Source: Blattamonas nauphoetae (lineage: Eukaryota; Preaxostyla; Oxymonadida). Taken from it: 64,000 nt of DNA. The stretch is taken from assembly GCA_033064195.1 (NCBI GenBank), contig JARBJD010000210.1, positions 62,001 to 126,000 on the forward strand, read 5' to 3'. This document shows positions 1-64,000 of this stretch, piece after piece. The position numbers were made by a program, and so were the translations under genes. The notes below the pieces were generated by a model, which saw nothing but the letters and a program-made list of their open reading frames with translations, searched no databases and was not told where the DNA came from. Numbering within the stretch: position 1 is the first letter of the stretch; each line of letters opens with the position of its first letter.

Positions 1-1390
1 ATAGTGACTTGTCTCCACTCTTCGCATCGACTAATTATCTAGCAAGGGAATGGAGTGTAGAGTGCAGATAACGGGATTGACTCAAGATACTGGGGTCCAT
101 CGAGTGTCAGATGGATGATTTCCTCCAGCCAACTGAAATCCATCTTCACCTCCCAACTGCGCTAGTGATTGCTGGAGACAATCAGAGAAGAATCCAGCTG
201 GACCTCATCGTTCAAGAGCGTGAAGAGAATCGGAACTTGATGGGAAATATTGTTCCAATGGAGAGAACGGAAATCTTTGACTAAGAGGAACATGGCAGCG
301 ATGTAGAATTGATTGAAAAGATAATCGTTGATCTGAATGATGCCCACACTGAATGTTCCATTCTGATAACGAGTCACGCGGATACAACTGACACGCCCAT
401 ATCGGAGAGGATGTGTCTTTTGGAAAAATGAACCCCTTGATGAAGTAGTCGCTGTTCAGACAACGAATCGCCAGATTAAAGGGGGTGAACTCCAGGGTAA
501 TGAAGATGCCATCAAACGAAAAAGAAACGGTGACACCATCATACCAGCAAACTTTTTCAGTGACTGCAACAGGTTCGACTGTGAGGAGGACATGTCAAAT
601 CGCTGATAGAAAGAAGGAATCATTCAAGCACATTGTCCGAACACAACTGATGATAAGAGAAAGACACCATTCTGTGCAATTTGTCTCTCGGACTCTTGAC
701 AGAGGAATAGACGGAAGTGAACGGGGAGTCTCAACAGGAGGGATTGATCACCGGGCGGATTGTGAGCAGCTATCGACATCTTGGAGCGAGCAAGGAGTGG
801 GACAGGAATGACACATTTCTGGAAGAAGGGGATCGGCGATTGATGAGGGTGAAGAACGGAAAGGATAAGTGTGCGAGTTGGGGGACGTTGAATGAGGACA
901 ACAGAACAAGCTGTTATTGTCAGTTTGTTCCCACGCCTTCACAACTGGAGGGAGGAAAACAGGGTATGTTTTTTTTTGGAGGGAGTCGGAGGGGAGTGTG
1001 AGTGGGAATAGGAGTTCATACGACCCACACATCGATCTGAGAGGCGATGATTGTTGATTCGATCCATTTGATGGAAATTCAGATGAAGGAAGGAGTGTTA
1101 GAAGGATGGATCACAATTAGATCAGGACGGAAGAAGAAGGAATTGTCATTCGTGGGTCGTCGGGTGATGGACAGAGGAGATCTCATCCTGACTTATCCCT
1201 TCTCGATTAGGAAAGCGAGAAGAGGACATCTGATATAGAGTGGAATCCAATGGTGTCATCAATGGGGAGCTGGGTCGCATGACAGTGTGATGGAAACAGA
1301 CATCTCCTTCAAGATCTTGAAGTTGTTTCCCATCACATTCAGAGGAAGAACTCAGCTTCCCTGATCTCTCATTGACATTCTCGATCATTC
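1..1390 (-). pseudogene. decayed or multi-exon host gene, antisense
   Basis: No single frame is long, but several reverse-strand stretches read like protein: 1146-1388, about 450-590 (hydrophobic beta-rich, with VTVSFSFDGIFITLEF) and 162-377 (VGIIQINDYLFNQFYIAAMF). They lie in different frames with stops between. The forward frames over the same DNA are biased and look like shadows. It could be a frameshifted pseudogene or the exons of an intron-containing gene cut off by the window edge. I do not recognise the family; a membrane or surface protein is a guess from the composition. Confidence 0.35.
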
Positions 1391-1850
1391 TTTCTTGAAC
1401 AGGTGGTATCAGCCTTTCAAAGGATACTCACGGCCTCAACAAACAGAAGAAAGAACCAGAACTTAAACACTGGTTCCCAGGGACATCTTCTTTCTTCTCA
1501 TTGTTTTTCTCTATCTTGTTCATTTAATAGATCCTTTCAACACTCGTATGTTGATGGCCCGGTTTGGTTGTGGATGGAGCTTGCGACATCCTTTTACAAC
1601 AAACCGGGCACATCAACGAGTAGTCCTGATACACACCTGTGGTTGGCTCACTGTCAAGTGATCCTTTGTTTCACTTGACGGGTCGTTTTCGACCCTGTTC
1701 TCCCAGTTTTTGTTCCCTGTTAGGGATTTCTGGGTAAAAGCCAAATGGCAATACCTTTCTTTTTTCCCATCAACAGCCCTTCGGGGCAGAACCATCATTG
1801 TGTACGTTACGTTCCTTTGATGGGATTTTACTAACAGATAAAACTTATTT
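1391..1850. other. non-coding spacer rich in hairpins
   Basis: No convincing gene. The stretch holds a long inverted pair (1541-1571 against 1596-1623) and then three short hairpins in a row: GTCAAGTGA/TCACTTGAC (1653-1679), GGGTCG/CGACCC (1680-1695) and a nested CCCAG/CTGGG around TCCCT/AGGGA (1702-1734). It ends at the target duplication of the next element. Confidence 0.6.
1541..1623. repeat. inverted repeat arms of a CCCGGTTTGTTGT motif
   Basis: The arm at 1541-1571 (core TTGATGGCCCGGTTTG) is the imperfect reverse complement of the arm at 1596-1623 (core ACAACAAACCGGGCACATCA). A third copy lies at 7656-7684 in the orientation of the first arm, so copies at 1596 and 7684 face each other across the whole 1852-7596 element. 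No matching target duplication was found next to them, so they may be transposon ends or simply a dispersed repeat. Confidence 0.5.
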
Positions 1851-1861
1851 CGGCATGTATG

Positions 1862-1951
1862 TACCCTGTAGGGGATCGGGAGACTGTAGGGGATTGGGAC
1901 CCTGTAGGGGGTGGAAAGGGACCCTGTAGGGGATGAAAGGAACCCTGTAGG
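1862..1951 (+). repeat. CCCTGTAGGGGAT minisatellite
   Basis: Five loose copies of CCTGTAGGGGAT, spaced about 15-20 bp apart, make up the left end of the 1852-7596 element. The array resumes at 7019-7050 right of the hAT, and inverted units appear at 7549-7587 at the other end. Confidence 0.8.
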
Positions 1952-2299
1952 TAGGCTTGGCTGACCGGCACTGACTGGTCAGTTTTCACCGAAAAGTACT
2001 GACGGTCACTGACCGGAGAAATTCCGGAACCCATAATTTAGAGTTACCATTTCTCCGAAAGGGATCGAGGGGAAATTGAAATTCGAGTCAATGACGTGAG
2101 TGTCAGTGTATTTTCTTCTTGAAATGAAATTTAGGAATTATCGTCAGATCAATCACATGATTTCACTCTTATTTTCAGACTTTCATGACTCATTTGATCA
2201 GAAAAAACAGGTATGGGCAATTGATCTAAGTCATTTCTCGGATCTCACTGAAATAGTGATCGCGGAGATCCAACCTTCGTTGAATGAACGAATCATCGA

Positions 2300-4855
2300 A
2301 TGGACCGTGGTTCAGTCTGTGTTTTCTTTTCACTTCAGTTCATTTTAGAATTGGATGGGAACACAATATTTGAATATCAGGAAGTGATTGAAAAGCAAAA
2401 TTCTGTTCCTTCAGCCATTGCGGTGCGAGCAAGATACATCAAAACGAAAGCTCCCTTCCAGAAGGGACGCATTTTGTTTCTATGCAGACACGTGGACGAC
2501 AGTGGGGGGATTTGTCGGTATATATCAAGAAAAAGCACTTGGGATCCTCGTCATATTCATCAATATAAAAACAAGAATCCTGAAAAACAACAACAAATTG
2601 CAGTTGATGATAAGTTCACACAGTTTGAACATAAACTGTACAAATTCTGTTCACGGCACACTGTTTCGTACAATGCAGCAGGTTCTGATGACTTTCGAGA
2701 CCTGGCAAACGAACTAATCCAAGTTGGAAAACGGTCAAACCACCAAGAAATCAGTCTCTGCAAAAAAACGCTGAATCGACGCCGCATTCAGGACAGATTA
2801 GGTAAATTTGGACAAAAAGTTATTCTTGATGCACTGACGGCAAGACGCGGTCTTTGTGGAAGCGTTGTGATTGATGGTGGAAAAGTTGGGCCTCTTCATT
2901 TTCTCCTCGCGATTTTTGTGGCCCCTCAGACAACTTTTGAGCCTCTACTTATCCACACATCTAATGCGGAAGATGATATGAATGCCTTGTTCTATGCCAA
3001 TTTTGCCGCGGAGAGTTCAGCTATTCTAATCAAACATGGGATCAAAGTTATTGGATTTGTTGCTGACAATGCGATTGCTCTCCAAAATGGGCTCAGAATT
3101 GTGGATCAAATTGACCGAACTCCTCAACCAGAAGCGCTCCAACAAACTGTCAAACAAACATCGACACCTCTGGTTGGCCGATGCCACAATCACCTATTGG
3201 ACCTTGCGTGGACTGACGCTAAGCTATTCTCACCTCACCTCAAAATCATATTGGAGACTCTCCACAACTGCACACGTGTATTTCCTCCGAATGTATCGAA
3301 ACAAATCGGTTCATCCCCACCAACTTTCTCCCCAACTCGATGGCTGGATGAGATCCGGCCAGTCTCATGGTACTCTGCTCACTACACAGCCTTTCCGACT
3401 CTATCAGATTCTGAAGTTCAATTCTTTAAGGAAATTTCAGAAATTCAAAAAATCTTGCAGCCACTGTATCAAATGAAGAATAAGTTCGGAGAGCGATCCT
3501 GTGTCATTTCCAATGTGTTTCCAATCGTTGTCCGGACAATGCAGACAATTTTACAGAACCTTGCAGACTCACCGACTCGATGGAAAGAGATTGGTGATGT
3601 TGTCATTGACTGTCTCTTTTTACGATTCTTCTGCAATTCAACTTCATCACTGATGCTATTCTCCTACTCTCTGACAAGGGAAGGACGAGATTCCTACCAC
3701 ACCGACTGTTCCATTCTCAGCTCCTCCCTCGACGTACCAAGTCCCTTTACACCGCTTGACCTCGTCTTTGACGAGATAGACACAGAACCCGAATGGATTG
3801 ATCTGTGCGAAGACGATCAGGAGACACTATCTGATGTTGAAATGAGAGGACGAGCTGCACGAAGGGAGAAAAGAAAGGAGAGACAACGTGATGCACAAGT
3901 GCTGAAATCCACCTCTCCAGAGATTTGTGACATGCCCCCCATCCTCCCAACCAAACGAGCCCATTCCGGAGAAGATCCCATCTCTGATGTCCTTTTTGAT
4001 GGTCCTGTCCCATCGGCGACGAAAGTTAGCAAGGAACAAACACACACCATCGCCACCTCTCTTCCACAGCTTCTTCCACTTCATCCACTCTCATCTCTCT
4101 ATATTCCACGAACAGGTCAACTCTCCATGACCATGTTCACGTATCCACGACCAAAACACTCGATTGAGGCAACACCGGAACCTCAGATTCCACAAGCCAC
4201 TCAAAGTGTCATCAATACGGGACTGTCCGGTCAAAATCCGCAATCTTCGTCTAATCCCTCACTATCAACTCATGTTTCCCCCATCCGTCCACCTTCGCAC
4301 CATCCAATCACTCAGAACAGAAAAGCACTATTCGGCACTCTCATCTCAGAAATTGTCTACTCACCTCCTCAACGACACATGAGGGCAGTCAAAACTGGGT
4401 TTCAAATCCCTAGCATTGCAACATTGGGTGACGATTCTCAATCAGAAGACGTTCTGCCAGATGAACTTCCACATTCTCCTAGTCTTGTTCTGTTATCGAA
4501 TCTTCGGTCCTTCCACACAGAAATTTATGATGGATTCACTATGACTGCACACTCTGTATTTCGGACAATTCCCGCAAGTTTGGCAGAGGAATTTGATGTA
4601 TGGCTCAATCATGAAGAGGCACACTCGGAAAAGATTACAGTTGACAGATTTCAGACGTTTTGGAGACAATATCGGGATTATTCAAAAGCTGAAGCTCTCT
4701 GTGACTGTGCGCTCACAATGGGAGCTATGGTCGCGTCGGAAATTGAATGTGAGAGATATTTCTCGCATATCAAGAGAACATTCTCTCCTTCCCGCAGAAG
4801 GATGCGACCTGAGCAGATACTCCATGAGCTGGCCGTGGCATTTCACAGCAAGTGA
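2300..4855 (+). CDS. hAT family transposase
   Basis: An 851-residue frame from an ATG, uninterrupted. Family marks: an early acidic motif in VVIDGGKVGPLHF (about residues 193-205), GFVADNA (about 252-258), RCHNHLLDL (about 293-301, the hAT CxxH region), TRWLDEIRPVSW (about 347-358), a low-complexity Ser/Pro-rich insertion (about 500-690), and a C-terminal hATC-like dimerisation segment with SEIECERYFSHIKRTFSPSR (about 808-827). Transposases of this family cut at the TIRs and reinsert with 8-bp duplications. The N-terminus has Cys/His residues but no clean BED finger. The first 20-30 residues could belong to an upstream exon, since an overlapping frame begins at 2100. Activity is plausible because the frame and both ends are intact, but it is not shown. 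Confidence 0.85.
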   Translation: MDRGSVCVFFSLQFILELDGNTIFEYQEVIEKQNSVPSAIAVRARYIKTKAPFQKGRILFLCRHVDDSGGICRYISRKSTWDPRHIHQYKNKNPEKQQQIAVDDKFTQFEHKLYKFCSRHTVSYNAAGSDDFRDLANELIQVGKRSNHQEISLCKKTLNRRRIQDRLGKFGQKVILDALTARRGLCGSVVIDGGKVGPLHFLLAIFVAPQTTFEPLLIHTSNAEDDMNALFYANFAAESSAILIKHGIKVIGFVADNAIALQNGLRIVDQIDRTPQPEALQQTVKQTSTPLVGRCHNHLLDLAWTDAKLFSPHLKIILETLHNCTRVFPPNVSKQIGSSPPTFSPTRWLDEIRPVSWYSAHYTAFPTLSDSEVQFFKEISEIQKILQPLYQMKNKFGERSCVISNVFPIVVRTMQTILQNLADSPTRWKEIGDVVIDCLFLRFFCNSTSSLMLFSYSLTREGRDSYHTDCSILSSSLDVPSPFTPLDLVFDEIDTEPEWIDLCEDDQETLSDVEMRGRAARREKRKERQRDAQVLKSTSPEICDMPPILPTKRAHSGEDPISDVLFDGPVPSATKVSKEQTHTIATSLPQLLPLHPLSSLYIPRTGQLSMTMFTYPRPKHSIEATPEPQIPQATQSVINTGLSGQNPQSSSNPSLSTHVSPIRPPSHHPITQNRKALFGTLISEIVYSPPQRHMRAVKTGFQIPSIATLGDDSQSEDVLPDELPHSPSLVLLSNLRSFHTEIYDGFTMTAHSVFRTIPASLAEEFDVWLNHEEAHSEKITVDRFQTFWRQYRDYSKAEALCDCALTMGAMVASEIECERYFSHIKRTFSPSRRRMRPEQILHELAVAFHSK

Positions 4856-5189
4856 ATCATTGGGTAGTTCAAAGTGTCTGAGGCAAGTCCTTAAGTTTCA
4901 CACCGTGTAGCCACTGGTTCCATTCCTGGAGACGATAATCATTATCATTCACCATCTTGTTTTCTAACTTTGACGTGTTTTGTTGACCAGAGTTTTGGTG
5001 AGGTAAAAAAAACTTGGTTTATGAAGTATTGACACTCCCTAAAGACTCCCACACGATCACATCTGCACTCGCAAACAGGAAGAGTATTTTTTGAGGCTTA
5101 TCCCCAAATCCCACAAGAGTTGTGTGGTTATCTACCGACACAATCATTTCCTCTTCGCTTTTTACCTTTTGAACCCTTGCTAGGATGTA

Positions 5190-6930
5190 CTGTTCGATTG
5201 GCTATTCGTTTCTCATCGGCTGAGGGACCATCTTTGGGAGGGTGCCCGTGTCTTCAAATGCAATGCATTTTTGCTTCTGTCGATGGCATTCTCGGAGAGA
5301 ACCACTTGAGATGATTGGAGCGAGTTTGTCGCGAAGTAGGAAGCAACATTGATAACTCCACCAGAGAGACCGAATTGGTGGCCTGACACTGAGTTGGAGA
5401 GAATGAAGTTGTGTGTGATGAAGACAAACCGCGAGTCCCCTTCGAGTCCTGTTTCGGGTGATTCGTGAGTGACAAGAAGGGCTGGCCTTGTTCCTTCAGG
5501 TGTGATGTTATTGAGATGATTTTGGTTGAACGTGGAGACTTTCTCGCAATCCATTTCATCTGATGAAATCAGCGACAACGGCGTCTCTAACGAAGTGCAA
5601 GCGAAGAGTCTGCCTCCAAACAGTGCGTGGTTCGACTTCAGGGTGCACTGCTCCAGAACGATGGAGCCGACTACGTCACCCGCAGCTGTTTCTCCAAACA
5701 TCGACAGTCTAATCTCTCCTTCATCCGAAGCGTGGCAGAAACATATCTCGAGTCTGGAGATAGTCAGAGTCGATTTGCTTTGGAGCCTTGTTTTCCTGTT
5801 TCGATGACAGTGGTCCTTCATCATCCTTCCTCCAATCACGAAGACTTGTTTGTGGAGACACCATCAATCTGGAAAGACTAGTCTGATCATATCCCTCCCA
5901 CATTCCTGCTGGAGCAGTACTAGTCGAATCTTACAAATTTGGAGCACACCGTCACTGTTGTAGAGATGCCGATGACACCTCTCTCTCCGTTGGATGAGCG
6001 GCTGGGGCTGTTTGCGCGGGCTGGATCGATGGATGGCTGAAACTCATTTCGATCGATCCTACATCCTTCAAGAAGAAGTTAGAGGCAACACAGTCACTTG
6101 AGAGGAGCTTCATGGGAATGAAAGAGAAGGCACGATAGCATGAGTACCTTGGCTGGAAGTTCATCTCTGCTGTATTATTCACTGACTTTAAGCCGTTCAT
6201 TTCAACGTGCTCCACTCTTTCTGCGTTGACACTGCACCCAAACCCAGACAAGCGGTCATCAAAGTCTGTTGGATCTTTCGGAGAGAAGTCAAGGTGAAAG
6301 GTGCAGCACATTGCTGTGGAAGGTCGATGACCCAATTGACATGTTAGCAACGTTGATAGCTTTGACATATCCTCCCCAGATCCTGTCGAACGAGCATGTT
6401 TTCGTCTCCACTTCCTTCGTGCAGAACACTGAGATGATCGTTGTCTCAAATTGAATTTGAGGCACATGAGACTTGGCGTGGCCTGTTTTTGGCGATCTGC
6501 GTTTTCCTTGGAGATGGCTGTTGATTCGAGTCCGTCTCTCGAAGTTGTCGACTGTGTTGTCCTCTTCTGGAGTCGTAATGTTGCACCCAACGATGGAAAT
6601 AGTCCCCACTCGTTGGAATATACATATTTCATGTGATTTTGAGGATTGAAAGATAGCGGATCTGGGTTGATGTGCATTTGATGAATGATGTGATTCCACA
6701 GTCTGACAAGAAGAGTGTGGAGCGTGATGTGGTGGAAGGGATGATAATGATTCCAGTAGACCCTATGGCTAAGACGGAGCGGTTGATATCGACCGAGCTC
6801 TGTGTTGGGAGAAAGGCAAGTGACACAATGAGGAGGAGAAGAATACAGAGAAATTATGAACAAGGCAGTTGTTGCGGAAAAGTTAAAATACCTTTGAATT
6901 CAGCTATTCTATTGATTTCCTGTTCATAGC
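5190..6930 (-). pseudogene. beta-helix surface protein fragment inside hAT
   Basis: Reverse-strand stretches in more than one frame read like the Ser/Thr/Asn-rich right-handed beta-helix proteins of this genome. The clearest is 5213-5839 (VVGSIVLEQCTLKSNHALFG, FILSNSVSGHQFGLSGGVIN); others are at about 6289-6699 (VGTISIVGCNITTPEEDNT, INVANMSIGSSTFHSN) and 6629-6826. Frames change and stops intervene, so it does not encode an intact protein. It lies wholly within the hAT TIRs and antisense to the transposase, and looks like captured host cargo. A separate later insertion is possible, but I found no terminal repeats around it. Confidence 0.6.
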
Positions 6931-7604
6931 ATGCAATTTAAGATTCTGCTGAGATCAGACCCTTAGAAGAATTCGTGACTGACACTGACCGGGACTTTTG
7001 GCCGGTCAGCCAAGCCTACCTGTAGGGGATTTTGGTACTCTGTAGGGGATGACTTGCAAGAGTGTTTTCGACTCACTCCACTCAATGAAATGAGTCAGAG
7101 ACAACAACGAGATCCATACATCCTCGATTGCGTCATTTTTCGTTCTCCTATGAATTCCTCTATTATCAGCTATATTTACATTCGTATTCTCATTCTTTTT
7201 GCATTTCATCCTTAAATTTCAACTTCATTTTTCGTAAAAGTCATTGATGGTCGTGATCCTTGATCAAGACCACAACAACATCCTTGGCTGTCTTCACCTC
7301 AAATCGACACTATGGTCACTGATTACATTTCATTTCGCATATATTCACTGTTTCTCTACGTTTATTCTGTATCTTCGACCCAGAAACAATGTTGATCGTG
7401 AAATCGGGAAGAGATCAAAAGTGTTCGAGAAAATACACAATTTCCTCCAAACGGATATTCCCAATAAACTCTCCAAAGATGCCACACCAACTGAAGTTTG
7501 ATACTTTTGATAGTCCCCCCTCGAATACTATCTCCATCGCACATAGTCGGTCGATCCCCTACAGTCTCCCGATCCCCTACAGGGTACATCCATGCCCTTA
7601 TTTC

Positions 7605-8114
7605 TGTTTAATCTTTGTTGATCGAGGCCAGCCCCTTATTTATTCACGGCACTCTCTCGTATGTTGATGGGCCCGGTTTGTTGTAAAAAAATCGAGAGGA
7701 AACGAGGAAGAGGGGCGGAGATGGTTGAGTGTGGAGAGCGAAGGGTGATTTGGGTTCTTTGTTCGTTCTGCAAGATCGTTATATTTTTGAAGTTCATGTT
7801 GATCGAATAATCAACGATGTTCCCTCCAACCAACTCAACGTACTCGATTTAACCCGCAACTCCGGATAAACCCACACCCCGGATCTTGGACCCAGAATTC
7901 GGATATATTCCCAGTTTCATCATTATTTTGAGGTTTTTTCATATTATTTCATTAAAATCTGTTCTGGAGAATGCATAATCTCATGAAATGAACAAGAAAA
8001 GATGGTTTATCAAGATCACAACAAAACAGGAACGAAACGAAATGTGGGTCGAACTCTTGGAAACGATGTTTCGAGAATTGGCGATTCTAACTCCACCTTC
8101 TCGTTTCTCCCTGC
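7605..8114. other. spacer, no gene; GGATAAACCC repeat at 7853-7880
   Basis: No coding signal. It holds the third CCCGGTTTGTTGT copy (7656-7684) and, at about 7850-7885, repeats of the AACCCGCAACTCCGGATAAA type that recur inverted at 12360-12425. Confidence 0.5.
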
Positions 8115-8434
8115 TCAATCACTCTCCTTCCTGCATCTCCTCCAAAATCGCTTCCGCTTCTTCTTCGTCTTCATTGCGCTGAGTGAGTGGGGAGCCGATG
8201 TGAGTTTGGAGCTGTCAGGAGTGAGGGAGTTTGAGGTCTGAACGTTGATGCATTCACTCAACAGTTTCTTCCGATGTGACTGCAATGTGATCGTGAATAC
8301 AATAAATATCGCCACAATTTAGATCAGCGCCACAAACGACGACAACCTCACAATCAATCCTGTCGGATGATACGTCATAGTGCGGTGGTCGGGGTGAAAT
8401 GAATGGAAATGTAACGAGTATGATCGACAGAGAT

Positions 8435-9357
8435 TCACCCACTTGTCAAATCGCACAAGTCGCTGGTGATGAAATGTCGGTCGAAGAGGCGTGTCTGATG
8501 GCGAACGGAGATTGCTTGTCGAGCCAAGTCCTTCCTACGCAGCCCATCGAAGATGATGCCCAGCCGTTGGATCATCACACGGTGCTCCAGTTTGTGTGAG
8601 TCAATCTGTTCGTTTGTCAGCGAAGAGGTCTTCCCTCCCGCCTTCAGACGGTCCACCATGTTCTGCTCCTCTTCCCGGAACGCTCGCTTCGTCGCCTTCA
8701 TCAGCTCATCCATCGCTGTCTCCTGCATCCCTGCGCTCTCGTGCTGCTCGTGCATCCGGATCACGCTGTTCGTGCATCAATCATCTTTTCTCTTTGGCCG
8801 TTGATTCCTTTGTTCCCGATCTTCATCGCATCGACAAACCGAATATAATTCCCATCGTCGGTGTCGAACGAGATCAGCTCGTCCAGTCGCCGATCCTCCA
8901 GTCTCATTCGCTTGAAAATTACGTACGGCTGAATCATGACAAATCGAAGGAAGAAGTACGCCACGACGAGCACAACCACGATGATCAGACGATTGCTCAT
9001 GAAGATGTCTTTGTCAGCACCGCAGTCTTTGCACATTCGTTTCATCATGCTCATCGTCCCCTCACGCAGGTCCTTTCGCAGAGCAGAGTTCATGAAATGG
9101 AAGATCGGATGGTTTTCGTTGAACTGTGATTCATCTTCCTCTTTCAGAAACTCTCCATACTGAAGAAAGCGCGAAACGAGAGACTGTAGCCCGACCAGTG
9201 TGTCATGTGATTCGTGCAGACGTTCATGGATCGGTTCTGCGATGCAGGAAGCCTTGTCAGTCATGCAATAGTCTCCTGGAACGAGCAGCTGCTCGATGTT
9301 GAAGTCGTTGTCGAATCGGGTGATGGTTCGAGCGTCGATCAGCTTGTCGTTTGTCAA
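8435..9357 (-). CDS. C-terminal blocks of the membrane protein
   Basis: Two adjoining frames (8761-9357, then 8435-8764). The first has a helical ectodomain-like part (residues 1-115), a membrane span (about 123-143, RLIIVVVLVVAYFFLRFVMI) and a charged tail (IFKRMRLEDRRLDELISFDT). The second is a charged coiled-coil-like tail with EEEQNMVDRLKAG and HRVMIQRLGIIFDGLRRKDL. The frames touch at 8761-8764, so a short intron or a frameshift separates them. The arrangement is typical of the end of a multi-pass protein with a cytosolic helical tail. Confidence 0.5.
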
Positions 9358-9459
9358 TGTGTCCGTTGTGGTGTCGAAGTGGGTGATGAGGCTGGTTTTG
9401 TGGAATTAATCCAACGATCCTGACAGAAGTTTCAAGGTGTAGCTCCTGTACTGAGACAG

Positions 9460-9916
9460 ATTGATCGTTGTCTCGACATGAGGGGAAGACGAGGAACGGC
9501 ATGTCGAAGGCGAGGTTGAGAAGGAAGAAGTTTGAATTGGTCAGACAGATGGGGCGGATCGCTGCGAGAAGGATGTTGTCCACACTGTCTGTGAAGCTGT
9601 TGAACGAGAAATTGTTAGGAACCATGTAACCAACCAGCAGCCCAAAAACGAGGACAACGTGAGAGACCATGATAATCTTCGTCACGATTGGGATCCCGCT
9701 GTGGATGGTCTTGTGACCAGCGATCAGATCTTCCACTGCGTTCTCGAATGCCTCTTCCCACTCCGCGTCGTCTCGCCGAGTTTGATGGTCGTCATCCTCG
9801 TCCCGCTGCGTCAGAAGGGAGCGAGCGGTGAACTGTCCAAATCCGAAGTCTGTTTTCGTCTCGACTGGTGGTTGTGTTGGCTGGTTGAGCGAGAACTGAG
9901 TGACAGTGGGATTCAA
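9460..9916 (-). CDS. membrane protein block with two spans
   Basis: The first two thirds of the reverse frame 9257-9916 look genuine: an acidic linker (AEWEEAFENAVEDLIAG), a span (KIIMVSHVVLVFGLLVGYMV, about residues 80-100), and a hydrophobic loop (VDNILLAAIRPICLTNSNFF). The end of that frame (below about 9440) becomes Arg/His-rich and is probably out of frame with the gene. Confidence 0.45.
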
Positions 9917-9959
9917 CGATGGTGAGAATGGAGCTCCTGTTGTTGGTCAAACAAATCCA

Positions 9960-10993
9960 GTTGTGTACGAGGTGGATGAGTTGTAGTGAGTTAGTGATGG
10001 AAGTATGTCTCCGCTGTACACGTCAGAGTGATTGTAAGGCGAGTCTCTTCCCTCCCATCCAATCTCAGCTGTAGGAGAGGAACGCTTTTGACCTTCGAAG
10101 ACAAGTGACGAGTGGTCGGAGTTTAAAGGTTTCGGTTCGGATGAGGATTCGAATGTGTCGTTCTGGGCAGGTGTGCTGGACATTTCTGGATTGTTCTCGT
10201 CACGTTCGCTTCGTTCGTCGTTGACTCCATCTTCCACCATCTCTTCGGAGTCTTGTTCCTCTTTCTCCAACCCGTTGTCCTCCTCCTCTTCTTCTTCGTC
10301 CATCCGAGTTGTCGTGTAGTCCCCTCCATCCTCCGTCACCCAGTGAGAGGAAGGTGTACGACACAATCATCGCAATCAGCATGACGGCCGCCAGGAGAGC
10401 CACCATCAAATTGAAGAGTGTCCGCATTGGCACGCTGGCATTGTCGGCCTATGCGACGAGTGCTCGCTATCCTCCTTCAAACAGTTGATGGTATGAATTG
10501 TACTGACACGAGATAATTCGAGAGTGGACTTCCTTGAACTCATCGGCACGTCTTTCATCGCTCCAATTTGCGTGGACAGCTGAGCCAAGTCTGCAACGAG
10601 GTTCAGAAACGATCTGTCGGCTGTCGTGACATCGATGGTGGGGTTGGTCGTGGCGTCGAAGAAGGCGGTGGCGACAGGAATGTCCACATACTCCCACATT
10701 TCGTTCTCGACGTCGCTGTCATACACGGTCTTCATCAGAGATGTCATTGTGTGTCCGTAACTGGTGAAATATGGGAGGAGGGACGTCACAATGTCGAATG
10801 TCTTGTTCATGTCTTCCGCTTTGGTCATATCCCATACAAATTCGTTCCCACATCGCCGATGAAGCTGAGAGCGTTGATGAAGGAAGATGCCTTTGATGTT
10901 CCCGCTCTTCTTCGAGCAAAGTACTGCGATGTCGTTTGGGTGCTGGCTGAGAAGCTGCTCATAACTCTTTTTCGACGACGCTTCCGCTCTCAC
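9960..10993 (-). CDS. membrane protein blocks: ectodomain, span, acidic loop
   Basis: The frame 10406-10993 has FVWDMTKAEDMNKTFDIVTS and DRSFLNLVADLAQLSTQIGA, a soluble helical domain of the kind found between membrane spans. The overlapping frame 10200-10433 starts with a span (LFNLMVALLAAVMLIAMIVS), and 9947-10366 gives a Glu/Asp/Ser-rich cytosolic loop. The frame changes suggest introns or decay. Confidence 0.45.
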
Positions 10994-11587
10994 GACTTGG
11001 GTCTGATGTTTCTTGGAGAAGAGAGAAATACGGTCTTTGTTTCCTCATATTTTCGTAAAACTCGATTTGAGCGTCGCTGGCGTCTTCTCTGTCGTTTTCT
11101 GCGATTTGAAGATGCATTTTCAGGTTCAGTTCCATTGACTCTCCTCCCCCACTCCCGTTCTCTGCTGATTCGCCCTTCATCACGCAATGAATCAGAAATC
11201 GTGTTGTAATACCAGGTCTTGCCTTTCTGCATGCAGCATCATGACTTGTGCCTTCATTCGGTTCTCCGAAACCGTTTGGAGAAACAGGGCGTAATCTGCA
11301 AGAAGAGCATTGTCCTCCTTTCAGTGCATGACAGAGAAAGCATGTATTCTGTCTGCAAATTGTGTCAGCGGGAGTAAACGGATTTTTTCGTGGAACATGC
11401 ACCGAACTGTTGGTTCCACACCCTTCCTTCCCACATGTTGTCTCAGTCTGCATTTCCATTCTTCCGATGCTAAATCAAATCAGGGCAGCACTTCGTTGCC
11501 TTTGGTTTTTGTCACGCCCCAGGTACGCCGTTCTTGAACCTTCAGAGGAAGGAGGAAGTGGATCGAGAGTCTAATCTCTCCCCCAAC

Positions 11588-12230
11588 CTAAATAATCCCA
11601 AAAATGATTGTTCCAATAATCTGTCCCGTTCCAGAATCAACCAGGAAGTCGATTTCAAGGCCAAGTCGAAGTGTTCCAAAAACACTGAAATGAAGCATGA
11701 GGAAGTTCGATAAACGCGAGTAGAATGGTTGCATAATCCCCGCAAGAATAATCCCTGCTGCTGTTCCAACGCTCACCACGGCACGCCAGAACGCGTAGTC
11801 CATCAGTAGTCGCTGGCAAAAGACGAGACCCATCGCCAGCACCGCTATGCATGTCCGGAACTTTCCTAAAGTAACAATACATTAGACACCTCGTTTTGGG
11901 TTGCTTCGAACGATGAAAAGTGGGGACATCATCACCGCCGAAAAATAGAGGTCAAGAAAGAAGATTGTCACACTTTCAGTGACTATGCTCAGTGTGTCTG
12001 CAGCGCTCTAACAGATCGTACCAAGAGCTCGGTAGAGAGGGTCTGAGCCGTGCAGTGCGTTGGAGCAGTCGAATACATTGATTGAGAAGGTGTCGAACTG
12101 AATGAGAGACACTTGAAAGATAAACAAGAAAAGAAGTGTTGTACCGGAAAAAATCCAGGGTAGGAGAGCTGTTTCCTCCAAGGGTTGTGGTTCTCTTCGA
12201 GAGTAACCTTCGAACCTGGTTGATTCATTT
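11588..12230 (-). CDS. N-terminal blocks of the membrane protein
   Basis: The frame 11588-11842 is a run of hydrophobic spans (LAMGLVFCQRLLMDYAFW, AVVSVGTAAGIILAGIMQPF). The frame around 12008-12230 adds another span (WIFSGTTLLFLFIFQVSLI). Between them (about 11880-12000) short reverse pieces such as VTIFFLDLYFSAVMMSPLF are also membrane-like. The region upstream of 12230 has no clear start codon and runs into the repeat arrays at 12360-12600. Confidence 0.4.
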
Positions 12231-12359
12231 TCATTTTTCAAATCGTCCCACAATGAGCACTTTTGAAATGAAGACACCAGATTTAGAGGTAAAAATGTGG
12301 ATTTTGAATGCAATATTGGTCCACACCGGATTGCCGTAATATGAACACTTGAGGTGACT

Positions 12360-12425
12360 TCGGTTGTTAGCACATGGAGTTGCGGGTTTTCCCGAAGTTG
12401 CGGGTTTATCCGATGATGTTCATCC
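12360..12425. repeat. GGATAAACCCGCAACT repeat (inverted)
   Basis: Read on the reverse strand this holds two loose units of GGATAAACCCGCAACTTC. The same unit occurs on the forward strand at about 7853-7880, and a related unit ends the 39019-43055 region. The pair 7850/12425 faces inward around the membrane protein gene and could be the ends of an element carrying it. No target duplication was found. Confidence 0.4.
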
Positions 12426-12429
12426 TCGC

Positions 12430-12600
12430 TTGGGTATCGTCTAGAGACCGACCCCATTTAAGCTAGACACCGACCCCGATTGCTAGAGGCCGACCCCCGA
12501 TTGCTAGGCACCGACCCCTGATTGCTAGAGACCGACCCCCAATTGCTAGAGACCGACCCCATTTTGACTAGGCACCGACCCTCCGGTTTTCGTTATTATT
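12430..12600. repeat. GACCGACCCC tandem array, left end of X
   Basis: About seven units of roughly 20 bp (core GACCGACCCCGATTGCTAGA) with small changes. The reverse complement of the same array lies at 18090-18246 and a third copy at 46405-46555. Confidence 0.85.
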
Positions 12601-12829
12601 CACTATTTTTGTCACAATTTTATGCAAATTTTGATTAAAATCACGTCTTATGCCATTTTTTGTCCTTTTTCCAGCATTATTGCACGATTCTGTGTCAAAC
12701 AAGAAAAACGAAAGATCATGGGTTGATCATTATCATCTGCTCTTCAGACAAGCTCTCATTCGTCTCTTTCTTCATAATATTCAACTATATCCAAGATCAT
12801 CATCAATTTTGGGACAATCTATTCAAATG

Positions 12830-14165
12830 CAGCTGTGAACATGGCGAACACGACGATCAACAAGAAGAAGCCGAAACTGACAATTGTGCTGTTGAATACG
12901 AAGTAGAAGCGGTGAGAATATACCGATGAAGAACAGATTGAGGGAGATCAAGGTGAAGAAGGAGCTTATGACGCGATTATCGAAGGCGAAGAACAAGTGG
13001 ATGAACAGAATCAGCAGGAAGAAGAATGTGAGGACAAAATTGATGGACAGGATGTTGAACATGAAGTGGTTGACGATAGGATCGCTGACAATGAAGATAG
13101 AGGAATAGATGAACAGGAAGAAGAACCTGAAATTGAAGAAGGAGCAGGAAGAACTGAAGGGGATAAAGACGAGTAAGTTGAGGTTGATGACGACATTGAA
13201 TGAGAATCCGAACAAGTGGAGGACAATGAGGACAGAACACGAAGTGTGGGAGAGAGCGAAGAAGTTGAAGAAATCTAACCTGATCATGCTGGTGAAATGG
13301 AAGGAGATGAAGAAAACGATTATGCTGAAGACGAACAGGAGGAGGCAGTTCAAGATGAGGGTGAACAAGACGATGGAGATGCTGATAGCAACCAGCATGT
13401 CATTGAGCAATCTGAACACGAAGGCAGTGATGTTGAGGAACAGTATGAAGAAATGGACTAAGATACAGGATCTGGACAGAATGTCGACTGGAAGAAAATG
13501 AGAATGATGAAGCTATAGAAAGCAAGCTTCTCAACAAGAAAGATCCCGACGCTGCCGGTCCTGAAAATGAGCAAACTGAATCTGAATATGAAGATTTTCA
13601 GGAGAAAGATGATGGAAAAGCTGGAATCGCGGACAATTTCGAAGAAGATCAATTATAAGACGAAGAAATCGAAGGGGAAGTCAAACACACTCATGTGGTG
13701 CATGAACCCAAAAGAAGAATCAAACGATGATGAAAACGAGATACAGGAGAATGAGTTAAACTATGAAGATGATGAGGAGTTTGCAGAAGCAGCGGATGAA
13801 CAAGCAGAGGCCGACGATCAATTTGAAGACGATGAACAAGCGGAAGGGACCGAATTAGACGTAAAAAAAGAAGAAAACAGCAAGCATTCAGTCAAATCAC
13901 GGGAGAGTTTGAACAGAGACAAATCGTCTCAGAGTTCGAAGTCCCATCGGTCGTCAAAACGATCACACTCCGAAACTCGGAAATCACTCTCTTCAGAAGA
14001 AAAAGATGAAATTTTAGAAGAAGAAAAACCCGAATAACAAGATGGATAGGATGAAGAGTTTGAACACCAGTAAGAATATGAAGAGGAGAAAGGAGACTGC
14101 TTCGATCCCAGTCAGACAGGGAACCGGAGCATCAAACGGAAACAAATGACAATGAGGACAAAATC
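12830..14165 (+). pseudogene. acidic Glu/Asp-rich coding remains
   Basis: Reading across frames gives almost continuous acidic sequence, for example EEQIEGDQGEEGAYDAIIEG (about 12925) and NYEDDEEFAEAADEQAEADD (about 13760-13820). The reading is interrupted by several in-frame stops (TAA at about 13172 and 13656, TGA at about 13201) and frame changes. It leads into the dynein frame at 14170, so it may be an acidic N-terminal extension of that gene or an unrelated acidic protein. Forward frames full of Lys/Arg and the hydrophobic reverse frame (12823-13419) are shadows of this composition. It looks dead. Confidence 0.5.
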
Positions 14166-14169
14166 GTGA

Positions 14170-16890
14170 ATGCACGAACATATGGGGAGACAGGAGGTGG
14201 AGAAGAAGGATCGGTGCGCGGAATGCAACAGCGTTCAAAATCTATTCATCAGACAACGCAAATCCACTCGAAAACGTCGACCTTGTTCTTTCCCCAACAC
14301 GATCCTGACAGGCGTGGATCGACCTCTGAAGATCCCTCCACATCACAATTTGTTAGGCAAGAATCCACCTGGTGGACTGAAATTGGAGGATGTGATCCAA
14401 GGAGATGACGAGACACAGACAATGATTAGGGAAATGGTGTTTCTGATTGAACAATCGTTCACTTCTACTGAGACGTATCTAACACGATTCTACGCCCTCT
14501 CGAAGATCTCAGAATTCTCTCTGAGATGGGATTTCGAACAATACAAACGAAACATTCGATCAGTCTCAATAATGAGGAACGATCTGAGAAGATTGAGTCA
14601 ATGGTCGCAAGACATTGTCAAGATCAACCTCAGCAGTCTCGTCGGGTTGATCACGCTTGACGCTCGTCCGCTCAAACAGAACCTTGCCCCAATTCCTGTC
14701 GAATGTGCTGACCAGATCAAGTCGCATCTGCATGACTTGTTCAATTCGATTGGAAATGAGACTTTGAGAGATCTGAGACAATGCACGAACGAGTTGAACA
14801 ACGCCCCGAAGAATCTCAGCGAGTATTGTGATCATGTTCTTCTGATTGGAACTATGCGCGAGAGACAAGTCGGATTCCGACAAAACGTCGCCACTCTGGA
14901 CGACATGAAAGCTTTGGGTGACGAGCAGGCATCACAACTGTCGATGGACGAACAACAACTCCTCCTTTCGATCCACTCCAGCCTCGGTGCCTTCAACACA
15001 TCTTTTGTCAAATCAGAAGAATTCCGTGACCAACACCACATGAGGATGGTTGCTGGTCTTCACAAAGAAGCTCAAAAACTCGAAACCGACACCCTCCAAA
15101 CATCCAACGATCTCCAAACTGGAATTCTCGTCGACGAAACAGCAGATCCACAATCAGCTCTCCAACGACTGGAAGTCCTCAAGAGCACGGTCGATTCGTA
15201 CACAGAGCGAATGGCTGTTCTGGACAAACAGCGAGAAATCATCAGAATGGATGCGATTGCCTACCCCAACGTTCAGCGTTGTGTTGTGAAATACCAAAAC
15301 AGAGTGAATGTCTGGACACAGCTGAAGGAATTCAATTCTGCCGCATCGCTCTGGCGCGAAAGAAGAACCAGACGACCGAGTTGTGAAACTCCTCCGACAG
15401 AACATCGACGACTTCAGGCCGCATGTGCCTCTGTTGAACGCTCTTTGTGTTCCTGCGATGAAACCTCGACATTGGAAAAGTTGTTCACAGCGCTGGGGAA
15501 GCGATGGACAGCCACACAGACACTTGGCCAGATAATGACGATGAATCTGTTGCAGAATGCTCCACAAGTGATGGACATTTCAGCGACAGCGAATGGAGAA
15601 TATGGTCTGGAGACGCAACTCGAGAAAATCAAGAAAATTTGGGCCCAAATCCAGTTTGTGCTGGTTAGGCGCAAATCTGGGACAACACACATTTTGGGAG
15701 GAGTGGAAGAGATTGTTGAAACATTCGAAGACAATCAGGCACTCCTCCAGACAATGCTGGCATCACGTTTCGTTGTCGGGATTCGCGAAGAGATCGAAGG
15801 ATGGGATCGAAGAATGACTCAGCTGCCGGATCTCATCGACAAATGGGTGAAGTGCCAACGTGGTTGGATGTATCTCTACGCGATCTTAACACAAACTGAC
15901 ATCATCAGACAGCTGTCCAACGAGGCAGCACAGTTCAACAGTGTCGACAGTTCATGGAAGGAGGTTATGAAGCTTGTACACGAGAACCGAACTGCATCAG
16001 ATGTCTGGACATTCCGAGCATTGTTGAGCAGATGGAGAAGAACAATGAACAGCTGGATCTCCTTCAGAAGAAGCTGCAAGATTATCTGGAGACGAAGCGA
16101 GTCAAGTTCCCCAGATTCTATTTCTTGTCGAACGATGAGTTGCTACAAATTCTCGCTCAGACGACAGATGCACGTGCTGTTCAACCATTCATGAACAAAT
16201 GCTTCGATGCAATCAACTCACTTCAGTTCTGTTCGGAGAAGGACATGAAGGAGAAGAAGACCGATGTGGATGAGATGACACCAGAAGAGAAGAAAGCGTT
16301 TTCCAAACTCAATCCAAATTCCGCCGATTTCGTCACCGCCATTATGTCAGTTGAGAACGAGGTTGTCCCTCTTCTCAAACCTGTGTCAACCCATTCTCCA
16401 GTCGAAGAATGGCTGTTGGAATTCAAACACGAAATGTGTCGAACGATCAACGTGGCCATCCGCAATGCCCTCACCCACTACTTCCATACCGACAGACCGA
16501 ATTGGTTCTTCCACCATCCCGCACAAGCCATTCTCGCTGTGGATCAGATTGTGTGGACACAGAACGTCGAGGAAGCTCTGACGAAAGTGGATTTCGACTG
16601 GATGGTCAATCTTCGATACAACTTCGACGAAGAGAAGCAGATCACACTTGTGAAACAGACCAACACTTCCATCGAGTATGGAAATGAATATTTCGGCGAT
16701 TCACCGCGTCTTGTGATCACTCCTCTGACCGATCGATGCTACGTGACGTTGACCCTCTCACTCCATCTTCGTCTCGGAGGAAACCCAGCTGGGCCAGCAG
16801 GAACAGGAAAGACAGAAACTGTGAAGGGCATGTTTCGACGAGTTCAATCGAATCGACATCGAAGTGCTCTCTGTTATCGCTCAGCACTCC
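14170..16890 (+). pseudogene. axonemal dynein heavy chain fragment (tail to AAA1)
   Basis: The frame 14170-16194 (674 residues) covers tail and linker: LNNAPKNLSEYCDHVLL, QRLEVLKSTVDSYTERMAVL, then linker marks GKRWTATQTLGQIMTMNLL and DLIDKWVKCQRGWMYLYAIL. The reading then changes frame at about 16005 and goes on (DIPSIVEQMEKNNEQLDLLQ, FPRFYFLSNDELLQILAQT) to AAA1 with Walker A GPAGTGKTETVKG at about 16790-16830. Walker B (FDEFNRID) follows out of frame at about 16835, because the segment between the two motifs is missing. A further short segment is absent before FDWMVNLRYNFDEEKQ. A full dynein heavy chain is over 4000 residues, so this is a broken fragment. The same frame change is seen in copy Y, so it was dead (or intron-split) before duplication. 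Confidence 0.85.
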
Positions 16891-16894
16891 AACA

Positions 16895-17965
16895 AATCGG
16901 AAACTTGGCTGACTTTACTGTGTTCAGTGGAATTCTTGTTTATGTTCTCAATCCTCCCGTTCTTCGCGAGATCAAGTTCTCGTTCACAAACAATTTGAGC
17001 ACGAGCTGTTTTATGGAAGTGAGTGGGAGCGATCTGATTGCCTCAACAGAATACACAGCGACATCAATTGTGCCTTTGGATGAAGAAGATGGAGACATCT
17101 TCACCGATTCGTCGTCATCGGAAGAAAGTCCATTTTGAGGAGAGATGTCGAGAGCATGCTCTTCGATCTCAGAAATTTGGACGATTGTGACAGGCCTCTC
17201 GATTGTTCGTCCGATGATTGAGATTGTTGACTCAGTGATGATCAGGGATGGAATTCGGATTGTGGGAGGGATGCATGCTGTGATTCGGAATGGGGCGAGT
17301 TCTGAACCATCGCTGATCATTCCTTCTTCATTCTCTCTGGACTCGTTGTCTGTTGTGATTGTTGTGGAAGCAACCAGATTCCTCGAGATTCGAAATGTGA
17401 ATGTTTCGATTGGCTCTTCTGTTCCATCCCTCGTCTTCCTCTCCGCGACTCAAGCAACAATTCTTTTGAGGGATGAACCAATCACTGGCTCAAAATCATC
17501 TCTAGCACGGAACGTGGAAGAATCCGAAGATGTCTGTTCGTGGACAAGTGGAATCCTTCAGTTGACTGACTGTTCGACCAGTGTTTCACACCAGGATATG
17601 CTGTGTTTGGCTTGTTCCCGGAAGGGTTTGAAAGAAAGAGACGAATGAAAACTTGTGTGATTCAGAAGTCATCAATCGAACGACGATCCGAATCAGTTCT
17701 GGCGAACATGAAATGGTGGCTGCCACTCGTCATTGTCGTCGCTGTCGTTCTGCTCACAGTCATCGGGATTGTCGTTTCGTGTGTGTGGGATAGGAAGAAG
17801 AATGGGAGGAAGGAAGACCACTCATGTCTCGTCGATTTGAGGGCTGAATGGGAACACACTGAACATCGGCAATTGGACAGAAAAGAACTAAATGAGACAC
17901 AGAAGAAACTGAAAAAGATGGAAGACAGCGAGATCTCGAATGAAAACACACTGATCAACCCATGA
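16895..17965 (+). pseudogene. C-terminal end of a beta-helix surface protein
   Basis: After the dynein fragment the sequence becomes beta-helix-like: SSFSLDSLSVVIVVEATRFL and NVNVSIGSSVPSLVFLSATQ (17310-17460). A Cys-bearing segment is followed by a membrane span (WWLPLVIVVAVVLLTVIGIV, about 17712-17775) and a short Lys/Glu-rich cytosolic tail ending at 17965. A TGA at 17136 interrupts one frame and is also present in copy Y; a frame change follows near 17610. This tail has no kinase part, unlike G1. The join to dynein has no obvious functional sense and suggests fused fragments. Confidence 0.65.
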
Positions 17966-18089
17966 ATTGTGTGTTTTGATATACTTCGATGAATTGGGTT
18001 ATTTTTCGAAAAATCTCGAGAAGATGGTTATAAAAGTGATTTTAATCAAAATTTGCATAAAATTGTGACAAAAATAGTGATTAATAACG

Positions 18090-18246
18090 AAAAACCGGAG
18101 GGGTCGGTGCCTAGTCAAAATGGGGTCGGTCTCTAGCAATCAGGGGTCGGTCCCTAGCAATCGGGGGTCGGCCTCTAGCAATCAGGGGTCGGTCTCTAGC
18201 AATCGGGGTCGGTCTCTAGCTTAAATGGGGTCGGTCTCTAGACGTT
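18090..18246. repeat. GGGGTCGGTC tandem array, right end of X
   Basis: Reverse-complement copy of the 12430-12600 array, ending GTCTCTAGACGTTACC. The surface-protein homology resumes at 18249 (AAGCTGAGTCTGTCGG), which marks the outer edge. Confidence 0.85.
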
Positions 18247-18248
18247 AC

Positions 18249-19335
18249 CAAGCTGAGTCTGTCGGATGAGAGAAAGGCACTCGCACTAAACACGATGAAA
18301 TGGCTGGGACCAGTTTTGGGAGGTGTATTTGGGTTATTCGTCCTGTTTCTCGTGATCATCATCGTTCTGTGCGTGAGACGTCGAAAACAAAAACCCGAAG
18401 AGAAACCAGAGGAATTGACACCAGTCGATGAAGAAAAGATTGCTGTTGAGGAATTCTACGAAGGTAGCCAGTTGGGAGCGACTGGTCACGCGATCAGAGC
18501 AGTGGAGTCTGTTGAGGGGAACACGACTCTTTCGGAAGAGACAAGAATGGGAATGAACGAAAAATCGTTCTTCGACCGAAGAGAGCAGGGTGAGATGATT
18601 GAAGCACTGTCACTGTCGAACTGTGTGGATGTTGTTCGAGTGAACAAGATGAACACACTGTATCGTCGTCTTCACTCGCCCGACGCGGACAAAACCAACA
18701 TCCGTCGGAAGGAGCTTCAAAAGCAGTTGGCGAAAGGGATGGCTCGACTAATGAAAGCTGATCCTCACTCAGAGTCGTTCACAAAACTCACCTCGCACTG
18801 GATTCTTCTGCTGAACGATCAAGTTGTCGTGAAACTGAGAGACGATGCTCCACCTCCCTTCTCCCGTCCTCTTCCCGCACCTTTGGACACAAATCTATCG
18901 TTGGACAATCATTGTGTAGAGGGAGGAAATCAGATGTCATTCTCGTCAGGACACGATCAGAAAGAGACGAAGAACGAAGATCTGACAGTTCGGTGGCAGG
19001 CTCCCGAACAGGGCGACTCAAACAAGTTCATTGATCCCCACAAGGCGGCAATTTTTAGGCTTGGCCTCGTCTTGTGGGAAATCGAGACTGGTTCTATACC
19101 GTTTGGCGAGACGGACGCAGTGAATGCGAATCGATCGCTGTGTTCGGGAATGCTTCCGAAAATGGGGACTATCGCCGAGAAGAGCTTTGCGGATCTGATC
19201 GCGTCGTGTCTGAGTGTGAACCCGTCTGACCGCCCATCGCTAGATTCAGTTGCGGATTTCTTTGAAGAGAAAGAAGAGAAGAACAGCGAGAAGAAGGAAG
19301 AAGTTCAGCGGACACTGGAAAGGTCACCCAACTGA
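18249..19335 (+). pseudogene. 3' end of beta-helix surface protein with kinase tail
   Basis: Homologous to the end of G1 (33675-34759), but everything upstream is missing because unit X abuts it. From the ATG at 18295 there are 346 residues: a membrane span (WLGPVLGGVFGLFVLFLVII), a basic stop-transfer stretch (RRRKQK), then a kinase-like domain with RWQAPEQ (18991), LGLVLWEIETGSIPFGETDA and CLSVNPSDRPSLDSVADFF. The HRD and DFG motifs are absent, as in G1, so it is a pseudokinase. The downstream repeat ATCAGGATTTGAGACTGAAA (about 19358) is also found after G1 (about 35096), showing a duplication of gene end plus flank. Confidence 0.8.
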
Positions 19336-19444
19336 TCTCTCTCCACGTCACATATATATCAGGATTTGAGACTGAAATGTTTGTTTTAAGTCACGAACAC
19401 CAGAAAGTTACTAAGAGGAATTCATCCTGCCAAGCTCTCATTCA

Positions 19445-20020
19445 TTATCGTCCCTCACCTTCAATCGGAACCAAAATGTGTTCAATCATTTCTGGATTCA
19501 ATCCCAGCAATCGCGAGAGCTTCCAACTTTCTTCGCGAATCTCGCTGCAATAATCTCCTCCTTCCGTGTGCATCAGGATCTGTGCGAGTGTGTCTTCGAA
19601 GCCTTCAGAAAATAGAGCTTTCGTCATCCGTTTCCCACATCCGAGCACTTCTTTGAATTCGTACTTCCATTCAGTCATCCAATCGTTGATTCTGAAGATG
19701 AGATGCATCAACGCATCGTTCTCCTCAATGAACGAGATGACAGCAGGAATGGTCATCACAATTGGAGAACTGAGAACGAACTCCAACGTCGGGAGATGAT
19801 AAAGAGTGAATCGCAGGAGAGAACCAAAAGGAATGCGAAGACAGTCGGGATGTGTCCTGTTGAACTGCGATATCGATTCTGGCAGAGAAAAGACAGATAT
19901 TGGGAGGATGGATGGATCACTTGTTTTAAGATGACTTCAAACTGAGTGTGGAGAGTGGATGCCTCTGCGAATCTTAACGGACGCAGAATGTGCGCAGCTG
20001 GCAAACTGAGAGACGCGAAG
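19445..20020 (-). CDS. host gene H1, 3' part
   Basis: A helical protein with FASLSLPAAHILRPLRFAEA, PEMIEHILVPIEGEGR at the end and VMTIPAVISFIEENDALMHL in the middle. One frame change lies near 19940 (between LHTQFEVILKQ and LPISVFSLPESISQFNRTHP), so it is either decayed or has a very small intron. The reading continues directly from the 5' part at 24698-25152 when the DIRS element between them is ignored (NKIL then FASLSLP). Leu-rich helices suggest an alpha-solenoid (ARM/HEAT-like) fold; the function is unknown. Confidence 0.55.
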
Positions 20021-20108
20021 AGGAGCTCTCTTGCCAGCCGCTCCTCACAAACCTTAGCTCCCACTTCGTTGAGATAAGGTCCGTGAAGTGTGGGTTCCAG
20101 GTCCCTGA
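20021..20108. repeat. DIRS left inverted terminal repeat
   Basis: It shares the block CTCCCACTTCGTTGAGATAA and the following bases to GGACC in inverted form with 24634-24681, and its outermost bases are complemented in the internal region at 24388-24439. Confidence 0.8.
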
Positions 20109-20114
20109 TCACAA

Positions 20115-21297
20115 ATGGATTCTACAACCTCCGATCTTTTAGTCCCTCCAGAACCTCCCACATATCCTCCAATACCGCGTGAGGTTATTACGATGATTTC
20201 CGAAGGCCTTCGTCTCGAACATGAAGACGCTGTGAATCGTTTTTCACTCGACAGCTCCTCACCTCCTAATCGAGTTGCATCATCAGCAACACAGTCCATG
20301 CAATCAATTGGATCACAAGCTTCGACTCAAACTGAACTGCCTATCACCAAAGTTAAAAGGCAACATTCAACAGTCACATCTTCTTCAGATGAAGATTCTT
20401 CAAGTTCATTGGACTCGACCAATGACGAAAGAAGGTCAACAAAATACCGACGAAAGAATAGGAAGAGGAGTTGCAAGAAGGGTAGGAATAAGCATAACTC
20501 CCACCGATCCCATAGCAACCATCGTCGTTCCCGACGAGCACAGGATAACCGGGAAATGAAGAAAAAGCATCTGAAATCACGTCAAAGAAGCAGAAAAACT
20601 AGAAGTAGCGATAGCGACTCCTCATTTTTATCATCCAGCGGCAGTATCGGCACCTCGTCTTCGGGAGAGGATCAAGATGATCTCCCGAGATTTTTTCAAG
20701 AGGATTCTCAAGAAAAAGCTCCCAAGGTTCAAAGGAGATTGGACAAAGACAGTCCTCACACCGCTTCAGCGAGAGGAACTCTTGACAGAGACGAGAAGAT
20801 TCCAAACCGTTTTGGGTATACAAATGCAGTTCGCAGACACGCCCGAGTCTCATGACAAGCTCCAGCACATCCAAGACCAACTTCTTCGGATGTCAGCACA
20901 ATCAAGTTTGGTAACTGTTGCGTTACTTGGGCAGGTTTATCATGAGATCCACCAGTTGGACCCGTCCTTCGCTTTCCTCCCAAGAATCATTGACGCAATG
21001 GTGAGTGCAGCCGACGCAGCGACTAGAGCGCATCACACGCGCTTCCTATCAACTAAAAATTGGTTGGAGATGGCGGACAAGATGGGCATTTCTCAACCGG
21101 CCTCAGTGGACTCAAGCCTCCTCACAAGCTCGCAACAATCAACGTCGTCAACACGTTCAGACTTAGAAGTAGCACTAGAAAGAATAGTTCCGACCATTGT
21201 CGCTCAATTGAAGTCTCAGATGCATTTCTCCCCCAAGGGGGGGCGGAACCGGCCCCCCTCCAAATATCCCGGTTCAGACTTCAATCGCCGAAGGTAG
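20115..21297 (+). CDS. DIRS gag-like region
   Basis: The first part is Ser/Arg/Lys-rich (SDSDSSFLSSSGSIGTSSSG), resembling nucleic-acid-binding N-termini. The second part is helical (LRMSAQSSLVTVALLGQVYH) and is typical of the first open frame of DIRS elements. Likely role: binding and packaging the element RNA. Family assignment rests on position and composition. Confidence 0.6.
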
Positions 21298-21449
21298 AAC
21301 AACCAACGATTATTACAGGACGTCTTTTGATGAGGCTGCACGCGTGGGAGAAGATCGGAGGAAAATCAATCATCACCACAGGAGCAGTGTGGGCGTGGAG
21401 GAGCCCCGAGTCCCCGTCAATATTGCAAACACTCGCGCCAGCGCTCCCC

Positions 21450-23230
21450 TTTACAGGCACACCAGCGATGATCCAAGAGTACCAGACACTCCTGGAGGAA
21501 GAGATCAGAATTGGCGCGGTCAGCCGAATTCAACCAAATCAAGCAAAGTTGATCCTCCCAACTTTCCTAGTGCAGAAGAAAGGTGGAAAGTTCCGAAAAG
21601 TATTGAATGCAACCCGACTCAACCAACAGATCATCTCAGAACACTTCAAAATGGAAAACTTACAAACATCACTCGACTTGATCTCGGAGGGAGTCTGGCT
21701 CACAACAATGGATATTCATTCGGCATACCTCCATGTACAACTATCCCCACCTCTTCGACCCTTTCTCTGTTTCAGGTTCAGGGGAGAGATATTCCAGTTC
21801 AATGCTCTCCCCTTCGGATTGTCGACAGCACCTCGGACCTTTTCGGAAATTATGAAAGTAGCGGTGAAATCTCTCCGAGAGCAGTTACAGATCGCGATTG
21901 TATACTACCTGGACGATTTACTCCTAATTACAAAGACGCAGCAGGAGTCTCATTTCAAAACCAGAGAAGCGAAGCGGAGGATGGAGGAGTTGGGGTTTAT
22001 CATCGCAGAGAACAAGAGTTGCTTAGTCCCATCGCAGGAGGTGGAGTTTTTAGGGTGGACCATCAACTCAGCCAATCGAACCGTGAGGATCACGGAAACG
22101 AGGAAGATGAAAGTCCTATCACTCCTCAAATTGATGACGAGTCGATGCATCGAGAGGAAGACGATTCCGACAAAACAACTGTCCAGTCTGATTGGAACCC
22201 TCAGTTTTTTACGGACGTCCGTCCCAGAAGCAAGCTTGTACCTCCGAGAAATGCAGACGACGTTGCATCGAGCAGTTCGCAAGGCTGGCTGGAATGGTTC
22301 CTCACTCTTAACCCCGGTTCTGTTAGGAGAGATCCACTTTTGGAAACACAGGATCGAGAAGAACGATCCACTCAACTTCGCTCCCAAAACAAGTCAGGCG
22401 GTGCTCACAACAGATGCAAGCCCGTCAGGTTGGGGTGCAGTCCTGGTTCACAACGGCTTGGAGACGTATGTTCACGGAATGTGGAACGAGATGGAGAAAC
22501 AGCACACAAGCAATTGGAAAGAGACTGCTGCGGTCGGCAGCAGCATCCGTCAACTCCAACCGTATTTCAAACAGAATCAAATACATGCAATATCCGTCCA
22601 ATCGGACAGTACAGCTGCGGTTTACAACCTCGGAAAGAAACGAGCTGGCCAGACGCTCAAACAGATTACCAGGAGCGTCCTGAAGACAGCCGAGCGAATG
22701 CAACTCCTCTTTGTTTCCAGTACAACACATTGCCGGAAAGACGAACTCGGTTCCGGACGCTCTCTCGCGACTACCTCCACAGGGAGAATTCCATCTCCTC
22801 CCGGAAGTCCTCCAGAGACTAAAACAGGAATGGAACTTCGTTCCGCTAGTCGACTTATTCGCCAGCAACAAAAACAAACAATGTCCAGTATATTGGAGTC
22901 GATTCGAGGACGGACACGCAGCTGGAAAAGACTCTCTGTCCGTCAGTTGGAGCGGGATGACTCATCCTCTCCTTCACCCTCCGGTGTCATTGATAACACG
23001 AGTTCTGATGAAAGTTCAGTTGGAGAGGCCATCGAACGCGGTGATCATCACTCCGCTATGGCCCGGACAGACTTGGTCACATCTCCTCCACTCACTCAAT
23101 CCAACACAGATCATCCTCGGCCCATACAACACCCTTGCGATGCTAGACACTCCGAACAGGGAGCACAAACTCCCACCAGGGATGATGATGGCGTCACTAA
23201 TCAACCCCGAAACTATCCAACCATAACCTT
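21450..23230 (+). CDS. DIRS reverse transcriptase and RNase H
   Basis: Reverse transcriptase motifs are clear: FRKVLNATRLNQQI, WLTTMDIHSAYLHVQL, FNALPFGLSTAPRTFSEIMK and the catalytic box IVYYLDDLLLI (about 21900). RNase H follows with VLTTDASPSGWGAVLVHNG (about 22405) and ISVQSDSTAAVYNLGKK. The trailing stretch (VLMKVQLERPSNAVIITPLW, about 23000) matches the position where DIRS elements carry a DAM-methylase-like domain; that assignment is tentative. The element copies its RNA through this protein. Confidence 0.85.
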
Positions 23231-23459
23231 CATCAGAGAATTAGGTCAATCGGCAGGGTGGAGCGAGGATCTCATCGTCTTGCAGGAAAAGAAATACAAA
23301 CGTCCAGAAGCTTCAGCTCGATCATGGAAGATTTTCAAAGCATATTGTGTCGAGATGAATCTCTCGAATGAGTGTCTCGTCGACAAATCCACAAATATCC
23401 ATGTCCTCTTGGGTGAATTCGCTCTCTTCCTTGAAAAGAAATTCAAACAGTCACCGTCC

Positions 23460-24294
23460 CGCCCTCCCCCTCATCATGAGTCATGTGAAATCAACGCTAC
23501 AACTCTTCCACAAGAGCCTCAGCCTGGATAACACACCACTGCGATCCATTCAACGACTGATTGCTAAACGAAATCCAAGGAAGAAGGGGGCAAAATATAA
23601 GCAGATGTGGAACATCAACGCGATTCTGGATTGGGTTCTCAACTCAAATGAAGAAGCGAAGAAGAATCAAGATCTACATCAAACAAGAACCTTTATAGTG
23701 GTGTTCGCCTATCTCTGCTGTCGTCAGGAAGAACTCATCAACTTGAAGTGGACTGACATTGAATGGTCCTCGCCTTCGACAAAGACAACGAAACGTTTAG
23801 CCACAATTAACCTTCGCTTGAAACAAAATCAAGATGTGATTGAACCGAAGCTCCTTCTCGACGAGGGTTCGCCTGAACTATCTCCTTTCGTTGCACTTCA
23901 GGTTCACCGTGAGAATCTCCGCCGTCAAAAGGGTCGCCTCTCCTCTCTCTCCTTTTTCAACGAGGACCATGTTTGGATCGATTGGAAGACAGGGAGACGC
24001 CTGAGAATCTCGCACCTAAACGAAGCCATCAAGTCGGTCTTCAATCAAATTGGAATCCCCAGATACTTCGGCGCCTATACCATCAAACATGCGGCTGTTA
24101 GTTATCTGCGTCTCCGCAAGCACGTCGCTCGGTCTGTCCTTAACACTCACGTCGGATGGGCGACCTCGTCTCGGATTGCCGACGAATACTATGCAAGGGA
24201 GATTCTCGTCGAATATACCGGGAAAGATCACGCAGAAGCTTGGTGGCAGCCACTCATCGTGGGGTCACGGTCCAAAAGGAATCGTCAACACTGA
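23460..24294 (+). CDS. DIRS tyrosine recombinase
   Basis: C-terminal recombinase with FAYLCCRQEELINLKWTDIE (catalytic Arg region) and YTIKHAAVSYLRLRKHVARS, then HVGWATSSRIADEYYAREIL (His and the Tyr region near the end). Tyrosine recombinases integrate the circular DNA copy of DIRS elements. It sits immediately upstream of the internal complementary region, as usual. Confidence 0.85.
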
Positions 24295-24387
24295 CCGATT
24301 CAATCTATAGATATGTAATCTTCACATTTCATCATTCATTCTGTTTTCTCTTTGTTTCTTCGATAATAGGAATGGCTCTTTTCAACT

Positions 24388-24463
24388 CTCAACGAAGTGG
24401 GAGCTAAGGTTTGTGAGGAGCGGCTGGCAAGAGAGCTCCTCTTCCACAAACCGAAGCTCCCAC
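24388..24463. repeat. DIRS internal complementary region
   Basis: The first half (to GGCAAGAGAGCTCCT) is the complement of the left element end; the second half (CTTCCACAAACCGAAGCTCC) is the complement of the right end. The family uses this region as the template that joins the ends during circular replication. Confidence 0.85.
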
Positions 24464-24633
24464 GAGTTTCCAAACCTTCCACCAAGACTGTGCGTGCCCC
24501 TAATTGCTCCCATTTCCGTCGCGCAAGCGGCAGTTTCTTCAATCATTGGTTAGCCCTGATTGAAGAAAAGAAGTGCTACACTACCGTAGAATCCGAAATG
24601 AAATAATTATTGTTGATCCCATTTGTTTCCTTT

Positions 24634-24697
24634 GGGACCTGGAACCCACACTTCACGGACCTTATCTCAACGAAGTGGGAGCTTCGGTTTGTGGAAG
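24634..24697. repeat. DIRS right inverted terminal repeat
   Basis: The segment GGACCTGGAACCCACACTTC onward is inverted relative to the left end, and its last bases (GGTTTGTGGAAG) are complemented in the internal region. Confidence 0.8.
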
Positions 24698-25152
24698 AGA
24701 ATCTTGTTCACAGTTTGGAGAAAACCCTCGTTTTCCGAAATTGGAAAGGCATGGGGCTGAATGATTGCGAGCATTCTGGACACGACACCAGTTTGAATGA
24801 GATCTATTCTGAGTTTATGAGAACAAATGGAGAGTGATTGACTGAGGAGAGACAGAGTTGAAAGAACAATTTTCGAGTGTGGAGATGACAATAGAATGCA
24901 AATACTGTCACTGAAGCCAGACAGTGATCCATCCGAGGATGGAACAAGTTCGGTGAGGATTCTTTCAGTGGTGAGTTCATCAAAGAACGTTCGTCTGAGA
25001 TTCGTAAGAAAAGAAACTGCCCTATCTTGGAGAGCATCATCAAAATCGAAGTTGTCCCAAATGAGAGAGACCAGCGAATGATATAGAACAGAGTTGTCTT
25101 CGAATGTCTGGCTTGGATTGTGGACGAAATCTAGAAATGCTGAATGCTCCAT
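24698..25152 (-). CDS. host gene H1, 5' part
   Basis: From an ATG at 25152 the frame gives FLDFVHNPSQTFEDNSVLYH, LVPSSDGSLSGFSDSICILL and LSLLSQSLSICSHKLRIDLI, a Leu-rich helical protein. It stops being host sequence at 24698, where DIRS begins; the frame reads on in the DIRS end for a few residues only. H1 and G1 are divergently arranged with about 140 bp between their starts, so they may share a promoter region. The function is not recognised. Confidence 0.6.
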
Positions 25153-25294
25153 CCGAGACGTCTATTCTGAATCAGGTACAGGTGTTGAATGAGGAACCCA
25201 AAAAGATCGTGACTAAGCGAAGATATGATGAGAGATTGACCTTAGTATCACGTGTTTGGAATTGTCTCACGGGATCCAACCATATCTTGAAACA

Positions 25295-27973
25295 ATGACA
25301 CACTCCGTTCTGTTCTTTTGTGTCATTTTAGTGTTTTCGCACCGACACCACTCCACAACACCAGTTTTCCTCTCTTCTCTACTCGACACCCATGCAAACA
25401 TCAAAAACCAACCAAACATTCGACAAATCCAAATGGCGAACAATCTGCATGAAGCGAGCATTTGCCTTTCCAACCGATTCATTTCATTAATCGGGCATGC
25501 TGAAACAAGGATTGTACCTTCTTCAAACAAAGCAGATCCTCTTTTTACTCTGCACAATTGTACATTTTCACTCAAGAACTCGCAACTATTTCCACATGAA
25601 TATGCCTTCCGTCTTGACTTTTCGTACCTGTCACTCGTTCAAACAACTCTCCATGTTATCTCACCCTGTTCTCCAATAGTATCATCACATTCTCAAGTCA
25701 TTCTTGAATCAATCACCATATCATCCCCCAGCCACTATTTGTCATCATTTGTGGAATGCGACACAACCCCGAACGAAGTTACAGCTCTCCAGATGTATAT
25801 TCATGACCATATCATCTCCAGGGGATCGCCAGTCTTCGCTTCAGTTGACACTAGAATCGTCCGACAGATGAACAACAAGCTTGCGAATCTGACTCAACTT
25901 GGGTCAACAACAGCCAAACACAGTTCATCGTATCCGACACAAACAATGATGTTGGGGAGCACGATGTGTTGTGTGGAAAGTCCACTTTATGGATGTGTGA
26001 TTTCAGACATCAACACGGGTGGCAAATTCCTCCTCCTCAACTCGACATTCACACTATCGACCGCATCTTACATGAACCAGGAATACACACACGAAAACAG
26101 GCTCAATGACATATCTTCAGAAAGTTCACTCTCGTTCACCAACTGCACGTTTACGAGCTGTTCGACGGAAGGAGGCGGAGGAGGATTCTACTATTTTCGT
26201 CATAGTGGAGCCCTCACAGTGACCGACTGCAAGTTCTTTTCCTGTAGAGCGAGAATCGATGGAGGTGCATTCGCCACATACTACGCGCGCTCTGCTCAAC
26301 TATCTAACACTCTTTTCGATGCTTGTCGAGCACAGGGAATCGCTGGTGGTCCTGTGATGAACGGAGGGACCGAAACATGCGAAATCACATTCTCCAATTT
26401 CACTGAATGCTACGGCGAAAAAGGAAGCGGTCTTCATCGTAATACTCAATCTCAGGTGGACTCTTTGACCCAATTCAGCAATTGTCGTATTGTGGGATGC
26501 GTCAGCAAGAACGGAGCCTCTTTCCAAACAGTGGCAAGCTGTGGATGTGTCTATTTCGATACAATCAAACATTTGAGTGCCCACAGCAATTTATTCACTC
26601 AAAATCAAGTCGGGTCACAAGGATTGGTCTTGTCAATTGTTCATCTCCCAATTTTCAGTTTCGACGTTCGAGACAACACATTTGAAGCCAATACCCTTAC
26701 TCCGGTCGGAACCGTATATCCAGACGCTCTATATGATGTCATGGAAAGTATATCGTCCAACATAATCCTTGAACGTTCTTGGATATTGACAGGCTCACTG
26801 TTTTCGACGCCGACTGATCTGGACGCAATTTCCGATTCTGGAAGCCCACTTCGCGTCTGCCTACAAACTTCCTCCGCATCTGCCACCTACACAGTTCCCT
26901 CTTCATTTTCATATCCGTATTTGTTCCATGTGAGCAACCAAACAACATTCACAATCTTATCTTCTTTCTCCCTCAATTTGGAGGATTGTCCGTCAGCTGG
27001 GATTTGTTCAGTTTCTGAAGGAGCTTCAGCAACAATCTCCCTGACCTCTCTCACCCCTTCCACATCTCCCACCGATGCCAACTTGTTCGTCGTCGACAAC
27101 GCCAACTTGACCTTCCATGACACCAATCTCCAAACCCTTGTTTTCTCATCCAAATCGGTGCTGAACGTGAAGGGAGCCTCGACAGTGCTTGTCTCGGGCG
27201 TCACCACCTCTTCCATCACCCAATCATCGCCGACTGCTGAGGGAGGATGTTTTCTGTGTGTGGAGGGCCAATCGACAGCTTCCGTCACGATCTCCAATTC
27301 GCTCTTTGGAGACTGTTCAACACCAGGACATGGTGGATGGGGACGGTGTGATTTTGGGGAGGAGGGACAACTCATCATCGAGGACAGCTCGTTTGGACAG
27401 GACTGTGCACAAGGAAACGGCCATCGTCTGTTCGTCTCCCATTCACATCTAAACATTTTCGTCCAAAGTGTTGACTGGACAGTTTTCGGAGTTCCAACTG
27501 TCCTCCCTCAAACGAAGGACGATGCGGATGCTCTGCTTGGATTGGTGTTTGGGATGGAATCAGAAGAGTCGTTTGGGTCGATTCTGTTGTATCTGTTCCC
27601 TCACTCCGCCGACGACGACGCTGTGCATGTCCACTCGTCTGGCCACTCGCACTTGAATTGTGGGAAGAAGCAGCTACCGTGCCTGAAACTGACAGACTCG
27701 TTGACAAAGGTGAAAGGCGATCAAGGGATTATGGTGGATTCAAGTCTGACTCTTTCGAACCAAGTTGTGATTGTCAACCGAACTATGCGCATCAAAAGTT
27801 CAACACCTGCGACGACGATTCTGACACTCGCCTTGTCGAGCTCGTTCGTTGTGGAAGAAGAGACACTCAGGTTCTCGTTGATCACTCTCCAACTCGATTC
27901 CACTCTCTCATCGACACCATTTGTGGTGTGTGGAGGATCTCTGATTCTCACAAACACATCAACAGGCATCTGA
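25295..27973 (+). CDS. G1, beta-helix surface protein, N-terminal part
   Basis: The best start is the ATG at 25295, because it gives a signal peptide (MTHSVLFFCVILVFSHRH). About 890 residues of Ser/Thr/Asn/Cys-rich repeats follow, with the FxNCxF/GG pattern of right-handed beta-helices (for example SLSFTNCTFTSCSTEGGGGG, ALTVTDCKFFSCRARIDGGA). The frame ends 11 bases inside MITE A, which splits the gene. From residue about 590 the sequence matches a second copy at 30200-31110. Such proteins are secreted or displayed at the cell surface; the ligand is unknown. It is one gene with 28491-34759. Confidence 0.8.
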   Translation: MTHSVLFFCVILVFSHRHHSTTPVFLSSLLDTHANIKNQPNIRQIQMANNLHEASICLSNRFISLIGHAETRIVPSSNKADPLFTLHNCTFSLKNSQLFPHEYAFRLDFSYLSLVQTTLHVISPCSPIVSSHSQVILESITISSPSHYLSSFVECDTTPNEVTALQMYIHDHIISRGSPVFASVDTRIVRQMNNKLANLTQLGSTTAKHSSSYPTQTMMLGSTMCCVESPLYGCVISDINTGGKFLLLNSTFTLSTASYMNQEYTHENRLNDISSESSLSFTNCTFTSCSTEGGGGGFYYFRHSGALTVTDCKFFSCRARIDGGAFATYYARSAQLSNTLFDACRAQGIAGGPVMNGGTETCEITFSNFTECYGEKGSGLHRNTQSQVDSLTQFSNCRIVGCVSKNGASFQTVASCGCVYFDTIKHLSAHSNLFTQNQVGSQGLVLSIVHLPIFSFDVRDNTFEANTLTPVGTVYPDALYDVMESISSNIILERSWILTGSLFSTPTDLDAISDSGSPLRVCLQTSSASATYTVPSSFSYPYLFHVSNQTTFTILSSFSLNLEDCPSAGICSVSEGASATISLTSLTPSTSPTDANLFVVDNANLTFHDTNLQTLVFSSKSVLNVKGASTVLVSGVTTSSITQSSPTAEGGCFLCVEGQSTASVTISNSLFGDCSTPGHGGWGRCDFGEEGQLIIEDSSFGQDCAQGNGHRLFVSHSHLNIFVQSVDWTVFGVPTVLPQTKDDADALLGLVFGMESEESFGSILLYLFPHSADDDAVHVHSSGHSHLNCGKKQLPCLKLTDSLTKVKGDQGIMVDSSLTLSNQVVIVNRTMRIKSSTPATTILTLALSSSFVVEEETLRFSLITLQLDSTLSSTPFVVCGGSLILTNTSTGI

Positions 27974-28482
27974 GTAGTCCCATCAAAATAGGTAAAACTG
28001 GGATCAATTGATGTCAGTGCCTAAATTTGTACTGAGATCATATTTCAACTCTTTTCCTTTGAGATTTTCTCATTATCACTTCATTAATCATGTTCAATTC
28101 ACTTCTTGTTTTCACATAATGCTCTTCAATATTTCAGACAGCTCTTATTTCCCAAAAACACGCACGATCACAATCACCAACACTTCTTTTTTCGATGTAT
28201 TCCCTTCATTGACTTTTGTCAGTGAGAAAAAACCATCAAAGAAGACATAATAACGCATTATCGACTTGTTTTTATAATTATTGTTGTAGAACAAACTGAA
28301 CAGCAGCACCCAAAGTTTGCATTTTCATGATCTATGAAGTGACCATTTTCCTTTTTACTTTTTTTTCCATTCAAATATCATATATAAGAAGACTTTTTTG
28401 AAATGAAAGAAACGAAATGGTATTGTAGGTATTTAGTGGGATCAGATCCGACTGGGATCACTGGGATCAAATCAGAAGCCTG
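27963..28482. mobile_element. hAT-like MITE A (520 bp) inside G1
   Basis: The ends are CAGGCATCTGAGTAGTCCCA (left) and the complement of CAGGCTTCTGATTTGATCCC (right). The 8-bp duplication CACATCAA is at 27955-27962 and 28483-28490. Subterminal GGGATCA motifs repeat at both ends. It belongs to the same family as element B (50599-52282): the right end of A matches the left end of B over about 80 bp. It has no coding capacity of its own, but an ATG at 28403 is in frame with the downstream part of G1. Confidence 0.9.
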
Positions 28483-28490
28483 CACATCAA

Positions 28491-31400
28491 GCATTACACA
28501 TTCTGGTACTTCCATCGCTCCCACATTCCTTCCAACATGGATCTTCCACGTGACAGCTGGTTCGCTTTCGATCATTGGGACTGTCTCAAAACCAAAAACC
28601 TTCGAATTCTTCTCGTTCTCGTCTGCGGATGGATGTGTTGTGTGTGTGGACAGTGGAGAAGACACAACCATCGATCCTCCATCACTCACTTTGTCGTTCT
28701 GCGAGTTCGTCTCGTGTCGTGGGGGATCAGCAGGAGGGATTGCTCTGATTGGGGAGAGAGGAGGGACAGTGCAACTGTGTGACTGTTTCTTCACCGCGAA
28801 CGAAGGCTCGCTGTCGAATGATGTGTTTGCGAGTGCCAGTTGGGCGACGTCTCTGTCAAGCTCGACAGTGGATCGCTGCTTCTCAGAGAGCATGTTGAAC
28901 CATCTGGTTGTTGGAGAGTCGCCATCAAATGATCTGCTTCCCTTCTCGGTTCTGTTGGTGGATGCAGACAACAACAACGATGTCAAGTGCGATCAGCCAA
29001 CAGTTGCGTGTTCATCCATTTTTGAGAGTTTGACACACTGCAAACAACTTGATCTGACCGACAACAAGTTCGCTCTCCGCAGAATTCGGATGGTTGGGAA
29101 CTTGACAGAAACGCAATCGATCTCCGTTTTGAGCAAAAGAGTGATCATCGATGCGTTGGAAGAGGATTCGGCTTTGATGTGGAATCCCTCAACATCGGTG
29201 TCTCTTCTGACGGTCACCACAGGATCAGCGACTCTGAAAGGATTCACTTTGATTCATGACAAGCCACAAACAACGACGCCGATGCTCTCAGTTGGCGAAG
29301 ATGGGTTCCTCACTCTCGATCGAATCGTGATGGATGGTCAACAAGCTTCGTTCTCTTCACATCTGATCTCGAACATTCAAGGCACGTTGACTCTCAACTC
29401 AGTTTCCATCTCGAACGTCACTTTGTCAGGCAATGCTCTGATTGAGGGAAGTGGGAATGTTGTGATGGATGACTGCTACTTCACGAACATTCAGAGAGAG
29501 GAGAAAGAAGCAGGTGTCCTCGAATATGATGTCGTCCCAAGCTTCACAATCAAAGTCACAAACACACTGTTCACGAACTGCAAAGGAGGAGATGAGGATC
29601 GCTGGATGTGTCTCTCCTCTCCGACTGCTTTCGCCTTCTCTTCGTCTGACTGGGAAGGAACCTTCTCTGCAAATTCACCTCGATTGGGAGTGACTGTGAA
29701 AGGATGGAATGCTGATTGGAGTTCGGAGCACCAACTCTTCTCGCTTCTGTACCTGATGTACCCCTCGAGTGAAGCCCAAATTGTTATTTCGTCGCCAGCG
29801 AATGTGGGAGACCATCCACTTTGTGGAAGCATCGAAATGCCCTGCCAAACAGTGGAGAAAGGAGTGAGATTGACTGGAGTCAGAACTGTGGAGATTTCAG
29901 TTTCCGCAGATCTGTCAAGTGTGTTGTCGGTTGGACACTCGTCTCTGTCAGTGCATGGTCGGAATGGGAAGGGTTCACTGTGCTTCTCTGAGCTTGGTCA
30001 GATTGTGAGTTCAGAGGAATCGGATGCTGGCGAAGTGATTCTGTCGAAGCTGACATTGGACGCATCTTCATCGACCCTCACTGACTCGTCGCTGATTATG
30101 ATTGGGAGTGGCTCTCTCGATATTTCGAGCTGTTCTCTCATCTCATCCAAAACCATCACTTCAGGCGTTTTCTCATTTCATGGCACTTTTTCGCTGACTT
30201 CATTCACTCTCACCCCTTCCGTCATTTCAACAGATGCCGACATGTTCGTCGTCGACACCGCCAGACTGACATTCAAAGACACCACTCTCCCAACTCTGGT
30301 CTTCTCGTCCAAATCAGTGCTGAACGTGAAGGGAGCTTCAACGGTGCTCGTCTCGGGCGTCACCACCTCTTCCATCACCCAATCATCGTCGTCTGCTGAA
30401 GGAGGGTGTTTTCTGTGTGTGGAGGGCCAATCGACAGCTTCCGTCACAATCTCCGATTCGCAGTTTGGAGATTGCTTAACACCAGGACATGGTGGATGGG
30501 GAAGGTGTGCTTTCGGTGAAGAAGGGAGGCTTGTTGTGACACAGACAACATTTGGCTCGCTCTCGGCGGGAAAGGGTGGGACATTCCTTCTCCTCTCTCA
30601 CTCCGATCTTGCTTCTGTGCTGCCATCGTTCGATTTGACGGTTTTCGGCGTTCCAACTGTCCTCCCTCAAACAAAGGAGGAGGCAGATGCTCTGCTTGGG
30701 CTGGTGTTTGGGAAAGAATCTGAAGAGTCGGTTGGGTCGATTCTGTTGTATCTGTTCCCTCACTCATCCAGCGACGACTCTGTGCATGTTCACTCGTCTG
30801 GGCATTCACACTCGAATTGTGGGAAGAAGCAGCTACCTTGCCTGGCTCTGCCAGACTCGTTGACAAAGGCGAAAGGCGAACAGGGGATTATGGTGGACAC
30901 AAGTCTGACTCTTTTGGACGAAATTGTGATTGTCAACAGAACAGTGGAGATCACTTGTCCTCCAACTGAGACGATGATTCTGACGCTCGGCTCGTCAAGC
31001 TCGTTTGTTGTGGAAGAACACACTCTCACGTTCTCGTTGATCACACTCCAACTCGATTCATCACTTTCGTCGACTCCATTTGTGGTGTGTGGAGGGTCTC
31101 TGATTCTCACTGACATATCGAGCATCACACATTCTGGCACTTCCATCTCTCCCACACTCCTTTCAAAATGTGTCTTCCACGTGACATCTGGCTCATTATC
31201 GATTGTTGGGACTGTCTTAAAACCAAAAACATTCGAATTCTTCTCGTTCTCGTCTTCGGATGGATGTGTTGTATATGTGGACAGTGGAGACGACACAACC
31301 ACTGATCCTCCGTCACTCACCATATCGTTCTGCGAGTTCATTTCTTGCCACGGAGGATCAACAGGAGGGATCGCTCTGGTTGGAGAAAGAGGCGGGACAG

Positions 31401-34400
31401 TGCAGCTGAGTGACTGTTTCTTCACAGCGAACGAAGGCTCATTGTCGAAGGATGTGTTTACGAGTGGAAGTTGGGCAACCTCACTGTCAGCCTCGACCGT
31501 GGAACGCTGCTTCTCTGGGAGCATGTTGAACCATCTGGTTGTGGGAGAGTCGCCAGCGAATGATCTGCTTCCCTTCTCGATTCTGTTGGTGGATGCAGAC
31601 AACAACGACGATGCCAAATGTGATCAGCCATCTATTGCCTGTTCGTCATTCAGTGAGAGTTTGAAGCACTGCACACAACAGGAACTGAACAGCAAAAAGT
31701 ACGCACTCCGCGGAATGAGAATGGTGGGAAACTTGACGGAAACGCAATCGATCTCCGTTTTGAGCAAGAGAGTGATCATCGATGCACTGGAAGAGGATTC
31801 GGCTTTGTCGTGGAATCCTTCGACGTCGGCATCTCTCCTGACAGTCACCACAGGATCAGCGACACTGAAAGGATTCACTTTGATTCATGACAAGCCACAA
31901 ACAACGACGCCGATGCTCTCAGTTGGCGAAGATGGGTTCCTCACTCTCGATCGAATCGTGATGGATGGTCAACAAGCTTCGTTCTCTTCACATCTGATCT
32001 CGAACATTCAAGGCACACTGACCCTCACCTCTGTCACCATCTCCAACATCAATTTGCCGAACTACGCTCTGATTGAGGGGAGCGGAAATGTCGTGATGGA
32101 TGGATGTGACTTCACGAACATTCACAGAAGCGAGAAAGAAGCAGGTGTCCTCGAATATGATGTCGTCCCAAGCTTCACAATCAAAGTCACAAACACAATG
32201 TTCACAAACTGCAAAGGAGGAGATGAGGATCGGTGGGTGTGCCTCTCCTCTCCGATCGAGTTCGACTTCAAAGCGTCTGACTGGGAAGGAACCTTCTCTG
32301 CTAATACGCCTCGATTGGGAGTCGCTGTGAAAGGGTGGAATAATTCGTGGAGTTCGGAGCACCAACTGTTCTCGTTGTTGTACCTGATACACCCTTCTAG
32401 TGCCGCCCTAATTGTTGTGTCGACGGAATCCAGTCTGGAAGACCATCCGCTCTGTGGAAGCATTGAAATGCCTTGCCAAACATTAGAGACTGGAGTGGAA
32501 TTGACGGGAATCAGAACTGTGGAGATCTCAGTTTCAGCCATTCTGTCGAGTGTGTTGTCGGTTGGGCACTCGTCTCTGTCAGTGCATGGTCGGAATGGGA
32601 AGGGCTCGCTATGCTTCTCTGAGCAAGGGCAGATTGTGAGTTCAGAAGAGTCGGATTCTGGCGAAGTGATTTTATCGAAGCTGACATTGGACGCATCTTC
32701 CTCGACCCTCACTGACTCGTCGCTGATTATGATTGGGAGTGGCTCTCTTGATATTTCGAGCTGTTCTCTCATCTCATCGAAGAACATCACTTGTGGTGTG
32801 TTTTCTGTCCAAGGCAGTTTTACGCTGAATCAGTTCAATTTCACTCATCTCAACTTCTCTCACACGCCTGTCATCTTGAACTCAGCCGAACATGTCACAA
32901 TCTCTCATTTCACAGTCCACTCTTGTCACTTCGACACGCTCATTGACGCCAACAGCACAGCCTCGATGACCATCGAATACTCGTCGTTCACAGGAATAAC
33001 CCAGCCGGTGGAGAAGAACACAGCTGAAGGGGGAATGTGTGGATGGGAGACAGGAATGGTTTTACTGCGGAACACGACGTGCACGCTGCAGTCTGTGCTG
33101 ATGACCGACCTGGACGATGGAGCAGTGATGGTTCAAGATTCACAAGTGACGATTGACTCGAGCACATTCCACGACAACACGCCGAACGACGAAGTGTTCA
33201 GATCAGCGCGGAAGAACATTGGATGTGTTGGGGAAAGCAAGATTGTGGTCGGGAGTCTTTCGGGAGGAGATGGGAGTGGAGACGAATCGATGTGGATCTA
33301 TTCGGATGCCTCGTGTGAAGTGTGGAAGAACAAGACTCGCTCGCTGTCGCCTTTCTTCGTTCCCACTCTGAACTCGTCAGCTTCGAAAGCGGAGGAAGTG
33401 AAAGAAAAGACGGACAAGTCGTTCTCGCTGAAGATTGTTGGATCACTTTTGATTCCGTGCGATCTAAAGCTTCGCGTATTCGAGGTGAAAGGGAAAGAAG
33501 AGAAGAACGCGCACTCGATTAACCTTTCAGAGTTCGCGACCATCTCTGATTGGAACGAAACATCGTTCTCAGTGTCTCTCCCCTTCTCCTCCATCCCTCT
33601 TCAGTCTGATCTGGAATGGCGGTGTCAGTTGGAGTATGGATTTGGAGCTCGAACTGAAAACTGGATCCGATTGAAGCTGAGTCTGTCGGATGAGAGAAAG
33701 GCACTCGCACTAAACACGATGAAATGGCTTGGACCAGTTTTGGGAGGTGTCTTTGGATTATTCGTTCTGCTCCTCGTGATCATCATCGTTCTGTGCGTGA
33801 GACGTCGAAAACAAAAACCCGAAGAGAAACCAGAGGAATTGACACCAGTCGATGAAGAAAAGATTGCTGTTGAGGAATTCTACGAAGGTAGCCAGTTGGG
33901 AGCGACTGGTCACGCGATCAGAGCAGTGGAGTCGGTGGAGGGGAAGACAACTTGGTCGGAGGAGACAGGAATGGGAATGAACGAAAAACCGTCACTCAAC
34001 GGAACAGGGCAAGGTGAGATGATTGAGGCATTGTCACTGTCGAACTGTGTGGACCTTGTGCGAGTGAACAAGATGGACACGCTGTATCGTCGTCTTCATT
34101 CACCTGATGCGGACGAAACCAACATTCGTCGGAAGGAGCTTCAAAAGCAGCTGGCGAAAGGGATGGCTCGACTGATGAAAGCTGATCCTCACTCGGAGTC
34201 GTTCACAAAACTCACCTCGCACTGGATTCTTCTGTCGAGCGAAAAAGTTGTCCTGAAACTGAGAGACGACGCCCCTCTTCCCTTCTCCTGTCCCCATCCA
34301 GCGACTCGGGAACCAAATCTTGTGTTGGACAATCCCTGCGTGGAAGGAGGAAGTCTAGTGTCGTACTCGTCAGGAAACGTTCAGAAAGGGACCAAGAACG

Positions 34401-34759
34401 ATGATCTGACAGTTCGATGGCAGGCACCCGAGCAGGGCGACTCAAACAAGTTCATTGATCCCCACAAAGCGGCAGTTTTTAGGCTTGGCCTCGTCTTGTG
34501 GGAAATCGAGACTGGTTCTATACCGTTTGGCGAGACGGACGCAGTGAATGCGAATCGTTCGCTGTGTTCAGGAATGCTTCCGAAAATGGGGACAATCACC
34601 GAGAAGAGTTTTGTGGATCTGATCGCGTCGTGTCTGAGTGTGAACCCGGCTGACCGCCCATCGCTGGATTCAGTAGCAGATTTCTTTGAAGAAAAAGAGG
34701 AGAAGAACAGCGAGAAGAAAGAAGAAGTGCAGCGGACAATGGAAAGACCTTCCAATTGA
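28491..34759 (+). CDS. G1, surface protein, main part with pseudokinase tail
   Basis: An open frame from the ATG at 28403 in MITE A (2118 residues); host sequence begins at 28491. Domains: more than 1700 residues of beta-helix repeats; membrane span (WLGPVLGGVFGLFVLLLVII, about 33722-33790); RRRKQK; then a cytosolic kinase-like domain with RWQAPEQ (34414), LGLVLWEIETGSIPFGETDA and CLSVNPADRPSLDSVADFF. The kinase lacks a visible glycine loop, HRD and DFG, so catalysis is unlikely and a scaffold role is plausible. The ectodomain has a duplication of about 2.6 kb: 28490-30200 repeats at 31115-32810, and 27060-27960 at 30200-31110. Only the MITE breaks the gene; whether any product is made across it cannot be seen. 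Confidence 0.85.
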
Positions 34760-35526
34760 TCTCTCATCGGAGATACAAAACACGATAATCTGACTCTACA
34801 ACTGAATGTCTCTCTCATTTGCAAATTCGATGTGAGAACATTTCACCAATTCTCTTCTTGTCAAGTCAACCACTCTTCTTTTTTCCTCCTCGAAGCCATC
34901 TTGCTTCTCACTTCTCGATTCATACTTCTTCATGTGCCATCCTTCATGTCAGATCCTTCTTTTTTGGCACTCTTGATTTCGTTCGTGTCTTTTGTTTCTT
35001 TCTGTTCTCATGTCACACATCGTTCTGATGGATTCACTCATCTCGAGTGAGCTTTGGCACTTCTCACCTTAATTCTCCACCGTCTCTTCACTATAATCAG
35101 GATTTGAGACTGAAATGTTTGTATAAAGTCACGAACAACAGAAAGTTTCAAAGAGGAAGTCGAACCATCAGGCCTTTTAGACCTGTGAGAAAATTTTTGA
35201 AAACTTGGGAGCGTACCCCAGCTCGTAAAAACGAAGTATCTCAGTTTTTTTGTGAACTTTGTGAATGAGGAGGATTCTGACTACATAAATCTGTAATTTT
35301 TTTTAAGATGGATCATAGATCAAAAAAAGTGGTGAAAAATCGATCTAGGTTACAAAACTGATTTCTATTAGAAACTTTCAACATATTGTTCCTTTTTATT
35401 CAGAATAAATCCACCGATCGCTCAATATAATGACTAGAGAGTGAGAAAATGAGCAGAGAAAAAAAGTACGGTATTTCCACTAGAGGCACCAAAACAAGTC
35501 ATCAACCACCGAATGATGCTCATTCA
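34760..35526. other. G1 downstream flank, no gene
   Basis: Pyrimidine-rich, then AT-rich. It holds the ATCAGGATTTGAGACTGAAA block shared with the flank of the 18249-19335 copy, and at about 35192 TTTTTGAAAACTTGGGA, whose inverted copy is at about 38364, outside the next element. Confidence 0.6.
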
Positions 35527-35580
35527 TAGTGATGAGCATTTGTCCGGTCAAGCGAGGCGCTGTCCAACCTTGGACAGCGC

Positions 35581-36770
35581 CTATTTAGGAGGTCGGATCT
35601 CATTACTTTTCCAAAGGGTATGATCGACTGAAAGATTGTGAAATTCCAATGAAATAACGTTCAAATCTCTCCTAGACGCGAGATACTTCCATCTCTTCTT
35701 CAGCTGTGCCTGGGATATGACGCCAATTCTCTGAACAGTCGGTGACTGGGGAGGAGGAGGGGATGTGCGCTTTGAGAGTAGACGGTCTGTTAGACTCGTC
35801 TTTTCGTAAATTTCAGGCATTTCAACTTGATATGCATACCGTTCTGGGTCTTTGGTGATTGTGAGGAGGGTGAAGTTGAAAAGAATCATAAGAGAAGATG
35901 GGGAACGTCTCGAGTGTCCTTCGAGCTCGGCATGAGCGAGAACTGCGCCTTTCTGAAGATCTCTCCGTCGCTCTCGTGTAGTTTGCGTTCTCTCTTCGTC
36001 AGTCTCTCCAAAGTCCTTCCGAGAATCGATTGTCCGAAGCGAGCTCGCAGCTCGTTGAGTGAATACGTGCTGGTTGATGCGATGTCAGGGATTTTGATGG
36101 TTGCGATGAATGACGCCATGTCGACGAAGCTAGAGAGGTGCTTCGGAAGAGCGAAGGCGGGGAGGGGAAGGAGCGAGCGGAGGATTGCTTGGCTCGCGGC
36201 TGCGTAGTGGTTGTTCACAGCTTCTGACGCTTTTGAAACGAATGTCACGAGCGGTCCGAATGTGGATTCAATTTGAGGTACGACACAGACAGTGTGGAAT
36301 CGGAGAGGAGAACAGGCATTGAAGAGAACGAATACTTTGCGAGAACATCTTCGCTGATGAAGTAGACTCGGATGGACGGTGCTGTTTCAACGACAAATCT
36401 GCAGCCAACTTCAACTTTTGTGAGATCCTGAGTTTTTCCGACTTTCCTCTCTGCTCCGTCTCTCCTTCGCTCTCCTCCTGAAATACGTCATCCTCTGCGC
36501 TTCCCCCTTTCTCGTCTGCGTCCTCCTCATCATCCCCATAAAACGTGTCGTCCTCTCCTGTCTTAGGCAAAACACGAGGCGAAGGACGGATCGACTCTTT
36601 CTCAGATTCTTGTGAGAGTGTGTCCGTCTTCTCTTCCGATTCAGATGATTGTTCTTCGATCGGCGCCACAGCCTCGGCTTCGTCTTCTTCCTTCTCCTCA
36701 ACACAATCCGCAATCACTGGTTCGTCTTTCTCTTCTTTTTTCTTCTGTTCAGATGGCTCTTCCTTCTTCT
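35581..36770 (-). pseudogene. cargo of C1: acidic and helical host protein fragment
   Basis: Reverse-strand blocks: 36268-36717 is Glu/Ser-rich (EEKEEDEAEAVAPIEEQSSE), 35886-36248 is folded-looking (VSKASEAVNNHYAAASQAIL, SFVDMASFIATIKIPDIAST), and 35581-35889 continues in another frame. There is no start codon in a sensible place and the frames change, so I read it as a captured fragment. The family is not recognised. C2 carries unrelated sequence at the same position. Confidence 0.5.
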
Positions 36771-37149
36771 AACTCTCCTTTCTTCTCCACCCGTTTCTCG
36801 AACTCGACTCGTTGCGATGGGTCAGCTCATCTGCATCGACTAAATCGAACGAGTTCTCACTCTGCTCCTTCTTTTCATCTTTCTTCTCTTCTTCCTTCAT
36901 TTCCTCTTCGTCTTCACTAGTCTCACTCTGTTCTTATCTCCTTCTCGTCGAATTTGACGAGATCTCCTTCTAATTTGGGTTAGGAGTGAGATTCAGCTTC
37001 TATTTTTGCTTTCTGGTGAAGAATCCTTTTGCTTTACTTCTGAATCTGGAGCATTATGAGTGACGTTCTCTTGTTTTATCAATGAAAGTTTCCCTCTTCA
37101 AATATATGCATGATCAGAACACTTCTTGTCATAAAGTGATGAAGAATCA

Positions 37150-38297
37150 GTGAATAAGAGTTGTGCGAAGCACACCTTTCAAACTGACTCTGCATGATGG
37201 TTCCGTTATGTTCATTTTCTCAAACTTTATTGTGAACGAGCTCGTACACTTGACGATGAAGATCGTCTTCTCCTCACACTCTGCTTTGTCTCTTCGTCCA
37301 ATCTCCCTGGTTCTCGCTGACGAATCAAATCAGTATGTCCTCCCTTGGTCTCATCCAATCTCAGTTTAAAGGATCGACAGTTCCAACTGCACTTCTTCAG
37401 GGGAGAGAAGACATAAAAATAGAAAAAAGACAATAAACAACATGAATATGTATCATCTTATGTAAGAAATAGGGTAATACAGTCTATTTCGAGGTTGAAA
37501 GCGATCCGTTCATTTTGGGCGAGAAATGAGAGAGACAATGATATTCTCGATTGGAGTAGGCGAGAAAATGTCTTATCAGGACTCAAATTGAGATAATTCT
37601 TACTGATAAAACACATTTAAAAAAGAGGAACGAGATACAAGTCAAGTTCTTCGAAACGCCAGCAAAGTGTGTTGGATAGCTGCCAACTTCGAGTTCAGAT
37701 TGATGAGATCATGTCTGACTCAAGATACTCCTCCGTTTGGTGAAATTATCACGTGAAAGGTCATCAAAAGAGAAATAATGTGTTGATTCAGAAGTGATCT
37801 GTTTTCCTCGAGTGAGTTTTAAAAAGAATCACACATTGTTCAATCACAAGAAAAATGATGTGAAGAATGGAATTGTGAAATTAAAAACGATTTAATGGTC
37901 TCTGAGAGGAAATGGAAGACGAAGTCAACTCGCGATGGGGAGGACGATCCGGACATGTCCAGGACTGGACACGATTGTCCATTTTCTAATGATCACCAAT
38001 GGATTGTGCAGCAATTCAGACGATTCATTTTTTCAACAAATGAGCGAATGTCCAAGATCGGACAAGCTTGGACATTTCAGCAATTTATGGGATTTCTGTC
38101 CGAATTCTTTAATACTCGTTTTCATTTATTTAAAAGACAAAATCTGAACGAAATTAACATCATAGATGACTTGAAAGAAAAGTTAAGTAACTATCACTTT
38201 GAATTAGGCCACAGGAAACACTTCTTTCTCACTTGGACAAGGTCTCTGTCCGATGTCCGAGGAGAACGAGGTTTTGTCCGTCCGTTGCACATCCTTA
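37150..38297. repeat. shared backbone of C1 (right 1.1 kb)
   Basis: It aligns along its length with 41640-42797 of C2, including ACGATGAAGATCGTC-like and GATGGGGAGGACGATCCGGA blocks. It includes clustered GGACATGTCCAGGACTGGAC-type motifs at about 37950-37980 and 38050-38075. The forward frame at 37895-38383 is not conserved as protein in C2 and is probably not a gene. Confidence 0.7.
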
Positions 38298-39018
38298 CTC
38301 ATTCACAACTAATTATCCACCAGACGAAAGTTTTTTATAAGAGGTACGGGGGCTTGCTGTCCCAAGTTTTCAAAAATGTGTAGTTCTCAATGAAATAATC
38401 CTCGCGTCACAAAATCGTACTGACGCAGTAATTCTCCTAAAAAATTATCTTTCTTCGTTTATCATCCCTAAATACATCATTTCTGAACTTTTTTCAATTT
38501 CATAAAAACATTGAAGTTGTCACGATCAACTCTGAAATCTCACGTTTTTTCAATTTTTCTCTTTAATGGATGTATTTTGTCCATTGTTTCACATAGAGAC
38601 CTCTTTTTTTGTTGTTTTCCATCCTTTCCCTGTCTTTGAACTTGTTTTGCAATAAAAAGTGTGCAAAAATGTGCTGATCTTAGAAAGGCCATTTCATGCG
38701 CGATCAGGCTTGAAATCTATAAATTCACCTTTCTTATGTGTACTCAACAACTAAATCTGAATTCAGTAAAATTTGATTTTTTCCACGCTCATATATTATT
38801 TGCATCATTTCATTGAGATTTACACAAATTTTCTCACACCTTTAATCGGCGTGGGTGGACTTTGTGGGCGAAAAAACGCTCAGTAGTGGCAAAAAAGCTG
38901 TGCTCGGCGGGAGTCGAACCCCGAGCACAACACACCGCACGTTCACTTCCAAAAATTTGGTGCCTTCCAGGGAGAACCGCTATCGTCTTTCACTTCACGA
39001 TACACCATGATCTGTCAT
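38298..39018. other. AT-rich spacer with a tRNA-like hairpin
   Basis: No coding sequence. At 38909-38937 an 8-bp stem (GTGCTCGG/CCGAGCAC) encloses, on the reverse strand, GGTTCGACTCC, a perfect pol III B-box, followed by a T-run. No matching D-arm or anticodon arm could be folded, so it is not called as a tRNA. Confidence 0.4.
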
Positions 39019-39833
39019 AGTACCCGGATAAACCCGTTAAGTCGGATAAACCCGTTACCAACATACCCCACTTCACAATGATCATTTTGTTCTGACGACT
39101 GATATGTTGTGTGGAAAAGAAAGTAATCGGTAGAATTCTGAAATGATTGGTCTCTTGTTCAGATGTTTGATCGACGTCTATGGGTCATTTCAAATCGATG
39201 AATGACCAGCCACGACACCCCGCATGTGATGCTGAGTACAAAGTAGGGAGGAGCAATTGTCCGGACAAGGTGAGGCGCTGTCCGTCCTCGGACAGCGCCT
39301 AATTAGGATGTCATTGCTCGTAACTTTTCAAAAGGGTTTGATCAACTTTTTCTGAAATTTATTGACTAACTTGGAGAATTGAATCATTTTTAAGAAATAG
39401 GAGAGGAGGAAAAGATGAAGAGAGATGTGATGGAGAACAGAGAAGATGAAGAGAAAGAGTTGGATGGAGAAGAGAAAGAGGATGGATAGAAATAGGTGTG
39501 GAAGGGAAGGACGAGAACGAATGATCGAGTCGGTATGGCCTTTATGTGGTTTTTGATGGACTGAATGTGAGGAAGTTCCTTTCGGAGTGTCTCCTCTCAT
39601 CATTTCGTTTCTCTCCCTTCGTCTCGTATCAACTTCGTTGTTCCTCATTCTCCGATTCATCTCCTCTTCTCTCCTCTTCATTTTCGCTGCTTCCTGTCTT
39701 GTCATTCTTGTCAGATCTGCCACACACGCCCGCTGGCTGGTCCGACATTCATCGATGAAAATGGAAAGGGGTCAGTGGAGTCTCGGGATGGTTCAGTATC
39801 ATCTTGTGAGGGTGTGGGTGTTTCCCAGGAGGT

Positions 39834-41450
39834 TTAGTTCACATTGTCGAAGTGCCGCTTTCCTTCTTCCTCCTTCCTTCGTTGTTCCTCTTCCTCTTTC
39901 TTCTTTCGTTCGTCTTCTTCTCGTTTCTGAGAGAAGCTGCCGCGTGAACTCGCACCAGTTGAAGTTGACGGGCCAACTGGGCGAGCTGGAGAACTGGACG
40001 TGTCGATCATCTTCCCAATGCCCCAGCGAGCAAATGCACTGGACACACTCGATCCGGTCTCGATCGTCGCTGAGTCTTTCTGAGCTGCTCGTTGCCTCTC
40101 TCGCTCCAAATCCTCTCTGATCTTTCGCTGCTTCTCTTCCGCTGCTTCTCTCTCAGCATTTTGCTTCCTCTCCCACTCTGACTTTTTCTGACTTTCAGCT
40201 TGACGTTTTCGTTCGGCCTCCCTTTCTCTCCTCCTCCTTTTGTTGTTCCTCTTTCTTCCTTCGTTCTTCCGCTTCCTTCTCCTTCCGAAGCGTCTCCTGA
40301 ACTTCTCGTTTGATTCTCTCCTTTTCTCTCTCCTCATCTTCCCTCCTCTTCTCCTCTTTCCTCCTTTCCTCTTCCATCCTCTCATTCCGCTCTCTCCTCC
40401 CGTCTTTCCTGTTCTCGCCGATTCTCATCCTCTTTCCGTCTCAAACGCTCCTTCTCTTCGCGGTCTTGATCGTCCTTCTCCTGTGGGATTCTTCTTTCCT
40501 CTTCAGCCTCTCTTTCCCGATTGAGCATGTCGGCTCGCATGCGCTCCTCATCGATCTCTTTTGTCTCCGGTCTGCTTCCTCTTTTGACGTTTTGCTTCTT
40601 CCTTCTTTCTTTGTTCTTCTTCTTCCTTTTTCTTTCGTTCGTCTTCTTCTCGTTTCTGAGAGAAGTTGCCTCGAGATGACGATGATGTCAGTTGGGGACC
40701 GACTGGACGAGATCCAACTCCAGTGTCGATCATCTTCCCAATGCCCCAGCGAGCAAACGCACTTGACACACTCGATCCTGTCTCGATCGTCGCTGAGTCT
40801 TTCTGAGCTGCTCGTTGTCTCTCTCGCTCCAAATCCTCTCTGATCTTTCGTTGTTTCTCTCCCGCTGCTTCTCGTTCAGCTTCTTGCTTCCTTTCCCATT
40901 CTGACTTCTTTGGGGGAATATTCGCTTTCTTCTCTTCCTCCCTTCGCCTCTCCTCTTCCTTTCTTCTCTTCTGCGATTTCACGCCTCACTCGTTCCTGAA
41001 TTCGCTTTTTCTCTTCTTCCTCCTTCCTTCTCGCTTCTTCTTCCTTCCTTTTGCTTCTTCCTTCATCTTCCGTTCTTCTTCCTTTCGAAGTTCCTCCTTT
41101 CTCTCCTCTTCTCATTGCTTCTCTTCAGTGAGTTCTTTCCGCACTCTTTCTTCAATTTTCTTTCGCTCTTCCTCTTCCCATCGTTTCGCATCTTCTTTGC
41201 TTCGTCTTTCTTCATCTTCCCATCTTCGCTTCGCTTCTCGTTCAATTCTTTCCTCTTCTTCTCTCCTCTTCCTATCTTCTTCTCGCCTCGCTTTTTCCTC
41301 ATCTTCCTTTCTTCGTTCTTCCTCCAATTCCTTCATCACCCTTTCTTCAATCTGCTTTCTCTCATCTTCTCTCCGCTTCTCTTCCTCTTTCTCTCGCTCT
41401 TCTCTCTCAGTCACCTGTTTCCTTTCCCATTCTGTCATTCGATCTCATGA
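39834..41450 (-). pseudogene. cargo of C2: Glu/Arg/Lys coiled-coil protein fragment
   Basis: Reverse-strand frames 41112-41438, 40548-40982 and 39834-40385 read as long charged coiled coil (REEREKEEEKRREDERKQIE). A distinctive non-repetitive part, SVSSAFARWGIGKMIDT, occurs twice (about 39990-40050 and 40715-40775), each after REDLERERQRAAQKDSATIE and before FSQKREEDERKKKEEEEQR, so about 350 bp is duplicated some 720 bp apart. Frames change several times, but repeat composition keeps most of them open. It is probably a captured and locally duplicated piece of a cytoskeletal-type host protein; identity unknown. Confidence 0.5.
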
Positions 41451-41639
41451 GGGTGGAGGAGGAGATGAATAGATGTGAGTGGCTGTGAGAAGGAAGGGAT
41501 GGACTGAAAAAACCTCATTCACTTTACGAATGATTACATACGTTCTGCATCTTTCTGAGATGTCTGTCTCATGTTTTATCGATTAACTGTTCCACTTTAA
41601 ATTTCTGTATAGTCAGGACACTTATTGTCATAAAAATGA

Positions 41640-42797
41640 AGAAATATCTGTAAGTCAGAGTAGGGAGAAGCATACTTTTCAAATTGGTTTCGTTTGATGT
41701 TTCCGTTTCGTTCTTTTTCTCCAACTCCATTGTTCACGAGCTCGGACCCTCGATTATGAAGATCGTCCTCTCCTCTCACTCTGTTTTGTCTCTTCGTCCC
41801 AACTCCCAGTTCATTGTTTACGAATCAGCTCGGTTTGTCCTCCTTTGGCCTCATCTATTCCGTCTTCACAGGATCGACAGGTCAATCTGCCTTCTGGAGG
41901 GAAGATCAACAATAATAAATGTGAAAAAAGCGATCAATAATATGAATATGAATCATTTTGATTCGGAAAAAGTGTAATACAGACTATTTCGAGGTAGAAA
42001 ACGATCCGTTCATTTAGGGCGACAAATGAGAGTGTAACGACCATCTCATTTGGATAAGGGCGAGAAAGCATCGTATCTGGATTCAAAATGAGAAATTTCT
42101 TTATAAGAAAACATCTTGAACCAAAAGGAACGAGATACCAGTCAAGATCATCAACAAACCAACAAAGTGTGCAACAGAGCGGCGAATTTTGAAGGCAAAT
42201 TGATTCGATCATGTTTGAAATAAGATACTACTATCATTGACTGAATTCTGACGTGTAACATCATTGAAAGAGAAATAATGTGTCAAATCGGAAATGAACT
42301 GAATTCCCGGAATGAGTTTATAAAAGTATCGCAGAATGAGTGGTTGCTAGAAAATGATGTGAAGAATGGAATTTCGAAGTGAAAACCGATTTAAGTGACC
42401 CTGAAAGAAATGGGACGACGAAATTAACTTGAGATGGGGAGGACGATCCGGACATGTCCAGGACAGGACAGTTTTGTCCATTTTGATCTGATCACAATTG
42501 GATTGTGAAGAAATTCAGATGATTCGTTTTTTCAACAATTGAGTGAATGTCCAAGATCGGACAAGCTCGGACATTTCAGCAATTAATGGGTCTTTTGTCC
42601 AAATTCTCTAGTACTCGTTTATCATTTTGATGAAAGACAAAATCTGAATTTAATCACCACTATTCACTTATTTATTAACGAATTGAGTGTCAATCACATT
42701 GATTTAGGCCACATGAAGCACTTCTTTTTCACTTGGACCTGTCCGCTGTCCGTTGTCCGAGTTGAACGTCTTTTTGTCCGTCCGTTGCTCATCCTTA
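41640..42797. repeat. shared backbone of C2 (right 1.1 kb)
   Basis: Counterpart of 37150-38297 in C1, with similar spacing of motifs such as GGACGATCCGGACATGTCCA (about 42441). No gene seen. Confidence 0.7.
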
Positions 42798-42805
42798 GTA
42801 CAAAG

Positions 42806-43390
42806 AGGTTGCATCTCAATGTACCATCCCTTGGACGCCTGGGAAGACATTGGCTAAGTTCCGAGCACATTTCGACTTACATTTTTCTCATTCCATTTCA
42901 CAATCATTCTTTCAACAGTGACTCCTATTTTAAAAATAATGAAGAGAGTAATGAACAGGAAGTGGAAGGATAATTTTAGTGAAGAGGGGGGACTGCTATG
43001 CTCATGTGGAATGGTTCACGGGTTTATCCGCTCTAACGGGTTTGTCCGGGTACTATCATTGTGTTTTCACTCTCCTTCACTTACGCCATCTCCTCCCTCT
43101 CCTCCTTCTCTCACTTCGAGAGAAAATCCAGTGAGTGGGTTCAGTCACGACATCACGTTCAGATTCCCAATCTGCGGCAGGAGTAGCCAGTATCAGTGTG
43201 GTTGATGTTTGAGGGATGCAAATTCCAAAAACCTGCATCAGAACATGTCCAAGCATTAGTTCGGCATGTCAGACACCGTCAATTGAGGGACAGGTCACCC
43301 AGTTTTGGAGCGAGGACAGGATGAACCACTTTCAAGCATGCGACGATGAAGGCGATAATGAATGACATAAACTGACTAAAGGGGGTGTCA
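42806..43390. other. spacer, no clear gene
   Basis: It contains the right inverted GGATAAACCCG end (about 43015-43055). The reverse frame 43279-43527 overlaps the probable end of H2 but is in a less protein-like frame. Confidence 0.4.
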
Positions 43391-45960
43391 TCGTTCACGA
43401 TACTTTTCGAACAGATCGATCCCCAAATTGGCAACCGAAGTGTCAAAATGGAAGAGATGGTCGAGTTGGAGGTTGAAATTGCGGCGGTCGTTGTGGATTC
43501 GGTCCATCCGGCGCTGAATGTGAACAATCATATCATCAAATCACTCAATAAGCGGTTCACAAATGATAAGTCGATGTGAGCCATCTTGTTGATTGATCGA
43601 GAGAGTGTGAGTGTTTTCAAAATCGATCCCAGAATCGACACCCCCATTTCATATTCATCCAAACTCGAACTTGTCTCAATCGCCTTCATCACACACTCCA
43701 CCACTCCCAATCGACACCAATCGAGAACACGCTCCGCATTGGCGGGGACAAAAATCTTCGACAGCATCGGAAGAGAAAGATTGCGGAATGCCGAAACCGG
43801 AGATAGAGACGAGTCGAGAATGTGTGGGAGCATGGGAACGATGATGGCATCCAACACTGCTTTGTTCACTCCCTCCCTGTTGACGATTCGAGCGAATGAG
43901 TTCATGGAATTCAACTCTCTGGTCGGCAATTGTTCCGGTTCATGTGGACTCGTTGAATGGAGATGGGTATGACACTCATTTTCCAGAGTCCTGAAACAGG
44001 CATCAAAGAATGTCAGCGGGAGACTGGATCTGAACTTGTCCAGGCATGCCATGGTTAGAGTCCACAACTCGTTGATCAGTTCAATTCTGTGATCGGTTGA
44101 AGATGTCGATTTGATGCGAGTGAGCAAGCGGTAGAGTCGAACGACTGATTGAAGAGAGGCGGTGTTGATTAAATATTCAGAGAGCATTGAAACGAAGCTG
44201 AGAATGCTGACAAGTGAGTGGGGAGTGAAGTTACCAGCCAGATACAGTTGGAGAATGGCATTTGCAGTTTCAACAATTTGGGATGAAGGAACCAATTGAT
44301 AGACAGACAATGTTGCTAAAAAACACTCCCAATCAGCGACGTTAGTCAGCCTAAACAAGAAGATCCTGGGCACAACAGATTGGAATTCTGTGTCTGCGTG
44401 TCGAAGTAAGACTGACCCAAAACCACGAAGGATGAAAGGATGGAGGAAGCCGATGAATGTGGCTGAGTCTGAACAGACGAAGAGTTGGGGCAGACATTGG
44501 ATGAGAGTTTCATCCTTTCCTGTCAGAACTTCACGAACAAGGCGCTCACAGAGAAGTGGGAGGGGAAGTGTGGAAGCAAAGCGAGGTTTACACTGAAGAA
44601 TCTTGATGTATGGAGAGAACGACAACATGAACTCGCTGAATTCAAATTCCATCGATCCCACGAATTCTGACACCTTGTTCACAATGCATCGCGGGATTGG
44701 TTTGTCTTCTGCTGCACAGCAAAGAAGAACGGCAGAGAAGAGCGAAGGAGTCTTATCGGAGTCAAAATAGTGTGGATCAAACTTGATTCTGTGGACGAGT
44801 CCATTCACAAAGTTGTTCGACTTGTTGAAAGACCCGACAAGCGAAGAGGAGCGCTGGAAGCTGAAAGGGGGATTTTCTTGGAATCGCTCAAGGACGTGAA
44901 TGAGCCCGGCGACTGCCAGAGGGAGATGAATCTGGCTCATCCATTTGTGAGAGAACACTGCGATCCAATCTGTGTCCGTCCAATCGTGACTTAGAGAATC
45001 CCACAACAACAAGTCAATCGAGTATGCCAAAATGGATATCCAAACGTGCGTCGCTTGGTCGTTCATTTCGCGCTGTGATCTTCGCATGATCGGAAAGACA
45101 GTTGAAACAATCATGCTTTGGTCGGGGACAGTCTTCAGGAGGTGAAACAGATGAATGTGAGCCAAATCCGACAACACAGGATCATCGGAAAGCAGAGTGT
45201 GGGTCAATTTTGTGACATTGAGTGGTGTGAGGGCGAGATGATGCCAATTTCCTGTTTGCTCGAAGATCTCATTGCATTCTTTGAGACATCCATAGATGAA
45301 TACAAGGTTCATCGAGCTGACAGAAAATGAGAAGACGAAAGACACACTCAAAGATCGTGTCGTCAAAACGTTCTCGTGGTCTTTCGACGGTCGAATCTGT
45401 TTGTGGATTTTCGAAGACTGCAGTTGGGTCCCAGTCTGTCTCGCCAGTGTCGGTTCGTTTCGATCGGATGTCATGAATCAACTCGAGAAGCTGCAGACAG
45501 GCCTGCCTTCTCCGATCTGATGGAGAGATGGCAGAGTCTGTATTTTGGTCGTCCAGGTCGATGCTGTCGAGGGAGGGAGGAGGGGGCATCTGTGTTGAGA
45601 GGTGGGTGTCTTCCGATTCGAATGATTGTTCGGAGTTGCTTCCGAAAGAGAGTGGTGGGTTATTCTGTGTCGAGTGGAGAGATGACTCGTTGTAAAGTGA
45701 TGTCGAAAGATGACTTTCTTGAGTGAACACCTGTGAATTGGGTTTACCTCGCTCATCTAGTGATGTCGATGCGGATGGAGGAAGGTTCAGCTGGCTCAGG
45801 ATGTTCTGACATCTGTTCGTGATTTCTTTCAGTGCGGCAGAGAAACAAGGTCTGTTCAGAAAGTTGAGATCGTTCTGCGATGGACAATTCGAAAGAAATG
45901 AGGAGAATGCACACCTTGCGAGAGGTTTCCATTGAATGATGCCGCAGAATCACCAAAAAG
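43391..45960 (-). CDS. host gene H2, helical protein (full extent)
   Basis: Three blocks on the reverse strand: an N-terminal block about 45320-45960, the main frame 43528-45474 (648 residues), and a short C-terminal block 43391-43535 with MIVHIQRRMDRIHNDRRNFN. Together about 830 residues. Between the first two blocks, a 31-base stretch that starts GT and ends AG (near 45305-45340) would bring them into frame if spliced; this is only suggestive. The second junction looks like a frame change near 43530. The gene probably once extended further 5', where composite unit Y begins at 46405. The function is not recognised. Confidence 0.55.
43528..45474 (-). CDS. H2 main frame, alpha-solenoid-like
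   Basis: Helix-rich with regular Leu pairs: LSDLAHIHLFHLLKTVPDQS, VWISILAYSIDLLLWDSLSH, SLPLLCERLV-like and VNKAVLDAIIVPMLPHILDS. It resembles ARM/HEAT-type solenoids, but no family motif is certain. The first 30 or so residues (before FVFSFSVSSMNLVFIYGCLK) are likely out of frame with the real gene. It is the longest intact host frame outside the surface proteins. Confidence 0.55.
   Translation of the reverse strand: MTSDRNEPTLARQTGTQLQSSKIHKQIRPSKDHENVLTTRSLSVSFVFSFSVSSMNLVFIYGCLKECNEIFEQTGNWHHLALTPLNVTKLTHTLLSDDPVLSDLAHIHLFHLLKTVPDQSMIVSTVFPIMRRSQREMNDQATHVWISILAYSIDLLLWDSLSHDWTDTDWIAVFSHKWMSQIHLPLAVAGLIHVLERFQENPPFSFQRSSSLVGSFNKSNNFVNGLVHRIKFDPHYFDSDKTPSLFSAVLLCCAAEDKPIPRCIVNKVSEFVGSMEFEFSEFMLSFSPYIKILQCKPRFASTLPLPLLCERLVREVLTGKDETLIQCLPQLFVCSDSATFIGFLHPFILRGFGSVLLRHADTEFQSVVPRIFLFRLTNVADWECFLATLSVYQLVPSSQIVETANAILQLYLAGNFTPHSLVSILSFVSMLSEYLINTASLQSVVRLYRLLTRIKSTSSTDHRIELINELWTLTMACLDKFRSSLPLTFFDACFRTLENECHTHLHSTSPHEPEQLPTRELNSMNSFARIVNREGVNKAVLDAIIVPMLPHILDSSLSPVSAFRNLSLPMLSKIFVPANAERVLDWCRLGVVECVMKAIETSSSLDEYEMGVSILGSILKTLTLSRSINKMAHIDLSFVNRLLSDLMI
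45320..45960 (-). CDS. H2 N-terminal block
   Basis: The reverse frame reads LNFLNRPCFSAALKEITNRC, NILSQLNLPPSASTSLDER and on into SPSDRRRQACLQLLELIHDI and RFDDTIFECVFRLLIF. It is helical with a Ser/Asp-rich low-complexity stretch between (DSIDLDDQNTDSAISPSDRR). It continues into the main H2 frame across a frame change or small intron. Confidence 0.5.
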
Positions 45961-46404
45961 TCTGAAAAAAGCCAGACTTGACGAGAATGCTGAATAAAGT
46001 CGATCAGATGCGATAGTTGTGTGGGTACGACGTTCATCAGATTCTCGTGATATACAGAGTGCGACACAAGCAGGAGAACATGCTCAATACGCTGTAAGCC
46101 CTCCAAAGCACGTATTATCGTCAACGTTGCCGATCGTATGTCCAAAATCATTGTGAAGAAAGAAGAATAAGTCATCGGAGGGATAATTCCGAGATTTGGG
46201 TCCATCAATTCAACTGGGTCCAATTTAGAACATGAGACTATCTTAAGGTCAACAAATCGGTGGAGAATTAGTTGAATTAGTTGGAAGAGAAGAGATGAAG
46301 GAGTTGGAGCGGGTTGTGGCATTACAATGGGATTCATTACGAAGAGTTCAATAAACCAATCAGAGAAGATTGCTGACAAGACCGAAATGTCTGATGGACG
46401 GTAA
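45961..46404 (-). other. possible H2 upstream coding sequence
   Basis: Reverse frames such as IIPPMTYSSFFTMILDIRSA and LLFQLIQLILHRFVDLKIVS are helical and host-like, and may be the 5' part of H2 in another frame. The stretch ends exactly at the repeat array of unit Y, which supplies Gly/Ser-rich nonsense if read through. Confidence 0.35.
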
Positions 46405-46555
46405 CGTCTAGAGACCGACCCCATTCTAGCTAGAGACCGACCCCGATTGCTAGAGACCGACCCCCGATTGCTAGAGGCCGACCCCCGATTGCTAAGGACC
46501 GACCCCTGATTGCTAGAGACCGACCCCATTTTGACTGGGCGCCGACCCCTCTGGA
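46405..46555. repeat. GACCGACCCC tandem array, end of Y
   Basis: About seven units, same orientation as 12430-12600, followed by the same TTTTCGTTATTAATCACTA stretch. Confidence 0.85.
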
Positions 46556-46699
46556 TTTTCGTTATTAATCACTATTTTTGTCACAATTTTATGCTCATTT
46601 GGTCTAAAATCACTTTTATAACCATCTTCTCGAGATGTATTCGAAAAATAACCCAATTTATCGAAGTATATCAAAACACACAATTCATGGGTTGATCAA

Positions 46700-47725
46700 T
46701 GTGTTTTCATTCGAGATCTCGCTGTCTTCCATCTTTTCAGTTACTTCTGTGTCTCATTTAGTTCTTTTCTGTCCAATTGCCGATGTTCAGTGTGTTCCCA
46801 TTCAGCCCTCAAATCGACGAGACATGAGTGGTCTTCCTTCCTCCCATTCTTCTTCCTATCCCACACACACGAAACGACAATCCCGATGACTGTGAGCAGA
46901 ACGACAGCGACGACAATGACGAGTGGCAGCCACCATTTCATGTTCGCCAGAACTGATTCGGATCGTCGTTCGATTGATGACTTCTGAATCACACAAGTTT
47001 TCATTCGTCTCTTTCTTTCAAACCCTTCCGGGAACAAGCCAAACACAGCATATCCTGGTGTGAAACACTGGTCGAACAGTCAGTCAACTGAAGGATTCCA
47101 CTTGTCCACGAACAGACATCTTCGGATTCTTCCACGTTCCGTGCTAGAGATGATTTTGAGCCAGTGATTGGTTCATCCCTCAAAAGAATTGTTGCTTGAG
47201 TCGCGGAGAGGAAGACGAGGGATGGAACAGAAGAGCCAATCGAAACATTCACATTTCGAATCTCGAGGAATCTGGTTGCTTCCACAACAATCACAACAGA
47301 CAACGAGTCCAGAGAGAATGAAGAAGGAATGATCAGCGATGGTTCAGAACTCGCCCCATTCCGAATCACAGCATGCATCCCTCCCACAATCCGAATTCCA
47401 TCCCTGATCATCACTGAGTCAACAATCTCAATCATCGGACGAACAATCGAGAGGCCTGTCACAATCGTCCAAATTTCTGAGATCGAAGAGCATGCTCTCG
47501 ACATCTCTCCTCAAAATGGACTTTCTTCCGATGACGACGAATCAGTGAAGATGTCTCCATCTTCTTCATCCAAAGGCACAATTGATATCACTGTGTATTC
47601 TTTTGAGGCAATCAGATCGCTCCCACTCACTTCCACGAAACATCTCGTGCTCAAATTGTTTGTGAACGAGAACTTGATCTCGCGAAGAAGGGGAGGATTG
47701 GGAACATAAACAAGAATTCCACTGT
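46700..47725 (-). pseudogene. surface protein C-terminal end, copy in Y
   Basis: Counterpart of 16895-17965, with the same membrane span (WWLPLVIVVAVVLLTVIGIV) and the same internal TGA (at 47511). One small change near the end alters the last residues. The reverse-oriented forward frames here are shadows. Confidence 0.7.
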
Positions 47726-48801
47726 TCACAGTAAATTCAGCCAAGTTTCCGATTTGTTGGAGTGCTGAGCGATAACAGAGAGCACATCGATGTCGATTCG
47801 ATTGAACTCGTCGAAACACGCCCACGCGCCGGCTAGAACGAGTCCAGAGAAGAATCTTCCCATCATCATGTAGTCGATCTCGTCTGAGTAGTTGAACACG
47901 ACGCACTGTCTCGCAACAGCTGGGTTTCCTCCGAGACGAAGATGGAGTGAGAGTGTCAACGTCACGTCGCATCGATCGGTCAGAGGAGTGATCACAAGAC
48001 GCGGTGAATTGCCGAAATATTCATTTCCATACTCGATGGAAGTGTTGGTCTGTTTCACAAGTGTGATCTGCTTCTCTTCGTCGAAGTTGTATCGAAGATT
48101 GACCATCCAGTCGAAATCCTCTTTCGATGTGATTCCTTTCTGAAGGAGCTGGTTGACAATATCACGAGCGTGCACATCAATCACAATGACAGTGTTGATT
48201 GTGGCTCTCTCAAGCGGGGCGAGTGATCCGCGGACGAGATTCACAGCTTCAGCGAGCTGATCCTTCACTTTTCCAGAATATACGTCGATGGGATTCTTGT
48301 CTTCTCCACTTTCCACTTTCGTCAGAGCTTCCTCGACGTTCTGTGTCCACACAATCTGATCCACAGCGAGGATGGCCACGTTGATCGTCCGACACATTTC
48401 GTGTTTGAATTCCAACAGCCATTCTTCGACTGGAGAATGGGTCGGCACAGGTTTGAGAAGAGGGACGACCTCGTTCTCAACTGACACCATGGCGGTGACG
48501 AAATCGGCGGAATTTGGATTGAGTTTGGAAAACGCTTTCTTCTCTTCTGGTGTCATCTCAGCCACATCGGTCTTCTTCTCCTTCATGTCCTTCTCCGAAC
48601 AGAACTGAAGTGAGCTGATTGCATCGAAACATTTGTTCATGAATGGTTGAACAGCACGTGCATCTGTCGTCTGAGCGAGAATTTGTAGCAACTCATCGTT
48701 CGACAAGAAATAGAATCTGGGGAACTTGACTCGCTTCGTCTCCAGATAATCTTGCAGCTTCTTCTGAAGCAGATCCAGCTGTTCATTGTTCTTCTCCATC
48801 T
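47726..48801 (-). pseudogene. dynein heavy chain fragment in Y, AAA1 side
   Basis: The frame gives NNEQLDLLQKKLQDYLETKR, ILAVDQIVWTQNVEEALTKV, then KNPIDVYSGKVKDQLAEAVN, IVIDVHARDIVNQLLQKGIT, LRYNFDEEKQITLVKQTNTS, and on to CVVFNYSDEIDYMMMGRFFS and ACFDEFNRIDIDVLSVIAQH (Walker B). The Walker A segment present in X is missing here, while X lacks the KNPIDVYSGKV block and the MMGRFF block: each copy has lost different pieces. It is therefore non-functional as dynein. Confidence 0.85.
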
Positions 48802-49660
48802 GGGTGATTCTAAATGAATTGTTACCCGCGTATTTTCTTCTGCCACACGAGCAGAAACTCTATGTAATTTTCAGAGCGCTCATATTCTCCTTCCTTCGAC
48901 ATGATTAAGGTGTTTTCAGTTTTTCTGAGTCTTCATCCCATCTTTTTCTTCTGATTTCTTCTTTCAGCTATCCTCCTTCGCTCAAACTTGCATATTCCCC
49001 CAAAATTGTACAAGTACCTCGTTCTTACACATCATTTGGAAGCCGACCCCCATCGTTTGAACAGTAAATATATTCTCATCTTAATTTCCAGGTCATTCTT
49101 TCCAACAACTCAGATCCAACTACAACACTTGACATCTCAATGTTTTAGTGTGATTTCGAGTTTTTCAACTCTTTTCCAACAGGTGTCTCATTCAGATCTG
49201 GTGATCCCGTTCTTCTCTTCTCACAGTGAACTCGCTTTTTCTGATCTGCCTCCCTCCTCTGTAGCAAACCATTAAACGTGTCGTTCCTTCACATCCATGT
49301 CACAAATACGCCATTCCGACACACACAAGAAATTGCATAGAGATTCTCAATGTTTGAAGCGAGATGGACAAGAGAGGCTTTTCAAGGCTTTTTTGATGAT
49401 AGATGTTTTCAATTCGCATTTCTCTCACAAATCCGATTTTTTATGTCGTTTACCACCACCTCTTTGATTTCTGAAACGTTACGAAGAAATAAATGTGAAA
49501 AAATGTCCTGATCAAAAAAGAGCTCAATCGAACGCGATCAAAGCAAAATCTACTAAATTTAGCACTTTTCAGTCCTGAAAGCAGCTGAATGCAAATTGTG
49601 CAATTTTTGATTTTTTGAGACGCACCATAGTGACAAGTAACATTTCATTTAGAATCACCC
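48802..49660. mobile_element. 859-bp MITE in unit Y
   Basis: Inverted ends GGGTGATTCTAAATGAATTG (48802) and, as complement, GGGTGATTCTAAATGAAATG (ending 49660), 24 bp with one mismatch. A 4-bp duplication ATCT flanks it (48798-48801, 49661-49664), and copy X has a single CATCTGCTCA at the same place, which proves the insertion. No coding capacity. The superfamily is unclear; a 4-bp duplication excludes hAT. Confidence 0.9.
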
Positions 49661-49664
49661 ATCT

Positions 49665-50171
49665 GCTCATCAATGTTCGGAATGTCCAGACATCTGATGT
49701 AGTTCGGTTCTCGTGCACAAGCTTCATAACCTCCTTCCATGAACTGTCGACACTGTTGAACTGTGCTGCCTCGTTGGCACTTCACCCATTTATCGATGAG
49801 ATCCTGCAGCTGAGTCATTCTTCGAGTGTTTCAACAATCTCTTCCACTCCTCCCAAAATGTGTGTTGTCCCAGATTTGTGCCTAACCAGCACAAACTGCA
49901 TTTGGGCCTAAATTTTCTTGATTTTCTCGAGTTGCGTCTCCAACCCATATTCTCCAATCGCTGTCGCTGAAATGTTCATCACTTGTGGAGCATACTGCAA
50001 CAGATTCATCGTCATTATCTGGCCAAGTGTCAGTGTGGCTGTCCATTGCTTCCCCAGCGCTGTGAACAACTTTTTCCAATGTCGAGGTTTCATCACAGGA
50101 ACACAAAGAGCGTTCAACAGAGAAACGGACGGCCTGAAGTCGTCGATGTTCTGTCGGAGGAGTTTCACAAC
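49665..50171 (-). pseudogene. dynein linker fragment in Y
   Basis: The reverse strand matches 15380-16010 of X (for example FTALGKQWTATLTLGQIMTM and LLQYAPQVMNISATAIGEYG), with a deletion relative to X around 49800 and stop codons. It ends abruptly at 50171, where the Polinton starts. Confidence 0.75.
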
Positions 50172-50484
50172 AGTAGTATAGAAGAAGAATATCGATAGGC
50201 TCCTATATTGCAATTAGTCCGGGAATTATAATACTGAGAACTGAATAGTGATTCTCAATTCCGATTGAACAGAGTCTTATTTTTAAAGTACAATCAGCTA
50301 TGATTCCGAAATGCCGGATAATACTTGTTTTCTTGCATTTTGGTGGATACCTTTTGGGTTCAAATTCAATTATTTAGTCAAAAAGAGACCTCATTTAGTG
50401 AGCTTAAATCTAAAGGGTTTTTTTCATTTGTCGACAAAACAAACGTTAATTTTTTTATTATCTGATTTTTTTATTTTGTATTAA
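50172..50484. other. Polinton left terminal region, non-coding
   Basis: AT-rich, with no gene. It should contain the terminal inverted repeat, which cannot be delimited without the right end. A T-rich promoter-like stretch lies at its end (about 50465-50484). Confidence 0.5.
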
Positions 50485-50598
50485 ATGACGAATCAGCTTA
50501 CACCAAACAAACTTAACGAGACTCTAAAGAATGAAAAATTAATACTAATCACCGAACCAGTTCTGAATCGTTCTGGAACCTCATATTTGGCGCATGGT
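50485..50598 (+). CDS. Polinton frame, part left of hAT-like B
   Basis: A short frame opens at the ATG at 50485 behind a T-rich motif and runs into hAT-like element B, which is inserted in it. No family recognised. Confidence 0.4.
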
Positions 50599-52282
50599 CA
50601 GGCTTCTGATTTGATCCCAGTGATCCCAGTCGGATCTGATCCCAGTTAATTTCTGCAATACCATTTCGTTTCTTTTCACTATTTTCCTTCTTGGAAATAT
50701 ATGATATCTGAATAGAAAACCGAGATGAAATGAAAATGTTCATTAGATCGAACAATAACATGAGTCTTTTGTGACTCACAATTATGGCGTATATGATGTA
50801 AATTTCCGAGTTTCTGAATGTCGTCCGAAGAATAAACAGTGAATAATTCTTGGATTTGCACATAAAATTGATGATATGTCCAAAACAATTGAGATGAGAG
50901 TGAAATCCAAATTTATGGTTAAGACCGGATGAACTGCTTCAGAAGGAATGAGCTCGATTCTGGGAGATGGGGATGGCGAATAGGGAGTGCGAGTTTGTAA
51001 AATTGAAAGTGAGAAGAGCCGAGAGATGCCCACTTCGTGGATGTGCAACGCCGCTTGGATCGACGCCGTCAGAACCGTCGCAGAGCAGAGGAATACGAAC
51101 AGTGACGAGAGCACAGCGCGGAAGGGGTCGGTGGGCGAGTGGTGGGGAGTGAGTGAGGAGAACGGGGAGGACGAGGGGCGGCGAGGCGCGGTTTTGTTTG
51201 TGACGAATCGAGATCTCAGTATTGTGATTAGCGGTTGGTTTTGGGAGGAGAAGGCAGGGGCGGTCGAGAGAGGACGGACAACCGTGGCATCGTGTAGTTC
51301 AACTTCGGGAAGGTCAGTTTTGGGATTGTTTTTCCATCCTTCCCAAGATGCGATGGGACTTCATCTGTTCGGTTTGAATTTGATGCTGCAAACAGTATGT
51401 CTTCCTCTGCATCATCTAAAGTCTATTCTGATATTCTTTTCCTCTAATCCCTCGCGATTTCCTAACGGTCAGTCGAGTGTGGAGAATGGTCTTCCCCGAT
51501 CTGCCTGTCTCTCGTTTGTATTCTGGGTACTCTTCTGAAAGCAAGAAGATCCGGTGCCGCTCCAAAATCTGTCGCCTCTCAAGCATTTTTCCAAGCGAGC
51601 GATGAATTGCTATGATCGGTGTTTTTGCGAGCCTAGTGCACTCAACGCGGGAAAAAGTGTCAATGCTTACAATTGGTCCTTTCTTCCATATTGCAGCATC
51701 ACAACAAGTATCTATGACAGAATCTGCGCTGAGTTCGAAAGCAAGTCCATATGTTCTTCTGGCTGAGGTGGGGCTTCCGGACGATCCGTTGGCGAGTGAG
51801 GAGATGCTGGCGATGGAGAGCTAGAACGAGAAAGTGTTTGGAGTTAGTGTGGGCGATCTGTGAGAGGAGAGAGTGGATTTGTTGATTCGGTTGTGTGTGT
51901 GATCGACTAGTTGAGAAGAATGTGGAACGAGAAGAATAGGACGAATCAGAAGCCAATTGAAGAGTTCGTCGAGCTGTGTGTGCATGTGACTTTGAATTGT
52001 GTGGAGAAGACAAATCGGTCACTTTCCTTGACTTTTCTTCACTCTTCTTCTCTTGTTAACTCCTGTTCTCAACACCATTCTCCTTTAGAATCATGATTTC
52101 GGTTAAAAGACTCGAAAATCAGCAAAAGACAGGTCTTTGTGAGAAAGAGGAAAATCGAGTTTGAAATTGAATGAGGAAAATCTCGAAACTCCTATTTAAG
52201 AAAGTGATGTCAGTCAAAAAATGGGGACTGGGATCAATTGATCCCAGTTTTACCTGTTTTGATCCCACCACTCAAAAGCCTG
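50599..52282. mobile_element. hAT-like element B (1684 bp) inside Polinton
   Basis: Ends CAGGCTTCTGATTTGATCCC (50599) and, as complement, CAGGCTTTTGAGTGGTGGGA (ending 52282). The 8-bp duplication CGCATGGT is at 50591-50598 and 52283-52290. Subterminal TGATCCCAGT motifs. It is the same family as MITE A but three times longer, with host-like antisense coding remains inside. No transposase. Confidence 0.9.
50780..52090 (-). pseudogene. cargo of B: membrane protein fragment
   Basis: Reverse-strand stretches read like a host membrane protein: 50782-51114 begins with a hydrophobic span (LSSLFVFLCSATVLTASIQA), and about 51530-51830 gives GSPTSARRTYGLAFELSADS and DAAIWKKGPIVSIDTFSRVE in another frame. 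Frames and stops vary, so it is dead. It could belong to the same membrane protein group as 8115-12430. Confidence 0.45.
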
Positions 52283-52290
52283 CGCATGGT

Positions 52291-52794
52291 ACTTTCGATT
52301 ACGCAAGTGAAGATAAACCTGATGAGATTTATCGAGTGTACATTCCTGCTTTCATTAAAGGAGCAAGACCACATCTGAACCCCGATATGTATCACAGATT
52401 CGATAACTGTTGCAATAAAGAAAAATTCATTGAGTCGCTACACAGTGAGAATTGTGAACTCGTTGGTGAATACAAAACATCAGAGTCAGTAGTGAAATAT
52501 CTTCATGAAGGAGTTGAATGGAGAATCAAACCATCACAATGGATGAAAGGAGTCAGAACACACAAGATGAAGCGTAAGCATTACACTCAATCGTTTGTTG
52601 AAAACGAACTGAGAAAGCACAATTGTGAACTCATTGATGAGTACAAGAAAGTACACATTCCTTTTCACTATCGAGTGATTGGTGATGATAAAGTTTACAA
52701 AGCGAGACTTGATGAATGGTTTAGAGCAAAGAGAAAACCTCACTTGAGAGGAAAGACAAACAAGAACTCCATTGATGATTCTCCAAATCAATAA
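52291..52794 (+). CDS. Polinton frame, part right of hAT-like B
   Basis: About 165 residues with two similar blocks (CELVGEYKTSESVVKYLHEG and CELIDEYKKVHIPFHYRVIG), each followed by a basic helix, so an internal repeat. An ATG inside B (52171) happens to be in frame with it. No family recognised; position near the left end of a Polinton. Confidence 0.5.
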   Translation, partial: TFDYASEDKPDEIYRVYIPAFIKGARPHLNPDMYHRFDNCCNKEKFIESLHSENCELVGEYKTSESVVKYLHEGVEWRIKPSQWMKGVRTHKMKRKHYTQSFVENELRKHNCELIDEYKKVHIPFHYRVIGDDKVYKARLDEWFRAKRKPHLRGKTNKNSIDDSPNQ

Positions 52795-53597
52795 TGACGA
52801 ATAGATTATTTTTCTACTCATTGATTATGCCGGACTAATGACTATGCTCGTGTCAATGTGTCAATGGGTGTCAATGGGTCAAAATTTGATTTTCATTTTT
52901 GAAAAGTCCACCACTCGACGAAGTAACTCCATAGAGAATAACAAAAATGAATTTTTAAAAATTGACCTTTATTATTGTGACCACCCAAAATTGTACCAAC
53001 AAGGTCAATATCGACACGGCAAGTTCATTTATCATGTTTCTAGAGTGATCTGACAACATTATGTGGACTTATGGGAATTTTCAAAATTAAGGCCGATTTA
53101 TTTTTTTTCGGATTTTTTATTTCGCATATGAAGAGTAGGTCCAAAATGTTCAAGTGTGAGACCTCGACGTAATTTCCCTTGATGCTCAGGCAAAATGGTG
53201 CCCTTGTGATTAATGCGTAGAACTACTTGGAGGTTGTGTTGGAGACGGTGGATTTTATAAATCCGCCCCGGGGTTCATGTTGGCATCACTTAGATGTGAC
53301 CGTAAATCATGCCCACCCAATGCTTATTCCTTCAAGGACTTCGCCAGTGTTAGTCATTAAGTAGGATCACGATAGAATGATCCCCAAAGGAGTATCGGGT
53401 TGTCTTATGGAAACTCTCACGAACGTAAAATGGAACTAACCTTCACGTATTTTTATCCTGACCAATATCAACAGTAGCAAAGTCACAATTCTGTCTTCAG
53501 AAAAAAACAAGGAGAAATAAAAATTTGTACAGTTTTGGAGCTCATCAAGAATAATCACTTAACTTTTTTTATTTTTGGATTTTTTAATTCGACTAAA
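52795..53597. other. structured non-coding region in Polinton
   Basis: No gene over 800 bp. The part 53150-53450 is GC-richer than its surroundings and has hairpins: GGTGGATTT/AAATCCGCC (53247-53267) and GGATCA/TGATCC (53364-53383). It ends with a T-rich motif before the next frame. It could be a non-coding RNA or a replication or promoter region; nothing decides this. Confidence 0.4.
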
Positions 53598-53600
53598 ATG
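53579..53600 (+). promoter_or_regulatory. T-rich motif before Polinton frame
   Basis: TTTTTAATTCGACTAAAATG, ending in the start codon. Similar T-runs followed by TAWA-type sequence and ATG precede the frames at 50485, 61653 and 63635. Probably a shared initiator or promoter of the element. Confidence 0.4.
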
Positions 53601-54338
53601 GAATCTCCTCTAAAAGTTGTACTAAATTACATCACAAAAATTAAACAACTATTTCCGAACACCACGTTTGACTTCAAGGATAAACATGGATATGATCGAC
53701 ACTATAATCCCGAGAGTAAAAACTACAAACATCAAAGATCATATCTCCTGTCAATGCTCAAGAATCCAGAAGTTCACTTCGAAGGACCAACAAAGCATAT
53801 TGGTGATAGTGATATCGAGAGTTACATACAACAAATTGAACAACAAAGAGAACAACAAGCGATTCACAAACAGAATGAACAGAACAACAATGCAATGATG
53901 AATGAAGAGGATCACAATATCATCATCATCGATGTGAAAGCTCATCCAAGAATTAACGAAACTGAACTGAAGAAGCAAGTGTTCAAGATCACAAGGAAAC
54001 TAAAGTCAATTGAAGAGAAGCTTATGGATCATTGGATGAAGAATCTGTTGATCATTCAAAAGAAAAATAAACGAATGGAATCAAAGGATGTGAAGTCATT
54101 CAATGGTTTTACCGAATGTATTCTGCTCGCTGAACCACGAAGCAAAAATGCATTCAATTCATGTTTACGGAGCGCACGAAGAAAGTTCAAAAAGAATGAG
54201 ATCGAAAAAGAAACTACCAATGGAAAACCATATCAGTTGTACTTCCACAATCACTTGAAGAACGTTGAGGAAATCACTACATTTATCAGGACTGTGTATG
54301 AAAAAAGAGAAGGATCATCCATTCAAGATCAGTATTGA
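53598..54338 (+). CDS. Polinton protein of unknown function
   Basis: 246 residues from the ATG at 53598; the upstream in-frame TTG is not needed. Lys/Glu/Asn/Gln-rich and helical: QQIEQQREQQAIHKQNEQNN (about residues 89-108), FKITRKLKSIEEKLMDHWMK. It lies directly upstream of the polymerase and overlaps its start by about 40 bases. This is where some protein-primed systems keep an accessory or priming protein; that is a guess from position only. Confidence 0.6.
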   Translation: MESPLKVVLNYITKIKQLFPNTTFDFKDKHGYDRHYNPESKNYKHQRSYLLSMLKNPEVHFEGPTKHIGDSDIESYIQQIEQQREQQAIHKQNEQNNNAMMNEEDHNIIIIDVKAHPRINETELKKQVFKITRKLKSIEEKLMDHWMKNLLIIQKKNKRMESKDVKSFNGFTECILLAEPRSKNAFNSCLRSARRKFKKNEIEKETTNGKPYQLYFHNHLKNVEEITTFIRTVYEKREGSSIQDQY

Positions 54339-56398
54339 CTTTGGAAAGATCGTTGAGAGAAAAGATGGTAACGAGACAACGTACAATGATTTCAGACCAG
54401 AATTGGAGAACACATCAAAGAGTTTCACAACAGTAATTCGGAATGAGGCAGACGTCAATGAGTATTCGAAGTATGCGATCAATCTGATCAAGGAATCACA
54501 AGAGAGAACACTAATGGATACCAAGTCAATGTTTATCGCGTTTCATTCAATTCTGGTTGCAGTCTATCGATTTCCAGTTGCAGGAAAAGCAAATGCTTTA
54601 CTCACCATCCACATGAAGACACACAATATTAAGTACGTTGATTCTCCATACAATATCTGTTTCTTTCAAGCTGTTTCACATAAAACACTTCCAGATACTC
54701 CAGAGAGAAGGTTAACTCGAGATATTCGAAATGCTGAAGCTCATCGATTATTTGCTATGTGTAAGAATCTTACACATCTTAAACCACATCAATTAACTGA
54801 ACACTTGAAAAACTATCCTGGATTTGATATTGCATCTGACATGGAAGAAACAATGAAGATCCTCAACATCACAGTTCACATTTATGAATACGATGAGGAT
54901 AATAAAAAGTACTTCCTTAGTCAGTCTTATGTCAACGAAAATGATGATGCTCTGGTTGTTCCTATTCTCATTGTTCCACTAACTGCAACTATGGTTCATG
55001 TGATGTTCATAGCTGATCCTGAAAAGCTAACTGGATACAAGCTCTGTCCATACTGTCAATCAAGAGGATTTCAAGTGAAGAATACAAACTACAGTAGAGA
55101 CTATGAGAAACATATTGCTGAGTGTAAGGAACTTGATGGAAAACATGTGAAGAAGATTCAACTTGATCGAACACCAAGACCGTACGTTCCGCACATCCTC
55201 AACAATAGAACGTATGAATTTCTGATGGCACACAAAAGACAAGACGAGTTCAAACCAACACAATACTACATCACATACGATTTCGAAACAATGGAAGATC
55301 TCATTCTTGACAACTTGTTCTCTGATGACAACACACAATTGATCTCTCATTTGAAACCTCTCTCAGTTGCATCAGCAATCAATACAAAATCAGGAGTGAA
55401 GTCAATCTACTTTGATCTTCGAAATGGAAAGGGTTTTGTGAAGCAATGGATCAGAGAACTCTTCAAATATGCAGAAACAGTACGAGATGACAATCTGTAT
55501 GAAGACCCAGAAATACCCTCACAAAATGAAGTCAGTGTTATTGGATTCAACAGTTCCAGATTCGACATCAATCTCATCTTCCGTGATCTCGTTGATCAGG
55601 ATTGGAAAGTCGTGAGCTTTCTTGGATCTACTACCAAGTACAAACAAGTATTGATCAGACATGAGAAAACACAACAGGTGCTCCGCTTCATTGACATGAT
55701 GTCGTACACAGGACCAATGACATTGGATAATGCAGTGAAGGCTTTTGGAGGTAATACGACACTTCAGAAATCATTCTTTGCTTACGAATCATTTGATTCA
55801 TCAGATTACGACACAGTGCTGAGCAAACCAGAACCATTCTCTAAATATGAATTCTACTCCAGTCTGAACAATAGTGAAATGTCCGACACTGATTACCAAA
55901 TATATCTTGATGATTGGAACAAGCAAGGATTCACGAACCGTTGGGAATACCTGAAGTTCTACAACATCAGAGACGTTGAATGCATGATTGCACCATTAGA
56001 CACGTTAATCAATTTGAACTTCCAGTACAAAGTGGATATGTTGCACAATCTCTCATTGTCAGCAAATGCATCTGCCATCAAGTATGCTTGTGCCTATAAG
56101 GAGTTTGATATAGATGAGGATTACAATGAATGTGACCAGTCTGGACCAATCAAAATCACAAAACAATACTGGAAACATAAAGTTGAAGGATATAGGTATC
56201 AAGACATGAAAGCACATCGCAATACAGACAAAAACGTTACAGAAGCTGACTATGAATGGTTTGAACAAAAGTGCAAGAGAGTTTGCTACATCTGCAAGAG
56301 TCACTTCTCACAAGCAGTAAGACCAACACTGGATAGAATCGACAATTCGAAAGGACATTCAAAAGAGAACGTAAAGATCTGCTGTGATTACTGCAACA
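54298..56398 (+). CDS. protein-primed DNA polymerase B, N-terminal block
   Basis: Start taken at the ATG at 54298. An N-terminal region with SPYNICFFQAVSHKT and VPLTATMVHVMFIAD has the Cys-then-His layout of OTU-like cysteine proteases, a tentative reading. Then a Cys/His finger (CPYCQSRGF) and the 3'-5' exonuclease: YYITYDFETMEDLI (Exo I, about 55265), VIGFNSSRFDINLIF (Exo II, about 55540), YNIRDVECM (Exo III, about 55960). It ends with a zinc-binding stretch (CYICKSHF, TLDRIDNSKGHS, CCDYCN) known from related polymerases. A hAT-like element follows at 56407. Confidence 0.85.
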
Positions 56399-57171
56399 CC
56401 TACAAGCAGGGCTTTCCACCCACGGAGCCGACTTGCTCAATTTGTTCAGATTTAAGATTTTTCATGTTGATATAATTCATGCGAACATTACCCTTGGAGC
56501 ATTCGAAACAATTTCATCTTGATAGCGAGATCAGGGATTGATCACTTCCCCATATTTTTCTCAATGATACAAACTTTCTAATATCACATTCTAGTCATTC
56601 CACAATCAGAAATCGGTTCATGAAGTGATTGAAGAGACAATACTTTGACACAAACTGCCAGGAATGATCTTCTCGATGTCTCTTTTCATCTTTCCCATCT
56701 CCCATCGAATAAGAGTGTCCAGTATGGAACTGAGAAACTTTCGCACTCTTCTCTTCCTCTGTCACCCACTCCTGATGATTTCATATCCACTTTCAAAGTG
56801 CTTCTCGTTCTTCTTCATCCTGGCTGCGTCTACAGTGAGGACGTCGACACTTCAACAGCATCGAAGGGCAGTGTGTCACCGTTCGACGAGCGCAGGACAT
56901 GTACGATGTTGATCGCGGCAACAACACAATCATGGATGAGTTGCAAAGTGGGCACGCAGAGAGGTGATGTTGTTGTGATCATGATTGTTTTCTGTTCCTT
57001 CCCTCTTGCCCGTGATGCGAACGACGAGTTGCGAGGTTAGCAAACAGACCGACAATGCGTTGAGAGAGACTGAGGTTCGAAGCGATGAGGTTCTGAGCAA
57101 TTTGGATGAATAATGATGAAACAAGCAAATGAAACAGATCACTGATTGCGAGGGAGGAGCGATGTGAACGT

Positions 57172-57723
57172 TGCGGGCGAGGGGGACGATGCGAAGGATG
57201 TGCGCGGAAGGGACGATGTGAACGATGTGCGCGGTAGGGACGATGCGAAGGATGTGCGCGGAAGGGACGATGCGAAGGATGTGCGCGAGGGGACGATGCG
57301 AAGGATGTGCGCGGAAGGGACGATGCGAAGGATGTGCGCGAGGGGGACGATGCGAAGGATGTGCGCGGAAGGGACGATGCGAAGGATGTGCGCGGAAGGG
57401 ACGATGTGAACGATGTGCGCGGTAGGGACGATGCGAAGGATGTGCGCGGAAGGGACGATGCGAAGGATGTGCGCGAGGGGACGATGCGAAGGATGTGCGC
57501 GGAAGGGACGATGCGAAGGATGTGCGCGGAAGGGACGATGTGAACGATGTGCGCGGTAGGGACGATGCGAAGGATGTGCGCGGAAGGGACGATGTGAACG
57601 ATGTGCGCGGAAGGGACGATGTGAACGATGTGCGCGGAAGGGACGATGCGAAGGATGTGCGCGGTAGGGACGATGTGAACGATGTGCGCGGTAGGGACGA
57701 TGCGAAGGATGTGCGCGAGGGGG
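57172..57723 (-). repeat. 27-bp minisatellite, about 20 units
   Basis: Unit GATGTGCGCGGAAGGGACGA plus TGCGAAG, with variants (GTGAAC for GCGAAG, GGTAGGG, GAGGGGG). On the reverse strand the unit has no stop in any frame and is read as RTSFASSLP, RAHPSHRPF or AHILRIVPS, depending on small length changes. Confidence 0.9.
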
Positions 57724-58109
57724 ATGATGAGAAGGCTGTGTACAAACTGAGTGTGACTGGAGTCTGCTTGTTTCCGACGCGCGCGCCTGACTGTGGACTT
57801 GTTGGAGTGCTGAACGAGATGGAGGAGGACTGTGAGACTATTGTGAACGATTTGTTTGTTGAAACGGTGCTATTCTTTTCGTTATTTTTCTTCGACTCAG
57901 CCATCTTCTTCTGTATGATCAACTCCGTCTGATTGGAGCAAGTTGTGACGAACGTGTTCAATGTCTTGTCGACAAAGTCGTCGAGTATCCCCTGAATGAT
58001 GTGGTCGACCGTCACCAACATCAAAATTGTCAGAATGCCCTTTGGGATGAGAGATAAGACGGCGTTGCGAATGAAAGCGAGAAAGCTGATGATATTTTCG
58101 ATTGAAGTG

Positions 58110-58310
58110 GGAGTGCGTGAGCGTGTGCGCATACGTGTGTGAGTGTGAAAGTGCATGCGTGTGAGAGTGTGCGTGCGTGAGTGTGCAGGCGTGCGGGTGC
58201 GTGAGAATGTGTGTGGGCGTGCAGGAGTGAGTATGTGTGCGCGTGCAGGAGTGTGTGCGTGAGTGTGTGGATGTGCATATGTGCTGGTGCGATTGTGTGT
58301 GCGTAAAGCA
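58110..58310. repeat. GTGCGTGTGAGTG alternating purine-pyrimidine tract
   Basis: About 200 bp of degenerate (GT/GC)n with GTGA interruptions. The reverse strand reads as His/Thr/Ala/Arg-rich sequence (HTHAHTPARAHILTPARPHT). Prone to Z-DNA and slippage. Confidence 0.8.
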
Positions 58311-58830
58311 AGTAGGAGGGAGATGAGTGTGGATCTCTTCGTCTGTTTCTGGCTCGTAATCAGGATCAGTTGAAGAGGCGTGATACTACCCAATTCCAGA
58401 AGCGTTGGTGCGAACAGAGAACTGGAGAGGAACATGAACATCGTTGAAATGTTCTCGATGATGGTGAAAGCGATGCTGGTTGACGAGGATGAATGAATTT
58501 TTGCGAGTGAGGAATGTGAGGGAGGAGTGGCGTTCTGAATGATGTCCAGGGCTGATTCTTTTATTTCCTTGTTGAGGGTCTTCTCGCTGATATCCAGATG
58601 TACATTCACGCCATCGCATTCGATCAGCATATCCGAGTCTTGAAAGGAAATGTGGTTGTACCAGGAGAACGAGATGAAGAATCAAAGGAATTGTGTGTTT
58701 TAAGTCGAAGCACATGTCGATGAATCGATCCAGAATGGTGATGAGGAGTTGCATGAGGTTGTACTTGGTCAACAGCGAGTCGTTAGTGGCTTAGAGGATG
58801 GGAAAAGAGTGTTTAACACGTTTTGGGGAA

Positions 58831-59079
58831 TCAATTGACGGAAATAGGCCGTTTATACAGAGTTTGAACGATGGGAGAGCAAGCTGTTTCGGATCCTCCA
58901 GAAAATTCAACGGAATGAATAAGGGCACTAATCCGTCGATAAAATGCGATGAAGGACAAACTGGTGACAAGTGCAATGATGAAGAGCGCGGTTTGAGCGA
59001 AACGAGGAGTAAATTCCTTGGTCTCTTGTGTGATAACTTGAAGGAGTGGGAGACTGACTAAAAAGATGATCTCATTCAA
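58831..59079 (-). pseudogene. cargo of D: upstream membrane block
   Basis: The reverse frame has a span (TALFIIALVTSLSFIAFY) and a host-like polar tail. It is probably an earlier exon or decayed part of the same protein as 56930-58790. Confidence 0.4.
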
Positions 59080-60022
59080 GGCAGAGTCTTGGAAAGAAAG
59101 ATGTGTGAGCGTATGAAAGCAATATTTGCAGTGGCGAGGGAATGCAGCAGATGAGACCAGTCATCACGAAATATTTGTTGTGATTGTGATCTGCTGTGAG
59201 CGGACCAACAAATATCAGAACACCGTCTGTATCAAACATTGGTTTTTATCCAGAACCTACAATTAAGTGAATTAGAGGGAGAGAAGGTTGACGAATGGAG
59301 ATCACACTTGAAGTCGTTGCTATCGAAGTAATTGGAACCAGAAATTAGTTCTCCATATCTTCGTGGTTCTCAGTATTAATCATCGCCTGAGAAAAGGGTG
59401 GTATCATGCCAAGTTCGACAAGGGTCAGACGATGTGATGATCCGAGTATTCCAGACGAGAAAAAATTGCACAGTATGGACCTGTACGTCCCTATTTGTGT
59501 TGACTTCGATTGGATTCATCACGTTTGTCCGTGGATTTTGCCGACTTTGTAGGATCATCGACAATCTGTGAAGAAGAACAAGATCAACATCAGTATCAAC
59601 ACTCCCCCACAACAATCCCTAAAAAAGGAACTAGATCAACAACAACACTACCATTATTCCAGACCATTCCTCAACAAGAAGAAAATAATAATTAATACAA
59701 GCAATCCATGCAAACTCTCCTTTTCCTTAAAAACAATGACACGAAGAAGAAAGAAAACATCCTCTCATCTCCTCCGCAATCACCGACAATCGCGCAAAGA
59801 TTCACACAACTTTCGCCATTCTTAGTCTCAAATTCAGAAGGACAGATCAAGATTTACCCTTTATTATCTTCTTTTCATTCAATCGGGAGAAACTTTCACT
59901 TTCAGATAATATTATTGTCTATCTTTGATGTATTTACTTTGACAGAGTTTTCTAAAGACAATTTGGTGTTTTCCATTTTTCGAAATCACCCAGAAAATTA
60001 TGGGTATTTTTGGAAAGCCCTG
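59080..60022. other. right part of element D, no gene
   Basis: AT-rich, short unrelated frames only; includes a CAA/AAC-rich stretch at 59630-59710. Ends in the TIR. Confidence 0.5.
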
Positions 60023-60030
60023 CCTACAAG

Positions 60031-61629
60031 TCAGACAAAGATGAGCATCTAACAAGATTGAGAATTCAATTGAAGAAGTACTGCATCTGGAAATCATTAC
60101 CTATGACTCTGACACATGAGCAAACATATCATAAACTGAGAGCCGTTGTGACTGGTGGATTATCGAATGTTCAGCACAGACAGACCATCAAAGACGTGAC
60201 TCCAATCAATCATTTTACATTCGAAGACGGTAAGGTCATTTCCACTGATACAGACCATAAGATGACACATGTCTGTGGTGTTGACTTTAATTCACTTTAT
60301 CCAAGTGCTTTCTCATCAATCAAGAACAAGAACAATCCATACACTAAACACAGAATGTACATGCCAGGAAGATGTTTGTACACTGCAACAGGAGATAAGG
60401 AATGTCGCAAGATCATTGAAGACAAGAATCAGAAGACACTATTCGTTGCAGAACTGAAGGGACACATTGACGACAAGCATATCAATGATTTCATAAACTT
60501 CCCACCAATCTTCAGAAACATTTTGGTTAACACAACAGAAGAAAACATTGGAGAGAAGACTTATTCACTGATGAAGAAACATGGATTGAAGACTGATGAC
60601 AAACAAAGAAAACTCACTCAACTCTTGAGCACACACGATCAGTATATGGTCTTCTCGACATACTATCTATGGTTCCTCATCGACTACTGCCACTTCATTA
60701 TTGATGACGTTAAGAGTGTGATGGTCTTTTCGAGACATGCAGGATTTGAACCATTTGTGACATCATTCATGAATGACAGAATAGAAGCAATGAAGGTTGG
60801 AAACAAGGGAAAGGAACAATTCTGTAAGACCAACTTGAATGGAAGTTACGGATATGATGGAATGAACACTGAGAAGTACAACTCGATCACAATCTGCAAT
60901 GAGAAGAGAACTTACCTGAAACAGATGATGAAAGGATTTGTGGCGACAAGAGAGATCAATGAGGACAACTACATCGTGATTGAAGACAGAGAAAAAGCAT
61001 CCTGCAAAACATGTCTGCAAGAAGCAGTGTTCACACTCGACAATGCCAAGTTCTGGTATCTGAATTTCATCTACAACTTCATGTTCAAATGCCTAGACAT
61101 GAACAAGATTCACTTCTGTGAGGGAGATACTGACTCTGCATACTGGGCAATTAGTGGAGATCCAAATGCTGGAATCCATCAACAGTTTGAACATGTTCTT
61201 GCTGACAAGGAATTCTATGATGCACACAAATTCGAATGGTTTCCAAATCCTGATAAGGGAGTTGATGATGAGAAGAAACTGTTGGGATTAGCAATTGAAA
61301 AGGAAGGTGAACAGATGATCTGTCTTGCACCCAAGTGTTACTCACTAGATGAGAAATGCAAGATCAAAGGAGTGTCTCTGAAGAAAACAAACATCACAAG
61401 TGACGACTATGTGAAGTGTCTTAATGGAGAAAAAACAATGACAACAACATTGAACTTCCAAACAAGAAGAATCATCAGCGAAGACAACACGAATGGATTT
61501 GAAATAGCCAAAATACAACAACAGAAACTCAGTCTCAGTGGAATTCATCTTAAGGCAATCGTACTTGACAATGAGTCCTGTCCTCCATTCATTCATGGAC
61601 TGAAAGCAACTGATTATCAAATAGAATAA
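60031..61629 (+). CDS. protein-primed DNA polymerase B, palm block
   Basis: Polymerase motifs: GVDFNSLYPSAFSSIKN (motif A, about 60280), KTNLNGSYGYDGM (motif B, about 60828), CEGDTDSAYWAISGD (motif C with DTDS, about 61120), then KCYSLDEKCKIKGVSLKK (about 61333, the KxY region). This is the catalytic half of the enzyme that copies Polinton DNA from a protein primer. It begins immediately after element D. Confidence 0.9.
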   Translation, partial: SDKDEHLTRLRIQLKKYCIWKSLPMTLTHEQTYHKLRAVVTGGLSNVQHRQTIKDVTPINHFTFEDGKVISTDTDHKMTHVCGVDFNSLYPSAFSSIKNKNNPYTKHRMYMPGRCLYTATGDKECRKIIEDKNQKTLFVAELKGHIDDKHINDFINFPPIFRNILVNTTEENIGEKTYSLMKKHGLKTDDKQRKLTQLLSTHDQYMVFSTYYLWFLIDYCHFIIDDVKSVMVFSRHAGFEPFVTSFMNDRIEAMKVGNKGKEQFCKTNLNGSYGYDGMNTEKYNSITICNEKRTYLKQMMKGFVATREINEDNYIVIEDREKASCKTCLQEAVFTLDNAKFWYLNFIYNFMFKCLDMNKIHFCEGDTDSAYWAISGDPNAGIHQQFEHVLADKEFYDAHKFEWFPNPDKGVDDEKKLLGLAIEKEGEQMICLAPKCYSLDEKCKIKGVSLKKTNITSDDYVKCLNGEKTMTTTLNFQTRRIISEDNTNGFEIAKIQQQKLSLSGIHLKAIVLDNESCPPFIHGLKATDYQIE

Positions 61630-61652
61630 TATCAAACTTTATTTTTGTATAA

Positions 61653-62069
61653 ATGAACACTCGACAATTGAATCAACAGCAGATCGATACACTCGTAAAT
61701 AGATTACTTCAGAGTACTAAACACTCTCCAACCAAAATTTATGAAATCAAATGGAGTTCAACAAACATTTTGCCAGTCTATATTGTCAATGATTCACATG
61801 GAGAATTTAACGCAAATGATAGTACATATTTTAATGATTGGTTGAATGGTGAATTACCTCATGATCTATCAACTTATTCAGGACGAAAGGTAGTCCAACT
61901 ATTTGTAAAGCAATTCCTAGGAAAAACAACAAGTGACTCCAGAGCTGAACAAGCATACAAAGCATATCAACAATATTATTACGAAGCACAAGATATTCAC
62001 TTTGGACAATCTTTCATTCCAGTCACAGTTCCGATAGAAACACCAATGCAACCTTTAACTCTCCCCTAG
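61653..62069 (+). CDS. small Polinton protein, unknown
   Basis: 138 residues from an ATG preceded by TTTATTTTTGTATAAATG. IYEIKWSSTNILPVYIVNDS, YFNDWLNGELPHDLSTYSGR. No recognised motif; not clearly a protease. The following 300 bases (to 62376) look coding-like (Ser/Lys-rich) but are not assigned to a gene. Confidence 0.5.
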   Translation: MNTRQLNQQQIDTLVNRLLQSTKHSPTKIYEIKWSSTNILPVYIVNDSHGEFNANDSTYFNDWLNGELPHDLSTYSGRKVVQLFVKQFLGKTTSDSRAEQAYKAYQQYYYEAQDIHFGQSFIPVTVPIETPMQPLTLP

Positions 62070-62376
62070 GAGGGCTCGAAGCCTTTAGCAAGTCAAGTTC
62101 AACACTTTCGTCATCAATCAGAGTTGGAAAGAAGAGACAGTTAAAACAAAGTCATTCACATCATGAATTTCCAGCGAGGGAGAGACGATACAATGAAGAT
62201 CTATTTCTGACTATATCACAAGTTCCAGACATCATTTCCAGAAATCCTTCAGAGGTTGTCCGCACCGAACCAACAACAAGGCAAGTACTAGAAATGTTGG
62301 AACAAATGAAAGGACTATTCGACTATCAACAAAAGACAATTCGGAAGAAGAACAAATCAAAGCAGAGAATTCAATT

Positions 62377-63597
62377 ATGGATAATCAACAACGCATGGAA
62401 CAATTCATCACTAATAAGATTGTGGAGACAAAGAAGATGAACCGAGACATGTTTGTTCTGTCTCACATTAGCAGAAGTATTGGTAGTGATGATACAGATT
62501 TCATTCTTGCTCATCCAAAACAAATCCCATTTGGTGGAAGATCATTTCAAGATTGGTATGAGGAATATGTTCATAGATGGAGTCTCGCCAATTCAAAACA
62601 AACAACATTGAGAGGAAAGAAACGTGAAGCAATCACTAATGGATCACATATGATTCCTACTCCGATAGAGAAAATCCAATATCCATTTCGATCAAAGATG
62701 CAATTCATGTCCAAAGACATCACTGGAGATCCACATCAGATATCAGACAGAAGAGTACCACAGAAATGTGACAGACCTTACTTTTCTCCCAAGTTTGGAT
62801 CATGGGAAATTGATCTTGTCTTTATCCAATCACCAACGTCGAAAACAGTACTTCAGATTTATCTGTTTGCTATTAACATTAACACAAAATACTTAATTGT
62901 GATTCCAGTACTGGATAAATCATGGAGCAAAGTCAAGACTGCAATCAATGATCTGATTAATCATCGTGGAGTTCAGGTGAATAACATACGTGGTGATGGA
63001 GAAGCAGCGTGGACTAGTATTGAAGCATCAACGTATTTCAAGCAACAGAAAGTCAGTACATATTTCACTAGCTCACCATTCACAAATCACAACAGAATTG
63101 TCGATCGAGTAATCAGAACAATAAGAGATGGATTCCAAGACAATGCAACACAAATGGCAAATCATTCACTGATGAATCAGATGGTGGAATACTACAACAT
63201 GACTCCACATCGAGCGTTCTGGAATAAGTTCACTCCACAGCAAGCACAAAACAATAGAGAGATTGAAGTACTGTATATCTCATCATGTGAAGAACAATTG
63301 AAGAACATCCAAAGACAGCAGACAACACAAATGCTTTGGCGATATAAACCAGGAAACATATTGCTGATTCACCTTGATTTGGACAAGACAGCAGCAAAGT
63401 TTCAGAAGAAGCGTAGACAGTTTCAATTTGTTGGACAATTCATCGAATATAAACACGGTAATGTTGTAGCTACACTATTGAATGGACTAACATGTTTATC
63501 TAAGGTAGTAAATGTTCCAATCCAACACACAAAGTATCATGCAGACTCAATTGACGACATAACACCTGAGTTCATTACTGAATTTAATTTGGTGTAA
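62377..63597 (+). CDS. Polinton retroviral-type integrase
   Basis: 406 residues from an ATG. An integrase core is recognisable: FGSWEIDLVFIQSP (first Asp, about residue 146), INIRGDGEAAW-like NNIRGDGEAAWTSIEASTYF (second Asp, about 206), then STYFTSSPFTNHNRIVDRVI (about 228-247), the region of the third acidic position. The C-terminal part (YKPGNILLIHLDLD, QFVGQFIEYKHGNVVATLLN) is chromodomain/SH3-like. The enzyme inserts the element with a 6-bp duplication. Confidence 0.85.
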   Translation: MDNQQRMEQFITNKIVETKKMNRDMFVLSHISRSIGSDDTDFILAHPKQIPFGGRSFQDWYEEYVHRWSLANSKQTTLRGKKREAITNGSHMIPTPIEKIQYPFRSKMQFMSKDITGDPHQISDRRVPQKCDRPYFSPKFGSWEIDLVFIQSPTSKTVLQIYLFAININTKYLIVIPVLDKSWSKVKTAINDLINHRGVQVNNIRGDGEAAWTSIEASTYFKQQKVSTYFTSSPFTNHNRIVDRVIRTIRDGFQDNATQMANHSLMNQMVEYYNMTPHRAFWNKFTPQQAQNNREIEVLYISSCEEQLKNIQRQQTTQMLWRYKPGNILLIHLDLDKTAAKFQKKRRQFQFVGQFIEYKHGNVVATLLNGLTCLSKVVNVPIQHTKYHADSIDDITPEFITEFNLV

Positions 63598-63634
63598 GTA
63601 TAATAATGTTTCAAATATTTTTATTTCATTTAAA

Positions 63635-64000
63635 ATGGCACGAAACGATTTAGAAACTTTTGGAAAACCACTAAAGATTTTAGAACCATTTGATCCTGAA
63701 CAGAAATGTTTTGAAACCATCTATGACTTTCAGAGATTTTTGGAAAAGAACAGAAAAGAACTGAACGAATACACCACTCAGAAACTCAATAGGATGATTC
63801 ACATTGATGGATATCGTCTAACAAAAATAAGAGGTGAGATAGCACTTAGGAAGGTTAGTATTGATAGTACGTATGGTTCTAATTCATTATCGATTGATCA
63901 AAGATTATCAGACATTGAGGAATCAATTCGAACATTGACAGACACTCTCAGCATGAGGCTTCGAAGTCTTGACGAGACAATTGGGAATCTAATTCATGAG
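63635..64000 (+). CDS. start of a further Polinton frame (partial)
   Basis: From an ATG at 63635 preceded by TTTTTATTTCATTTAAAATG. At least 120 residues to the window edge, open throughout: ETFGKPLKILEPFDPEQKCF, then a coiled-coil-like helix (DIEESIRTLTDTLSMRLRSL). Not identified. Confidence 0.55.
   Translation, partial: MARNDLETFGKPLKILEPFDPEQKCFETIYDFQRFLEKNRKELNEYTTQKLNRMIHIDGYRLTKIRGEIALRKVSIDSTYGSNSLSIDQRLSDIEESIRTLTDTLSMRLRSLDETIGNLIHE

Follow-up and report, generated by a model that had tools for sequence, protein, structure and literature searches.

Two hAT-like elements with one backbone and different host-derived cargoes point to Pack-type gene capture in an oxymonad

Introduction

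How do two neighbouring transposable elements come to share their ends and to carry different middles? The question is raised by a window of 64 kb (the whole stretch of DNA analysed) from Blattamonas nauphoetae, an oxymonad and gut-dwelling protist, in which a first-pass annotation had marked twin elements, C1 and C2, and had proposed that pieces of host genes were captured repeatedly at a fixed site of one backbone. Such Pack-type capture is known from plants, whose Pack-TYPE transposons include Pack-hAT (PMC8903248), and from animals, where the accessible part of the source describes mostly single-copy cases (PMC8277862). In keeping with the annotation's remark that no description was known to it for this protist group, no oxymonad report was found in the open-licence literature, which also yielded nothing on B. 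nauphoetae transposable elements, on hAT transduplication in unicellular eukaryotes or on Pack-TYPE non-autonomous elements in protists; the term hAT is absent from the accessible part of a paper on oxymonads and transposons (PMC8767320).

Results

Judged by their target-site duplications (TSDs) and ends, C1 and C2 are complete, non-autonomous hAT-like elements. C1 (2771 bp) lies at 35527-38297 and C2 (3554 bp) at 39244-42797, both on the + strand, and the limits originally drawn proved exact, each element being flanked on both sides by its TSD: CTCATTCA at 35519-35526 and 38298-38305 for C1, and GTACAAAG at 39236-39243 and 42798-42805 for C2. The matching ends reported for the pair are 13-bp terminal repeats (TIRs), all variants of TAGGGATGAGCAA, located at 35527-35539 and 38285-38297 in C1 and at 39244-39256 and 42785-42797 in C2 (+ strand). 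On its own this 13-mer is not significantly enriched in the window, with 25 matches against 16.4 expected and 5 of 100 shuffles reaching 25, so the case for elements is built on the TSDs and the copy number rather than on the end alone. Near its left end C1 carries a hairpin, GGCGCTGTCC..GGACAGCGCC, at 35556-35581, as does C2 at 39274-39299 (both +); the pattern occurs at about 137 genome sites, against 0 for the reversed control. The strand of the hairpin is unsafe for orientation, the longer alignments being reversed at C13:53788, C57:458185 and C76:22144; when these three places were rechecked by eye, the counts of left-end cargo and of transposase proximity did not change.

Including the window copy, C1 is present in four genome copies, one of the three others being interrupted. 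C2 is present in 20 copies and one fragment; 18 of the 19 copies outside the window are full length, and divergence among C2 copies is 0-0.29%. An 8-bp TSD, read in copies of C1 and C2 only, was perfect in 19 of the 22 copies with both flanks read, that is, in 3/3 of C1 and in 16/19 full copies of C2, the remaining three matching at 7 bases. These TSDs and the low divergence of C2 show that finished mosaics were amplified by transposition. Capture events look few, and the amplification looks recent.

The two elements are alike over about 104 bp on the left (81%) and over 1.25 kb on the right (75.6%), and in both the likeness breaks off at the same places: position 103/104 counted from the left end, position 1253/1254 from the right end. 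The left backbones (35527-35629 in C1, 39244-39347 in C2) contain the left TIRs and the hairpins, and the right backbones (37045-38297 and 41544-42797) the right TIRs, all on the + strand. A common right part had been recognised earlier, and its sharing stands; its length is 1.25 kb, not the 1.1 kb first given. The TGTCC clusters, also seen at that stage, lie in the right backbones, whose last 450 bp contain 12 (C1) and 13 (C2) occurrences of TGTCC/GGACA; shuffling single bases gives about 0.6. The middles are unrelated, with weak pyrimidine-rich matches only. Compared with the right border, the left one is blurred, since some relatives match C1 to 128 bp and one, the copy at C1:462720-462900 (contig C1), resembles element C2 as far as its position 180. 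At least three further copies of the backbone have interiors of differing length, and of the 100 left ends listed, 43 have, judged by position, none of the three known cargoes.

The cargo of C1 is host DNA, a mosaic of two gene sources. Its gene A part (35823-36449, - strand) consists of four blocks, collinear with the locus G000:C246:142235-143613 and at 94-96% DNA identity to it; by protein match, two blocks lie inside a 3843-aa open frame of this donor locus. The adjoining gene B part (36450-37051, - strand) is made of blocks of an acidic-protein gene at G000:C428:6292-7740, with a paralogue at C305:2610-4039 and a match at C2:41420-41675 (contig C2), at 80-90% identity. Block spacing is identical in the paralogues C428 and C305, so the gene B stretches absent from C1 exist in both. 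In the annotation C1 carried an acidic/helical fragment; the acidic protein belongs to gene B, and the cargo has gene A as a further source.

In C2, part Y of the cargo (39855-41408, - strand) comprises collinear blocks of a coiled-coil frame at G000:C287 (L052:1268-3718), 93.7-97.5% identical by block, the parent open frame measuring 1363 aa. The duplicated coiled coil seen before (40000-40187 and 40723-40910, 93%) is confirmed and derives from tandem repeats of the donor gene. As a description of the whole cargo, coiled-coil fragment is too narrow, since a second source joins Y: part X (39566-39862, - strand), three blocks resembling G000:C623:236684-237755 at 73-84% identity. Because 39693-39862 of part X is also found at 11 other genome places, X may be a repeat rather than a gene. 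With two sources in C1 and X in C2, we rejected the idea of one captured fragment per element.

Parental copies of these cargoes exist outside the elements, at C246, C428/C305 and C287. Cargo and donor diverge by about 2.5-6% for A and Y and by 10-20% for B, far above the divergence among C2 copies. The true donors may therefore be paralogues of the loci matched here, and some joins may be changes of an earlier or a later date. Protein-database searches did not list the C287 donor protein among their matches, and Pfam gave no match in six cargo or donor frames (window 35889-36386, 36271-36768, 35584-36084 and 39837-40424; L058:201-719; L052:302-4393). The reading frame is broken in both cargoes, and a working protein is probably not to be expected from either.

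A third group of at least 40 copies carries a cargo unlike that of C1 or C2, and the three subfamilies have three unrelated interiors. Between two lineages of this group (3 copies of each compared) the interior is 98.6% alike and the right 411 bp 82.4%; one right end is nearer the C1 type and the other is 92% identical to C2, the two types occurring at 14 and 13 places, respectively. Such likeness of cargo beside right ends that are only about 82% alike shows that ends were exchanged between the lineages. The third-group cargo was matched to a gene family only, the longest good frame being 3248 aa at C212 (72%). As an attempt to connect it with the large genes of the window (25256-34759) failed, it is not called a beta-helix gene here.

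As the annotation had stated for C1 and C2, coding-like frames run antisense to the backbone, and they do so in the third group too; three of three groups is not a significant bias. The cargo is constant within a subfamily (4 copies of C1, 20 of C2) but changes from one subfamily to the next, and its matches are coding loci that lie outside the elements. Neither of the outcomes named in the annotation as refuting, one cargo in all copies or an ancestral element gene conserved across them, was found in that form. Capture at a fixed site agrees with C1 and C2, which stop at the same two places around unrelated middles. It does not extend to the third group, whose right border differs (about 360-411 bp), so a fixed site can apply to the C1/C2 backbone only. 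With this restriction, the original capture idea largely holds.

The seven joins of C1 show microhomology of 1, 2, 6, 2, 5, 4 and 0 bp, adding up to 20 bp where chance would give a mean of 5.4 (P = 0.00025, the control consisting solely of random joins drawn from the same letters); one of these joins is without microhomology and one fits poorly (26/34 bases). Joins with 4 and 9 bp are among those of C2, and four of six scored C2 jumps had none, the scoring script positioning jumps arbitrarily within repeats.

Discussion

We consider it very probable that C1, C2 and the third group are Pack-type (Pack-hAT-like) elements, with a cargo copied from DNA through microhomology-guided template switching and a recent amplification. 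A presumed transposase made elsewhere would move them by acting on the terminal repeats and on subterminal modules rich in TGTCC, each insertion leaving an 8-bp duplication such as those seen for C1 and C2. The host-derived DNA sits between two modules, the left one about 104 bp long or slightly longer, the right one about 1.25 kb (in the third group, about 360-411 bp), and on this reading it was copied from DNA rather than from spliced RNA. A broken or stalled element end would be extended along a host gene, with forward jumps at short matches, would then jump to a second source and would finally rejoin the element; we infer these steps from the collinear blocks, the microhomology at the joins and the two sources in one cargo. 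Completed mosaics were then multiplied by transposition, and lineages can exchange ends, as seen for the third-group right end. The wider proposal of a modular gene-shuffling system, in which end modules recognised by the transposase are swapped between lineages and the slot is refilled time and again by multi-jump template switching over at least one host gene, so that antisense chimeras spread in the oxymonad genome, is advanced tentatively and is rather doubtful as a whole.

Host DNA could also be enclosed by tandem insertion and re-mobilisation, with two related elements flanking a gene piece and moving as a unit, and microhomology deletions arising inside it later. The accessible part of PMC8903248 puts this route forward for Pack-CACTA and other plant Pack-TYPE elements, and three pairs of listed left ends, placed by longer alignments, lie in the same orientation less than 7 kb apart (C1:462845/465024 on contig C1, C46:550977/556997, and C1/C2 of the window); a possible fourth, C118:122297/122963, is hairpin-based only and could be one element. 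By itself, however, the route leaves unexplained why two unrelated loci abut in one cargo and why C1 and C2 have the same stopping places, and no element-end remnant was noticed in either cargo in comparisons built for other purposes. We regard it as unlikely.

That the elements carrying the captured genes belong instead to a different cut-and-paste group making 8-bp duplications, of the P or Merlin type, is quite improbable. The hAT superfamily has an 8-bp TSD, as present in C1/C2 copies, and its TIRs begin with YARNG, a form found at the ends of C1 (TAGTG/TAAGG) and of C2 (TAGGG/TAAGG); the hAT dimerisation domain PF05699 has 61 matches in the same genome. A link between these ends and a transposase did not emerge from the search with this one domain: none was found inside any element with such ends, and the nearest match inward of the 100 listed left ends was 16 kb off. 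The hAT TSD pattern is nTnnnnAn, and by eye it is not clear in the TSDs here.

Retro-capture, by which reverse-transcribed spliced host transcripts would have entered the element, might be suggested by missing stretches of intron-like size (about 55-77 bp) and by retroelement-like frames seen by eye in the window. The joins argue strongly against it. Even when 3 bases of slack are allowed, GT-AG fits none of the six within-gene C1 joins on either strand, so introns are not precisely missing; the donor frame at the 143348/143425 join of C246 stays open across the missing stretch, over all 126 bases read; within long open frames, stretches of about 600 and 700 bp are skipped; and the joins carry microhomology. 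Spliced-RNA capture was rejected as highly implausible. Still less credible, and likewise rejected, is the view that the middles are diverged ancestral element genes and the 'host' loci domesticated copies, which would suit a single cargo constant among the copies of a subfamily but fails on the three unrelated middles, on matched loci whose continuous frames are far longer than the collinear pieces of them present in the elements, and on C246, C428 and C305, in which no left end is listed (the list covering the first 100 places and contigs as far as C468).

We therefore return to Pack-type capture with template switching. The C1/C2 family is best read as a Pack-type case in an oxymonad, of a kind of element known already, and its combination of the same ends with different host-gene patchworks indicates that gene-capturing transposons also operate in this distant eukaryotic branch. 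With a multicopy, recently amplified family in an oxymonad, Pack-type capture would extend to a deeply separate lineage, suggesting that capture stems from transposon repair biology rather than from plant genome structure. Because its copies are near-identical and its donors and joins can be read, the family lends itself to tests of the template-switching model.

Mutator elements have longer TIRs and 9-bp TSDs, unlike the present ends of about 13 bp and the 8-bp TSD. Their Pack-MULEs are similar in that a TIR element captures host gene fragments (PMC6446971, accessible part). For animal Pack-TIRs, the accessible part of PMC8277862 gives a FoSTeST template-switching model, capture-join microhomology of 1-36 bp (median 2), four multicopy cases among reference genomes plus the Ssk-FB4 family, and a median cargo of 224 bp. 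Common to both are join microhomology, distant donors and multicopy cases in which the copies differ in their TSDs (hAT-N8_XT among those of animals); unlike what is described there, the oxymonad groups reach 20 and at least 40 copies, C1/C2 interiors measure 1.4-2.2 kb, and in C1 two gene sources are joined. With plant Pack-TYPE and Pack-hAT elements, as portrayed in the accessible part of PMC8903248, the family shares non-autonomy, terminal repeats, an 8-bp TSD, pieces of host coding sequence, several copies and close same-orientation pairs. It differs from them in its oxymonad host, in a cargo pieced together from several collinear blocks, with stretches skipped between them and microhomology at the joins, and in third-group lineages with swapped right ends, which form an internal record of module exchange.

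Two elements on one backbone

The window (G000:C125:62001-126000 of the 88,311,006-base, 837-contig assembly searched; G+C, 44.97%) carries elements C1 (35527-38297; 2771 bp) and C2 (39244-42797; 3554 bp), both with ends of the form TAGGGATGAGCAA, an 8-bp target site duplication (TSD) and a GGCGCTGTCC..GGACAGCGCC hairpin approximately 30 bp in from the left end. The TSDs were perfect in all three C1-type copies in which both flanks were read (the window copy, and two others by eye) and in 16 of the 19 full-length C2-type copies, the remaining 3 matching at 7 bases. The first-pass annotation had described twin elements with one backbone and two cargoes, and this was correct: by alignment, the left 103/104 bp are 81% identical and the right 1253/1254 bp 75.6%, and the middles show weak pyrimidine-rich matches at most. 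The TGTCC clusters it reported are also borne out and lie near the ends, with 12 (C1) and 13 (C2) motifs in the right 450 bp compared with ~0.6 in single-base shuffles. The left border of the backbone is blurrier than the right, likeness to C1 reaching position 128 in some relatives, and the copy at 462720-462900 of contig C1 (not the element) resembles element C2 up to position 180.

Part of the right backbone (843 bp) was found in 20 C2 and 4 C1 copies (all 30 candidates scored), partially at contig C1:461460, contig C1:463644 and C57:458823, and as pieces at C514 and C334; for three of these places, nearby left ends give estimated interiors of ~570-730 bp. The putative hAT assignment of C1 and C2 rests on the TSDs and the ends. 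PF05699 has 61 matches genome-wide, and the inner sides of the 100 left ends listed (of ~137; contigs C1 to C468) had none within 16 kb. A 39-nt inverted repeat (90%; 39017-39055 and 43018-43056) flanks C2, which seems to have inserted within a different short element whose ends resemble ATAGTACCCGGATAAACCCGTT.

Origin of the cargoes

The C1 cargo begins with four blocks of C246:142235-143613 (35823-36449; 94-96%) in donor order, leaving out ~56, 604 and 76 bp of donor sequence between them. Directly abutting them at 36449/36450 are blocks of a second family, to 37051, matching C428:6292-7740 and its paralogue C305:2610-4039 at 80-90%, the last part also matching contig C2:41420-41675. Because block spacing is alike in C428 and C305, the stretches that C1 lacks exist in both. 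Two cargo blocks match, as protein, a 3843-aa open frame at C246, and the first 47 residues of the cargo reading match a separate 127-aa frame, consistent with a shift of frame in C1 at its final join. For 35655-35822 no match was found.

Donor-side sequence at the C1 joins was read in ten short stretches. Microhomology at the seven joins was 1, 2, 6, 2, 5, 4 and 0 bp, a sum of 20 (including one join that fits just 26/34 bases) compared with an average of 5.4 for random joins in the same letters (P = 0.00025). With 3 bases of slack allowed, none of the six within-gene joins could be read as a GT-AG intron on either strand, and the donor frame is open across the 126 bases read at the 143348/143425 join, as is one other frame. 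Taken together, these three observations indicate that the C1 cargo was most likely captured from DNA.

In C2, 39855-41408 (part Y) consists of collinear blocks of a C287 locus, within a single 1363-aa open frame; in the donor stretch L052 they correspond to 1268-1627 (96.4%), 1650-1728 (96.2%), 1893-2010 (97.5%) and 2711-3718 (93.7%). The duplicated fragment of the first-pass annotation is present in C2, but its source is a tandem repeat already in the C287 donor; the jump from 2010 to 2711 falls between the donor repeats. The alignment has six C2 jumps, two of them leading to short, weak end blocks; two show microhomology (4 and 9 bp) and four show none as placed by the alignment script, which positions any jump within a repeat arbitrarily. 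Part X (39566-39862) comprises three blocks like C623:236684-237755 (77-84%). Its inner 154-170 bp recur at 11 other places in the genome (73-76%), so that X may be repeated sequence rather than a single gene. Outside the assigned sources lie 39348-39565 and 41448-41543. The longest antisense frames, 166 aa in the C1 cargo and 196 aa in the C2 cargo, are spread over several frames.

Copy number and exchange of ends

Most genome searches scored the best candidates. C1 has 4 copies (98-100% identity), the one on C189 interrupted, and C2 has 20, 19 of them full length, plus a fragment at C161. C2 copies diverge by 0-0.29% depending on the segment (right backbone, 0.07%; part Y, 0.18%), which makes the C2 burst recent; the capture of its cargo is older than the burst or was from a lost paralogue. 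The hairpin pattern (<=2 mismatches) gave 137 forward and 135 reverse matches genome-wide, and 0 in the reversed control; as the pattern is nearly palindromic, these are not additive and represent ~137 sites. By position, the 100 listed sites comprise 2 C1, 18 C2 (one the fragment), 37 beside the cargo of a third group of elements and 43 with none of the three.

The third interior is common to all of the best 40 of 119 candidates. Its antisense 173-aa frame matches without stops over at least 162 residues at at least 40 places, and is broken or split at others. The cargo resembles a large gene family outside the elements, the longest good frame having 3248 aa (C212; 72%), and among the matches listed numerous frames 300-2900 aa long match it at 31-46%. 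By a 145-bp stretch the 40 divide into lineages of 15 and 25; in three copies of each, the two are 98.6% alike across the 560 bp lying just inward of the right end and 82.4% in the right 411 bp, the similarity switching ~360 bp from the right end. One type of right end matches C1 at 86% and the C514 element at 89%, and the second type matches C2 at 92%; the two types are listed at 14 and 13 places. Similar interiors with divergent right ends show that right-end modules have been swapped between lineages.

A minisatellite with a GATGATCACACGAGG-like unit adjoins the third-group cargo in many copies (L058:1-150), its extent varying by copy, and is likely a source of copy length differences. At about twenty places (G000:C5:8748, C6:130235, C141:119936, C183:105373 and others), frames of mostly 209-242 aa share 63-67% identity with the cargo protein of the third group, many with equal scores; they are perhaps another mobile family with a fragment of that large gene family. 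A third-group element lies ~3-4 kb from the C287 donor (G000:C287:20560-23728 and 26818-31296), which may be chance.

Other elements in the window

Two candidate elements are nested one within the other. The inner one (1952-7018) has inverted ends 18 bp or longer (TAGGCTTGGCTGACCGGC) and the repeat CCTGTAGG; the outer one (1852-7596) has GGCATG ends and the repeat CTTATTTC. Inside them lies a hAT transposase frame (2300-4855), for which five B. nauphoetae proteins (BLNAU names) gave matches at 41-94% identity, and antisense frames occupy 5213-6863; this is possibly a transposase-bearing hAT also carrying host-like DNA. By eye, frames at 53535-63597 resemble Polinton-type genes (DNA polymerase B pieces, integrase), and overlapping frames at 20115-24294 are retroelement-like (reverse transcriptase and a tyrosine-recombinase-like frame).

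Discussion

C1 and C2 are complete elements with TSDs and mosaics of host-derived sequence, microhomology at the C1 joins exceeds chance, amplification has been recent, and right ends have been exchanged between the third-group lineages. The Pack-type capture of host gene pieces proposed in the first-pass annotation is supported and sharpened. We found no report of such elements for oxymonads in the literature searched. The main alternative is that the cargo was acquired by tandem insertion followed by re-mobilisation, a route proposed for plants (PMC8903248). Three close element pairs, C1 with C2 among them, share the same orientation by longer alignments and resemble the local insertions described in PMC8903248.
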